Assembly (NCBI GenBank): GCA_015178975.1
Contig: WHVD01000023.1
Coordinates: 558,001 to 622,000, forward strand
Reading direction: 5' to 3'
DNA: 64,000 nucleotides
Source of the DNA: Hysterangium stoloniferum
Lineage: Eukaryota > Basidiomycota > Agaricomycetes > Hysterangiales > Hysterangiaceae
The notes below the pieces were generated by a model that worked only from the letters and a program-made list of their open reading frames with translations, was not told the origin of the DNA and searched no databases. Positions 1-64,000 of this stretch are shown in pieces. The position numbers and the translations under genes are program-made. How positions within the stretch are numbered: position 1 is the stretch's first letter; each line of letters begins with the position of its first letter.

Positions 1-3000
1 ACTAATACGAGACTGAGGTGAGTGTTGCTCTGCGTAATATTTCTTTTACCCTTATATTAATTGTATGTATCAGATACATATAGGTATATACAATACAGTC
101 CGTTATACACTAATACGAGACTGAGATACATATAGAGTTACCTTTTAACAGGTTATGGGCCCCGACTCGTCTATATAGACTACTTATACATTTGTGACGA
201 GTTAGACTGTAACTCTTTTTTTTTAAATGGCCACCCCTGTGACAGCCTCTGCAGATGAGCTTGCACCCTCAATTACCGCACTTCGCACCAATCTCACTTA
301 CTCTGGCCCTAAACTAGATAAACTTCAATCTAACTATCAAGCATGGCTTCGTGCCGCCACTCTATTCTTAACCTTAACTGGTTTCTACGGCTATGCCAAG
401 GGCACAATCACTCAACCTGGTCCTGAGCACCCCCGGGCCTGAGCCAACTGGGACAGCAATAACTCTCTCACAGCTGCTCTCATTGCCTCCACCATCGAAT
501 CGACTGAATGGGAATATATTGACTTGGACCTTGGCGCAAAATCCTGCTGGGATACCCTTCTAACCTGCCACAAAAGCCAGGGACCCATTCGTCAGGTTCA
601 ACTGCTCCAAACGGCCCTTCTCAGCCAATTCTCCCATGGTACTCCATTGCCTACAACAGCCGAAGCAATCTGTGCCTCTGTTGACCGTGCGTACGACATG
701 GGTGATATCTCACGGGACCTCTTCAAATGTATCGCCTTACTCAACGCCTTGGGCACTGATTTTCAACACCTGCGTTCTATCATTACCCGTGACATATCCC
801 AGTCCACTACAACAAAACCCTTCACTTCCGTACAACTCCATTCTTACTTGGACAGTGAGCAGGCATTGATGACCTCCGATACCACTAAGCATTCCACCAC
901 TGCTAACTCCATCGCTTTGACCGCATCCAAGTCTGACAGTCCACCTGTCTGCTCTAATTGTAAGAGACGACGCCACACTGTCGACTATTGTGTGGCACCC
1001 GGTGGTGGAATGGCTGGCAAAAGCATTGAGGAAACCAAACTCGCCAGGCTCCGTGATTGTGGGGTTGCACAGTTAAAACCTTCCCCCTCCACTCACTCCT
1101 AACCCCGTCCCCGTCTCAAAAATTCCTGTCCATGTGAAGGGCGCTGATGGTCGCACATACATTGCACAAATGAATCCTTCCGACGTATCCATTTTGCATA
1201 CTACTGCCCCAGATTTCACTGGGATCGTTGCCCCTCCATCGCACACTATCCCCTCGCCCCCACTTACACTGGATACTGTTGAGTACGATGGCTGGATTGT
1301 CCTTGAGGAGGAGCTGAAAACTACCGTGGATTGGAACAAGCACAGTCAACCATCTCCCACCGTCCTGAGCGCCTCTACTGTCCAACCATTATCACAAACA
1401 AACCAAACTCCATTATCTACGGAGTCTCACCCCTTTTGGTTGGATAGCGGTGCAACTATACACATATCACCTGATCAAGCTGACTTCATCACCTTAAGAG
1501 CCGTCACACCTCGTTCTGTAAGAGGTTTAGGAGGATCATCTATATGGGCCATTGGAATAGGCGATATCAAAATACGTCTAGGCCGAGGATCCCACATCCT
1601 TCTTCAGGACGTGCTATACATCCCTGAAGCAGTTGTATGCTTAATCTTGGTTCGATGCCTAACTCGCGACTCCAATGTTATTGCACATTTCGATCATGAC
1701 TCTTGTTGGCTCAACACCAAGTCATCTAACTCCATAATTGCCCACGGCTCCTTACTCCTACACAAAAACCTTTACTCATTGATGCTACAATCTGCACAAG
1801 TGGAACATGCTCTCATCACGCAAAATCTACCCACTCTCGGGACTTGGCACTGCTGCCTTGGGCATGCTAACTACAAATCCATCACTGACATGCTCAACAA
1901 TGGCCTGATCAAAGGTGCACGACCAACCTCAACTACTGCCCCCCCCCAAATGTGACTCATGTATCATTGGAAAGCAGACGAAGTCTCCTGTTCCAAAAAT
2001 ACGTGAGGCGGGGTTAGGGCATAGGGGGACCAGGAAGCTTGAAAAAGTCTGGATAGATCTGTCTGGACCACACGCTGTAACATCACGAACTGGAAATAAT
2101 TATATTATGAATATAGTTGATGATTTTACAAGCTATGTATGGACCATCCCTTTGAAACACAAAAGCGACGCCTTCCCTGACCTTCAAACATGGGAATGGG
2201 CTTGGGAAGTCAAGACAGGTCTCAAGGTTGGGATATACCGCACTGATAATGGAGAACTCAAGAGTCATGAAATGTCAAACTGGTTAGCATTAAGGGGAAC
2301 AGAACAGCAGTTTACTGCGCCCTATACATCGGCGCACATAGGGCGTGTTGAGCGAATGCATCGGACACTTATGGGAAAAGCAAGATCAATGCGTATCTAT
2401 GCTAGTCTACCTGCTTACTTATGGGATGAACTATACCTCACTGCAGCCCATCTTCACGTGAAAACTACCACTACTACCCTTCAAAACAAGACCCCATGGG
2501 AACTTTGGTACGGACGTCCCCCTGACTACTCTTATATGAAAGAGATCGGATGTTGTGCTTTTGTCCTTATTCAAAACAAAACAAACCCAAAAATATTTGA
2601 ACGCTCTATCGAATGCATACTAGTTGGGTATGATGCGAAATCAAAATCTTATTGATGCTATGATCAGTAACCCACCAAATCTATAGTTCTTATCACGTTC
2701 GTTTCCTAGAAAGTCATGATGGCCACCCTAAATCACCTTCATCTAGGACTGACGCTCCCCTTACCACGTCTCCATTGCCACTATCTTCTGGGTCCACTGC
2801 CATCAGCTCTTCCATTGACGCCTACGATGAACCCCCACCACTCCCTATCATTTCGGAAGTGCCAGATGCATTACCTCCCACCAATGAGCAACCTCTTCGC
2901 CGCTCCACTCGTACAACGGCTGGTATTCCTCCAGGGTCCAATAGACTCCAGCAATCCATTCAGGCATCGAAGGATAGTGCTGCACGCCTGCACCTTGAAA

Positions 3001-5057
3001 AATTAGCGTGTTCACAAGCTATTGTTAACTTGCCAGAACTATCCTCATCTCCTGACCTGGAGCAAATACAAGATGCTCTTTTGTCCCTAAACTCAGGATA
3101 CGACTCCCCTAGCTTCGATCTCACTTTAGCAGCCATCTCCGATGGCATTGGGATCGATCCACTAACTTGTGATGATGAGCCTAAACCTTGGGAGGAGGCG
3201 TTATGCTCAGGGGATGCAGAGCGGTGGCAGGCTGGTTTCCAAGATGAACTTGATTCCCTCAAAGCGATGGGAGTCTATAAATTAGTCCCTAGGTCAGAAG
3301 TCCCTCAAGGGTGAAAAATCAGAAAGGGCCGCCCCATTTTCCACATAAAAAGGGATGAACATGGCAATGCTGTCCACTGGAAAGTCAGGCTTGTCTTTAA
3401 GGGTTTCGAACAAATATATGGAAAGGATTATCATCAAACTACCTCACCTACTGCACGCATGGAGTCCTGGTGCATACTCCTCCACATCACTGCCACTCTT
3501 GGATGGGATGCCCAACAAATTGACATTAAGACCGCTTTCCTTTACGGTCTACTCCCAGATGACGAGATTCAGTTTATGGAACAACCCGAAGGTTTTGCTG
3601 CACGTGGGAAACATGATTATGTCTGGATGATCTTACATGGTCTATATGGCATGAAGCAGAGTGGATGTATCTGGAATCAACTATGAATGAGCAAATGCTC
3701 ACCTGGGGCTTTACTCGGCTTCCATGTCAACCTTGTCTCTATTATCGCCAAATGCCGACTGGCATTATTATTGTAGCCATCCATGTCGACGACTTCTTGT
3801 CCATTGCCAGCAACGCTGCTGAGAATAAATCTTTCAAGACTCAGATGCGTGCCGTTTGGACTATCTCCGAGTTGGGTTCTGTCCGTTTTGTTGTTGGTAT
3901 AGCTGTTGAATTAGACCGACACAACCATCTCGCCCTTCTTTCCCAATCAGCTCTGATCAACAAAATCATCTGCCAATTTGGTCAGACCCATGCTTCAATC
4001 GTCTCCACCCCGATGGACCACAACCTCAAGCTTCGTCGGACCGATCGCACATCTCTCTCCCAACCTAGCCTGGACGCCATCCTTAAACTACCCTACCAGT
4101 CCCTTGTTGGCTGCTTACTCTACCTTGCCATTTCCACACGCCCTAACATTTCATATGCCGTTCAACAGCTGTCTCAATACCTTGACAGCTACTCAATTCC
4201 CCACTGGACTGCCACCATTCGAGTTGTTCGATACTTAAAAGGCACTCGTGATCTCCGACTATGCCTCAGGGGGTCAAACACCCTTTCTTTGATTGGGTAT
4301 ACTGACTCTGATTGGGCCAATTGTTTGGATACCCATCACAGTGTCAGTGGCTATGCCTTCACCCTTGGCTCTGGTATTATTTCTTGGACATCAAAAAAGC
4401 AAAAAACTGTTGCTGCGTCATCATGTGAAGCTGAATATGTAGCTGCTTTTGAGTCTGTCAAGGAAGGCACCTGGCTCCGTAGCCTTTTCCGCAGTATTTC
4501 CATGCTTCCCCCCTCCCAAACCACCATATTCTGTGACAATAATGCTGCCACTGCCCTCTCCGAGGATCCCCTCCTTCACTCCTGGGTCAAACATATTGAC
4601 ATTAAGTTCCATTTCCTCTGGGAACGTGTCCAGGCTGGGGATTTTCGTCTTCACTACATCCATACGAAGGAAAATTTAGCTGATATCTTCAAGAAGGCCT
4701 TAGAACCGTCTCAGTTTATCAAACTACGAGGTTTTCTGGGTCTCAAGTAGTTGGACTTCATGCAAGGAGGAGTTTTAACAGTGAGGAGGAGTGTTGGGAT
4801 AACACCGTGAAACCTTATTGTCACATGTTAGGCACATACACAGTCATCGTTCCCCGTGTGGTATTTAAACTGCATAGTTACAACATTTACACCTCAGTCC
4901 ATTATACACTAATACGAGACTGAGTTGAGTGTTGCTCTGCGTAATATTTCTTTTACCCTTATATTAATTGTATGTATCAGATACATATAGGTATATACAA
5001 TACAGTCTGTTATACACTAATACGAGACTGAGATACATATAGAGTTACCTTTTAACA
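1..5057 (+). mobile_element. Ty1/Copia LTR retrotransposon A (fossil)
   Basis: Seen: part of the 5' LTR at 1-150 (the window edge cuts it), a 266-bp 3' LTR at 4792-5057 ending in the same sequence, a primer-binding site directly after the 5' LTR (151-163, GGTTATGGGCCCC) and a purine tract directly before the 3' LTR (4781-4791). The order of parts is gag-like (about 227-1102, with a zinc-knuckle-like CxxC motif near 950), protease and GAG-preintegrase (about 1134-1955), integrase core (about 1915-2655), then reverse transcriptase and RNase H (about 2775-4750; YTDSDWANC and SSCEAEYVA motifs in RNase H). That order (integrase before RT) defines Copia. The primer site matches the complement of the anticodon arm of initiator tRNA-Met, a half-tRNA primer as in Drosophila copia. 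The element is broken in roughly half a dozen places. It is a member of the same family as element C at 61-64 kb. Confidence 0.92.
4792..5057 (+). repeat. 3' LTR of Copia element A
   Basis: A 266-bp repeat beginning TGTTGGGATAAC and ending CCTTTTAACA (TG...CA). Its last 150 bp recur at 1-150. It contains an internal tandem duplication: a block ending in ACTAATACGAGACTGAG occurs twice about 110 bp apart. Few differences separate the two LTR copies over the shared 150 bp, so the insertion is probably young compared with the Gypsy fossil that follows. Confidence 0.9.
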
Positions 5058-5064
5058 TAAATTA

Positions 5065-6147
5065 CAGTTGTGAGAGTCAAATGAGGATGTCAGATGGAAA
5101 AATGAATGGATGCGAATGAGTCAAAGGTGAGGTGTTTGCCTTGTCAGAAAAGCAAAGTCGATGTCAAAAAAAAAGTGTAAGGCTGTCAGTATCAGCCTCA
5201 CTTGGTCAACATGGACAGGACTAAGTTTTCTTTATTTTTAAATATCAGTAGGATACAAGGTGAATGCGAGGTTCCCTAGGGAAGAGTGGGGAAAGGATTA
5301 ATGGTCAAATAGAAGATTGATTTGATCACTATAAGATATGGGTTTTTATATAGTCAAGGTGAATGTGGTGGGAGAACAAAGAACCACATGATCAGGCACA
5401 AGGACACTATTTAACAATCAAGTGGCAGAACAATGAGTGGTTGATGGGAGAGGTTGGTGATGATGTATGTGGTAAGGTGGCCAGGCTTACACATAGGATG
5501 GCAAGGGTGGACTTTGCTCTGGCACACAAGGACTGGACTGTGGATGATTGGAAGAGGGTTGTTTGGTCAGATGAGACAAAAATCAATTATTTGGGGTCAG
5601 ACAGGAGGAAGTGGGTGTGGATAAGGGCAGGAGAGGGGCTCAGTGATAGGCTGGTTGAGGGTACAGTCAAGTTTGGAGGAGGAAATCTGATGTTGTGGGG
5701 CTGTATGTTGTGGGAAGGACCAGAATATTCCACCAAGATTGATGGAAGGATGGATGCTCACCTTTATGTTAGCATTCTGGAAGATGAACTTCAAGCAACA
5801 TGGAGTATTATGGCAAGAACAAAGAAGATGTGGTCTTGTAGCAAGAAAATGACCCCAAACACAAGAGCAAGAAGGCCACCAATTGGTTTAAAGACAATGG
5901 ATTTGTGGTCATGATATGGCAACCTCAGTCTGCTGACCTTAATCCAATTGAACACCTCTGGCATTACCTCAGAAAGAGGCTGGGAGAGTATGAAGTGGCA
6001 CCCAAGAGTATCCATGAGTTGTGGGAGAGGTTCAGACAGAGTGGGAGAAGATCCCTGCCTCTACTTGTCAGAACTTGATAGATAGATAGTATGCCTAGAA
6101 GGGTAGAGGCTGTTTTGAAGGCCAAGGGAGGCTATATCAATTACTAG
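5065..6147 (+). pseudogene. Tc1/mariner-like transposase, decayed
   Basis: The transposase C-terminal two thirds can be followed from about 5363 to a stop at 6145-6147. Seen: the first catalytic Asp in a WSDETKIN motif (about 5566-5590), a GGGNLMLWGC block typical of Tc1, an NDPKH block near 5850, a SADLNPIEHLWHYLRKR motif holding the third catalytic residue (Glu in PIEHLW, about 5930-5970), and the typical Tc1 tail AKGGYINY. Broken: the reading frame has a stop and a frame change around 5835-5910, and the position normally occupied by the second catalytic Asp (QQDNDPKH in Tc1) reads QEND. The N-terminal helix-turn-helix part (5065-5360) is too decayed to follow. A possible left end, CAGTTGTGAGAG, lies at 5065 after a TA, directly downstream of the Copia LTR. 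This copy cannot encode an active enzyme. Confidence 0.8.
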
Positions 6148-6171
6148 ATTGTTTGATTTGTGTTCTTTTTA

Positions 6172-6386
6172 TACCAGGGACAAAACCCTTCCAATGTGAT
6201 TTTGTAATTATTTTATTTATAGCTTGGGAAATACTAATGCTTATATCATAATGTTTTAAGGGCATATAGATAACATGTAGACCTGACCAAGCACCCGTTT
6301 TTAGGTCTGTATCTACAGTGGTTCTTGAGTTATTCAAGAATCTTTGCACAACTAAAAATCATTGGAAGGGTTTGTCCCTCACTGTA
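6172..6386. mobile_element. TA-flanked Tc1-type MITE or transposon end
   Basis: Two inverted copies of a roughly 28-bp sequence, GGGACAAAACCCTTCCAAT at 6178 and its complement at 6358-6378, bracket about 150 bp of AT-rich DNA. The right end reads CACTGTA, that is CAGTG adjoining a TA dinucleotide, the signature of Tc1 ends; the left end also adjoins TA (6172-6173). The unit of about 211 bp therefore looks like a non-autonomous Tc1-type element, or the right end of the neighbouring transposon with an inverted duplicate. It lies 26 bp after the transposase stop codon. Confidence 0.6.
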
Positions 6387-7776
6387 TATGGAATATTCCT
6401 GGCTACCAATAGTTCCTTGATACCAACTCTAAGGTTCTTCACCTGTCTGGATGGCCACTGGTATAGGCATCATGATGGAGTTCAACAATTTGCCTTCTGA
6501 ACTCCATATCCTTTGGCACATAGACCTTCCCTCTAAAGAGAATAAGACCCTGTTCCTATTCCCATCCTCCTATTTCCTAACTTCTTTAATTCCTCTACTG
6601 CCTTAACCACAATCTCTTCCATATCCTTTGCTTGTCTGATCTTCTTAAGCAGATCCGTCTCTTGACCTATCAAGACAGCATGACCTTGCTTAAGAGCCTG
6701 GATTTTGAAGTAGGATGGTTTGAGAAGGACAATATTTTCATTATCCTTATCTCCTTCTCATGATCTGGTCTTCTGGATAAGGCACCTAGTTTCAAGCAGT
6801 TTATCCAGGCAGAGAAAAGTCAAACCTGGACAAGAACAAGGACCACCTAGCCTGCCTCCTATTTAGTTTTTTTAGCAGACATAAAATATTCTAGGTTTTT
6901 GTGGTCTGTCCAGATCTGAAAAGGGTGACTGCTTCCCTCAAGATAGTCCATTCATCCAGAGCTCCAATAATAGCTAGCATTTCTTTATCATGGATTTCAT
7001 AATTCCTGTCTACTTCACTCAGACTTTTAGATAGAAAGCCACAAGGTGCCACTTTCCATCTGATCCTTCCTGAGACAAAATAGCACCAGTTGCAAAGTCA
7101 GAACTATCTGCTTCCAGTTTGTAAGGTTTGTTGTCATCAGGGAAGATAATAATTGGGGATGAAGTGATTTTATCCTTCAAGGCTTGAAAAGCAGTTTTCT
7201 CTTCCAAAGTCCATTTCCAGGGTGTATCCTTCCTTGTTAAGGCCTGCAAAGTTTTGGATAAACCTTCTATAAAAGTTGACAAAGCCAAGGAAAGACTGTG
7301 TCTCCTTTACAGTAGTGGGTTCAGGCCATTTGGAAACACCCTCTATCTTTACTGCATCCATGGAGATGCAGCCAGGTGAAATGATTAGTCCAAGATATTC
7401 AATCTTTTCCTTTTCAAATTCACATTTTTCTGCCTTTAAGTATAACTAATTTTTCTCCAAAATCTCCAGAACACTTTTGACTGCTTCCCTGTGTTTTTCC
7501 AGGGTCTCTGTGAAGATAAGGATATCATCCATGTAGACAATGACAACCTCCATCAATCAGTTCTATGAACAGATCATTCATCATGGTCTGAAAAGTAACA
7601 GGACTGTTGGTGAGACCAGAAAAAACATGACTAGTGGTTCAAATAACCCTCTGGTTGGTCCTGAATGCTGTCTTACACTCATCTCCCTTCTTTATCCTGA
7701 CATTGTTATAACCCCATTTGACATCCAGTTTGGTAAAGTATTTGGCTTTCTTCAACTTGCTGATAATGTCAGATAT

Positions 7777-9404
7777 TGTTACAATGTTAAGCTCTGAACA
7801 AAAATCTGGAAGCCCTGTGGAGGTTTCTGGTAATTAATTCCAAACACACTTTCTTCTGGGAAATGTCCCACAGAGTCCCCAGGTAATAAGTCCAGGGAAG
7901 GTTCTGGGGATATTAGTACAAGGAGTGTGGTATCAGAATAATTACCAGAAGGTTGTACTGAGAGAATGGACTTGGCTTCAGCTTATGGGCTGTGCCCTCG
8001 TACACTCATTCGGGTGTCTATATTTCAAGCTGACAGAATGCATACAGGAAGATGTAGATTCTGGAGTTCCTGTGGGAGTTCTGGGAATCGAGCATGCAGA
8101 CAGACAAGAGGACTAGGAGACTGGATCAGGACATATTCAGGGTGTAACTTTTTTGAGATTGAAACTGGATTCTAAGTACATGAATATAGGAGACTTATAT
8201 AGACTGTGAAATGTAATAATACTAAATTTGGTATTAATGAGGGGCAGAACTATTAAACATAAAATGAAACAAGTAAATACTAAACTGGGAATTAGGGATG
8301 GAACAGAACGGGAGTGGAGAATGAATCATGACAGGTCATTAGACCATAATGGGAATGGGGCTCTGTTTGAGGGGATCCAGGGAGTCCAGTCAGGGTCCAG
8401 TGACTGGTCCATGTGATACAGAGTGTCGGGTGTATATAGGGTGGAGTCTGGAGTCTGGTGGGTTTTCCAGGTCATAACAGAAGGTGTCTAGTTGGGGGCA
8501 GACTGACAGAATGGGGACTTGAGGGATAAGGGTCAGGTTCCAGTGGATTCTGGATCTTTATACTGGTCTGGAAGATGGGTCAGAACCTAATATAATATCC
8601 GAAGGATACTCTGTGGAATTCCCAGGAATGGGTCTTGACATACAACTGGAATACCCACCAGACTCTGGGCACTACCCTATAGGCACCTGCACCCTTTATG
8701 CACCAGTTACCAGTTTACCAGAATACCCACTGGAACCCAGACATAAGACCTGTCCATGCCCGACCACTGTTATCTCATGTACCAGTAACCAGAATACCTG
8801 CCTGGGACCTGTGCATGTCATACCTGTCTATCTCTGACCCTGTCCCACACATCAGTCATTGGACTCCACCCAGCAAACCTGTCTGCAATTACACTGAGCC
8901 CCATTCCCATTATGGTCAAATGACCTGTCATGTTTTGGACTCTGCCTCTACTCGATTCTGTTCATAACACCAAATTTTGTGTTTACTTATCTCATTTTAT
9001 GATTACTTGGTTGAATCTCATTATTACCAGATTTGTTATTGCATACATTCTAAAGTCTATATAACCTAGCTCATGTTGTACATACAATCCAGTCAGAAAA
9101 TCAACTAAGTTTTCAGACTAAATCCTCCCCCAGTTACTTTATATACCTGCTCCATCTCCATCTCACAATGCTGGACCTCGTTGGAGCCCATGGGCTTTCC
9201 GACTGGTCCTTCAACATCAACCTCCAATCTATCAACCTCCAACCTATCATCTATGCCCAGACTCCCTGGGTTTCCCAACTGCCCATTTGAAGTTGGACAT
9301 GACAATCTCACGAGGGTGCAGCCTATAAGCTGAAGCTGAGTCCTACCAGAATATCTGCAGGTTTCTCCAGAAACCCTCCACTAAGCTTTGCATGACCCTT
9401 AACA
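7777..9404. mobile_element. Composite LTR insertion in the Gypsy fossil
   Basis: A 1,628-bp block begins TGTTACAATG and ends CCCTTAACA, and is flanked by the 5-bp direct repeat GATAT (7772-7776 and 9405-9409), as expected of an LTR-type integration. The right half (about 8637-9404) is a minus-oriented copy of the solo-LTR family seen at 28,758, 31,727, 39,770 and 62,176. The left half (about 7960-8477) is a plus-oriented, more diverged relative ending GGTCATAACA. The two halves thus sit head to head in inverted orientation inside one target duplication. No coding part was seen. CpG is strongly depleted, so this is among the older copies. Confidence 0.65.
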
Positions 9405-10682
9405 GATATGCATGGCAGGGGATATGAATTTTTGATTGTTATGACATTCAGTTTCCTGTAATCCTGAACCAGTCTCATGGATCCATGCTTCTTTTTGACA
9501 AAATATTTTGGAGATGCCATAGGAGATTTGGAGGGTTGGATCCTGCCACTTTTGAGCTTTTCCTCTAGAAATGCATCTAACTCCTTTTGTTCATTGGATG
9601 ATAAGGGCTAAAGCTTGGTTCTGAAAGGTTCTGACCCAGGTTTTAATTCAATGGCATGATTCCAGACACTGGAGGCATCCCAAGATTTTTGGAGTTGGAA
9701 AACCTTCAGAAAATCTTGTTATTTGGCCAAATTTTCTAAGTGTTTTGTGAATTGAAAAACTCTTTGAAAATTCTGAGTTTTAGTAGGTTTTTCTGAGGCC
9801 AAAAATTGGATCTGAAAATTCTAAAAATTTGCATCAGGAAATTATGAGGAAATATTGTTGGAAATAGCCTATTCTTTATGGATTTTCTGAATAAGAAAAC
9901 TTTTAGAAAACCCTGTATTTTGTTAGGATTTTTCCACCTAACAAAATCCTATGAAAACTGTAATAATGTGCCTAGAGAAATCAATTGAAAACCACATATT
10001 TCTACTTAATTTTGCCTCTGAGGGAATTCAGTGAAAACTATGGTTCTCTGCCTGAAAATATCTTGAGCCAAGACAAAGTTTTTTTAATGTTTTGTCAAGG
10101 GGAAAACCATGATGACATTTACAATTTAATTATACATAAAATCATTTAATAATTAGATATTTCAACAAAATTTTTCTTGGTCATAAACACTATGGAAATT
10201 CAAAAAATCTATTTGTGAAATCATGAAGAAATTGATGATTTTCCATGAGTTTCTTAGAGGTTTTTCAAGGTGAGAAACCCTGAACTGATGTTTTGCAATT
10301 CAGCACGATTCGCAAATATTCGAAAGGATACAGTGCGATTCAGTGCGATTCACAAATATTTGTAAAGATACAGTGTGATTCATTACAATTGGCAAGTGTT
10401 CGGGAATATTCAATGCGATTTGCAAGTTTTCAGGAGGCTAGAGTGTGACTCTTTTAGACTTTTTTGTCAGGGGACAATCTCAAGTTTTCTAAATTCATCC
10501 CTGACCTTCCTTAATATAGTCTCATAAGTCAAGGATAAGAGTACTTTGTTTTCATCACATTTTCAAACTCAGCTGCACCTTTAGTTAGTCACTCGCTAGC
10601 CGAGGATTCCTTAGACTTTTCTCTTCGGATTCCCTTTGCTAGTGCCCCAACTCAGTCATAGTGCGAGTCAGTGTGGTCTAGA

Positions 10683-11030
10683 GAGTCGCCCTTACACTTT
10701 TTGCAACTATTCTAGACTCTTTGTGATTGTTTGCAAATGTTTGCAACTCTGATAGAGTGTTTGCAACTCTTTTGGACTTTTTGCAACTCTTTTGGACTCT
10801 TTGCGACTCTTTTGGACTCTTTGTGACTCTTTTGGACTCTTTGTGACTCTTTTGGACTCTTTGTGACTGTTATAGACTCATTACGACTGTTATAGACTCT
10901 TTGCAACTGTTATAGACTCTTTGTGACTCATGTAGACTCTTTGCGACTTTTTGTGACTCGTTTAGATTCTTCACAACTCTTTTAGACTCTTTGCGACTTA
11001 CTCTTTGTGACTCTTTGAAAAGTTGCAAAG
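10683..11030. repeat. 20-bp subterminal tandem array, left arm
   Basis: Irregular tandem units of about 20 bp of the form GACTCTTTTGGACTCTTTGT with variants (TTGCAACTGTTATAGACTC and others). About 17 units. Subterminal short repeats are the usual transposase-binding region in CACTA elements, which fits the assignment; that role here is an inference. Confidence 0.8.
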
Positions 11031-11271
11031 TTGCACAAAGTCACAAAGTGTCACATAAAGTCACAAGGTGTCACACAAAGTCGCAAAGCGAGGAAAAAAA
11101 TGCATCACTATCAATTATATACATAATCTATGTTAAGAAGAAGCCGCAGCAAACCTGATATACAGTAGGAGGTACACATCGCATGTGAATTTGAAGCTGG
11201 GGGATGATGGCATGGAACAAGAAAATGGGGCTTGGGGCAGGCAGTATCCAAGATGGCGGCAGCGGCAGGGG

Positions 11272-12879
11272 TGTTATGTATTTTTAGGTTTTTCCAATTT
11301 TTAACCAATTTCCTCCTAAACAAATTGATAAAAACACGTTTAAATGTACTTATATTGCGACGAAATTATTGTACAATAGTCTCTTGAAATTAACTTGATT
11401 TTTTTCAATTTATTTCATATTTTTATCATTTATTCTTGGAAAGTTATTGAATTTCTACTGTTTATTCTTTTTTATCTAAATATCTTCTAAGTCGGCCATC
11501 TGGCGCTTATTGCGCAATGCGTGGGAAAATTTGTCACAACAAGTGACATTTGTCACAACAGGTGACATTTGTCACAACAGGTGACATTTGTCACAACAGG
11601 TGACATTTGTCACAACAGGTGACATTTGTCACAACAAGTGACCGGCATCATAACAAGTGACTGTCGTCACAAAATGCGACGACTTGTCACAAACGCGACT
11701 CAGCTGTCACAAACGCGACTCAGCTGTCACAAACAGCTGAATAATAATAATGTCACACATATGGAAACATTGTGACATGCGTGGGAAAATTATGTAATCA
11801 GCGTGCGCACAAAATCAGCAACTTTGCGATGCGCAAGAACATTACATCAGCATATATGCTACAATGGAAAGTAGTAGAAACTCCTGGAATATTCCAGCAG
11901 ATTCCAGGTAAAATAGCAAAAAATAGGTAAAACAAGTAGCTAGAACATTCTCCCATGTCTCAGATTTTACTGTATATAAGGAGCTCTGCTCCACCACTGA
12001 AATATAAATCATTTTAACTCATTTTAACCATCTTAACCAGCCACATCAGTGTGCCACTGCAGCAGCAGTTATATTCCACCCCTAATTGGGCTGTTGGACA
12101 AATACATATATACACTTAGTCACCTCTAGTTGAGCTGCTGACCTAAGCTAACCCAGAATCCCTTAACCACCTCTAGTTGAGCTGTTGGTTATCAATCAAT
12201 AATAAATAAACAAACAATCTTGTTCCCTTTTTGCCACCTCTTAGTTGAGTAGCTGGCTATCCTTTATTACTAATCCACCTCTAGTTGAGTAGTTGGTTAT
12301 CAATTTAAGTAATAAATATATTAGGTTATATTGAGATTAGAAATACATATATTCTAATTTCTACCCAGTTTTTGGCATAAATAAATACTGAGAATATTCT
12401 TGCAGAATCCTTAAGACTACATTAAGATCCTGATAAGTTAGTATCACAGTAGACCCTGTAGGTTAGTGTAAATAAAGCATATATTAGCCAAATAGTGTTT
12501 TATTCTATATCTAATCTTTTGACCTGTTTATTAATATTTTTACTGTTTGATAAATAGTATAAAATATATATAAACTAGCTAGAATCGAAGTTGAATCTAG
12601 TTTCGGAATCAGTGAATTGTTATTCATATTTTAGTAGTGTTTTTACAGAAAAAGAACAAGCTTGCACAAGCAGCTCTCAAAACCTTCTTTGCGAAGTAGG
12701 GTGCATATATTCAAGTAAACTCTTGACTTCAGGGGTTCTAAGTCTATTCAGGCTGCCACTGATTAATATCAAATACTTAAATTATTTTACCTTGCAGTGA
12801 ATTGAGTATTTGCACATTTTGATAGAGCATTGGACTCCTTTTTCGGAAAATAGTATTAAAATAAGGCTAATACATCACA
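11272..12879. mobile_element. 1.6-kb solo LTR inserted in the palindrome arm
   Basis: A 1,608-bp block starts TGTTATGTATT and ends AATACATCACA, which are imperfect inverted ends (10 of 11). It is flanked by the 5-bp duplication AGGGG (11267-11271 and 12880-12884). The matching position of the other palindrome arm (about 15,760) lacks the block and shows a single AGGGG, so this is an empty-site comparison within one molecule. No coding sequence was found. TATATAAG at 11973 is a candidate promoter. Two repeat types lie inside: a 19-bp unit array and dispersed copies of a CTAGTTGAG motif. A solo LTR is the simplest reading; a small complete element is not excluded. Confidence 0.8.
11530..11645. 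repeat. 19-bp palindromic tandem repeat in the solo LTR
   Basis: Six to seven units with a 19-bp period (GTCAC starts at 11533, 11552, 11571 and onward). Each unit GTGACATTTGTCACAACAG contains the inverted pair GTGAC/GTCAC. The array lies about 330 bp upstream of the TATATAAG motif, where an LTR enhancer would sit. Further GTCAC-containing variants continue to about 11,735. Confidence 0.85.
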
Positions 12880-13200
12880 AGGGGGCAGGCTGGGGTGATG
12901 GTGGGTAGGTACAGGTAGTTGAGTATCGATACCAGTATCATCAGGCGCAGGATATAAACGAGACATTGGTTATATTAAGTAGAATATACTTTTTACTTGT
13001 ATAAATCTTGAAAGCTGGTGCAGTGCTGGCCAGGGCGGGGTGACAAGGCGGGGAGAGGTGGTGTGGGCATGATGGTGTGATATAATATGCTGAGCAAGAA
13101 ACAGGGAATCCAACTCCAAGTCTAGCTGGAGAGGATAGCAATAGAAGTGGGGGGGGATAACCAAAGGGAGCCGGCCAGAGGAGATGATGGCAAAACATGA

Positions 13201-13628
13201 TCACTCATCCATCCTATTCATATCTCCATTTTCATCGTCCGCATACTGCTCCACAGACTGCCATGCTGCACATTTGCGGGGGACAGCGCAAGTGTGGTCT
13301 CCAGGCCTGACGGGTGCTGGTACGACTGGCATGTCGTCGACATGTGTGGGTGATGCGAGCCAATATACGACGTGTAGTGTGAGTCGCATGCCTCCTCGTG
13401 AGAAATGGCCCAGCCCCACCTCCACGCCTGATCCACCCCCCACTGCACTGCTCGAGCTGGTCATGGTGGTGCTCGGCAAGCCCCCAGGGCCCTGTGGGAA
13501 AAATGGCGCCATCAGCGTCCCAAGCCCCAGCATGCCACCCCCACCCCCTCCACCGCTGCTGCCCCTACTTGCATTCCCCGCACCACTGAGGCTGCTGTAT
13601 CTGCTCCCGCCATTCCCCACGATGCTGG
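13201..13628 (-). pseudogene. Inverted partial copy of the HMG-box-type gene 3' end
   Basis: The minus strand repeats the glycine-rich segment and C-terminus of the gene fragment at 14,396-15,443 (blocks GGGGGGGMLGLGTL and RKCAAWQSVEQYAD in one frame; SYQHPSGL and SPANVQHGSLWSS in another). It forms the inner end of the left palindrome arm, and the homology stops at 13,628 inside the Gly-rich region, so it lacks the upstream half. Substitutions relative to the right-arm copy are visible throughout, many of them transitions. It cannot be a functional gene by itself. Confidence 0.7.
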
Positions 13629-13639
13629 AGGTGTGCGAT

Positions 13640-14400
13640 ATGAATTTTTGCGACTCTTTGTGACACTTTGAGACTTTGTGTGACTCTGTGACTGTTTGAA
13701 CTTTGTGACTTTTTGTGACTTTTTGCGACTTTGCGACTTTGTGTGACTTTGTGACTTTTTGTACTTTGTAACTTTGTGTGACACTTTGCGACTTTGTGCA
13801 ACTTTTTGTGACACTTTGAGACTTTGTGTGACTCTGTGACTTTTTGAACTCTTGTGACTTTTTGCGACTTTTTGCGACTTTGCAACTTTGTGTGATATTT
13901 TGTGACTTTGTGGGACTTTGCGACTTTTTGTGACACTTTGCAACTTTGTGTGACATTTTGCAACTTTGTGTGACACTTTGCAACTTTGTGACACTTTGCA
14001 ACTTTGTGCGACTTTTTGTGACACTTTGGGACTTTGTGTGTGACACTTTGCGACTTTGTACTTTTTGTGACACTCTGCGACTTTGTGTGATACTTTGCGA
14101 CTTTGTGCGACTTTTTGTGACACTCTGCGACTTTGTGACACTTTGTGACTTTGTGTGACTTTGCGACTTGACCCAGTGTGTTGCAAAAAGTCACAGAGTG
14201 TCACACAATGTCACAGAGTGTCACACAATGTCACAGAGTGTCACACAATGTCACACAATGTCACAGAGTGTCACACAATGTCACACAATGTCACAGAGTA
14301 TCACACAATGTTGCAAAGTGTTACAAACAGTAGCACAGTGTCACAAACACAAAAAGTCACATAGTGTCACAAAGTTGCAAAGTGTCGCAAGCAGCTTGAC
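13640..14400. repeat. Central short-unit repeat block with an axis of inversion
   Basis: From 13,640 to about 14,170 the plus strand is built of 10-20-bp units such as TTTGTGTGACACTTTGCGAC. From about 14,175 to 14,400 the complement dominates (GTCACAGAGTGTCACACAAT units). The polarity flips near 14,170, so this block is itself a palindrome inside the larger one. The same unit family occurs in the arms at about 10,990-11,090 and 16,060-16,200. Long open frames through it are an artefact of the repeat. Confidence 0.8.
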
Positions 14401-15443
14401 CAAGCCAAAAAAGTTGAAGGAAAACTTCCACTCCAAGTACCCCAATACATCTACCGCCCCCGCCCCAACAACAGCTGCAAGAAGTGCCGCACCAATGCCT
14501 CGCTTTATGACACCTCCATCTTGCCGCACGACTTCCCTGCCGATGAGTACGGCAGCATCTCCCCCATCGACGGCGCACCCTACTGCCTCCCCTACGGGCT
14601 CGCCATGGCCTACTACTCCAGCAGCAGCCACTACGCCAATGCTGTGCCTGTGCTGAATGGACCCGCCATCCACACGGACGCCGACAATCACTTCCCCCCC
14701 GCTGTGACATGGCACCCCGCCTTCCCCAAGCTGGGGCACACGCACGGCAGCCACTGGCCCCACAGGCCGCAAGGACACGGGTATGGGCCGCACGACCATG
14801 GACAGGGACATGGGCACGGGCATGGGCCACATGGCGGCGGCAGCGGCGGTGATGGACACGGGAATGGGCCCTAGGACACGCTGCACCCCGTGCCGCTGCA
14901 TGCGATCGTGCACGGCGGCGTGCACCCCCGTACCACACACAGAACTGGTCTGCCGAGACCGGCTCGAGTGCAGACTTTGGGGGCTTCCCACCTGGGCTTG
15001 GTAGCGGTGCTGCGGGGAATGGCGGGAGCAGATACGGCAGCCTCAGCGGGAGCGGCAGTGGTGCGGGGAACGCAAGTAGGGGCGGCAGTGGCGGAGGTGG
15101 TGGGGGCGGCATGCTGGGGCTTGGGACACTGACGGCACCGTTTTTCCTGCAGGGCCCTGGGGGCTCGCCGAGCACCACCACGACCAGCTCGAGCGGTGCA
15201 GCGGGGGGTGGATCGGGCGCGGAGGTGGGGCCGGGCCATTTCTCGCAGGGAGGTGTGCGACTCGCACCACACATTGTATACTGGCTCGCATCACCCGTAC
15301 ATGTCGACGACACGCCAGTCGTACCAGCACCCATCAGGCCTGGTGACCATGCTTGCACTGTCCCCCGCAAATGTGCAGCATGGCAGTCTGTGGAGCAGTA
15401 TGCGGACGTTGAAAACAGAGATATGAATAGGATGGATGAGTGA
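14396..15443 (+). pseudogene. HMG-box-type transcription factor gene fragment carried by the transposon
   Basis: The GC-rich fragment begins inside what looks like the last helix of an HMG box (KLKENFHSKYP followed, one base out of frame, by YIYRPRPNNSCKK). HMG boxes of fungal and SOX factors commonly end in YxYRPR plus basic residues. Downstream come a His/Gly-rich stretch, a Gly/Ser-rich stretch (about 15,000-15,110) and a Ser/Thr/Pro/His tail (HPYMSTTRQSYQ, SPANVQHGSLWSS). At least three frame changes (near 14,445, 14,880 and 15,100-15,250) break it, and the first part of the box is absent because the short-repeat block abuts it. GC content and CpG content are far above the flanking arms, so it was captured from a host gene. 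Identification as HMG is by motif only; another basic C-terminal motif is possible. Confidence 0.55.
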
Positions 15444-17472
15444 TCACATTTTGCCATCGTCTCCTCTGGCCAGCTCCCTTTGGTTATCCCTCCCCCACTT
15501 CTATTGCTATCCTCTCCAGCTAAACTTGGAGTTGGATTCCCTTTTTCTTGCTCAGCATATTATATCACACTATCATGCCCACACCACCTCTCCCCGCCTT
15601 GTCACCCCACCCCGGCCAGCACTGCGCCAGCTTTCAAGATTTATACAAGTAAAAAGTATATTCTACTTAATATAACCAATGTCTTGTTTATATCCTGTGC
15701 CTGATGATACTGGTATTGATACTCAACTACCTGTACCTACCCACCATCACCCCAGCCTGCCCCCTGCCGCTGCCGCCATCTTGGATACTGCCTGCCCCAA
15801 CCCCCATTTTCTTGTTCCATGCCATCATCCCCCAGCTTCAAATTCACATGTGATGTGTACCTCCTACTGTATATCAGGTTTGCTGCGGCTTCTTCTTAAC
15901 ATAGATTATGTATATAATTGATAGTGATGCGTTTTTTTCCTCCCTTTGGTCCATGTGCTGTGTGTATAGTGTATCATTGTTTGTGGTCATAGAGAAAAGA
16001 GGATAATAGAAATTTTGGAGGCTTTTTACATAGATTATTATTGTGTGAAGACACTGTGCTATGATTTGTGACACTTTTGCGACTTTTTGCAACACGACTT
16101 TTTGCGATACTTTGCTTTGTGTGACACTTTGTGACTTTGTGTGACTTTGTGACTTTATGTGACACTTTGTGGCTTTGTGCGACTTTGCAACTTTTCAAAG
16201 ACACAAAAAGTCGCAAAGAGTCTAAAAAAGTCACAAAGAGTCTAAAAGAGTCACAAAGAGTCACAAAAAGTCACAAAGAGTCTAAAAGAATCGCAAAGAG
16301 TCATAAAAAGTCGCAAAGAGTCTACATGAGTCACAAAGAGTCTATAACAGTTGCAAAAAGTCTATAACAGTCGTAATGAGTCTATAATAGTCACAAAAAG
16401 TCCAAAAGAGTCACAAAGAGTCCAAAAAAGTCACAAAGAGTCCAAAAGAGTCGCAAAAAGTCCAAAAGAGTCGCAAAAAGTCCAACAGAGTCGCAAACAG
16501 TCCAAAAGAGTCGCAAATAGTCCAAAAGAGTCGCAAACAGTCCAAAAGAGTCACAAAAAGTCCAAAAGAGTCACAAAAAGTCCAAAAGAGTCGCAAACAG
16601 TCTATCAGAGTTGCAAACAGTCGCAAACAATCACAAAGAGTCTAGAATAGTTGCAAAAAGTCTAGAATAGTTGCAAAAAGTCTGAAAGAGTCGCACTCTA
16701 GCCTCCTGAAAACTTGCAAATTGCATTGAATATTCCCAAACACTTGCCAATTGTAATGAATCACACTGTATCTTTTCAAATATTTGTGAATCGCACTGAA
16801 TTGCACTGTATCCTTTCGAATATTTGCGAATCGTGCTGAATTGCAAAACCTCAGTTCAGGGTTTCTTACCTTGAAAAACCTCTAAGAAACTCATGGAAAA
16901 TCATCAATTTCTTCATGATTTTACAAACAGATTTTTTGAATTTCCATAGTGTTTGTGACCAAGGAAAATTTTGTTGAAATATATAATTATTCAATGATTT
17001 TATGTATAATTAAATTGTAAACTTCATCATGGTTTTCCCCTTGACAAAACATTAAAAAAACTTTGTCTTGGCTCAAGATATTTTCAGGCAGAGAACCATA
17101 GTTTTCACTGAATTCCCTCAGAGGCAAAATTAAGTAGAAATATGTGGTTTTCAATTGATTTCTCTAGGCACATTATTACAGTTTTCATAGGATTTTGTTA
17201 GGTGGAAAAATCCTAACAAAATACAGGGTTTTCTAAAAGTTTTCTTATTCAGAAAATCCATAAAGAATAGGATATTTCCAACAATATTTCCTCATAATTT
17301 CCTGATGCAAATTTTTAGAATTTTCAGATCCAATTTTTGGCCTCAGAAAAACCTACTAAAACTCAGAATTTTCAAAGAGTTTTTCAATTCACAAAACACT
17401 TAGAAAACTTGGCCAAATAACAAGATTTTCTGAAGGTTTTCCAACTCCAAAAATCTTGGGGTGCCTCCAGTG
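15008..17472. repeat. Right arm of the palindromic element
   Basis: This uninterrupted arm of about 2,465 bp pairs with the left arm. Its 20-bp array (about 16,200-16,690) is longer than that of the left arm (about 350 bp), so repeat number has drifted between arms while the flanking sequence stayed very similar. Outer end: ...CCAAAAATCTTGGGGTGCC followed by TCCAGTG and the AGA duplication. Confidence 0.85.
16200..16690. repeat. 20-bp subterminal tandem array, right arm
   Basis: Inverted counterpart of the array at 10,683-11,030. Units such as AGTCCAAAAGAGTCGCAAAA are repeated about 24 times. GAGTC/AGTC cores recur every 10 bp, so a sequence-specific protein would meet its site once per helical turn; this spacing is seen, its use is inferred. 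Confidence 0.8.
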
Positions 17473-18541
17473 AGAGCTTCCTATCAGGTAATCTGTCAAA
17501 GGACTCTTTGGAGAACACTTCCCTAAATTGGTGACAGTTGGGGACTAAATCCTCAAAGGTTTTCTTCTGGTCCTGTTTATGAGATTCTTCTGCCACCTTC
17601 TGATATACAGTAGAAGTAGCATTGACATTAGCTTGAGGATAGACAGTTGTAGCCAGCTCCTATCACTGTCTTCAATCCCTGACTGGTCATCTTCCTTCTC
17701 TTCATCTTCAGTCTCAATGAGACTAGGGAGTTTCCTTTTAAATTCTGCTGCCTTTCTCTGCTTCTTCCTCCTAATTCTCCTAACCTCTATAGGACATTGA
17801 GATAAACATCAGGTAAAGTAAACTTCTCCAGTCCTTCAATTTATTTCTGGGTTGTGTTGGTATAACCAAGTGTGTCCAATGATAGCAGGTGTATCCCCTG
17901 GGTCACATACATACATACAGCAAAGGTGGTTTTTTCTGTAGGGTTTTGGAATATCATTGTTAAATGTACTTCCTCTTGGATAGATCCCCCATGATTCAGT
18001 ATTCCATTAACATTGTAGACTGGAATAGCTCTGGGAAGCTTGACAGTATTAGAGCTATGATACTCCACAAATTTCTTATCTAGAAAAACACCTGTGACTC
18101 CAGACTCAAGGAGGGCTGTAACAGAAATTCTGGCTCCTGTGTCTAGTGTTCTGAGGACAACTGAAAGGTGTGTAGAAGTCTTGGGATAAGTGCTTCTGAT
18201 AAAAATGTTTTGTGGGGGAGTTTCTGGGTGGGATGTGATGTTACATTCACACTTTCACTTAATGCTGCATGTGAACATACACATGACATTGTGTGAATGT
18301 ACATATAATGTTGTCACAGACAATGATGCATGTGGATGAGATTGTGTGTGTGTTGTTGCATTGCATGTGTTGTTGCATCGCACATGTTTGTCACAAATGT
18401 ACAAACTCAAATTTCAATAATAATCAATTTAATATTTCTTCGACATTCCTTCAACTTCCAACTCAACTATTCTTCAACTTGTCTCAGTTTGATGTCATTG
18501 ATGATTTCACTTTGAGATCATATTATCATCATAGGTAAATG

Positions 18542-18836
18542 TGTTGAAACAGTTGAATAACCCTTTGTAGAATACCCTTGTGAGTGTATATTCAACTGTA
18601 AAGACATACCTGTGAGTGTGATTGGAAAGTAAACACTAAGGAGACTTTCCCACACCCACAGTGGACTATACTACTAGGTGCTTATCTAAGCACCTATACA
18701 GGAGGTACCGACCTAAGGTAACTCACTCAATACTGCACCTATAGTGCTGGGAAAAATACTACAAATATCAGAAAAATATGGAGATCATAATAGACTATGT
18801 TAGAGCTGTAGTATCATACTCTAACAAAATGATATA
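18542..18836. repeat. Solo LTR of the Copia B family
   Basis: A 295-bp block (TGTTGAAACAG...CTCTAACA) matches the LTRs of Copia element B at 38,633-38,937 and 45,050-45,346 along its length. It is flanked by the 5-bp duplication AAATG (18537-18541 and 18837-18841). No internal region is present, so it is a solo LTR left by LTR-LTR recombination. Confidence 0.9.
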
Positions 18837-20518
18837 TAGTATATAAGGGTGATGATAGGAATGAAGGAAGTCAGTCAGAAAACCTGTATCATAATTATAT
18901 TATTACTGTATTATATAATTGTCAAACTTTTCCGAGCTTTTATTTGACTAATTATTCATGAGCCTCTGTGTCCTATCTTTGCCTCATGTTTTATCAACAG
19001 GACAAATTAATACTTCATTGAACGAGGCATCTGCATTCAATATTGTTGAATACAGTATTATTTGATTGTTTATTTAACTTTATTGAGTGAAATTCATTTC
19101 ATGTCAGTGTTGTTGCATTGCACATACTGTGACATTGGCCAGAACAGATGTTTGCACAGCATCAGACATGTATGCATGAAATAAATTACATAATATAATT
19201 AAAATCAAACTAAATATAAATTGTTAAATAGTGCCCTGACAAATATTGACTTAGATTACCCCCATTTAGTCTTCAGCCATCTTACTCCCTCCCTAATACC
19301 CTTGAAGATATGTATTGTCAACAAGTCATGACTCTTTTACCCATGACCCTTAACATTTCAGCGCTCCAGTTGATTGAGCTAAGTGCTGTCTTTAATTCTT
19401 ATTGTACTATCTGCCCTGTTTGAAATACCAGAGCACCTTAACAGTTCATATGTGTTACGACCCGTTCCCAGATGTTTTAATATCCGACTTCTGACCTCTG
19501 ACTACAGAACATCATAGTTACCATATCTTCCACATTCTTCCCTTGTTCCACATTTGGTAATTTGTCTGTTGACAAGTATTCACTTGTTCATCTATTATAT
19601 TCCCATTTTGGAATATTATCTCTCCGATACGTCTTATTGTATTCCTGTTTTAGAAATACTCCTATTTCCGTCTTATTATGGTCTTAGTTTGTAGTACAAT
19701 AACGAGAAGACTTATATTAGTTTCCATGAATTTGTACTTTACTTTAGATCTGATATCGACTTAGTTTCTTATTCCCTCTTCCGTCTTTCTTGTCATGAAT
19801 CAATTATTCTTCGATAAAGTCAAATAATATTCTACTAATCGAACTCGAAAGCCTTGTTCGACGAAGTATATATTCGCCCTGTCAATGAAGTAAGAGGCTA
19901 TTACCAGTCGCGAGAACTCACGGAAGTATTTGTCGAGGAAGTTACAACAAAGTAGATTACTAATATCACTAATATACAGATATTTCGACTGACTCCCTCG
20001 CTTCTTTTGTAGCCCTTTTTATGCTTTTCGTCGCATCGTTATGACTATGTTATGAACTAATTATGAAATCATATATGACGTTGAAATGAGACATGTCGAA
20101 AGAGATTCGATGGTGTCGAATAATGTTCGGTTTTGTTGAGTTGAATTTGATAGGTCGAAGAGTTGTTGAAAGTTACCTTTGAATGTTTGTGACAATACGT
20201 GACATGTGACAGTTGTGACATTTCTGTATGCTCGATATTTGGAACTCTTCAGAACTCTGAATATCTGTATCTTCCATTGTAAGTCTCTCCTCTGAAATTA
20301 AGGACTTTGAGTGTTTGTGTAGAGGCGCAGCACATAAGCTGAAGCCAATGTCCTGACCCTATCTGATAGTTCCTGAATTCCTGGTGACTTTCCAATAGTT
20401 CTGGAATAAGTTCCCAACATGGCACTTAACAATATGAGGGTGCAACACATAAGTTGAAGCCAGGCTCCACTCAGGGAGCCAAAGACTGTTAGATTGTGTA
20501 ATACTAGTATTGTTTCCC
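18837..20518. other. Repeat debris without genes
   Basis: No gene is supported. 19,240-19,450 recurs at about 28,195-28,390. 19,450-20,280 recurs, in a different order, at 46,200-47,060 (see that entry). Short pieces of the solo-LTR family (ATAAGCTGAAGCC motif) lie near 20,330 and 20,450. The part 19,450-20,280 keeps many CpG sites (TTCGACGAAG, TTCGTCGCATCG), unlike its relative at 46 kb where these read TpG or CpA. Confidence 0.7.
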
Positions 20519-20602
20519 AGGATCAGGTGGTGTAGTGCTAACACGCTTGGTATATATGCAGAAGCCCTGGGTTCTGGCCATTCATTTTCTATACTTTAAC
20601 AA
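20519..20602 (+). repeat. tRNA-related repeat, degenerate copy
   Basis: The block GGTGGTGTAGTGCTAACAC (A-box-like) followed by CCTGGGTTCTGGCC (B-box-like) and ATTCATTTTCTATA matches the tRNA-bearing end of the retroposon at 40,894-40,980. Upstream, TGTTAGATTGTGTAATAC also matches that element (40,755). It is therefore a second, internally shortened copy of the same family, not a tRNA gene. Confidence 0.6.
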
Positions 20603-20755
20603 AGACTCACCACTTTACTGTTATCCATGTGTACTGTACATGCTTACATAATCAATCAGAGACATGTTCTTGATCCACTGTGTGTTGTCCTGATATTTAC
20701 AAGCACATGTGATGAAGATGCTTATTAAATAAGTCATGATCTGTATGAAACTACA

Positions 20756-23700
20756 TCATAAAGAAAAGATAACCAATCTGCCTTCATCTTTCATGAACAG
20801 TAATCTACAGCCACATTCATTATCAGGTAATGTCATAATCAGAAATCCTAAACAGAGCCATACCTTTCTTTTCAACTGAGATACCTTCACTGGATTTTTC
20901 TCATTGAAGACATCTTGAAGTTCCTATTCATTGAAGTGTTCATGAAAATAACATTGTATGTCCAATTAATACATACCTCGAGTGTTCTCCCTACGGTCTC
21001 AACGCATAAAAAATGCCACAATATGGTTTGTATGACATCCATCGCAACGAACACCAGCTACGTTTACTCAGTACGGGATGAAATACTTATAGATATATGA
21101 CTATCTTACGATAAACCGCCACTGCATAACAGATTCAGGTCAGGGAATGGCTTCCAGAATGATGAGATTCGACTAGCTAACCTGTAGGTGTGCAAGGCCA
21201 ATGGGGGTGGTATACAGCAGAATAAAGCCCGAGATATTTAAAATAAAGTTCTAGAATGACAAGGTGGTGAGCCGAATGTCTTGGACCAATAGCGAGGCAG
21301 ATATGTACTACCTTCAGAGTCAGGCCTTTTGCACGGGCAGTCGTTTCCAAACATTCCAGACTATACGTCATATCTACGGCGGCGGCGTTCAGTGGACTGC
21401 AGAGGATCTATAGAGTATGTAATTTACGTAAGGGGCCGTAGGTAAATGAATAGACACCCTATTTTACCACAATTAATGGCTTTTCTTTAAAAAAAAAAGG
21501 ACTGGGAGGTACGTACGCCCCAGATAAAAAAGGTGGCTGCAGCGGCATTTCCAACTTTTACAGGTCATGTCTGATATTTAATCCTGTGGATAAAGGACGA
21601 AATCAACCACAATACCTCGTAAATCCTTAGGCCCATCGCCATCTGAATGAGAGATAGTCTTCGGCATCAAGATGCAGGAATTATGTATTAAGTGAAATAC
21701 TTACATGATGCCCACTTCGCGCTGAAGCCGGCATTTAAAGCGAGGCATATGGCAGTGACTAGGGTTCCATAAACGAACACTGGGTGTGTATACCTCAGCA
21801 AAGAGGATATGTTATTTGGGTCAATAATTGACCCACCCTTTCTTCTGGGCAATTTATCTGATGCCATATGGGTCAACTCAGAAATTCAGCAATGTTATTT
21901 CATTGAAGCACTTACCCGAGAGAGCAGCCGAAAGTGATCCAGTGAGACAACCAATTATAACAAGGATTAAATTCATTGCGAATTGCATTAGTGCTGTGCG
22001 ACGGATTAAAGTGTGTTATATCGAAAGACAAATAAAGGGGTACAATTAAATCCCAGAGCTTGAAAGATCTAGATATACGAAAGAGTTCGGTCCACATCCA
22101 TATATATCGTACGAGGAAATAGTTGGTCAACACGTACTTGTAGATTGTATACCCCTTCAATAACCATTACGTCGAGTTGAGGATCATTAATATAGGCCAC
22201 GTACCTAAACCAGAACCACTGGTCTGTACTGGAAACATCCTCGATAAGGCGCGGACTCCAACTATGCTTGCAACTTACAAAAAAGCACTGCCATTATAAC
22301 CATGAGAGACCTCCACCGTGCATTTCGTGTGTTATACCTCATAACGTTATGTCAGGATATTATTTACTCCCATGAGGTCATATGGATTTACAGTGGGGTA
22401 TAATCCCACCAACGCTGCCGATAGCATCAATGTTGATAAGAAGGCATACAAGGGAATGACGGTGGAGGGGATGGTGTCAACCAACCTCATGGGTGTCACT
22501 GACGTGTATCTTACTCTTGAATCCAGCGATCTCTAGTACATCCATCGAATCGTTTAGCTCCTGAAGCAAGCAGCTCTCAGAAAGCCCACGATTGACAGAA
22601 GCTGGCTCACATTTTTTCCTGATTATAATTTAGTCCGAAAGTGAACCAACTAGCAGAGAAAGGCTTACCGTGATAACGGATGAGGACTCGACGGGCCCGT
22701 TCCTCATGCCCGTGTGCGTACAACCATCTATGATATTGTTCAGCACGTCAGTATGGTTGGCAAAGTGCCACTCACCGTGGGCTTTCCGGCTAATATTTTT
22801 CACCACTGTTCAGTTGAGGGAAGAACCATGATTCTAATGACGTACGCAAAACCACACCACGATCGACACTATAGTGGCAGGGAAAATCTACGGGAATGTG
22901 ATATATTCTCAACTGGCCAATTGCACGTTTCAGAATACTCACCTGAATAATTAGTGGAATTCTCCACGACCAATTGTTCGGTATGGTCGATGTGCCCCAC
23001 GCCTGGATGGAATCTAAGGATACTGTCTTTAGTTTTAATTGTGATATCTCACCACTGCGGCAGCGGTCATGTATCCGATATTTGCACCACTAAAATGTGA
23101 CTGAAGGTAAGGCCAACCGTTCTTACACGACAGCGCGACATACATTTGATAAAAACCAGACATCCGCCCTTTCCACTAGTAGTTATAAGCGAACGCCATG
23201 TCGTAAAAGAGATTCATAATACTTTACCTGAGGAGGGGCTATTTCAATAATGTACGTCGGCGCTCCGATATCTGTTATGGCGACACCTGCCCCGAGCAGA
23301 AATCGTCCGGCGAGGAATTGGTTCCGTGCGTGCGAAGAAGCAAGAATTGATGTCGCGAGGATGACTGTAGCACTGCCTGATAATCTCCAGGTTAAAGTTT
23401 TGCTAAAACAGAGGGTATACATGAGTTATGAGTTACATGTGACCTACCTGCGCACATTCCTGCACGGCGTCCGAACTTGTCGCATATTACAGATCCAGCA
23501 ATGCCGCCTACCAATTGACCGATTGAGAAAATGGAGAATATTATTCCTGTCGCTTGAGCAGAATTTCCAGAGTTAAATGTATCCTTAAATCTGTCGTGCT
23601 TTCTGTGATCTTTATTCGTTTTAAATAAAATAGGGCTTCACTTACGGTTGCATCCCATTGATGCCTAGCGAATGGAAAATGCTGTCGTCAGCAATATACA

Positions 23701-24115
23701 TATATATTAGGGTAGCAGAAATTAGCCCACCAGTCATCGCACTTGGTCGGCATGGGTTAATTGATGTTCTGGGACCATGTTTACAGCACACACCTTATAT
23801 CATAACCGGTACTGAAAAGTAGTCAGAAATACTGTGGTCAGTGGGCGAGGAACCTCCTACCTGAAAGAGCACTGCGCCGCTAAAATTATCAAGCCGTACA
23901 GAACAAAGCTTTGTATCGACCATGGGTTCAGTTTGCCTTAATTACAATACGATTATTGTTTATAATAGGAACGCAGAATGTAGGGTTAACAACACACCGT
24001 TGAGAGCCTCCGAGTGACTCTGTACAGTCCAAGAATTGGGATGTACAATACAACCTAGTTTCTCGGTCGGGGAAGTCTTGTCATCTAGAGATGGGGGAGA
24101 AGGAAAACTGGCCAT
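20756..24115 (-). CDS. MFS sugar transporter, about 20 exons
   Basis: This is a plasma-membrane sugar/H+ symporter of the MFS sugar-porter family. Exons read from ATG at 24115 (MASFPSPPSLDDK...). In order: TM1 (SIQSFVLYGLIILAAQ), GYDI, TGGLIS, GINGMQP, exon 23,590-23,448 with the DKFGRRAG signature between TM2 and TM3, exon 23,376-23,228 with LAGRFLLGAG and APTYIIEIAPPQ, WKGRMSGFYQ, exon 23,002-22,943 ending WSWRIPLIIQ, then a 14-nt micro-exon (22,789-22,776) encoding PESPR followed by WLYAHGHEERARRVLI, then RWWDYTPL, ARWRSLMVIMAVLF, MQFAMNLILVIIG, DKLPRRK, ECLETTARAKGLTL, LYTTPIGLAHLQ and VETVGRTLE near the C-termin end (PESPRW and VETKGRTLE are diagnostic). Nearly all junctions have GT-AG ends and keep phase; I could not settle those near 21.4, 22.1 and 22.5 kb, so a defect there is possible. 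The C-terminal end (20,756-20,880) is uncertain. Confidence 0.8.
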
Positions 24116-25922
24116 ACAGGAATGTCAGGTGATAGCGAACTTTGAAGATGGAATGTCAGATTATAACGAACTTTGAAGATTATAAACACCGGAATGACAG
24201 AAATGTTGATCCGCCGGCGGGAGAGAGAATGTGTCTCCGCGTTTAAATCGAGACAATGAGGTTCGAATGCAGATGGTAGAAGCAGGAGTTCGGCATCCAT
24301 CTCTTTGTGGCGATCAGGTATGATGTGCCCGTTCTTAAGCGAGGGAAACTGCAATCTAGGAACGCGCTGTTGAATTTTGTTTAGTGCTCTTCCTAGACCA
24401 AGTAACTGACCATTGTCTGAGTAACGTGATTGTAAACAGGTAAGGACTAAACAAATACAAATGAACCTTGTATAGCCCAAACCACGCGGTGTTCGACCGC
24501 AGCGACCCGAGCCCTAACTCATAATAAGCCTGACTATTAGACAACGAATGCACATATAACGTCAAGGTTGGATCGTTAGTACACTGCTTGGCTTCGGTAT
24601 TCCTCCGTGGAGGCGGAGATGAAATTAAAAATTCCCTTAGGAAATATGAGACGTGGTTCTTGAAAAAATTGTATACTCCGAAGCACGGGAAAGGTTATGT
24701 AATGTTGCCGGTTTACCCGACCTTCGAATACCCTACGGATGCATTGTGACAGTATAATGTTATTCACTCGTGCAAAGAACAAAGATTATTTTTTTTGGAA
24801 CATCATCAGTAGGATTCAAGGATCCTAATCGACAAATCGTTTGCGGCGGCACGACAATCGGGAAAAAAATCCCAATCGGCGCTCAAGCTCATAAGCGCTG
24901 ACTGTACATTTCGAGTGTGAAGATACATCGTTGATTGGAGAAGTACAGGATGGAAGTGTTAGAAATAAGACCTAATAATAAACTCAGTCTCGTATATGTG
25001 TATAATGGACTCTATAAAATACCTAATAATAAACTATAGTACATGTAAGCGTACTGGAAAGCACAGTATAAGTAAAGCGGCTCATCTCAGTCTCGTATAT
25101 ATACATAACATGTGAGGACGCTCTAGTTACAGTATATATATGAAGGTAGTAATTAGTGACAGGAACAACGGGAATATACAATAAGATAAAGAGGACAACG
25201 AGACGTGTGGCCACACCCTGGTTCCTGATGTGTCCACGTGGTCCCGTTGTTATTTCGATCCAAATGTAGTTACGGTGTGTTACGGTGTTATCCAACAGGG
25301 AGAGCAGGGAAGCGAAAAAAAACACTATGGAACTAGGCTATACGCGGTCTGTCCGGTGAAAGGCTGAGAGCCAAAGTAAAGAAAGAAGGCAAACGGGGTC
25401 TGACAGGGAACCTGTTGAGAGCGAAGAGCCCGGAAAAACCTCGCCTGATGCTTAAACGTCTATGAACTCTGAGAAAAGGTGAGACAATGTTTACTAGGAC
25501 ATGCTAGACATGCTAGCTCTCGAAGCGATCCCGCACTAAAATGGAACGTGGCCCTAAAGCTCTCAAGGTAGTGCAAATTTGACCAGGCGGGCTAAAAAGC
25601 ACTTGCATTAATAGATAGACTAACCAGGCGCTCTATCGTTGCAAATATCATATTATCTAATACGACTTTAAAAGATAATTTTCAAAGAAGCCGACTGCGA
25701 CCACAGGTGACAGACAGGCATCCTTGGCAGGCGCGGGCCGCTAAGTTACAGTACAAAGAAATTAAGAAGCTGTAGCAAATGTGAAAGGGGGATGGTGGTG
25801 GGAAATAAAAAGAACTTTTACAGATGTTGCAAGCATCTTGTGAGATGGTCACAAAAATTCACACAAAAGTGGCATTGAGTAAGACATATGGTCACTAAAG
25901 AGGAAGTCGGCCAAATTTCAGC
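24116..25922. other. Intergenic sequence and repeat fragments
   Basis: No gene is recognised. 24,360-24,540 is a relative of 46,020-46,200 (shared AAGGACTAAACAAATACAAA). Near 24,982-25,012 and 25,087-25,110 lie reverse-oriented pieces resembling the end of the Copia A LTR (CTCAGTCTCGTATA). The first few hundred bases are the upstream region of the sugar transporter gene. Confidence 0.6.
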
Positions 25923-27330
25923 TTGGATAGGAATCTTTCAAGTTGGTCTATCGACGGGACTTCATGTTTGAACTGCATATACTTCTGCTTTTTACGTTTT
26001 TTACACTTAACCCATGTCGGTCGCGCCAAGAATGTTAAGCCGCCCTCAGTAAGGGAGCAAGGATTGCCTCCTGCTATAACTAGGGTGGCTGAATCCTCTA
26101 GTGGTCAAGGTATCTCATCCTTGATACCCGAAAGGAGTGGACCTACAACCGTCATGCAAGCACCGGTTGCTGACGCTTTCAATCCGGTCGTTAGCGGGAT
26201 GCAGGATGCTACGATTAATGGGAACGACGAGGAGCGAGACAGAAATAAGGCCTGGGCCCGTTGGTGGTGTACACACCACGCTCGCCTTGCCTGCAGGTAT
26301 TACAACACCTCTGTTGGCCGCCATCAACAAGGGCGGACCGACTTGTTACTCGCCTTGGAAAATGCCTCTTCTTCTACGTCCAGAAAATATCCTGACCAGA
26401 TTTATTACTCGCATTGGCAAACACCTCTTCTTCTACCTCCAGTAAATATCCCGACCCGATTTGTTACTTGCATTGGCAAATACCTCTTCTTCTACGTCCA
26501 TTAAATATCCCTCTGTGGATTATTCAAAAGCCACTCCGATTTACGACTTCGCTGAGATCAAGCACAATAAGTTGGAGTTGGATCCCTCATCTATACCACA
26601 CCAGCTCCTACATGTGGCTTTCAAGAAGGTATATATACCTTTGACCATGTTAACTACAAAATCTTTCCAACGGATCTGTGGAAGTACGGATAAGTATACT
26701 AGAATCTCGATCAGAAATGGTGCCGGTGAATACTTCCTTGACACCACTTGTTTCCTTCCGAGACTTCACTTACTGCGGTTTATTTCTCAGAAGGCTATGC
26801 CAATTTGCTGTCTATTATTCGGGACTTATGTGGTGAAGGGCAGGCAGCACAAGGTTGGTAGAGACATTGTGATAAAATGCAGGCAAACCCCGACTTTGCC
26901 CTGTGGTTTCCGGCATGTTTTGACATGGACAAAGCCTTGCACGTTCAGTGGAATTCATCACCCCGCTGGCATGTTCCATATTTTGTCTTTCAAGTGACAG
27001 CATGTGCGCCAAGGCCTTCCTGCCCAGCCTGGGGATCATTGCAGGTGGTTCCTTGCACCTTGCATGCTGTCTTGCTTGCCACATCAGCCCTAACAATCAC
27101 CCTTGTGAACATTCACATTGCTCTTTGGGGTCTGCATACCATCCATACCACAATTATTCCTTTTGGCCCTTGGCAGCCACGGTGAAGGCTCCCACTGGTC
27201 CATGTATCATGGTGCACATAACTCACACTTTGTGTTTCATCAGGGCAAGAGATCTTCAAGTGTCTGGAGGGTCCAGGATTCCAGGCAGAGTCTGGGTGAT
27301 GGATCATTCTAGAAAAGAGAGATAAGCACT
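25923..27330 (+). mobile_element. Gag-like ORF of a fungal retroelement (fossil)
   Basis: The plus strand encodes pieces resembling a gag-like protein common in agaricomycete repeats: IYDFAEIKHNKLELDPSSIP, HVAFKKVYIPLTMLTT, a block around 26,860-26,950 with WFPACFDMDKAL, and Cys/His-rich sequence at about 27,030-27,120 that could be a zinc-knuckle region. It is broken, with several breaks, and contains a 59-bp tandem triplication. No RT or LTR belonging to it was found, so the element class is open. Assignment is from memory of the family. Confidence 0.45.
26340..26516 (+). repeat. 59-bp tandem repeat, three units
   Basis: Units begin TTGTTACTCGCCTTGG (26343), TTATTACTCGCATTGG (26402) and TTGTTACTTGCATTGG (26461), giving a constant 59-bp period. 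Each contains CCTCTTCTTCTACNTCC. The three units differ at several positions, so the triplication is not recent. Confidence 0.9.
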
Positions 27331-28757
27331 TATAAGGTAGGATCTGGGGCTGGCCAGGTTTCCTGATCCTAACACCTTGTTAGTTTCAAATGTTTTGCCA
27401 TCCTGAAATAAAACTCCTCAGAAAGCAGAGAAAGGTTAGCTCCTACATCTATTCAAATTTTTATTGGTTTCAAAGAGTCCAAATTTCCCATCAATCCAAA
27501 GATGTGGAGAGCTGATATGCTAACACTGGAGTATTTACTGGGAGGTTCTCACTTTCTGTAGATGATGTTCATGTTTTCCTTGTCACTTTTTTTTGTTTTT
27601 CCAGGCTAGATCTGCACTTCTTTGAAAGTTTTTGTTCAAGAAATTCAGGAGATAGATCTTGGAAGTAGTTTCTTGTCTTTCTTTCTCCAGGTCTTGATCT
27701 GAATCCTCTTCTTCCAGTAAGTCAGGCAACTGGCCTGAATGCATGGGACTAGTTTCAATTTGATTTGCCCTCAGCTCAGAATGATCCTCCACCCAGGATG
27801 CCTGACTGATTTGATAATAATGGGTGGATACTTGTTAGGATCCTGTTGTTTTGGACCCCTATGATTTGTTTCTCACTGGAAAACCATCATCTTCTCATTA
27901 TTGGGAGCTCCACTCACATCATTACCCCTTGTGGTGCCCTGATACTTGTTTATAGTATATTCCCACCCCATTCCATCTCTGCTCCACCCATTCCTCCATT
28001 TCTGTCTCCACATACATATACTCTTATTTGCCACCTAGTATTGTTTCTTAGTACCATACATTAGTTTCTATATCTCCCCACCTTGTCATCACTTCCCTGT
28101 GATCTGTCCTACACTTCACTTCTTTGATCAGCCTCCCTTTTACCCATCTCAATGCAGTATAAAGTTCTTTTCATGTACACTACAGTTCTTCAGTTTGAAT
28201 ATCGACTTAGATTAGCCTCTCTTAGTTTTCCACCTTTTCCTCACTGCTATGTATACTCTTTGGCAAGCCATGACCCTCTATCCCTCAACTCTTAGTAATT
28301 CAGCCCTCCAGTCAATTAAGCTAAGTGTTGACTCTTGTTCATATCATACTATCTGCTCTGTTTGAAATACTGGAGCACCCTGACAGTTTTTGTGAGGGTG
28401 CAACACATAAGTTGAAGCCAAGCTCCACTACGGTTATAGAGTCAGACCTCCCAACTAGTACAATCTCCATCATCAGCTCCTGAATTAATTGATTTCCCAT
28501 CATTGGCCCTCTGACCAGAGTATTATCCCTCCTCCAGGCTTAGATCATAACAATACTCCTCCCAACTATATACATAAATATATAGACCTACACTATATAG
28601 TACACACTCCCAAATCATTTTGTCTTAATTGGATCCCTTTCCTGAGATAAGCATAATTTGTCTGTGGGTCAAAAGTCAAATTATTTTTTAAACTTTCAAC
28701 TCCACCTTAGGTACTTGGAACAGTTGTAACAACCTGATGATGCACTTCAGTACTACT
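27331..28757. other. Repeat debris, CpG-poor
   Basis: No intact gene. A minus-strand frame at 27,583-27,792 is acidic and polar (QLPDLLEEEDSDQD), perhaps from a Gypsy gag region, weakly supported. 28,195-28,390 is a copy of 19,240-19,450. Around 28,390-28,425 lies a piece of the solo-LTR family (GAGGGTGCAACACATAAG). Confidence 0.55.
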
Positions 28758-29581
28758 TGTTAGGGTACGTACACGGCGGGTTTCTGGAGAAACCCATGGG
28801 ATATCCAGTAGGACTTGGCTTCAGCTTATAGGCTGCACCCTTGTGAGATCGTGTTGTCCAATTTCAGACAGGTGGATGGGAAACCTGGGGAGTCCGGGCG
28901 GGGTTTGTGGGTCAAGGGGTCGTAGGTCGGAGGTCATGGGTCGAGAGGTCGGGAGTTGAGATAAATAAGAGAGTTAGATGCATCGGAGCCTGTGGGCTCC
29001 AACTAGTGCGAGCAGTGTAATTCAAGTAGGAGTTTAGGATGGAAAATGTATTAGATTACTGGGGGGAATCTAAGCCAATTTTCTGACTGGATTGTATGTA
29101 CAACATCTGCCAGACTATATAGACTGTGGAATGAATGACATACCAAATCCAGTAATGATGAAACGAAACTAGCAAAACATGAAATGAGAATAGTAAACAC
29201 CAAATTTGGTGTTAGGAACGGGATGGAATGGAGCGGAGTCCAAATCATGACAAATCATACACCATAATGGGAAATGCAGTGGGAGCAGAGTCCGAATTGT
29301 GACAGGTCATTTGACTAAAACAGGAATGGGGCTCTGTTAGAGGGATGATGGGTTTTCCGAGTGGGGTCTGGTGACTGATGCGTGGGATGAGGTCAGACAT
29401 AGACAGGGACAGAATCCGGTGGGTATTCCAGTGACTGATACACAATGTAATGAAGTCAAACATGGACAAGTCTGACGTACAGAGTCTGGCAGGAATTCTG
29501 GTAAACTGACAATTGGTGTGTATAGGGCACAGGTGTGTATAAGTTAGTGCCCAGAGTCTGGCAGGAATTCCGGTCGTAACA
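28758..29581 (+). repeat. Solo LTR, GTACGTACACGG family
   Basis: An 824-bp block begins TGTTAGGGTACGTACACGG and ends CCGGTCGTAACA, flanked by the duplication CTACT (28753-28757 and 29582-29586). Related blocks lie at 31,727, 39,770 (inverted), 62,176 (inverted) and within 7,777-9,404. It has no coding capacity. The conserved core GCTTCAGCTTATAGGCTGC lies about 60 bp from its start. Confidence 0.88.
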
Positions 29582-30020
29582 CTACTTCTTCAAGATCCAC
29601 ATCCCATTACCTCTCCTGCTATTCCTTCTATATACATGTGGCATAGAAAATGACAGCCTCCCTTGATTGGACACAGATCAGACTTGGACTAGCTTCAGCC
29701 TCTCCTACCTTTAACCATGGTGATTGAGTATATCCTAAATGATACTATTTTTTGGGGTTTTGGAAGTTGACAAGATTTTGCCTGCATTAAAGGCAGTCTC
29801 CTCAATTCCATTAACATCTAGTGCTGGTGGGTTTGAGGTTGATTGAATGGAGGTACAACTAGAACTGATTCCTTTTGAAGACACTGTACAACCTTGTCTC
29901 TCATATCTATTGGGAAGTCCTCCGAGATACCTTTTCAGTCATTGGAGCAAAGCAGGTTCAATTTAAGGGTAGCTCTAAGTGTCTCAAGATAGGAGTCCAT
30001 AGTCAAGGTGGTGTCAGGGC
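29582..30020 (-). mobile_element. Gypsy gag remnant (fossil)
   Basis: On the minus strand, a stretch around 29,880-30,010 resembles the capsid part of Gypsy gag (YLETLRATLKLN-like block followed by a Met/Arg-rich helix). It is heavily decayed and CpG-poor. The solo LTR at 28,758-29,581 inserted next to it. Family assignment is tentative. Confidence 0.35.
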
Positions 30021-30189
30021 TCATATATTTTATTTTATTTTATTTTATTTTTGTTTTGTTTGTTTGTTTGTCAGTGGTCACATGTCAGTGGTCACATGTC
30101 ACACATCACAACACGTGATGTCACATGAATGCGAAATGGCTCGAAAGACTGTTCACAGCTGTGCAGTAACAATCACATAACAACCATGT

Positions 30190-31087
30190 ATTAAAAATAC
30201 ATAATATGAGTTGGCTTATTGTAATACACTCGGTGCTGAGTGGCAGTAACACATCACGTACGCCTCCAGTCGCCCTCTTCATATAGTTGACAATGGTACG
30301 TTTAATCAACTAACTGCTTTGTGTTTTTATGAAAACCATGAGTTTTGGCAGGCCAGTTCAAAGAATGCACAAGTGCTGTGATAATACAAGCGTTAAGAGT
30401 CTAGACCAGGATCACCGTCCTCAACATCGAAATCAATTGAGCCATCAGGGGCGATGACATGAAATGCGTCCTAGAAACTGACACTGCGATTCTGTGACCT
30501 GTTCTGGCCCCGACGCCGCCCCCACCATGGAATCTTACGAGAAACGGAGAAACATGGTCGGCACATAATGGTTCAGCCACCATCCATCTAAATTTGTGAA
30601 GTGGCAGCTGAGAATGCCAGTTAGAGTTTGACAGAGGGTGAGTGTCAGGTAACTCTTCGACCCAAAGAGAATTGATGAAGGGTCCCACTATTAACAACAA
30701 TACGGGGTTGCGGCCAATTTGGTCGCTAAGGTGAGATAGTTGGAGGACGAACATCACCTGAGATGGAATATGTGGTCAAACCAGTATCTCACATACTTGA
30801 TACTACACTCACAAAAAACTAACAATCTACGATTAGATATATCTATATGGGTAGTATGGAAAAGGCTCGGAGCATCCTTTAGGGTACATATATAAAAATT
30901 TCCGATATTCCGAGATCAAGAAGTTGAGCCTCAGCGCTACGATGTATGGTCAGGTCCGAGTGCATGATACCTGTCCATCTAAATAGTGGTGAAATAGATA
31001 CAATACAAGTAAGGCTACTCCATTTCCTCCAACAGTGATAAGTGGGGAAATATTAAAAATAGTATGAGTTGGCTTATTGTAATACAC
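30190..31087 (-). pseudogene. Host gene fragment bounded by direct repeats
   Basis: A CpG-rich island inside CpG-poor repeats. On the minus strand an exon-like piece near 30,690-30,757 reads LSHLSDQIGRNPVLL, close to the loop 2-3 motif of MFS drug-type transporters (SDRIGRKPVLL). Further on, a clean terminal exon (30,470-30,393, after an AG acceptor) encodes an acidic tail, FHVIAPDGSIDFDVEDGD, ending at TAA. The first half of such a gene is absent. The island is bracketed by two near-identical 36-40-bp direct repeats (30,190-30,229 and 31,052-31,087; GTTGGCTTATTGTAATACAC). It appears to be a relocated or truncated piece of an MFS-type gene. Confidence 0.45.
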
Positions 31088-31726
31088 AATCTACAAGTGG
31101 GTAATAGACTTGTAATAATAGTACTTGTTTGTCAATCAATGTGTCAGTTAGTGAATCACCTTCTGACATGATAGGTAGGATGCTAGTTTAGGTGTACACT
31201 GGTTCTGGCATGCATTAACCTCAGAAAACATGGTCCACAATTAGCATCCTCCTGTGAAAAAGTGAGGAAATGGGTGAACTGCCCCTAGGAAAAGGGTGGT
31301 TTCATCACCAATTCCAACACCATGTGATATACACTTGTCAAATGTAAAACTTAACTTAATTTTAATTTTCTTCTAAGGTTTGAACCTTCTTGATAATAAC
31401 TTTATTTCATTTTCCCTTTAGTATAAATATCCTAAGATGTGCATAGTTAGGCCCAGTTTCAATCTCTGAGGATTTCCACTAAATACAAGTGTGGTATTAT
31501 TAAGTCATTAGAACTCCTATTCTCCTACTCCTTATCTTGCCTTATCTCTTAATTCTTCTTGTGTTTTGGTAGCCTTGTTAGTGTTGCCCTAACAGGTGGG
31601 AGATGATGGTATTTGATTTGATTTGTTATATAATTGAAGAATTTGCCTATACATCTTTTTTCACCTCAAGTGAACATTCTTCAATTAAAGCCTTTGACAA
31701 TGATATGCATACTCTATGTTGGGTAC
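31088..31726. other. AT-rich repeat debris
   Basis: No gene. A promoter-like AGTATAAATATCC lies at about 31,420 and the stretch ends before the next solo LTR; it may be an unassigned LTR, but no partner copy was found in the window. Confidence 0.5.
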
Positions 31727-32542
31727 TGTTAGGGTACGTACACGGCGGGTTTCCAGAGAAACCCACAGAATATCCGGTAGGACTTGGCTTCAGCTTATAG
31801 GCTGCACCCTCACGAAATCGTGTTGTCCAATTTCAGACAGGCAGACGGGAATCCCAGGGAGTCCGGGTGGGGGTCGTGGGTCGAGGGGTCGTAGGTCAGA
31901 GGTCATGGGTTGAGAGGTTGTGAGTTGAGATTGGTAAGAGAGTTAGATGTGCCGGAGCCCGTGGGCTCCGACTAGTGTGAGCGGTATAATTCAAGTAGGA
32001 GTTTAGAGCGGAAAATGTATTAGATTACTGGGGGGAATCTAAGCCAATTTTCTGACTGGATTGTATGTACAACATCTGCCAGTTTAAATAGACCGTGGAG
32101 TGAATGACATACCAAATCCAGTAATGATGAAATGAAACTAACAAAACATAAAACAGGAATAGTAAACACCAAGTTTGGTGTTAGGAATGGGATGGAATGG
32201 AGCGGAGTCCGAATAGTGACAGATCATAAACCATAACAGGAAACAGAGTGGGAGCGGAGTCCAAATCATGACAGGTCATTTGACTAAAATGGGAATGGGG
32301 AGGGAAGACGGGTTTTCTGAGTGGGATCTGGTGACTGATGTGCAGGTGAGGTCAGACATAGACAGGGATGGAGTCCGGTGGGTTTTCCGGTGACTGAAAC
32401 ACAATGTAATGAAGTCGAACATAGACAAGTCTGATGTACAGAGTCTGGTGGGAATTCCGGTAAACTGACAATGGGTGCGTATAGGGCACAGTTGGATATA
32501 TAAGTTAGTGCCCAGAGTCCGGCGGGATTTCTGGTCATAACA
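31727..32542 (+). repeat. Solo LTR, GTACGTACACGG family, no target duplication
   Basis: An 816-bp copy closely similar to 28,758-29,581, beginning TGTTAGGGTACGTACACGG and ending GGTCATAACA. The flanking 5-mers differ (GGTAC before, TATCC after), so this copy probably lost its original flank by recombination between copies, or by deletion. Confidence 0.85.
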
Positions 32543-33048
32543 TATCCCCATTTGAGATGGCTGAGACAATACCCCAATCATGGCTTGCAGTGGACACTCA
32601 AAGGATGTCTAGCAAGTTATGGTTTTTTGGGTAAAGGTGTCTGGCATCTATTACACTCACTCATGTACATGTGATGCTTTGTATGTATATGCCCCACAAT
32701 TGTCTATGCACCCACAAGTGCACATAGACCTTCAAACTAAGATAAAGCAAGATATTTGAAGAATATATTAAATAGAAAAATAAGAGAAAATAAAAGAAAT
32801 GTTTTAAAGCAGATTACCTCTCACACCTAGCCTAGGGTTATGCAGTATATGCCATTGCTCATCCACCTGAGCTTCTGGACCTTATTTGATATTATTTCTT
32901 AGAGAATATATACTAATGTCATTCTACATGTTACAATCACTATTGAGATTTATAACAGTATTAAACTTTGTGCTGTATCTATTAGACATTGTATTGAACA
33001 ATTCCAACATTCCTCCTGAAATCTCTATTTGACCTAATACAGCATTGC
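32543..33048. repeat. Interspersed repeat shared with 60 kb
   Basis: 32,545-32,830 matches 60,020-60,310 at moderate identity (ATGGCTGAGACAATACCCCA against ATGGCAGAGACAATACCCCA; TGTCTATGCACCCACAAGTG-like block; ACCTCTCACA near the end). No ends, target duplication or coding sequence could be defined. The rest to 33,048 is AT-rich and unassigned. Confidence 0.6.
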
Positions 33049-33375
33049 TGATGGGGGCCCATAACCTATTAGAACAGGTGAATATGAAGCTGAAGATCTC
33101 CTAGAACATTGAAGAATGAGATGAAATCAAGCTCTAAGGTTATATTCAACTGTAGCTACATATCTGTGAGGACTGATAAGCTCTAAGGTTGCTTTCCCAT
33201 AGCCCCACAGATGTGACATGCTTAAATGTATGCTGAGGTTCCCAGGAACCTACATACTTCCCTAACCAATCAACTCACTAACTACTGCACCTACAGTACT
33301 GGGGAAAATACTGCAAATATCAGAAACATTCAGGGAGCATCAGTGGTATTGGACCACCTAGCAGTCTCATGATTA
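33049..33375 (-). repeat. Copia-type LTR with primer site, isolated
   Basis: A diverged relative of the Copia B LTR runs from 33,068 (shared blocks CTGCACCTACAGTACTGGG and AATACTGCAAATATCAGAAA). Directly beside it (33,053-33,066) lies GGGGGCCCATAACC, the minus-strand form of the same tRNA-Met primer site used by elements A and B. So this is the 5' end of a minus-strand Copia element whose body is lost or unrecognisable. Confidence 0.65.
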
Positions 33376-34780
33376 GGAAAGCTTCACTTGGTTCACAAGG
33401 AAGGATCATTCAAGAGGAATATTTTCAGTTGAATCTTCCCCCTCCCAATATGATGAGGCACTTCAACCACCCACAGAACAATCTTCAATGATATTGGAGG
33501 ACATCACCAAGGTAAAAGACACAACATTGACAAATATCAAAGGCTCTCCTTTCCAATTCAACACACCATTTTAGCATGATTATACTTGAGACAACTTGTC
33601 TATGCAGAACCAGCTGACAATAGATGGTACTCCTTCTATTCCCAACACTCTGACCATGAGGAGATTGCCTTGCCCTTATTGCCCAGAACAATGAGGAATG
33701 GGAAAAAAATACCAAGAGGTATTCATGTATGGTTCAGTATAATTTACAATATCTTAGCCATGGAAGTGTTGGAATATGATATTACAATGTTATGATTCTA
33801 TATAATATTCTATCAGAAATATCCTTGAACTAGAGGCTGCTATAGGATTTGGTATGTGGTATGTGAGAGCTAGTCTTTCCTCTTGTAGTCACTCTAGATG
33901 CTATTAGATATTACCTCAGCAGCCCAGATCACCTCTGTGAAGGGTTGGGGTGTGAAGTATGAAAACTACTCAATGTATACATAAGTAGATGTGTTGGTAC
34001 TCAGATAGTGACTTGTTGTAGTTGGCACTAGTGCCTAAGCTCTAAGCCTTACAGCTGATGCTATAAGAAAAATATGATTAAGAGAAGGCTGAAAATGTAT
34101 GGGTTTTAACAAGGATCAAGACTCCATCATTTACACATTGACACTAACTTGAAGGCATTGGAATTCCAATTGTCATTGTCATGGGCCATAATAATTTGGA
34201 ATACTTGTCAATCATGAAAATATTGACCTGTTGGCATGCCTGATGGTTTGAGTATCTTTCTTCCTTTAATATGGTAACCCAATTCCGGCCTGGTTGCCTT
34301 GGCATAGAACCCAATGCTATGACTAAATGAGTCTATCCAAAAGAGGGAGTAGTGACTATGCCATGGTGAAGCCACATAACTTGAAGCCTATTTTCATTAA
34401 TCAGTAACTTACCATCTCTATCTGAGCTATTAACCTCATTTATCCAGTCACATGTAGTATAATCATTAGGGATGTCAAGAAACTACACCCCAACATACTA
34501 TCGGCAATTCCTCAAGGCACACCTCAACAACCCTGAAGGCCCCATACAGCTAGTGATATAAAAGCCCGTATGGTTTCATTAGAATTGATGGACACATCTA
34601 GTTGCCAGACTCTGACACACTCTGACTGCAGGTCTACAGTTCAACCATGATCACCCAATCTTGGGACATTTCAGACTCAATAAAACTCTCCCACTAACTT
34701 TTTAAGAATATCCTTGGCCCAGCCTGGCGGCCTTGTAATGTGCTGAAAGGTGTTTCAAAAAGCCCAGCGGTTCCCTTAAT
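33376..34780. other. Decayed repeat sequence
   Basis: AT-rich and CpG-poor sequence with no open frame that resembles a gene. Some minus-strand stretches (34,280-34,760) have the look of retroelement pol sequence, but no motif could be read. Left unassigned. Confidence 0.5.
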
Positions 34781-35701
34781 TGTGTTATTTCTAGACCTGA
34801 CTGATAGGCCCGCGATCGAAAATCAGCTTCTGAATCAGTTTCAAGAAAATTTCCTTGTTTCACGCGCTTTTGTCATATCCGTCACGCTAGGAAGTTTCGC
34901 TGAGCTCTTCTTTGGTTGATTTCGTGCCGTTTGTAGATGCCTTCACCAGTATCTCGCCAGAAAAGATGACCGACTCGGCATTATTGGCATCTCAGCCGCC
35001 AAATTGAAAATATCTTCCCAAAAGCTTCATGATCTGCTTGGAAGATATCCGGCATGACGAAGTGCCTTGGTGTTGTCTCCATTGTAGTTATACTCGATTT
35101 TTGGCCATCCAACACTACCCGGAAGCCGATGGCACATCCATTTTGATCTCTACCACTCCATATGATAATATAAAATGTACATAAAGCCAGTACTATAATA
35201 TCCATGCCTTAGAAGTCCTATAACTCCTTCCCTTTTTCCGTAAAATGTGATCAACCCAACATTTGCCGTGATTGACTTCTTGTTCCACCAATAGTCGTCG
35301 TACTCGTGTGTTTGATTGGCACACATTGCCATGGGTTGGGTACACTCCACAGCGGCGCGTGGAATTACGGTTATATAACATCCGAATCAAATGAAACTGT
35401 ATCTCAACGGTGCTTAACTTGGTCATAGCATATAATGACAGCGTTCTCCTTCAAATAGAGTAGGAGCTCATACGTCTCGATTAATGGATCGGATGACGAG
35501 TACACCATGTCAGTGCCAGATAGTATGGTTCCTAACTGGTGCTTACGAATATGAGACACTTGATGGGCAAATTAGAGACCCCACGGATGCGCTTCATGTA
35601 ATTAAGTGAGATAGGATGCTCGGAGTGGAGATACAGAGGATATTTCAACCTCCTTTATTGTCATATATTTACAACTATCGCATTCGAATGGGGCAACTAA
35701 T
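34781..35701 (-). other. CpG-rich host-like sequence, gene not resolved
   Basis: Base composition switches back to host-like at about 34,780. Minus-strand frames at 35,205-34,981 (GFRVVLDGQKSSITTME) and 35,350-35,150 (TQPMAMCANQTHEYDDYWW) look protein-coding and could be exons of one gene separated by an intron near 35,150-35,200. I do not recognise the family. 35,430-35,701 is the 3' flank of the lysozyme gene. Confidence 0.3.
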
Positions 35702-36631
35702 TTAGCTTACAAAGACGCTGAGATCAAATTGCCCGGAGGCAGAAACGTCGGTGTACTGGTGGCCGACAGCAGTGGTCCAGCTGCAGGGTGAAAGTTAGGA
35801 TTTCATTAGTTGTCCTGAAATAAATGTCTAAAGCCCTTACCCCCCGAAATGAGTTCCTAATGTGACGGTCTGAGAAAAATAGATTACATCAGTGAATGGT
35901 CTTTGCTTGTGGATATGTGCTGTTCACCTGGACATCATTGAAAGTTGCAAACCAAAGGGGAGCAGTGTCGTCTAGGATAACTGAGGTGGACCCGAACATG
36001 GCGCTCCATTCCTAAACACGTGGCGAACCAGTCAGAATATGATTCTCTGGGTATTCACCCGGTCTTTGCTCATGAAACTAAGACTTACGCCGGGAGTACT
36101 GTAGATACCAAAGTTGAAGCCCGATGCTTTGATCGCCGAGATAATAGCTTTGGCTTGCGCAAGATTACCCGCAGTACCGAAATCCCACTAAAATTTATGA
36201 AAAGGTTAGATTCTGTTGTATTGTAAAGGTTAACAAGACTTCACGTTGTTACAAATAGAATCTTTTTCGAGGTCGATCCAAATAGTGCCAATCTTCATAC
36301 TGTGTGCACTGAACGTTGCACCGATTTCGGCGATCTGAGTGGCAAAGGACTTGCAGTTGTGGGTGCTCCCAGTACATGGGAACCAGTATGTGTCGATGTC
36401 GGTGTAACCAGCAGCACGAGCATTGTTGTAGGTGGCGACGAAGTTGGGGTCGACTTCACCTCCTACCCCGCATGCTTCTTCAAAACCACGGATAATAGCT
36501 TTAGTGAATCCTTCCCCTCTCGCTTTCGTGTAGGTGGCCACAGATACTAGGGTGGAAGAGTCTACAGCATGAACAAGAGCAAAAGCAGGCGAGATAAGAG
36601 TTGCAAGAGTAATAACTATAAATCGGATCAT
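35702..36631 (-). CDS. Secreted GH25-type lysozyme, five exons
   Basis: Five exons: 36,631-36,245, 36,187-36,089, 36,011-35,928, 35,869-35,841 and 35,780-35,702. All four introns start GT and end AG, all phases agree, and the sum is 678 nt (225 residues plus stop). I chose the ATG at 36,631, which starts directly with a signal peptide (MIRFIVITLATLISPAFA), over an in-frame ATG 57 nt upstream. The mature part follows a GH25-like plan: VDSS start, SVATYTKARGEGF, NFVATYNNARAAGYTDIDTY (strand after which Cys residues follow), IGTIWIDLEKD carrying the Asp/Glu pair expected in the active site, FGIYST and QYTDVSASGQFDLSVF at the end. This matches the short GH25 lysozyme-like proteins of fungi, amoebae and nematodes. 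It would be secreted and cleave bacterial peptidoglycan; family by motif, activity inferred. Confidence 0.85.
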
Positions 36632-36700
36632 CTTGCCAACGACTATGTTTGAAGGTAATGTTCGCGGTAATTCCACACAGGTGAACACAGACAGCTGTGT

Positions 36701-36706
36701 TTTATA
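36701..36706 (-). promoter_or_regulatory. TATA box of the lysozyme gene
   Basis: TATAAA on the minus strand, 70 nt upstream of the chosen start codon at 36,631 and directly after a CAGCTG-type palindrome on the coding side. The distance suits a fungal core promoter with a short leader. Confidence 0.45.
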
Positions 36707-36719
36707 TTCTCAGGGTAAT

Positions 36720-38632
36720 TCGAATATAGACAGGTAGACCAGTCTAGCACAGCAAAACAATGCACAATCGAAACTACTGGTAGAGGATGGGATTGGGAAG
36801 CTATACTCCCCGTGTTCCTGTCAGGCAGGTGAATCCGTCATGTTTTCATTGTTACCATTATTCAATGACATGGTTATGTGTGCAACGGTGCCAGGGCAAC
36901 CAATTGTAGTAGTGCGGCCATGTGTGATAGAGACAGCGCATCATTAACCGTCAGACATGATTCTCGAGACCATATGGCGAATTTGGACTATACGGCAGAA
37001 AGTTATTCTTAGGAGAAACAGGCCAAATGGGTCAAACACCTATGTCCCGTATACATATATCACCAATTCTGCCCTGTACGGAAACAATTGGAAGCAAGCT
37101 AAACTCCTTCGCAAGTACGACGATAGGTTGATGGAGTAACGTTTGTGGTGGTGTGCCACGACACGAGCAGCGAGTCCCCATGGTGCACAAACTCACACGA
37201 GCGCCACCATTGACCATGCGACGGCGATGTAGGTCAATAAAATTGTGCTAAAGAGGGACCACAGTTATGAGAATCACTGTTACTAGAATGTAAATCAATT
37301 TGTCAAATATTCCGCCTGTTTACTGTTTATAACTCGAAAAGATCTGCACACTTGAATCGGACGGCCGCGTTAAACAAGTTGCGCAAATTGAGGATCCAGT
37401 ATAAACGTCATGGCACCAAAGGCACAACGAGGTACGGTAGACCCATATGATAACTGTGCCACATGGAGCACAAGTCAGATAATGTGACTCCAGCAGTTAA
37501 AAATAACATTCAACACACGGTCATGTAAAGTCGAGGCTATTTCAAATTACGTTAGCGCCGTTCTGGTGCTACAAACTCGGTGTACAAAATACCCCCACCT
37601 GATATTGCCCGGGGTTCATTGACATTCAATAGGGGTAACACGTGAGTCTCTAGGACCACAAGAGCTGTACCATCCTAGAAAGAATGAATGCCCTGTACTA
37701 ATTATGTTGGGCTACCCTCTTTATTGCGACTAGGTCAGAGGCCATGGTGGTTAATCTCTGAATCAGCTGCAGCATTGTAGCCTCCACCGACTTTGGGTTC
37801 GCCTTGGCCGAGCTCCTGGCGTGAGGCCAGAGCAAACACAGCACTAGGGTCACGGGTTACTCCCTTTCCAATGTTGCTCTGTACGATCCTCTTTAGTAAG
37901 CTTGCGATATGTGTGTGCAATTCAAGTTTAGCTTTTAAGAAACACAATATGCCGTTCACCGACGGGTGGTAGACTTCGGGTTTTCTTGTGAGTCTCTGGT
38001 ATGAAGTTTCCGTGACCATCATATTGGGGCATCGACGGAGAATAATTGGTAAGATATCTAGAGATAATGTTGGAGTCTGCGAGCCATAGAAGCTGCGAGA
38101 CTCTGGTGTTGTCTCAGATGTTTGATTCTGAGATTGAATTAGGTATTTAGGTATATAAAGGTCATGTAGGGAACATTATACAACAATCTGCTTTGCCCTG
38201 ATACATCAAGACTCCCAAAATATCTAACAGATAAGAACCACAATAACTTGGAAATTCTCATGTACACTGTCCTGCAATTTTTTTTTTGAAACATGTTCTA
38301 GGTATGGTTATTACATCTGGAAAAAATATCTAGTATCCCGACATATCAACATGGTCATTCATCATATATGGTCAATTCCCACAAATTTTTCAGAGAAATA
38401 GAGTTGTGGGTAAAAGTCAAAACTTCCAAGCTAAAATAACTTGGATAACCGTTAACATTGCTCGGGAGATAGCATTCCTGGTGTTGATGATGATTGTGAC
38501 AAAATATGATGATGCACAAATAGTACCCAGTTCATTACTGATCGGCACAGCCTCGTGGTGCGAGCACCACTTATGCCCATGTTTACAAATCTTTAAACGT
38601 CTCCTAGATGGCTCTAGACAATATACACGGCA
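36720..38632. other. Intergenic host-like sequence
   Basis: CpG-containing sequence with no recognised gene. A 95-codon minus-strand frame (38,022-37,735; LASRQELGQGEPKVGGGYNA) is the best candidate for an unknown small protein or exon, with low support. A plus-strand TATATAAAG lies at about 38,152. From about 38,200 the sequence turns AT-rich up to the Copia B insertion point (CGGCA, 38,628-38,632). Confidence 0.4.
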
Positions 38633-39769
38633 TGTTGAAACAGTTGAATAACTCTTGACAAACACCCTGTGAGTGTGAGGAAAGTAAACACTAAATGTAT
38701 TCAACTGTGAAATAACTACATACCTGTGAGTGTGAGGAAAGTAAACACTAAGGAGACTTTCCCACACCCACAGCGGAGTATACTACAGGGTGCTTACCTA
38801 AGCACCTACACATCAGTTACCTTACTAGGTAACTCACTCAATACTGCACCTACAGTGCTGGGAAAAATACTACAAATATCAGAAAAATATAGGGAACATC
38901 ATAGACTTTGTAAGAGCTGTAATATCATACTCTAACACTCCCACCTGATGAGACAGCTCTATGCTAGTCCCAGTAGTTTTCGTAAGTATTCTACCTTTGG
39001 CTTAGCCAATGGTTTTGTCAATAAATCAGCAGGCATCTCTGAAGTAGGGAGATGAACAACTTTGATCTTCCCACTATCAACTTCCTGCCTTAACCAATAT
39101 GTTCTCAAATCCAGATGCTTCATACGGCCATGATGTTCAGGATCTCTGGCAACTGCAATAGAAGATTGGTTGTTAAGATACAAAGTGGATGCAGTCTTTT
39201 GAGGATATCCCAATTCCTCAAATAAGTTTCGCAACCATAGCACTTCCTGACCAGCTGACACTGCTGCAATATACTCTGCTTCAGTAGTAGAGAGAGTTAC
39301 AATAGTCTGGAGTTTGCTCTGCCAGCTAATGGCTCCAGTACCCATCTTAACCACATATGCAGCAGTAGATTTTCCAGTTGACTTATCACCTCCATGGTCA
39401 GCATCTGAATAAGACACAAACAATTCCCTGTCATTACTAGGGCCAAAGGTCAAGCCCAAGTCAAGGGTGCCTTTGAGATATCGAAAGAGATGTTGTACTG
39501 CTAGCCAATGAGCCTTTCCTGGATTGTGATTGAATCTGGCTAATACTCCAACAGTATAGGCAATGTCTGGACGAGTGGCAACAGCCAAATACATAAGAGA
39601 ACCAACAGCATGGATGTATGGAATGTTCTTCATGTATGCAATCTCTTCAGAAGACACTGGAGCCTGGTCTTTACTCAATTTTGAATTAGGTATCATAGGT
39701 GTACCAATGGGATTGCAGTCAGCAAGACCATAACGCTCTAACATGGTAGCAACTCCAAGGTTAACTTGG

Positions 39770-40607
39770 TGTTACGACCCGGACAAATCCCACTGGACTC
39801 CGGGCACTAACTCGTACGCCCCCACGTGCTACAAGCACCAATCGTCTGTTTATAGGATTTCCCGCCCGGACTCCGTTACGTCAAGACTCGTTACGTTCGA
39901 CCTCATTAAGACACATATCAGTCACCAGACTTCCCCCGGATCCCGTCTCTGTCTATGTCCGTCTTCGTCCCACACATCAGTCACCAGAACCCGCTCAGAA
40001 TCCCGTCACCGCTCTAATCGAGCCCCGTTCCCGTTTTAGTCAAATGACCTGTCACGATTTAGGACTCCGCTCCCACTCCATTTCCCGTTATGGGTTATGC
40101 TTTGTCACGATTCAGACTCCGCTCCGTTCCATCCCGTTCCTAACACCAATTTGGTGTTTACTATTCCCGTTTTATGTTTTGCTCGTTTCGTCTCATTATT
40201 ACTGGATTCGGTATGTCATGCATTCCACGGTCTATATAAACTGGCAGATGTTGTACATACAATCCAGTCAGAAAATTAGCTTAGATTCCCCCCAGTAATC
40301 TAATACATTTTCCTCTCTAAACCCTACTCTTATCAGATCGCGCGCACTAGTCGGAGCCCACGGGCTCCGGCACATCTATCTCTCTCAACCACCTTGACTC
40401 ACGACCCACGACCTCCGACTTACGACCCACGACCCAACTTACGACCTACGACCCACGAACCCCGCCCGGACTCCCCGGGATCCCCATCCGTCCGTTTGAA
40501 ATTGGACAACACGATCTAGCGAGGGCGCAGCCTATAAGCTGAAGCCAAGTCCTACCGGATATCCCGCGGGTTTCTCTGGAAACCCGGCCTGTGTGTGTAT
40601 CCTAACA
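39770..40607 (-). repeat. Solo LTR, CpG-rich copy, inside the retroposon
   Basis: An 838-bp minus-oriented member of the GTACGTACACGG family, starting TGTTACGACCCGG on the plus strand and ending CCTAACA, flanked by the duplication CTTGG (39,765-39,769 and 40,608-40,612). It retains CpG sites that are TpG or CpA in the copies at 7.8, 28.8, 31.7 and 62.2 kb, so it is probably the youngest of the family here. It is also the innermost of three nested insertions. Confidence 0.9.
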
Positions 40608-40893
40608 CTTGGTTTGGCTGTATTTGTGTGTTTGGTATAGTGGACAAGTCTGGACGAAAAAGAGCCAGAGAGGACCTATACTGGCATATGATATAGTTAA
40701 TACCCAAGATCGAACCTGGAGTGTAAAATGAACAATGCTGGCATTAAGGGGGTGTGTTAGATTATATAATACCAACCATTGTTCCAACTGGGACCATATG
40801 GTGTACAGCTCTGAGTTCAGTGTGTATATGATCTAATAGGAATGGCGCTTAGGGTTATATCCTTAAGTACAGTGTAAGACCAAACCTACCCAA

Positions 40894-40965
40894 GGTCAGA
40901 TGGTGTAGTGGTTAACACCTTCATTATGTAATCGAGAGATCCTGGGTTCAATCCCCAGTCTGGCT
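40894..40965 (+). other. tRNA-like sequence, degenerate anticodon stem
   Basis: The 72-nt sequence folds partly as a tRNA: acceptor GGTCAGA with TCTGGCT, D arm GTGT/ACAC with A box TGGTGTAGTGGTTAACAC, and T arm CTGGG/CCCAG with B box GGTTCAATCC. The anticodon stem pairs at only three of five positions (loop TATGTAA). TTTT follows at 40,972. It is thus a pol III promoter of tRNA origin carried by the retroposon rather than a working tRNA gene. Confidence 0.55.
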
Positions 40966-43900
40966 ATTCATTTTCTATATTACTCATGTTTTCTAACATG
41001 GTAGCAACTCCATGTCCAAGATGTATTGACGCTGTGATAGAGTAATAGTATGCTTTGTCCTGTCTCTTTCAATGCCAACACCTAACAAGTAAGAAGTAGG
41101 ACCAAGATCATGCAATTTGAAGTGGCTCTTTAGATCATCTTTGAGCTTTTTGATAGCCTCCTTGGATTTAGATGCAATAGTCATGTCATCTACAAATACT
41201 GGTATAATGACTTTGACATCACCCTTTTGGAAGACCCAAATGCTATGATCGCATAGCACTTGTTTGAAACCCAAACTGAGCAGGACAGCATTCAACTTCT
41301 TGTGCCAGATACGAGGTGACTGGCGTAAACCATATAGTCCTTTCAGAAGAAGTAAGAACTCATCACGAGCACCTTGGTGAAAACCTTCAGGCTGCTGCAA
41401 GTATACTTCCTCTTCAAGTTCACCATTCAAGAATGCAGAGGAGATATCTACACTCTCAAGTTCCATGTCCTCCAGTGCAGCCAATGCTAGGACAGCACGC
41501 AAAGTGGCCCATTTGGCAGTAGGAGCAAAGGTATCAGTGAAGTCAAACCCTGGTCGTTGTGCATAGCCTTTTGCAACAAGACGAGCTTTGAACTTGTCAA
41601 TTGACCCATCCTTCTTATGCTTGATCACAAACACCCAACGAGAGCCAATAGCTTTACGACCCTCAGGTAGTTTAGCAAGGCGAAAAGTGCCATTTTCAAG
41701 CAGGGATTGCATTTCTGCATATGCAGCGTCATACCACTTGTCAGCATCAGGACTTTGTAAGGCCTCTTTGAGAGTTCTCGGTGCATCATCATGAGCACTG
41801 GCCTTGTAGGCAAACTCAAAGGCTTCATCCACACCAATGTAAAGATCTCCCTCACTGGCAGCTAGGGCTTCTTCCTCAGACTCGACTGGAGGAGGAGAAT
41901 GTAGTGGAGAATCCTCTGCCTCATCACTGGACTCAACTACAGGAGTAGATTCTCTATAGTTGTGGATGTGAGCAGGGTCAACTTGCCAGAAACGCTTAGG
42001 AGGAACTCTGTTTCTGGGTGGATTGCAACGTGGTTGGAGGAGGACTCGGTGAATGTTCAGAATGTTCAGAATTAGAATCAGAGTTGGAACTAGGACCAGG
42101 AGGCAAAGCATTATTCTGACCATCTCCCACTGGATTTGGTTCCTGTGGAGCTCCCATCTGATTAGGCTGGGCTCCCACCTGAATAGACCTAGAGGGTCCA
42201 GGAATAAACAAATCAATAAATTGTGGAGTATCAGGAAGAACATCAGGAGCAGTAGGAGTAGAAGATATGGCAGGTTTAGACAAGCCTGGTAAGACTCTCT
42301 CATCAAAGACACCATTATTACTGATAATAGTCTTCTTAGTCAAGGGATTGTAAAACATCCAACCTTTATAATCTGGAGGATATCCAATAAAGACACATTT
42401 CTGTGTATGAGAGCCAAGTCCAATATGTTGATCCTTCTGTACATGCACATAAGCAGTACAGCCAAATACCCTAAGATGTGATACTTCTGGTTTCCTACTA
42501 TGCCAGACAGTATAAGGCACAGAATGCTTAAGAGCAGTGGTAGGTGAGCAGTTGCGCACATGAGTAATGGCAATGACAGCATGTCCCCAGAATGAGGGAG
42601 GGAGGTGGGATTCAGCCATAATTGAAGTAGCCCCTTCTTCCAATGTTCTGTTGAAGCGTTCAGCAACCCCATTCTGATGTGGTTCATTCCGCACAGTATG
42701 CTGCCGGCTGATGCCAGCAGTGGAAAGGAAGGTATCAAACTCCTTAGACATATATTCTCCACCCTTGTCATCTCTGAATATCTTGATCTTCTGACCAAGC
42801 AAGTTCTCCACTTTAGCCTTATATTGCTTAAATGCCTGAAAGGCATCACTCTTATTTTTGAGTAATGCAATCGAAGCATAGCATGAGGCATCATCAATGA
42901 AAGTGATCCAGTAGCGAAACCCTTCCACAGTTTGTGTAGGCAAGGGACCATGAACATCACTGTGAATGAGTGCAAGTGGTTTAGTATAGCGTGTTGTTGC
43001 TATTTTATTAATCATTCTGTTCTGTTTTCCAGCCAAACAAGGTTCACAAATAGGATCAGGAGACGTGTGAGAGTCAATCTTTATCCCACCAACCAAATCA
43101 CCTTTGAGGAGCTTCTGGATATCGGCATGATTGAGATGATTAAAGCGACGATGCCAAAGTGTAGAGTCCAAGGGACAGGTTGTAACAAGACCTGCATAAT
43201 CCGTCATAGGTACCGTCATTCCATCCAAATAGGCCTGGTTATGTTCATTGACTGTGGCAGTGAAACGCAAGACCTTTCTCAAATAGAAAGACATGGTGGA
43301 ATGAAAGATAGAGACACGGAAATTCTTTCTCTTTGTCAAATACAAGACGGAGAGGAGGTTACTTGTGAGATGGGGAACATGGAGAACCCTTTCAAACTCT
43401 ATTATTACATTTCCATTCCCTTTAGGCTTAAACCACACTGCTCCTATCCCTGCAGACATAACTATTTGTCCATTTGCAACTTGTTTGAAATGGGGTATAA
43501 CTTGAAAACCAATGACGATGGGGAGTCATGTGCGAAGAAGCACCTGTGTCAGCAGTCCAGTCAGAACTAGCATTGACAAGGAGAGCACAAGATGGATCGG
43601 TAGAGTCAGGGATAGAAACACTTGCATTTCCAGCACTCTCTGGTTTCTTCTCCTCTGATACCTTGTCAGACGCATTAGCTTTGTCAGCCTTAGCAGTCTT
43701 TCTTTCTTTATACTCCTTTTTCTTCTGCTCAACTTTGGCCTTTGCCTGTTTCTGTGCATTTGCATACTTGTAACAATTGTCTTGGGTGTGGGTGGAACCA
43801 TTGCAGAATGTGCAAAGAACTTTACCAGAAGTGTTGGAAGTCTTTGACACAATTTTGTTCGCTGTCTCTAAACTTCTGGCAGACTGCAAACTCTCTTGTG

Positions 43901-45351
43901 ATGCAAAGTGAGTTTTGACATCAGAGAATGTGATAGCAGTATTCATCATTAAAGATGAAGTCCACACAGAGTCAGATTCAGGCAGAGAACGAAGTAAAGT
44001 GAGAGCAGCAAGCTCATTATCCAGTATGGCAAGAGTGTACCCCTTTGGACGCAAGTTCTGGACACGTGCACAAACCTTGTCAACATGACTCATTAATGAA
44101 GTTAGAGATTCATCAGGTTCCTTCCGAATATTAAAGAGGTCATTGTAGGCACTAAAACGAACTGCAGGGAGTTGTTTATTATGTGCCTTGTCAATTTTAG
44201 ACCACATATCATCAGGACCATCATCAATGTCAACATGGGTGCGCTGTGTAGGTCCAAGAGAGCGCCATATGATACCAGCTGCTTTATTGGAGCGCTCCAA
44301 CCAGGCAGACTGTAAACTAGTCTCACTAAGTTGTTTTTCTTTGCCAGTGGCAATAGAGAGACAGTTCTCCATACGCAAAAGACCAATTACGTCATGTCTC
44401 CAATCCTCATAATTATTCTCTCCCAATATGACACTACGTTTGTAAGTATCACTGGATGCCATGACACGTCAATATCCACCAAGAATTTAAAGTAATTGGA
44501 CTCGCAGTTGTAACACCGCCTTGCTCAACAGGGTTACCGTGATATTGCAAGGAAGGTAAAAACAAAGGCCCACTGAAGAGCACAATGCCAACAGTTCAAG
44601 TTCAATGTATCTAAAAGACCGTGTTAAAAAGGGAAAATGACGTGGCACAGACCCAGATGATACTGTGAAGTGCTTGAGGTGTGAGGGAAGAGTGTGACTG
44701 GAGAGAGAGGTGACAGGGTGTGACAGGGTGAGTCACAAGGGTGATAAAAATGAAGTTGCCCAAAAAAGCGAAATTGAGCGACGACAAGCGATTTGGAGCG
44801 TGGGAATATATTTCCTTTTATGGATGCGGACGCCTAAATGGGCGAAAAATGCGCACAATCACAGGTGTGAGATGTGAGTCCAAAAAGCGACCAAATCAGG
44901 CCAAAATCCAAGGAGATATAACCAAAATAAAATCCAAACGCAATGTAGAGTGTTTTGGACAAGTAGAAGTTGTCAGAAAAGATGTGCAAAGTGATGGATT
45001 GCGCAGATGACAACTGGATGTACCGGTTTAGAAGCCGGGGCCCATAACCTGTTGAAACAGTTGAATAACTCTTGACAAACACCCTGAGGAAAGTAAACAC
45101 TAAATGTATTCAACTGTGAAATAACTACATACCTGTGAGTGTGAGGAAAGTAAATACTAAGGAGACTTTCCCACACCCACAGCGGAGTATACTACAGGGT
45201 GCTTACCTAAGCACCTACACATCAGTTACCTTACTAGGTAACTCACTCAATACTGCACCTACAGTGCTGGGAAAAATACTACAAATATCAGAAAAATATA
45301 GGGAACATTATAGACTATGTAAGAGCTGTAATATCATACTCTAACACGGCA

Positions 45352-46019
45352 TACTTACTGATCATCCCACTTTCCTGATGTTGAAAGGGCCTCAGTTGTT
45401 TTTCCTGCTACTGAGCAGTGACTGAGGTGAGTACTCACATAGTATACATACATTGTAATGATGAACTCATGTAGATCAGTTCGGGCATTGTCTGTGCTCA
45501 TTTTAGTTTTGTCAGATTGTGGCGGTGTGGAACTTCCTGGAAGAGGAGAACAAGGTTGGTAGTCTCCTCCTCAATGCTTGTTGTAAACAGGCTTGTGCAG
45601 TGAGAAGTATGTTGTAAATCAAGACCCTAAAACATCTCAGTCTAATATAAGAAGTATAACGGACTGTGTTAAGTACCTAAAACATCTGTAAAATACATGA
45701 ATAAAGCATACCATGTATACTAAAAGAAAGCTTACCTCAGTCTCATATAAGAAGTATGAGAGACTGAGGTAAAGTAAAGTATTATCTACTGCTTATATAT
45801 CTTTGGCAGAACAATGAGATAGTTAGAACAATAAGCAGCAGAACAAAGAAAAGGGTGCAACAAAGGGAAGTTGGTCAAGTGACGTGATTCCTTTGTTGTC
45901 CTAAAAATAGATGTGGTCTTTGGAATCTGTTGTCTATGATGTACATTCTAACAAAGTGGTCTAAGGAGGCAATGTGTATAATGTATATCATGCAAAGTAC
46001 CAAAGAGCTGTTAATTTGT
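45352..46019. other. Intergenic sequence with LTR fragments
   Basis: No gene. Two reverse-oriented pieces resembling the Copia A LTR end (CTCAGTCTCATATAAG) lie at about 45,640 and 45,745. The rest is AT-rich and unassigned. Confidence 0.5.
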
Positions 46020-47070
46020 CATGGTACTGTTCCTAGATTGTATAACTTTCCATTTGTCTGAGTGAGGTGACAGTACTCGTTGTAAATGGATAAGGACTAA
46101 ACAAATACAAATAGACCTTATATAACCCAAAATATGCAGTGAATTCCTGACCGCAGTGACCCGTGCCCTAATGCTCATGATCCCTCACTAACCCAAATCC
46201 CAGAAAAGTTAACAAGACCCACTTGTTTCTGACCTCAGCTCTGATCCTGTATCTGATATCAAACCCAATTACAACTCCAACCCCTTTCCAACTTGTCACA
46301 AAACAATGATGTATCTTTGGAACCCAAGATCTCTTCTTTGTCTTATTGTTGTTGTTTTCTCAATTTGTAATTGTCTCTTGTCTTTTTATTTTTTGTCCTT
46401 CTCCAATATTGAGTCCTGAAACCCTTGTTTGATGAAGTATTAATTCATTCTGATGATGAAATGTGGGGTACAACAGGACACAAAGGCTCATGAATAGATA
46501 CATATATCAAAGTAATGTTGAAGGGTTACAACAATGAGTAGGAAATAGACTTGAATTTGTAATACACTGGATAGGGAAATGGACTATGGTACAGATTATC
46601 TAATTCCCTTTTCTCATTCCTTTTGTTGCCCTTTTATGCTTTTCAATATTTAATCAATGACTATGATATGATATAAGAATTATATCATCAATGATGTCAA
46701 AAACTGAGACAGGTCAAAGGAAAGCTGAAAGATAGTCAAGTTCAAGTGTCAAAGTTGAGTTGAAGTATGATTGGAAATGGTCCTGTACATTTTGTAAGGT
46801 TTGTGATGGTTGTGACACTATGCAAGCTTGTGTTTAATTTATCCATCATCTCTTTCTGTTATGACCCATTCCCAGATACTCCAATCTTCTGTAATTATCC
46901 GACTTTCTGCCCTGAGTCTCCAATCTGACTTCCCAACTCAATATCCAACCTGACTTCTGACTAGGGAACATTTATAGTTCCTGTATTCCCAGACCTTATC
47001 CTTGTTCTGCACTTGGTAACTTGTCAGTCAACAAGTATTCAGTCATTTCCTTGTTCTGCCTGGGCTCTAC
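46020..47070. repeat. Interspersed repeat, permuted relative of 19.4-20.3 kb
   Basis: 46,020-46,200 matches 24,360-24,540. 46,200-46,850 matches 19,640-20,280 (GTTTGATGAAGTATTAATTC, TTTTGTTGCCCTTTTATGC, GGTTGTGACA blocks). 46,857-47,060 matches 19,450-19,640 (TGTTATGACCCATTCCCAGA against TGTTACGACCCGTTCCCAGA). The two segments therefore occur in opposite order in the two loci. This copy is CpG-depleted. It ends where the COG8-like gene fragment begins. Confidence 0.65.
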
Positions 47071-47179
47071 ATTGCAACAAAGGAAAGACTTGGCCTCAAG
47101 ACTGTCTGATCCCCCACCAACTCCACTTCCACCATCAAAATGAGGGATGTATCTGCTGCTGTATCTTCTATGCCAGAAA

Positions 47180-47700
47180 CCACTACCCGAGTGTGCTCAC
47201 GTCACTTCTTACACAGCTCACATACTGCGCGACGTCGTTCGCGCGGGTGGGGCTGGATTTCCGGAATATTCTTCAGCGGCCGTTTACTGAGGCGGTGCTT
47301 TTGAATGCGACCAGGTCGTTTGAGAGTTCGGCGGGGGGGTTTATGGCGCAGATGGATAGGAATACTGCTAAGAGTGTGTCGAGATGGTTTTTCAGGCCGG
47401 CGTTGCTTGCGTCGCTTTTGCAGACGAAGACTCCCGTACCGAACTTGAATCAGTCTTCGCCGGTACACGTCGCACCTGCCATCATCTCATCAAATCCGTT
47501 ACTGGCGACTTATTATGAATTGGATCCTTACGGCGCTCAACTCACTTCGGTTTACTGGCGCTGATATCATTATAGTTGTGTCGTGCTTTGGAGATGTCGC
47601 TGGTGAAGGTGGGACGTGGGCTTTGACACACCTGTAAGAACTTCCCGTACTGGAACGCCTGCGAAATCGCCTCAGCTGTCTACCACAAAAGATCGGTCGC
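47180..47700 (+). pseudogene. COG8-like gene, 3' fragment
   Basis: The plus strand encodes FARVGLDFRNILQRPF, resembling the conserved VxLDFRGLLxPxF block of COG8 (Dor1), a subunit of the conserved oligomeric Golgi complex that tethers retrograde vesicles. About 230 nt later come PLLATY and, one frame away, NWILTALNSLR, resembling the family's PPLAxYTNxxLTALNxLR block. The frame change near 47,510 and loss of everything upstream of about 47,080, where the repeat at 46,020-47,070 begins, indicate a truncated, broken gene. The intervening SVSRWFFRPALLA segment is divergent. Identification is by motif; moderate confidence. Confidence 0.5.
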
Positions 47701-47739
47701 TAAGAGCAGTGTCGTTACTTGGAACTCCTCACTCACCTC

Positions 47740-48570
47740 AGTGGAGTTCGATGCGAATATCTGCTTCGGGTCGAGACACCCATTCGGCATTGTGAGCTCA
47801 CCGAGGGCAGCCAGTGAGGGCGTCGCAGCGCGCGAAAGAATGGGATGCGAGAGAGTCTGTCTGCATCTGCTTGGGACTGAACCCCCGATAGTGTTTGCTA
47901 TTTAAAGAGGGGAAAAGGTTTCGCAGGTCATCTACGGAGAAATGGTGTTTGGCAAACTGTTTATTGTCTACGACGTCCGAATATAACGTTTGTTTGGAAG
48001 ACGGACATCAAAAATCTTCTCTTCTATCGTTCCCGTACTACCAAATGAACCGTATAGGAGCGTGCAGGAAGGTAGTAAATGAGGGGCCGATTTAAAGACA
48101 ATCGCTTCATGAGCATTCCTTCTTCTGGCCATCACGCCACCCATGTTAGATTCTGTTGATCTTCGGCAGGATTCCAATGCAAGAGAGATAGTGTTCCAAC
48201 CAAAATTGTACGAGGAACAATCCTTCCATCTACCAGGATCGAAAATAATGAAACGACTGTCACCGATAAGACTGCAGTAATACCACACTCAGCCTTCTTT
48301 CTCAATAAAAAGAGAATTTTTTCTGCCATCCAAGCGAAAGTAATCATACCTAGCCGTTGGGTCATTGGGAGCAAGCGGGCTACATGGGGGGTCGGGTGAA
48401 CATGCTTATAACTACGAAGCCTCTTCTAAAAAAAGCCGAGAGTTTAGTAAAGTTCTATTAATGACGATCTTGTCGTTTGTCTCAGTTTCGAAGCGATGTA
48501 GGCATCCAGAGAGGGGAGGCTCAATTAAGGCATGAGATAGGTCGGTTTCGAAAGTACATTGGGGTTACGT
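47740..48570 (-). pseudogene. RAD54-like SNF2 helicase, C-terminal remnant
   Basis: On the minus strand, in order: NDKIVI (about 48,490), YFRLDG (helicase motif IV-type RLDG, about 48,340), FLLRKKAECGI (compare FLLSSKAGGCG), LIGDSRFIIFDP (compare LIGANRLVLFDP), WNPAEDQQ, WRDGQKKEC (motif VI), GTIEEKIF and VDNKQFAKHHFSVDDLRNLF (compare the ERHFSxDDLRxLF box typical of RAD54). These fall in different frames: a deletion between RLDG and FLL, a change before LIGDSR, a missing AG acceptor before WNPA and a change before WRDGQ. RAD54 remodels chromatin during homologous recombination; this copy is dead. It converges with the COG8 fragment. A functional copy presumably exists elsewhere. Confidence 0.65.
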
Positions 48571-48921
48571 CTAACCTTCTATGAAATACTCACGTAAGAA
48601 CATTTGCAGAATCGTCATCTTTTCAGGTCGGATCCTTGAGTATTAGGCCCGCCAGCCTCTTAATGAAGAGAAGTACTTTAAGGAGTCTACCCAACACTGT
48701 CATTTAAACACCCTCGTTTTATGACAGAATTTTGAATTGTAAAATCGCCGATCCTGATATTGGACATAGGCTTTGAAGATAATCCAGCTGAGTAAGATCA
48801 ACCCTGGCATGGATTGGAGAGTGGTTGTTGCTGGCATTCGCTGTTGTTCTTCAGTGGCTTAATTCATGCTCTCCCAACTAATTGACATCAAGATAGCGGT
48901 TGCGAGGCTGTCTTTGAGACT

Positions 48922-50340
48922 TTACAGTGGTATACTATTAGAGATGAATGTCGTTTGTTGATCAAATCTTATTCTAGCGCTCACCAATATATTCTGGGCC
49001 GTAGAGCATGCGGCGATGGTGAAAGCGTCTGTATGCGCTCTTAACTTGGCATAATATTCTAGCTTTATACAACTTGCAAATCCAGTTACAAAGCGATTAA
49101 GTAAGAGCAATAGTATTATCCTCTTCCTCGTCTGAGTTGTGTGAGCATTATACAAGAGAAGTGATTAAAACTCGTGTCGAATTAAAATGTCCCACGCCAG
49201 CCATATTCCTTCAGTACTGATACCATATTTGAATTGGACACTGCCGATACACCAGTGAAAGGCGTGGCGACTACGCATAAGCACTCATGAGTGGTGAGAA
49301 CTAAATCTTCAACACGTCTAAGGAGGAATGTGGCGTTGATTGAGCCGTGCATTGCGTGACAATGTCGAATGAGACAACCGAGAGTGGCTATGGTATCCAG
49401 GTTGCGCACTGTAGTACACGCAGATTCGAGGTCGGAAGATGCAGCTATCAGCTGCAGAGTAACCGTCATTATTTTCTCAGCAGCCTCGCAGAGGTGCCGA
49501 TGTGGATTTCTTTCCGTTAGAATTAGACTCGTAGGAGAATTTCTTGGGCAGATATATATAAGACTATGTTGGAAGTAAAATATGATGAACATACAGTAGG
49601 AGTGGCTTAATAAGCGAAGGCACCACAATCAGCTGCTTGATGTGATCGGTGCGAAGCGTCCAGTCGTCGAAGAAGACTCCTAAGGCCATGATATCCATCC
49701 ACAGGCAATGCACTGTGTCCGAATCAATATCAAGTGTCAAGGATGCCATAATACTATCTATGTCGTCCATTACACCCTTCAATACATCTCCAGCAATATC
49801 TCGAAACCATGCATCTTGGTGCATGCAATGCCTAAGAAGCGCTGGATGCTCTGCATGAAAGCGATGTGGTGGCTGCCGACTCTGTCTGTTATGGTTTTGG
49901 TCGGCAGAATTTAAACATGTGATAGCGCAACGCACGGTGGTAGCCAGGATTCAAAGTAACCTCTGATCGCAGTGACCTCCCTGACAGACAACTGACGCAC
50001 CTTGCAGATCTCCTCCACGATATACCTAAGGCTTGTAATGGGATGCGGATCTTGATGACCAACGGATGATAAATAGCGGGCGAATTGTACTATAAACGTT
50101 GATGCAACCTCATCCAAGTTAATGTGTAGCGGTGAGTTGATTACAGCGTTGTAAAGTGATGACGTGATTGCAGTTGACGTAATTGTATTTATCGGTTCTT
50201 CATATGCCGAAAGGACGCCAGGGCAGGAAGTGAAGGCAAAACCCAAAGATACCATGACATGGGTGGTGTTGCCTTTATTCATCCACTGGCCGTACATGAG
50301 CTCCTCTAAAATATTTGATGCTCGTCGTCGAATTTGAGAC
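48922..50340 (-). other. Unidentified multi-exon minus-strand gene
   Basis: Open minus-strand stretches at 50,297-49,911, 49,935-49,564, 49,628-49,182 and 49,155-48,922 have host-like composition and helical, Leu/Ile/Val-rich sequence (for example YVEEICKVR-like and AWFRDIAGDVLKGVMDDID), with plausible GT-AG boundaries between them. A HEAT-like helical protein would look like this, but no family was recognised. It could also be two genes, or part of a decayed one next to the RAD54 remnant. Confidence 0.35.
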
Positions 50341-50396
50341 GGGTATATGGGTCTGCGAAGATGTGAGGACTCCGAATGTATCTCAATGAGTGACGC

Positions 50397-51125
50397 TTAC
50401 CTCAATAAATCAATGTTCTCTTGAACGAGTCTTCCGACTTTTGGCGGCGTGAGGAACCTTTGTAAAAACTTGTTAAAGGCCTTGTCGTCTCGATACGATC
50501 TACTCGAACGATACGCAATCAGCTCATATACTCTCAACTTCGCCATCAACATAACTGTCTTTGCTTTCAAAAGGACTTTCATCCCAACCTTTTCCAAACC
50601 GACTCCACAGTAATAGCCGGGTCCTATTTTGATACTCGATGATGTACTAACATGCTTTAAAGCCATTCCCCAGTCTTCGCAATGACTGCCATATTGGTGG
50701 CCGTCATAGGGTGTAGTGTAGGTGGAGCTCCCTTGCATCACAATAATATTGGGTGGGTCATGGTAGGTTGTTTCTGCTTGGCACTGAAATATGTAGGAAG
50801 TGATATGGATTACATGACAATAGCGTAATACTTTACTCACCAACTCGTCAACCCAAACCTCTATATTGCTTGTGGACAGCGGTATATGCAGGTCGACATC
50901 TGGGACCCGGTAACACAAATCGTGCCCGTGTTCGTTACAGCTCCATCGTTCTCGAAGCTTCGCCCTGAATCTATTCCTCATTCCAGTATCAATTATCTGC
51001 GCTAGTTGCTCCGAGCTCAATACCCCCGGGGAAACCAAGGGTGGTAGCTCCTCCCCGCCTTCAAGGAGGGTCTCTGTCGTTGCCATATCGTGGTTGCTCA
51101 GAGCCGTCTTGTTCAACGTAGACAC
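50397..51125 (-). CDS. Conserved-looking fungal protein of unknown function
   Basis: ATG at 51,125. The first exon (MSTLNKTALSNHDMATTETL...) contains RWSCNEHGHDLCYRVP followed by DLHIPLSTSNIEVWVDEL, a layout (Cys-His pair, then a short polar stretch, then a W-containing helix) seen in many uncharacterised basidiomycete proteins. A GT-AG intron lies near 50,839-50,780 (GTGAGTAAAG to ATTTCAG), and the second exon starts with CQAETTYHDPPN and runs to a donor at about 50,402. The gene may continue into the exons at 50,300 and below. No catalytic motif was seen. Function unknown. Confidence 0.45.
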   Translation of the reverse strand: MSTLNKTALSNHDMATTETLLEGGEELPPLVSPGVLSSEQLAQIIDTGMRNRFRAKLRERWSCNEHGHDLCYRVPDVDLHIPLSTSNIEVWVDELVSKVLRYCHVIHITSYIFQCQAETTYHDPPNIIVMQGSSTYTTPYDGHQYGSHCEDWGMALKHVSTSSSIKIGPGYYCGVGLEKVGMKVLLKAKTVMLMAKLRVYELIAYRSSRSYRDDKAFNKFLQRFLTPPKVGRLVQENIDLLR

Positions 51126-51750
51126 TGGGGAAAACAGTCATATCGCACCCATAGGGGATGCTGTGTTTTTATGCCGCAGGTAGCTGCAGCGTCAATTTCC
51201 AGGTATAGCAATGTGGCCGTGCAGACACAGAATACACAGCGTTTTATCGCTTCCATGTGGACAAGGCACAGTCACCCTCCTTAAATAGCACAGGCTCCAG
51301 GATACACTCAAGCTACCTTACCCTCTACACTACTGTCTTTTGACACAATGCCCACTCCGTGACAGTGAGCCATATAGGGTCAAGTATACTATAAAGTCGC
51401 CTGACTAGTTTCTTACACATTTATTACCCTAATTTCCTACACTCCATGAGATCACCTACCGCTCAAAGCTCACACCGGACCTAATAATAGTTCAGTCGGT
51501 AGTCGCCTCATGGTATGGCATTCTGGCGGCTTTGAGTGCCAGAATTGACAACAACGTGACCATTCTGTTATTTGAGAAGTGACATTGCTGTTAGAAATGG
51601 CTGACCGAAATATGACAATGCTGACCGGATGATGTGCACAGTGGACAAAGAAGCTCTGTAATTATTATTACATAATACAGCGCTACTGATTCTGCACCTC
51701 GAGCCGTAACCACAAAAACTAACAATTGCCATGGATAATATGACCACAGT
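51126..51750. other. Upstream region, no gene seen
   Basis: CpG-containing intergenic sequence between the start of the unknown gene and the TRIM. No gene is supported; it probably holds the promoter of the minus-strand gene. Confidence 0.5.
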
Positions 51751-52897
51751 TGTAATCCTGGTGCCCCCAGTCTTACGCACGGACCCTTTAGTTTTACGTG
51801 ATTACATAATCATCGTGTTGTACAGTATAAGTAGCCAGGAAGTTTTCAGGACCCTTAGATCTTACCGTACGCTGCACTTGCCTGTATCTTGTTCTGCTCT
51901 GGACAATACACTGTGGTCCTGTCAACTTGTGTGACCGCCAGTGATCCCAATTGACGATGGGATTACACTTTTTTTTTGACACCGGCCATTTGTTATTTCT
52001 CATCCAGCACTTCATTGTGTTTGGCCCTCCAGACCCTTGGCTCTTTCGTTCCACTGGCTCTCATTCACTCCTTCCAAAAGAAACCAACTTCTTACCTTCC
52101 TGGTCGAACCCAATCTGCATCACCACCATTCACTCGTCAGACCACTCGCTCACATTCCCTAGGGCTCCACACTCCCTTGTCCCGTACACGCCTCGCAACC
52201 TCGCGTATATGTGCCGCCGCACACCCTTGCAAGTGCTCCCCGTGCAAATGCACACCGCCGCACCCTCGCACGTGCACACATCTGCGTAGCCACACCGCTG
52301 CGCACCCTGCACACGTACACGCACCCGCGCACGCCGCTGCACCGTCATCGAGCGCCCCCACATGTACGCGCGCACGCACACCCATCCACGCCGCCACGCA
52401 CACACTGCACACATACGGGGGCCCCCACATGCCCTGCACCGTAGTCAAGCACCTGCATTTTGGAGAAATGTTTTATGTGAATAATTGACGACTAGAAGCC
52501 GTTATTTTGGATCCCCTTGTTTTTTTTGTTTGTTTTTTTTTAGTGCCGTATCAATTTCCGTCGCTGCCGTGTGTTTTTTTGGTCGGGATACAGACTCCGC
52601 CGCCTGAAGCTCCGCATTAACAGAGGAGGTCCAGCAGGGTTGAATCTGGGGTGGTGGGTTGGTTTTTGTGTGGGGAGGGGTGTAATCCTGGTGCCCCCAG
52701 TCTTACGCACGGACCCTTTAGTTTTACGTGATTACATAATCATCGTGTTGTACGGTATAAGTAGCCGGGAAGTTTTCAGGACCCTTAGATCTTACTGTAT
52801 GCTGCACTTGCCTGTATCTTGTTCTGCTCTGGACAATACACTGTGGTCCTGTCAACTTGTGTGACCGCCAGTGATCCCAATTGACGACGGGATTACA
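51751..52897 (+). mobile_element. TRIM: miniature LTR retrotransposon, complete ends
   Basis: Two 217-bp LTRs (51,751-51,967 and 52,681-52,897), both TGTAATCC...GGGATTACA, differ at about five positions. The 5-bp duplication ACAGT flanks them (51,746-51,750 and 52,898-52,902). A purine tract (TGTGGGGAGGGG, 52,669-52,680) abuts the 3' LTR. The internal 713 bp has no gag or pol; it is partly low-complexity and C-rich (52,200-52,440). The first internal bases are a T-run, and no clear tRNA primer match was found. All boundary features needed for mobilisation in trans are present, so it looks whole as a non-autonomous element. LTR divergence near 2 percent suggests a fairly recent insertion. Confidence 0.92.
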
Positions 52898-53880
52898 ACA
52901 GTAGGTTATTTAGAGCGATGTTCATCGGCTGCCGCCTCAGCCACTTTCGACCTCAAACTGCGGTTTGCATGCACTTTTTGTCTAATTCCACCAAAGTTTT
53001 CAAAGAGGAGTGCCCCAGTTCAAATGATGGTCTTTATTCGGGCTACTGGCGACGTGATTTCTTCATGTGCCTTTCCGTGTCAAGCGGCTTCAATTTTTTG
53101 GCCTGTCTGAGCATTGTCAAGACAAAGAGCAAGCCCGAAGCTCCCAGGGAGGTACCTATGGATCAAATTTGAATCATTCTGATGAGTCCACCAGAGTTTG
53201 TATTAAAAATTTGGTGTGCAATCCAGGAAACAACCGAGCCTAGTGCTGTTGCATCATTGGAGAATGCTAACTGAAAGGACCTTTGGATGTAAACCATCTA
53301 TCCAGGTGATTCATGGTCAAATGAAAATCAACAGCTCCTGGCCAAATGCCACAACCTACAAAACACTAGGGGTGTGTGTATCAACTGGCAGTATTAGGCA
53401 TTCTTTCAGCTTTGCTACTGGTTGGGTGTTTTCTGGTTGTGGGATTCTTTGCTTCATGTTGAGGTGTTGACAATAGCTCATAGTGTGATGAGTATGGCTG
53501 TAGCTTTATATGTTCACTATTGGTATGGATGTTCATTTCTGATGACTCGGGTTCAGTTGGTGCAATTGTTGAGGGAAATGGAATAAGGCTGGTGTTTGCA
53601 AAGAGTTTATGAGGAGAAGAGGTAGTCTGAGTTGGGGTTGGTGTCTCCTTCTCATCATAAGAAGACATGATTGTAATATTTTAGTCATTGTCAAAAAAAG
53701 AGTGAAAGGTTGCTGTATAAAGCTCACTAGCACAAGAATCTGAGTACACTAGAGATCTTGATTGGGGTTGAAAGGGGGAAATAAGGATCTCAATTAGATC
53801 AAGGGAACAAAGAGATGGGCAAGCGATTGAATGGAACAATAGTGCATTGGTGGTGAACTATGTGGTGGTAAGGTATGTGG
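52898..53880. other. Unresolved sequence, possible small exons
   Basis: A minus-strand frame after an AG at about 53,151 encodes one hydrophobic segment followed by a basic stretch (LGASGLLFVLTMLRQAKKLK), possibly a terminal membrane exon of an unknown gene. At 53,668-53,381 a Ser/Thr/Pro-rich minus-strand frame (MSSYDEKETPTPTQTTSS) may be a low-complexity protein; the surrounding DNA is CpG-poor, so it is more likely repeat-derived. Confidence 0.25.
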
Positions 53881-54500
53881 TAAGAGTTACATCGACCCGG
53901 TCGTGGTTGGGGATCCCTGGTAGCTTCTCAGGGGTGGGAACCACCAGCAAACGAGCAGCCATGAATTTCCAGGCATCCTATCAATGACAGAAAAGGGGAG
54001 AAGGGTGTCGCAAAATGCCAAACAAAAGTTCAAGAAAATTCCCAATATAATTCGAAGAGCAGGGGGGGTACTCACAACCCTTCCCATGTGTGCTTGTCCA
54101 TTATGTATATGCTTACGCACTTTTCAGAGATTCTAGTCGATTAAAAATCGGCGGCCTGTGAGTGATAAGAATATTGTCTGAGCTGATATCTCAGTGAAAA
54201 ATTTCAGCCTTCAAGTTGTCATAAGCATCCCCATGATCTGTCAAAAGGGTATCAGCGACAATTTCACTAAGCGACCGATATCCATACCTATGATGGCCTC
54301 TCTTACTGCAGTCATAGAGAGCTTCCGATTTCATCCAAAACAAGTCGATAGTGTCACAATGGCCCCAATGACTGAGAAAGTTTGGTATGGTAACAGGAAC
54401 AACGACGCCAATGATAGGAGAGGCAGGATTATGGAGTCAGCCTATGTGGGAGTCGAATGTGAGGCCGCACGTCCATTATGGCATGGTGCTCAGACAGTGG
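53881..54500 (-). pseudogene. Fragments of an unidentified host gene
   Basis: Two minus-strand stretches look like exons. The first, about 54,400-54,190, reads HWGHCDTIDLFWMKSEALYD followed by CSKRGHHRYGYRSLSEIVAD, ending in a stop. The second is a pair, 54,120-54,060 and 53,978-53,840, joined by a GT-AG gap; its second member reads DAWKFMAARLLVVPTPEKLP. The first resembles a conserved enzyme domain, but I cannot name it. Spacing and the stop between the two make a single intact gene unlikely. Confidence 0.3.
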
Positions 54501-54719
54501 GATAGGGGCAAGGGTAACCATAATGACACAAGGGTGATAAAAGAGTCAAAAAGACGGATAATGTGACGGATATATCTTAGCTCACAGAACCAGCCAGCAA
54601 TTCTAACCAAAGAAGTCATCCTAAGCTGATAACATCTCCAGAAATGTAGGAGTGTACGACGGGTGATGCAGTGTGACAATACAGATCAGTTTACCAGGAA
54701 GGTAAGAGAGTCAATTGTT

Positions 54720-54900
54720 TTGGGAATGAATGACATCCAATGGAATGAAGGAGTCAAGGGTCTGGAAGGCCAAAACACATTGAAGTGTTGGATCTCGAAA
54801 AACGGATGGTCGGCATCAAAAAGAAAAAGTGAAAGTTTGTCGTCAAATAGGGTCACTGTGTCGGGTCAGGCAGGTTCATAGGACCACGTGTATTACTCGA
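54720..54900 (-). repeat. Diverged fragment of the TRIM family
   Basis: Reverse-oriented relative of the 5' LTR and adjacent internal region of the TRIM at 51,751: shared GGGTCTGGAAGGCCAAAACA, GAAGTGTTGGAT, a run like TCAAAAAGAAAAAGTG, and AGGTTCATAGGACCAC where the TRIM has a corresponding TTGACAGGACCAC. It lacks the other end. It shows the family has been present for longer than the intact copy. Confidence 0.6.
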
Positions 54901-55766
54901 TGAACTAGCGAACGGTATACATGGCGGGCAGCAGGAAAAAATTATCATTATATAATAAGTGAATGGTCCACAGAGGATGCCTGGGACGCCAGGCGTATAC
55001 GGTGGCTGGTCTGAAAACTTCATAACTCTTCTGTTCGACAGAGTATATGGCGTTAACTCGTTATAAACGTAAGAGGACTAAAATACATGAATCATCCGTA
55101 TATACCAAGGAAAATGGCTTGCAAATACGGTCTTGACCTCATTGCAGCTCTGAATCCCAAACCAAACTCCAGAATATCTGACAGTCTCACAAGGTATTGA
55201 CAAAAGGAGGTTTCTCTGATGTTACTGGTCGAGGGGTGCTGCATAGCAATTTATGTCCTCCCGCTTGAAAACTTGAATTATGTATTTTTCCGACGTGCCC
55301 CACAATTGGTAAATATATGGTGTAGCAACGATTCGCACGAAAAGTTCTGTGAGACATCAACGGGGGCCGTCCAAACCACATGCCTCCATGGCATGCGAAA
55401 TTTAGGTAACCTGATTCACCCCCGCTAACCATCAACCGGCCTTTACACGACGCATAATGATACGTGAATCTGTTTATTTGTAGAAAGGGCTGCCGAAATG
55501 GCCAATGTACCGTTCTTATCAACTACTTTTACCCAATTAGAGTATATCCACTAGTACGCGAAGATCGGATAACGCTCTATTGCCATTGGCTAGAGTGTGG
55601 GAAAGATGAGGTTACTAACCATATTCGGCATGTACATAATGGGGACGGGGAATAAATAGATCTGTAGACATTAAATAATAACACTAACATCCTTATATAT
55701 CTCGAGGTAAGGTAAGTAACTAAGTAACCCGACGTCTCTCTGGGAAAACTGCAACACCTCTGCTCT
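54901..55766. other. Intergenic sequence, no gene seen
   Basis: CpG-containing sequence downstream of the amino-acid permease. Open frames on both strands show no recognisable domain. Confidence 0.5.
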
Positions 55767-58151
55767 TCACGAGTATGCCGTTCCACCCTTGATGTTGGCG
55801 AAAGTCACGAAATCCATTTCGGAAGCTAGTGATACGTGACGTGTTAGAGGTGTGTGACTGGGAAATAAGCAAGAAAAAAGCGCACGAGGAACAACTTTTG
55901 TCCCCATGACGAATTTGTAGCCGAAGTACATCCTATTAGGCGACAGTTAGTCTAAATGGAAGCAGCCGATGGAGAAGACGTACAAGAAGAAGAACGGCAA
56001 AGGGAAGTAGTTTGTGACAAAGGAAGGAACATCCCATCCCCCTTTAAGGAACACCGACCAGTCTGCGAACAGAATAATAAGGATGGTCCACATGAGTGAC
56101 CACCACGCAGCGTAGGGCTGCAATGATGACTTGTAGGGTAGGATGTCGGTGCTTAAGCCTTGTGCCTACAACATGAACCGTTAGCGTTCATCCGTTGTCA
56201 TGGAGAACGAGTACACAGGCACCTTGAGGCCGCTCCTAAACCTGATCAAAGTAAGGGAAATACCCATCCAGTTCAACATTCCCGTGACAGCGCTCATGTT
56301 CGCAAACCAGTTGAACACCTTGTTCGACCCCTCAGTGATGCCCATGTATGCTAGGAGACCGAGCAAGGTAGAGACGATAAGGGAGACCCATGGTGTACCG
56401 TACTTGTTTGTGCGGGTGAAGATGGCGGGCGCTTGACCGGTTTTCGCGAGACCGTAAAGAGCACGAGAAGAGGTGTACAAATCGGATGAACCAGCGGACC
56501 AGGCGGATGCTACGCGCGCGATAAATCAGCATGAACAGAGGGACGCAGAAGGGGGGGGGGGGGAGGGGTTCGAATTATGAACGTACTAAGCAAACAGGCG
56601 TTGACAATACTAGGTAATGCTTTAATCCCTGAGAGTTTAATGGCGATAACCCACGCTGAGCCGTTAGCCGTGCTCTCGATGCCGAGATCAGGGTTGTTGG
56701 AGGGACAGATGAGGCCGAGGATCTAATCACATTCATCAGTGAATGATCGTGACAAGAGGAATATTGAGTGGGAGAAGGTGACGAAGTATCCGACTTACGA
56801 ATACACCCAAAATATAAAATATCAAGATGCGTATATAGACGCCCCTGATAGCCCGTGGGATGTTCTTTGTGGGGTTGGTCATCTCAGCCGCTGTCATACC
56901 GAGAATCTCGGTTCCCAACTGTAATGATATCCATTAGGCAAGGCCAATTATGTGACAATAGTTGACATACGAAAGCGTAGGCAGCGTTGATAAGGACAGA
57001 CCAGAATCCAAGGAAGCGACCTTTTGCTCCTGCAATGTCTTTGAACTGGACAAAGGCGCCAGGGTTGTGCTGGGTGGGTGGGGGGTTGTCGTGTGAAGAA
57101 AACGGTAGTGCCAGTAAGATATAGAGACTCACCCAGTACCGGAATCCACGTCTGTCTTTGTCGGGTGCTCCTCCGAGGTCGATAACGAGACCGAGGATAA
57201 TGAGACCGACGATTGTTATGACTTTGATTGATGCTATGAGATGTTCCCTTAGTGGATGGAGCCTTTGATGATAATAGCCCTGCGTACCAAACCAGAACTC
57301 GCATTCGCCAAATGCGCGGGTGCCAAGGAAATTGATACCAACAACCACCACGAGACATATTGTTATCCATGCCGCGTTCTACACGTCCTAATTAAAGTCA
57401 GGAGTTTTGAACAAGTGATATGCTACCCACGTTGATCGACTTGTTCCAAACTGTGGAGACACGGTGTGTGAGAGAGCGCTAATAGCTGAAAGAGAAAGGT
57501 GTGACCCACAATTGATAAGCACAGCAGCCGCCGATAATTCGGCTATAAGAACGAACGCCCATCAGACCGATAAAATGACTGAGATCATTTTATGCACGAA
57601 CCAGGTAGCGTGACGATCCATGAATACCAATAGTTCCATCCCATGGCGAATGCAAGGGCCGGGTCGACGAAGCGCCCTGATAGCGTCACTTGACCACCAG
57701 CAACGGGTCTAGGAATAGAGTTAAAGGCTGGAAAGGAGGGACTAGGAAGACAGAGACAGACAGAAAAGTGACGAGTTCACCGAGTGATAACATGACTAGT
57801 GGGCAATGAGAGAAGAGATGAGCATGCATGGCGAGGGTGCTTACCGCCGACACAGGCAGACGAAACGATAAGGTATCCGAGGAGGAGACCACCTGGACCA
57901 CCATTTTGTAACGAGGTAGCAGTTCCCAAGAAGAGACCGGTCCCGATCACACCACCTTTGCACTTGAAATTAGCTAGTTCATACGACGAAGGGTCAGCCA
58001 CACCTATCGAAATCATTTGTGCATGTCTGTTCTTCAACTTCCTCTGCAAACCCTCCCCCTCCTTGTTGGCGACCAAGGCCATGCCATCACTGGCGGTGGC
58101 CTTCTCCTGGCCAGACTCCTCACTGGATCCTTTCTTTTCGATATCGCTCAT
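55767..58151 (-). CDS. Amino-acid permease (APC superfamily, AAT/GAP1 type), 15 exons
   Basis: Fifteen exons on the minus strand: 58,151-58,004; 57,955-57,845; 57,795-57,762; 57,708-57,602; 57,542-57,510; 57,450-57,431; 57,378-57,288; 57,233-57,133; 57,069-56,971; 56,918-56,799; 56,722-56,587; 56,509-56,223; 56,165-55,984; 55,932-55,886; 55,825-55,767. All introns are GT-AG, every phase agrees and the total is 1,575 nt (524 residues), a normal length for yeast-type amino-acid permeases. Motifs in order: [12 protein letters not shown] and IGTGLFLGT (TM1 substrate site), [117 protein letters not shown] and [11 protein letters not shown]. It would import amino acids by proton symport at the plasma membrane. 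It appears functional. Confidence 0.93.
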
Positions 58152-60019
58152 CGTATAGGGGAATACTCAGAGTAGAAAGAGGGAAGGGAGAATTTTAGAG
58201 GGGTGGGAGATACATATACCATTTGGAATTCAGGCACCGCATAAGCAGGGCAAAATTCATGTGGTTACAGCGCCTTCTTCCTTGTACCGATAAGGTCCGC
58301 GGATGCTGCCGGCAGATTAATGACCTATGCTCCTTTTACAAATGACGATCTGGCTACCAATTTCCAATAAAGAAGCTGTGGGCCTGTGCAAACCTGTAAA
58401 AATTCAACGTTCAACTCTCAAGTCACCATCATGTGTTATTAATATCTCTCTCCGATAGCTGGCTGTCAATCACGACTATCATTATGCATGATATACATCT
58501 TGTCCAATATCTCGACCTTTACCCCATACAGCGATAAATTATCGCAATTTAATTATATCGTCGGGTGGCCCTGAGATAAACAACCGGACCATGATCGGCA
58601 CGTGCTGAACTACGCGTGAATCAAGAATAACGCATGTTACTCTGTGTCGGCCCTTCATACTATAGCAACACACGGCAAGTCCAAGCTTCCCACAATGAAG
58701 CTGCACATGTCTCCTGCATCGCCCCCAAGACCATTAACGCATGACAAGCACACATCCATGCCTTCTAGAGCATTGGTATTAGCATGCAAGTACATAAAAA
58801 GCAAGTGAAATACATTTCCATTTGGGATTGGAAGGAGAGGGATATACTGTATTTAATTGTCAAAGCATTGTGTGCATTCCTCCCTGTGAACTGGAGATGA
58901 GGAAAAGTTGGGAGATTAGTGCAAGGCATGAGTGGATACTCTGGCTGACTTTGCAAATACAATGTCACACAAATGAGGAGCCAGAGTGACAATTACCTTT
59001 TCTTAATGTATTTTTAAATATTATATATTCAATTTGGAATATTGGACTTTTCTATAAAAGGGTGGGCCCGAGGACAGGACACCCCCAGAACCGGGATTTT
59101 CCTACAGTAACCTTAGCAGAAGAAAGTAAGGACAGGAAACATTTTTTACTTACCTATTGGACACTACCAACTCCTCCAACTCATCATCCTCATCATTATC
59201 CTAGCATTTCCACTGACCTATTATCCTGTCAGTGAGAATCAGCACACTATGGCATACTTACTTTTGACAGCCCCACTGACATTTAGCATTACCCCTCCCC
59301 TGACCCTGGCTCCCACTCACCTCAGCTGGAGCTTTCCTCCTCACTGCTAATGCTGCCCTCTGCTCCTGCTACATCCTGCACATTCTTGGCTATGGCCTCC
59401 CACTCTCATGCTCCTTCTTCTTTGTGTCAGCTTTCTAAAGTTTTACCCACATTGCATCAATCTCAATGTTCACCTCATTGTTGCTAGAGTTGATGGTAAA
59501 GAATGGTTGTGAAGGTATGATGAAGCAAGGGAGCACAAGAGACATTGGGATAAAAATTTATATTCTATAAGCATGCATGACTAAAAATCAATAGGTGACA
59601 TTGTTCACCCAAGTGGCCATGTGCAACTATCATTTTCTCAAAGGTTCTCACAGTTACATATGTAGAACTGGAATACCCACCAGGTCCCATATCCCACTCT
59701 ATATGTCATGGAAGTTCTGACCACTCTATATACAAAGAATATTGACCATTTAGGTATGACATGACAATATATTGACTATCAAAGTACAATATAGAAAATA
59801 AAATAGTCTTAGTCGACTTTTGTACATGTAAGACTACTAAGATGACTAAGGGAGAATAGAATCAACCTTGTAGTACAATTCCCAAAGGTAGGTTAATGAA
59901 GTAATGAGTTAAGGGGAGGGAGAATGATACATATGAGTAATGCAAGATACAAGCAGAAGTCAATAACAACTCGAGTTTTGACTATACAGTGTGAAGCTAG
60001 ATAGTTGTTGTAAGTTCAA
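58152..60019. other. Permease upstream region and repeat debris
   Basis: 58,152-58,750 is CpG-containing and should hold the permease promoter. From about 58,770 the sequence turns AT-rich and CpG-poor. CTATAAAAGG at about 59,053 followed by GC-rich sequence could be an LTR promoter, but no second copy or ends were found. No gene is supported. Confidence 0.5.
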
Positions 60020-60310
60020 GTTGGAAGCCATTCAAGATGGCAGAGACAATACCCCAGTCACAACTTACAGGACACTAAAAGGGTGTCTGGGTAAGTCGTG
60101 GTTGTGGGGTAAAAAGTGTCTAAGTTTCAACTATGTACACTAATGTACATAAGGTTACACTGTACATGCCCACAAGTATCTATGTACCCACAGGCATACA
60201 TATGTAAATCTTTGAACTAATGTAAATACTATCAAATGCAAAATGTAATAGTAAAAATAGAGGAGGAAGCATAGGAAGTAAAATATAATCAGAGATATAT
60301 TTTAGGATAC
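60020..60310. repeat. Interspersed repeat shared with 32.5 kb
   Basis: Relative of 32,545-32,830 in the same orientation (GAGACAATACCCCAGTCA, CCCACAAGTATCTATGTACC, ACCTCTCACA). Ends not defined. Confidence 0.6.
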
Positions 60311-61364
60311 CTCTCACATATGGACACCCTGCCTTGTTTCTTGTTCACCTGTTGTCTTTTGTCCCACTGGATTTGTAGTACAAAAATCATTCATTCTATA
60401 TAGTCTAGCCTATGCATGTACTCACAATCTGATTGGATAATCTACTTAGCATACCTCTAGTACCCCACCTGTTAGTTTTCAACTTTGTACTAGCATATTC
60501 TCAGAACTTGTGGGTTTTCCCTGACTGACCTTTCCCATCTTTCTCAAAGTCTTCAGGCTTCCCATCTCAATCACCTCTTATATTCTGGACCCACAGGTCA
60601 TTGATTTCATCCTTGTCTGAAATAGGACATAACAATCATGCAAGGTGCAGCACATAAGCTGAAGCCAAGTCCTATCTGCCACCTGGAACATCCATAGCTT
60701 TTCCCCAGAACCCTGCCCATAAGCGTTTAACACTCACATGGGATTGACCAAGTGCAAGGGTACTGTTAGGAACCACTTTTCAAACCCTGCTTGTAGTATT
60801 CACCTTTCTGGTAAGTGTCATGTATTATTAGGTTTTTTCCTTTTTTTTCCTGTTTTTTTCTGAAGAAACCACTAAAAAGTATAATTGAACTACATATATC
60901 GCAATGAAATCATGAAATTTACCTTGTATTTGTATCATACAAACTGAGGGAGTTATGGATTTTTGTTCTTTTCCAACTAAATATCATCAAACTGGCAGCC
61001 CAGCATTTAATCTATGACCACCAAGCCAATGTGGCTTAGTGGTTTCCAACAATCTATACACATGGGAACATTATGTAATTATGCACACCAACTCACACAC
61101 TCAAATCTCTGTCCTTTGTGCATCTTGGTCAGAGGGCCTGTGGATTCTGGAAATACACTGATGTAAAGTACTAGGACAAATAGATAGAATACTAGGTGGG
61201 TGCTAAGTTGATTGTCTAATCAGATTGTAAGTACAAACATCTGCTAGACTATACATGTAGAACTAAATATTGTTGTACTACTAATCTGGTGAGATAAAAA
61301 GACAAAACAGGCAAACAAGAAACAAGGGAGGGTTGATTATATTAAGAACAATGGTCAAGATACA
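60311..61364. other. Repeat debris with solo-LTR family pieces
   Basis: A minus-oriented piece of the GTACGTACACGG family lies near 60,640-60,690 (GCACATAAGCTGAAGCCAAG). A plus-oriented, diverged piece lies at about 61,195-61,320 (TTGTAAGTACAAACATCTGC). No gene was seen. Confidence 0.55.
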
Positions 61365-63735
61365 ATGGGCAGCAGCCTCAGCCATAATCAGTTCTGGGAT
61401 GCTGAGCAAATTGACATCAAGACAGTATTCCTATATGGTGTACTCTCCAAATATGAGACACAGTATAATATAGAACAATCTGTAGGTTGTAAAGAGTGTG
61501 GGAAGGAGAATTGGATATGGATGTTAATGTGTGGCATATATGGCATGAAACAGGGTGGACATATCTGGAATAAAACAATAAATGAAAAAATGATATCCTG
61601 GGGTTTTACACTTGATTGTGAATCCTGCATCTATTATCACATGACTTCCACTGGGATAATAATAGCAGCTGTTCATGTTGACAACATCATCTCCATCACA
61701 AGCTCACCCACAGAGAATAAGCATTTTAAGGAACAGATAAACAAGGTCCGGACTCTCTCTGACCTGGGACTATGCAATTTGTCAATTTGTGGTACATACA
61801 TATCATTGTTGAATGGGACTGTCCTAACAGATCTGTTTATTTGTCCCAGATCACCCATATTGGCAAAGTCATTTGACAATTTAGCAATACCAATGCTTCT
61901 ATCACATCCACACCCATGGACCATGGCTTGAAGCTTCGACATAGTGATCACATAACCATTTCTGAAACTGAGCTTGATACCCTATTTAAACTCCTCTCCA
62001 GGTCTTTAGTGGATTGTCTACTTTATCTTGCCATCTTCACCTGTTCCAATATCTCCTATGCCTTTCAACAACTCTCTCAATATCTTCACTGCTATTCCAT
62101 GCCCCACTGGCACACTGCCATTTGTGTTGTTCATTATCTGAAGGGCACTTGAGGACTTGACTTACACCTGGGTGGTGTTATGACTGGAATTCCCACCGGA
62201 CTCTGGGCACTAATTATGCACCCGCACCCTATACGCACCAATTGTCAGTTTACCGGAATTCCCATTGGACTCCACATGTCAGACTTGTCCACGCTTCACT
62301 TTTGTTACTTCATGTACATATCAGTCACCGGAATACCTGCCGAACTCCATCCTTGTTTATCTCTGACCCCATCCCAAACATCAGTCACTGGACCCTGCTC
62401 GGAAAACCCATCATCCCTCTAACTGAGCCTCATTCCCATTATAGTCAAATGACCTGTCACAATTCGGACTCTGCTCCCACTCCATTCCCGTTATGGTTTC
62501 ATGACCTGTCACAATTTGGACTCCACTCCATTCCATCCCATTCCTAACACCAAGTTTGGTGTTTACTTATCTCATTTTATGTTTGTTAGTTTCGTTTTCA
62601 TTATTACTGGATTTGGTATGTTATTATACAATCCAGTCAGAAAATCAGCTTAGATTTTCCCCAGTAATCTTAGTAAATTTTCTGCTCTAAATTCCTCTTT
62701 GAATTACACTGCTCTCACTAGTTGGAGCCCACGGGCTCCGACACATCTATCACTCAACCTCCAACTTATCTATCTCGACTCCCCGACCTCTCAACCCACG
62801 AACTCTGCCTGGACTCCCCGGGATTCCTGACCACCTGTTTGAAATTGGACAAGATGATCTCATGAGGGTGCAGCCTATAAGCTGAAGCCAAGTCCTACCA
62901 GATTTCCTGTGGATTTCTCTGGAAACCCTCCATGTACACACCCTTAACAGGTGGTACCAATACAATAAACTTACTAGGGAACACCAACTCAGACTGGGCC
63001 AATTGTCTTGACTCTCCTCACAGTTTTAGTGGTTATGCTTTCACACTAGGCTCCAGTGTTTTCTCTTGGACATCAGTATTCAAAGCCACTAAGGAAGGCA
63101 CTTGGCTTTGCATGCTGTTTACAGGCCTCCAGTTCCCTCCCTTGGCCCCTACAACTCTTCTTTGTGACAACAATACCACCATTTCTCTTTCTGAGGACCA
63201 ACTCTTACATTCCCAAGTGAAGCACATTGACATCAAATACAATTTTCTCAGGGTGCATGTGTTAGTGGCAGACTTTACCTTAATCTATGTAGACACCAAG
63301 GATAACCTCACTGATATCTTTACTGGGGCCTTGGACCCCTCAAAATTCTCCTGTCTTTGCCCCTTCCTTTGGCTCATCTCACCCGATTTCCGTGTGAGGA
63401 GTACAAGTTGTCTTCACTAAGGGAGAGTGTTGAGGATATAATTGAAGACAACAAGCAATCGAGATCAAGCCTAAGTTTAGAACATACAAAGGAGTGGACT
63501 CAATGGCGACTTGTTTTACCTTGATCATATCAGCACATGCCAATTATTTTGGCCCTTTTGTACTGTCTATTGCTCTGGAAGACATATATACCCGTAGCTT
63601 TCAATACTACCCCTCAGTCCGTTATATTGATATCGAGACTGAGGTGGGTTGTTTTAATTAAAACATCACTAATATGTACTTACTGTATACTACTTATACT
63701 TTTAGAGTTACATTTCCAATAGTATTTATTTAACA
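61365..63735 (+). mobile_element. Ty1/Copia element C, 3' part (fossil)
   Basis: The plus strand carries the reverse transcriptase (ILYGVL..., GIYGMKQGGHIWN, VHVDNIISI) and RNase H (SDWANCL, VKHIDIKYNFL) parts of a Copia element whose 5' half is absent, followed by a 308-bp 3' LTR at 63,428-63,735 (TGTTGAGGATAT...TTATTTAACA). Protein and LTR motifs (GAGACTGAGGTGGG, TAGAGTTACATTT) place it in the same family as element A. It is broken in several places, CpG-poor, and interrupted by the solo LTR at 62,176-62,949; it is older than element A. Confidence 0.85.
62176..62949 (-). repeat. Solo LTR, GTACGTACACGG family, inside Copia C
   Basis: A 774-bp minus-oriented copy, TGTTATGACTGG...CCCTTAACA on the plus strand, flanked by GGTGG (62,171-62,175 and 62,950-62,954). 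Copia C sequence lies on both sides, so the insertion came after Copia C. Confidence 0.9.
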
Positions 63736-64000
63736 TCGTCATCGTGTGCTGGTGGTGGTTTTAATCAGGGGAGAAAAAATTGTTAGATGTTGATGCTACA
63801 TATTGACATATATCGGAAATCCATCCTGTAACGTAAGTCGTTTCCGAATCACCTAATGCGGTCTCGGGCTAATCCCCTATTCTAAGCTACTCCAGATGCT
63901 CCACAAACGTCCAGAAGCATTCTAGACCGGGGGATCTCGTCCGGGAGCCGTATGGATCAAAAACCAATTTACTGATTCACGCCCCATTTTGTCGGCGGGC
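63736..64000. other. Flank of Copia C, no gene seen
   Basis: CpG-containing sequence resumes after the LTR (ACGTAAGTCGTTTCCG). No feature is supported in the 265 bases before the window ends. Confidence 0.5.

What the first reader, a model, noticed from the sequence alone, without database searches (positions are those of the whole stretch)
9665..17475. Giant palindromic CACTA-like element with arms of about 2.4 kb
CACTG termini and a 3-bp duplication (AGA) point to the CACTA superfamily, whose terminal inverted repeats are normally a few tens of bases. Here nearly the whole element is inverted repeat. Such a DNA would extrude as a hairpin, could give double-stranded RNA if transcribed, and may be a route by which non-autonomous elements keep both ends alike through arm-to-arm gene conversion. 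I know of no described fungal element with this layout.
Basis: partly seen in the sequence, partly recalled or inferred. Interest (0 to 1): 0.85.

Follow-up and report, generated by a model that had tools for sequence, protein, structure and literature searches.

The report
Palindromic jumping gene carrying host gene
This is one copy of a family of jumping genes built largely as mirror images, which picked up the tail of a host regulatory gene and which, in several copies, has kept its two mirror halves alike by copying one onto the other.

Summary
Window 9667-17472 is a 7.8-kb element with CACTG..CAGTG ends and an AGA duplication, inserted in a Ty3/Gypsy element whose siblings show the empty site. 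It belongs to a large family (357 terminal 34-mers at up to 3 mismatches, control 0). Exact 3-bp duplications flank 16 of 22 single elements compared. The arms hold a ~0.8-kb terminal repeat, 10-bp arrays and a fragment of a host HMG-box gene, found at its own locus. In 13 of 13 paired loci the two fragments lie head to head. Six of nine fetched two-armed copies share a central spacer, which points to one origin. Other copies carry sharp arm-to-arm identity tracts (about 3.0 kb in L024; an internal 855 bp in L022), which supports gene conversion; the window copy shows none. Five ~375-bp relatives are palindromes end to end. CpG sites are heavily mutated, as under methylation. Closest known kind: Foldback/Galileo-like elements plus Pack-TYPE gene capture, with CACTA-like ends. 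No transposase lies inside the 177 termini compared, so CACTA membership rests on ends and duplication. There is no RNA evidence.

The parts
9664..9666 (.). left copy of the 3-bp target duplication (AGA)
   Evidence: single copy at the empty site of a sibling Gypsy element, L038
9667..10464 (+). left terminal inverted repeat, starts CACTGGAGGCATCCC
   Evidence: 98% inverted match to 16675-17472; family terminus
10693..11083 (+). left outer array of 10-bp GACTCTTTGT-type repeats
11084..11271 (-). captured HMG-gene fragment, left arm, 3'-UTR part
   Evidence: 89% to the host gene L035
11272..12879 (.). solo-LTR-like insertion (TG..CA) in the left arm, flanked by AGGGG (11267-11271 and 12880-12884)
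   Evidence: absent from the right arm; not searched for elsewhere in the genome
12880..13618 (-). captured HMG-gene fragment, left arm, coding tail and UTR (host match 12888-13586)
   Evidence: 80% to host L035; 91% to 15014-15765
13640..14390 (.). inner 10-bp GTCAC arrays that change orientation in the centre
14395..16050 (+). captured HMG-gene fragment, right arm (host L035 1371-3182, from 18 nt into exon 3, as I read it, to the 3'UTR)
   Evidence: 77% over 1849 alignment columns to host L035
16051..16674 (-). right outer array of 10-bp repeats
16675..17472 (-). right terminal inverted repeat, ends CCTCCAGTG
17473..17475 (.). right copy of the target duplication (AGA)

Best explanation
The feature is a non-autonomous cut-and-paste DNA transposon of CACTA-like type, organised as a foldback. 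An ancestral element captured up to 1.8 kb of a host HMG-box gene (exon 3 to 3'UTR) once. It became a head-to-head inverted duplication around a central spacer, and was then spread by a transposase supplied in trans that recognises the CACTG ends and makes 3-bp duplications. After a break, one arm serves as template for the other (gap repair or synthesis-dependent annealing). This homogenises the arms, can lengthen them into the spacer, and, when it aborts, leaves single-fragment deletion products. Shown: anatomy, family, ends, duplications, host source, shared fragment boundaries, spacer shared by six of nine fetched two-armed copies, identity tracts, CpG decay. Inferred: the trans-acting CACTA-like transposase, breaks as the trigger, the direction from two-armed to single-fragment copies, methylation as the cause of CpG decay. 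Not shown: transcription or small RNA.
For: Ends and duplications. Host gene L035 carries an HMG box (Pfam 3.5e-18 on a spliced piece); with all of L035 as query no copy reaches outside 1371-3182, and 10 of 17 elements with a match reach both limits in at least one arm. 13 of 13 paired loci are (-,+), with 17 singles. Spacer shared by L009, L017, L022, L024, L036, L037 and matched at further loci. Tracts: L024 has no substitution over about 3.0 kb; L036 none over about 2.5 kb; L022 has an 855-bp mismatch-free internal stretch, 0 of 787 differences beside 50 of 790 in the neighbouring part of the gene fragment, and 0 of 5000 permutations reach that run. In L036 the tract runs past the old arm end into the spacer with a 2-bp microhomology at the switch. 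CpG transitions: 264 of 308 sites against 10-11% for other C contexts.
Against: No transposase: 86 Plavaka/PF02992/TNP2-like places against 177 listed termini give none inward within 10 kb, the nearest inward being 18.3 kb away; the remaining termini were not listed. 6 of 17 large copies lack an exact 3-bp duplication. L012 and the window copy lack the shared spacer and L026/27 is not in the capped list. In L009 and L012 the two gene arms fall in different parts of the tree. In 7 of 13 elements the nearest TIR lies in another element (two of these have a truncated TIR). The window copy has no significant identity run. One of ten control pairs of arms from different elements (196 of 5000) is about as extreme as L012 and L017 in the gene part (192 and 179 of 5000).
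Confidence: 0.78

Rival explanations
1. Single-fragment elements are ancestral, and palindromes are made afresh many times by inverted duplication or by two neighbouring inverted copies moving as one element.
For: L024 and L036 arms are identical in the gene part while 1.5% or more from any other element compared; joint mobilisation of neighbouring elements is a published route for Pack-TYPE capture (PMC8903248, passages); L010 and L011 flanks would fit a 33-kb composite; L012 and the window lack the shared spacer.
Against: L009, L017, L022, L024, L036 and L037 share one central spacer, and further loci match it; the internal tract of L022 is hard to get without conversion inside an existing palindrome; single-fragment copies have differing break points.
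Confidence: 0.13
2. The element is a Mutator- or P-type foldback rather than CACTA-like.
For: [quoted passage not shown] no transposase is linked to this family.
Against: 3-bp duplications and CACTG ends fit EnSpm/CACTA; Galileo is flanked by 7-bp duplications (PMC3573991, passages) and Mutator by about 9 bp (recalled).
Confidence: 0.07
3. The giant arms are an assembly artefact.
For: Inverted repeats of this size are hard to assemble; I could not see reads.
Against: The window arms differ by 2-9% in their non-array parts and carry different insertions; copies at unrelated loci have target duplications and mirror layouts.
Confidence: 0.03

Closest known systems
Foldback-like Galileo of Drosophila (PMC3573991, passages read)
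   Same: Long internally repetitive TIRs, TIR growth by recruiting internal sequence (2RT copies), conversion and recombination between copies proposed by its authors.
   Different: P superfamily with 7-bp duplications; here 3-bp duplications, CACTG ends and a captured host gene inside the arms.
Tetris foldback of D. virilis (PMC4079207, passages read)
   Same: Non-autonomous, tandem repeats inside the TIRs, shares ends with a miniature element, no autonomous copy found.
   Different: Animal element with ~220-bp units; no captured gene in the passages read.
Fungal EnSpm/CACTA (PMC12730594, passages read)
   Same: CAC..GTG ends and 3-bp duplications.
   Different: Those families encode transposase and a TET/JBP protein; TIRs of kilobase length do not appear in the passages read.
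Pack-CACTA / Pack-TYPE elements of plants (PMC8903248, passages read)
   Same: Non-autonomous TIR element carrying host gene fragments.
   Different: Here the fragment is duplicated head to head in kilobase arms, and the host is taken to be a fungus (not tested).
Gene capture by fungal transposons (PMC3538342 transduplication; PMC4289320 Helitrons of Pleurotus; both seen in a search listing only)
   Same: Host gene pieces carried by fungal transposons, so capture as such is not new in fungi.
   Different: No palindromic duplication of the captured piece in what the listing shows; the papers were not read.
Mu killer of maize (PMC3440606, abstract read)
   Same: Inverted duplication carrying gene sequence that could give a hairpin RNA.
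   Different: Single silencing locus with RNA data; here a dispersed family without RNA data.

Membership tests
CACTA/EnSpm | 5'-CAC..GTG-3' termini, typically CACTA/CACTG | tested here: met
   criterion from PMC12730594 and recalled
CACTA/EnSpm | 3-bp target site duplication | tested here: met
   exact in 11 of 17 large and 5 of 5 single small elements; empty site
CACTA/EnSpm | TNP2-type DDE transposase in an autonomous relative with the same ends | tested here: inconclusive
   86 transposase-like places against 177 listed termini, none inward within 10 kb; a TNP2 element (L029) has CACTGTAG ends but another TIR
CACTA/EnSpm | short TIRs of a few tens of bases (usual, recalled) | tested here: not met
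   inverted terminal matches from 473 bp to 3.1 kb in 17 copies; TIR length is called unreliable for classification in PMC3573991
Foldback-type element | very long TIRs with internal tandem repeats and a variable middle | tested here: met
Pack-TYPE element | TIR element with host gene sequence and no transposase | tested here: met
   the parent locus L035 has no match to the TIR; no profile search was run on every interior
Hairpin silencer (Mu killer-like) | hairpin transcript and siRNA matching the target gene | not testable with these tools
   only sequence: 91 of 2292 host 21-mers occur exactly in the window element, 229 in L036; Piwi-domain matches exist in the genome

The most novel reading that the evidence does not exclude
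The family works as a dispersed set of natural hairpins against a host HMG transcription factor: the captured exon-3/3'UTR arms give double-stranded RNA whose small RNAs act on the host gene and on the elements, and arm-to-arm conversion keeps the hairpin perfect.
Probability: 0.08. Interest if true: 0.85.

Novelty: new variant of a known kind. Interest (0 to 1): 0.58.

Why it matters
In the papers I saw, foldback elements are animal or plant elements, and the likeness of their arms is explained by conversion mostly as a proposal. This family gives many copies of one palindrome with a captured host gene of known source inside, so conversion tracts, arm growth into the spacer and collapse to single-fragment forms can be read directly, including one internal tract that a fresh inverted duplication alone does not explain. 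It joins three known things in one element: CACTA-like ends, foldback layout and gene capture, with clear potential for double-stranded RNA against a host transcription factor.

Tried and rejected
An HMG host gene was first sought at four PF00505 hits (L031-L034; the other hits except C34 were not fetched); none matched the fragment by blastn, and tblastn gave only weak matches. The parent was then found at C34 (L035).

Protein-coding function of the captured fragment: changes among copies show no purifying selection (27 synonymous against 34.3 expected, 70 nonsynonymous against 63.1; 18 distinct arms, first 100 codons). A pooled ratio of 0.69 (20 rows) counts non-independent pairs and points weakly the other way; I do not rely on it. 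The L011 row of that table is misaligned.

An autonomous relative with a linked transposase: looked for with PF18759, PF02992 and one protein and compared with 177 listed termini; not found. The large interiors of L022/23, L024/25 and L026/27 look like nested retroelements by my reading of their ORFs; no profile was run on them.

The TIR permutation test (80 of 10000) includes L018 and L026/27, whose TIR is truncated on one side. Run tests on TIRs gave 0 of 2000 for L011, L015, L017, L018 and L026/27 and 13 of 2000 for L009; for L017, L018 and L026/27 this reflects a deletion or truncation, so I do not use it.

The CpG decay was not compared with other repeats of this genome, so it is not specific to palindromes.

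Pfam found no family in four window ORFs that I tried for context (36230-36685, 5363-5911, 50397-51122, 42340-42972).

Full report
Observation. The window holds a 7,806-bp element at 9667-17472. Its termini are CACTGGAGGCATCCC.. and ..GGGGTGCCTCCAGTG, flanked by AGA. Inverted arms: 9667-10464/16675-17472 (798 nt, 98%), 10-bp arrays 10696-11083/16127-16664, 11084-11271/15761-15948 (98%), 12880-13618/15014-15765 (91%). The left arm is split by a 1,608-bp TG..CA insertion (11272-12879) flanked by AGGGG, absent from the right arm; I read it as a solo LTR and did not look for it elsewhere.

Target. The flanks read as antisense Ty3/Gypsy pol (my translation, no profile run). A 165-base joined flank finds sibling copies that run unbroken through the site, the best at 93%, with a single AGA in L038; 40 of 51 first-look candidates were scored. 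The element therefore inserted and duplicated 3 bp.

Family. The genome behind the window has 111.1 Mb in 554 contigs. The terminal 34-mer has 178 forward and 179 reverse matches at up to 3 mismatches, control 0 and 0 (100 places listed). From facing pairs in that list I fetched 16 further large elements whole and compared the 17, the window included. Exact 3-bp duplications: 11 of 17 (AAA, TCA, AAT, ATG, CAG, TGT, ACA, CAG, TGG, TAT, AGA); L010, L011, L016, L018, L022/23 and L026/27 do not match exactly. Terminal inverted matches run from 473 bp to 3.1 kb. Five single 374-376-bp relatives, picked from facing pairs, are palindromic from end to end (85-87% self-complementary) and all five have exact 3-bp duplications; a sixth stretch (914 bp, L045) is a pair of them without a matching duplication. 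So 16 of 22 single elements have exact duplications, L045 not counted.

Captured gene. A GC-rich stretch in the arms looked like an HMG-protein tail; Pfam found nothing in it. PF00505 has 9 matches in the genome, none at the places of the elements fetched. A protein search with the stretch gave 77 matches, one of them at C34 beside an HMG-box match. That locus, L035, holds an HMG-box gene with three exons as I read it (spliced piece: PF00505 E 3.5e-18; HMG chains such as SRY/HMGB1 and SOX in the PDB). The elements carry its positions 1371-3182, from 18 nt into exon 3 to the 3'UTR. With all 3,601 bases of L035 as query, none of the 27 arm entries reaches outside these limits, and 10 of 17 elements with a match reach both in at least one arm. 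Full-length alignments are 76-81% identical with gaps counted and 85-90% over letters alone. L035 has no match to the TIR. I infer one DNA-level capture. L016, L019 and L020 have no match to the fragment. The frame of the long third exon of the parent changes once near L035:1.67 kb in this assembly.

Mirror layout. Of 77 matches I kept 43 (at least 58 of 120 residues; host locus and 33 shorter or weaker rows dropped). 26 of them form 13 pairs within 13 kb, all 13 in (-,+) order, and 17 are single, the window among these because its left arm lacks the queried part. Eight of the 13 pairs lie in elements that I fetched with both fragments; the other five were not read whole. With the window that makes nine fetched two-armed copies. 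L009, L017, L022, L024, L036 and L037 share a central spacer, and a genome search finds it again in C553, C79, C20 and others; parts of it are also a dispersed repeat. L012 and the window lack it, and L026/27 does not appear in the capped list. One origin of the palindrome, with later loss of the spacer in some copies, is the simplest reading. Single-fragment elements (L010, L011, L013, L014) join an outer array to the other side at differing points, as internal deletions would.

Arm-to-arm conversion. Mismatches between the arms of one element are not spread evenly (six elements). L024 has none over about 3.0 kb (one gap column). L036 has three in the outer 0.5 kb and none over the inner 2.5 kb (one 20-column gap). 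L009 has one in the first 0.8 kb and 0-9 per 100 through most of the gene part. L017 has none in the outer 1.5 kb (687 bp missing from one arm) and up to 12 per 100 in the gene part. L022 has an 855-bp stretch without mismatch (left coordinates 1267-2122), with differences on both sides; its inner edge lies 88 bp before a nested retroelement insertion in the right arm, so the insertion may have limited the tract. In the gene part of L022 the arms differ at 0 of 787 columns inside the tract and at 50 of 790 beside it, while the nearest other element differs by 3.3% inside it; 0 of 5000 permutations of its polymorphic sites reach that run. A fresh inverted duplication alone does not give an internal tract. 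For L024 and L036 the permutation test says nothing because there are no differences, and fresh duplication is not excluded for them. L012 and L017 give 192 and 179 of 5000 in the gene part, but one of ten control pairs gives 196; L009, L037 and the window are not significant there. For the TIRs alone, 6 of 13 elements have their nearest relative in the same element and 7 do not. In the tree of 24 rows (L018 and L021 left out) the arms of L024, L036, L022 and L017 pair with strong support or identity and those of L037 and the window with weaker support, but L009 and L012 have arms in different places: L009_R with L024 (98/94), L009_L and L012_L with L036 and L022 (97/92). An ancestral two-armed element later converted in either direction explains this; exchange between elements explains it too.

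Arm growth. In L036 the right half of the spacer is replaced by an inverted copy of the left half, leaving about 190 bp at the centre; the switch point shares 2 bp with the old sequence. This matches the recruitment of internal sequence into the TIR described for Galileo (PMC3573991, passages). I infer gap repair copying from the opposite arm followed by microhomology joining.

Silencing. Among 475 distinct changes in the gene arms, CpG transitions hit 264 of 308 CpG positions against 10-11% of other C contexts; in the TIRs 16 of 16 against 13-16% (two truncated TIRs left out). The genome has two DNA-methylase matches (control: 10 of 14 genomes) and 19 Piwi-domain matches (control: 1 of 14). 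Methylation is the likely cause but was not measured. The fragment shows no purifying selection as coding DNA.

RNA. Exact host 21-mers: 91 of 2292 in the window element, 229 of 2292 in L012 and L036. A hairpin transcript could therefore reach the host gene, but no RNA evidence exists here.

Classification. Ends and duplication fit fungal EnSpm (CAC..GTG, 3 bp) and not PlavakaA or PlavakaB ends (PMC12730594, passages). Of 177 listed termini none has one of 86 transposase-like places inward within 10 kb; the nearest inward is 18.3 kb away. A TNP2 element, L029, has CACTGTAG ends but an ambiguous duplication. I therefore say CACTA-like, working as a foldback and as a gene-capturing Pack-TYPE element. 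Six paper searches listed no fungal foldback of this layout; only the open-licence library was searched. Gene capture by fungal transposons as such is known (PMC3538342, PMC4289320, listing only).

Limits. Reads were not available.

Noticed in passing
L010 and L011 (G000:C44:147703-152531 and 176588-180992): Outer flanks of the two elements both read AGA and the inner flanks both AAA, so the 33-kb stretch may have moved once as a composite; these are four 3-bp words only, so chance is not excluded.
   Followed up: partly
L017 about 5391-5816 (minus, element coordinates); L037 centre: A second possible captured gene in the centre: weak CBM21 match (E 0.0035, below Pfam's cut-off) in L017, with similar DNA in L037.
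   Followed up: partly
L029 443-7428 (G000:C339): A TNP2/Transposase_21 element with CACTGTAG ends, a different family that shows CACTG ends in use by a TNP2 element in this genome.
   Followed up: partly
L045 (G000:C120:118485-119398): Two palindromic miniature elements side by side (1-375 and 541-914), outer ends without a matching duplication.
   Followed up: no
window 3665-4747 and 61365-61928: Copia-type reverse transcriptase fragments (RVT_2).
   Followed up: partly
L035 near 1.67 kb (host HMG gene): The frame of the long third exon changes once at a homopolymer; sequencing error and real change are both possible.
   Followed up: no
L016, L019 and L020: Further subfamilies with related TIRs (about 85-87%) but without the HMG fragment; L019 and L020 hold long arrays instead.
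   Followed up: partly
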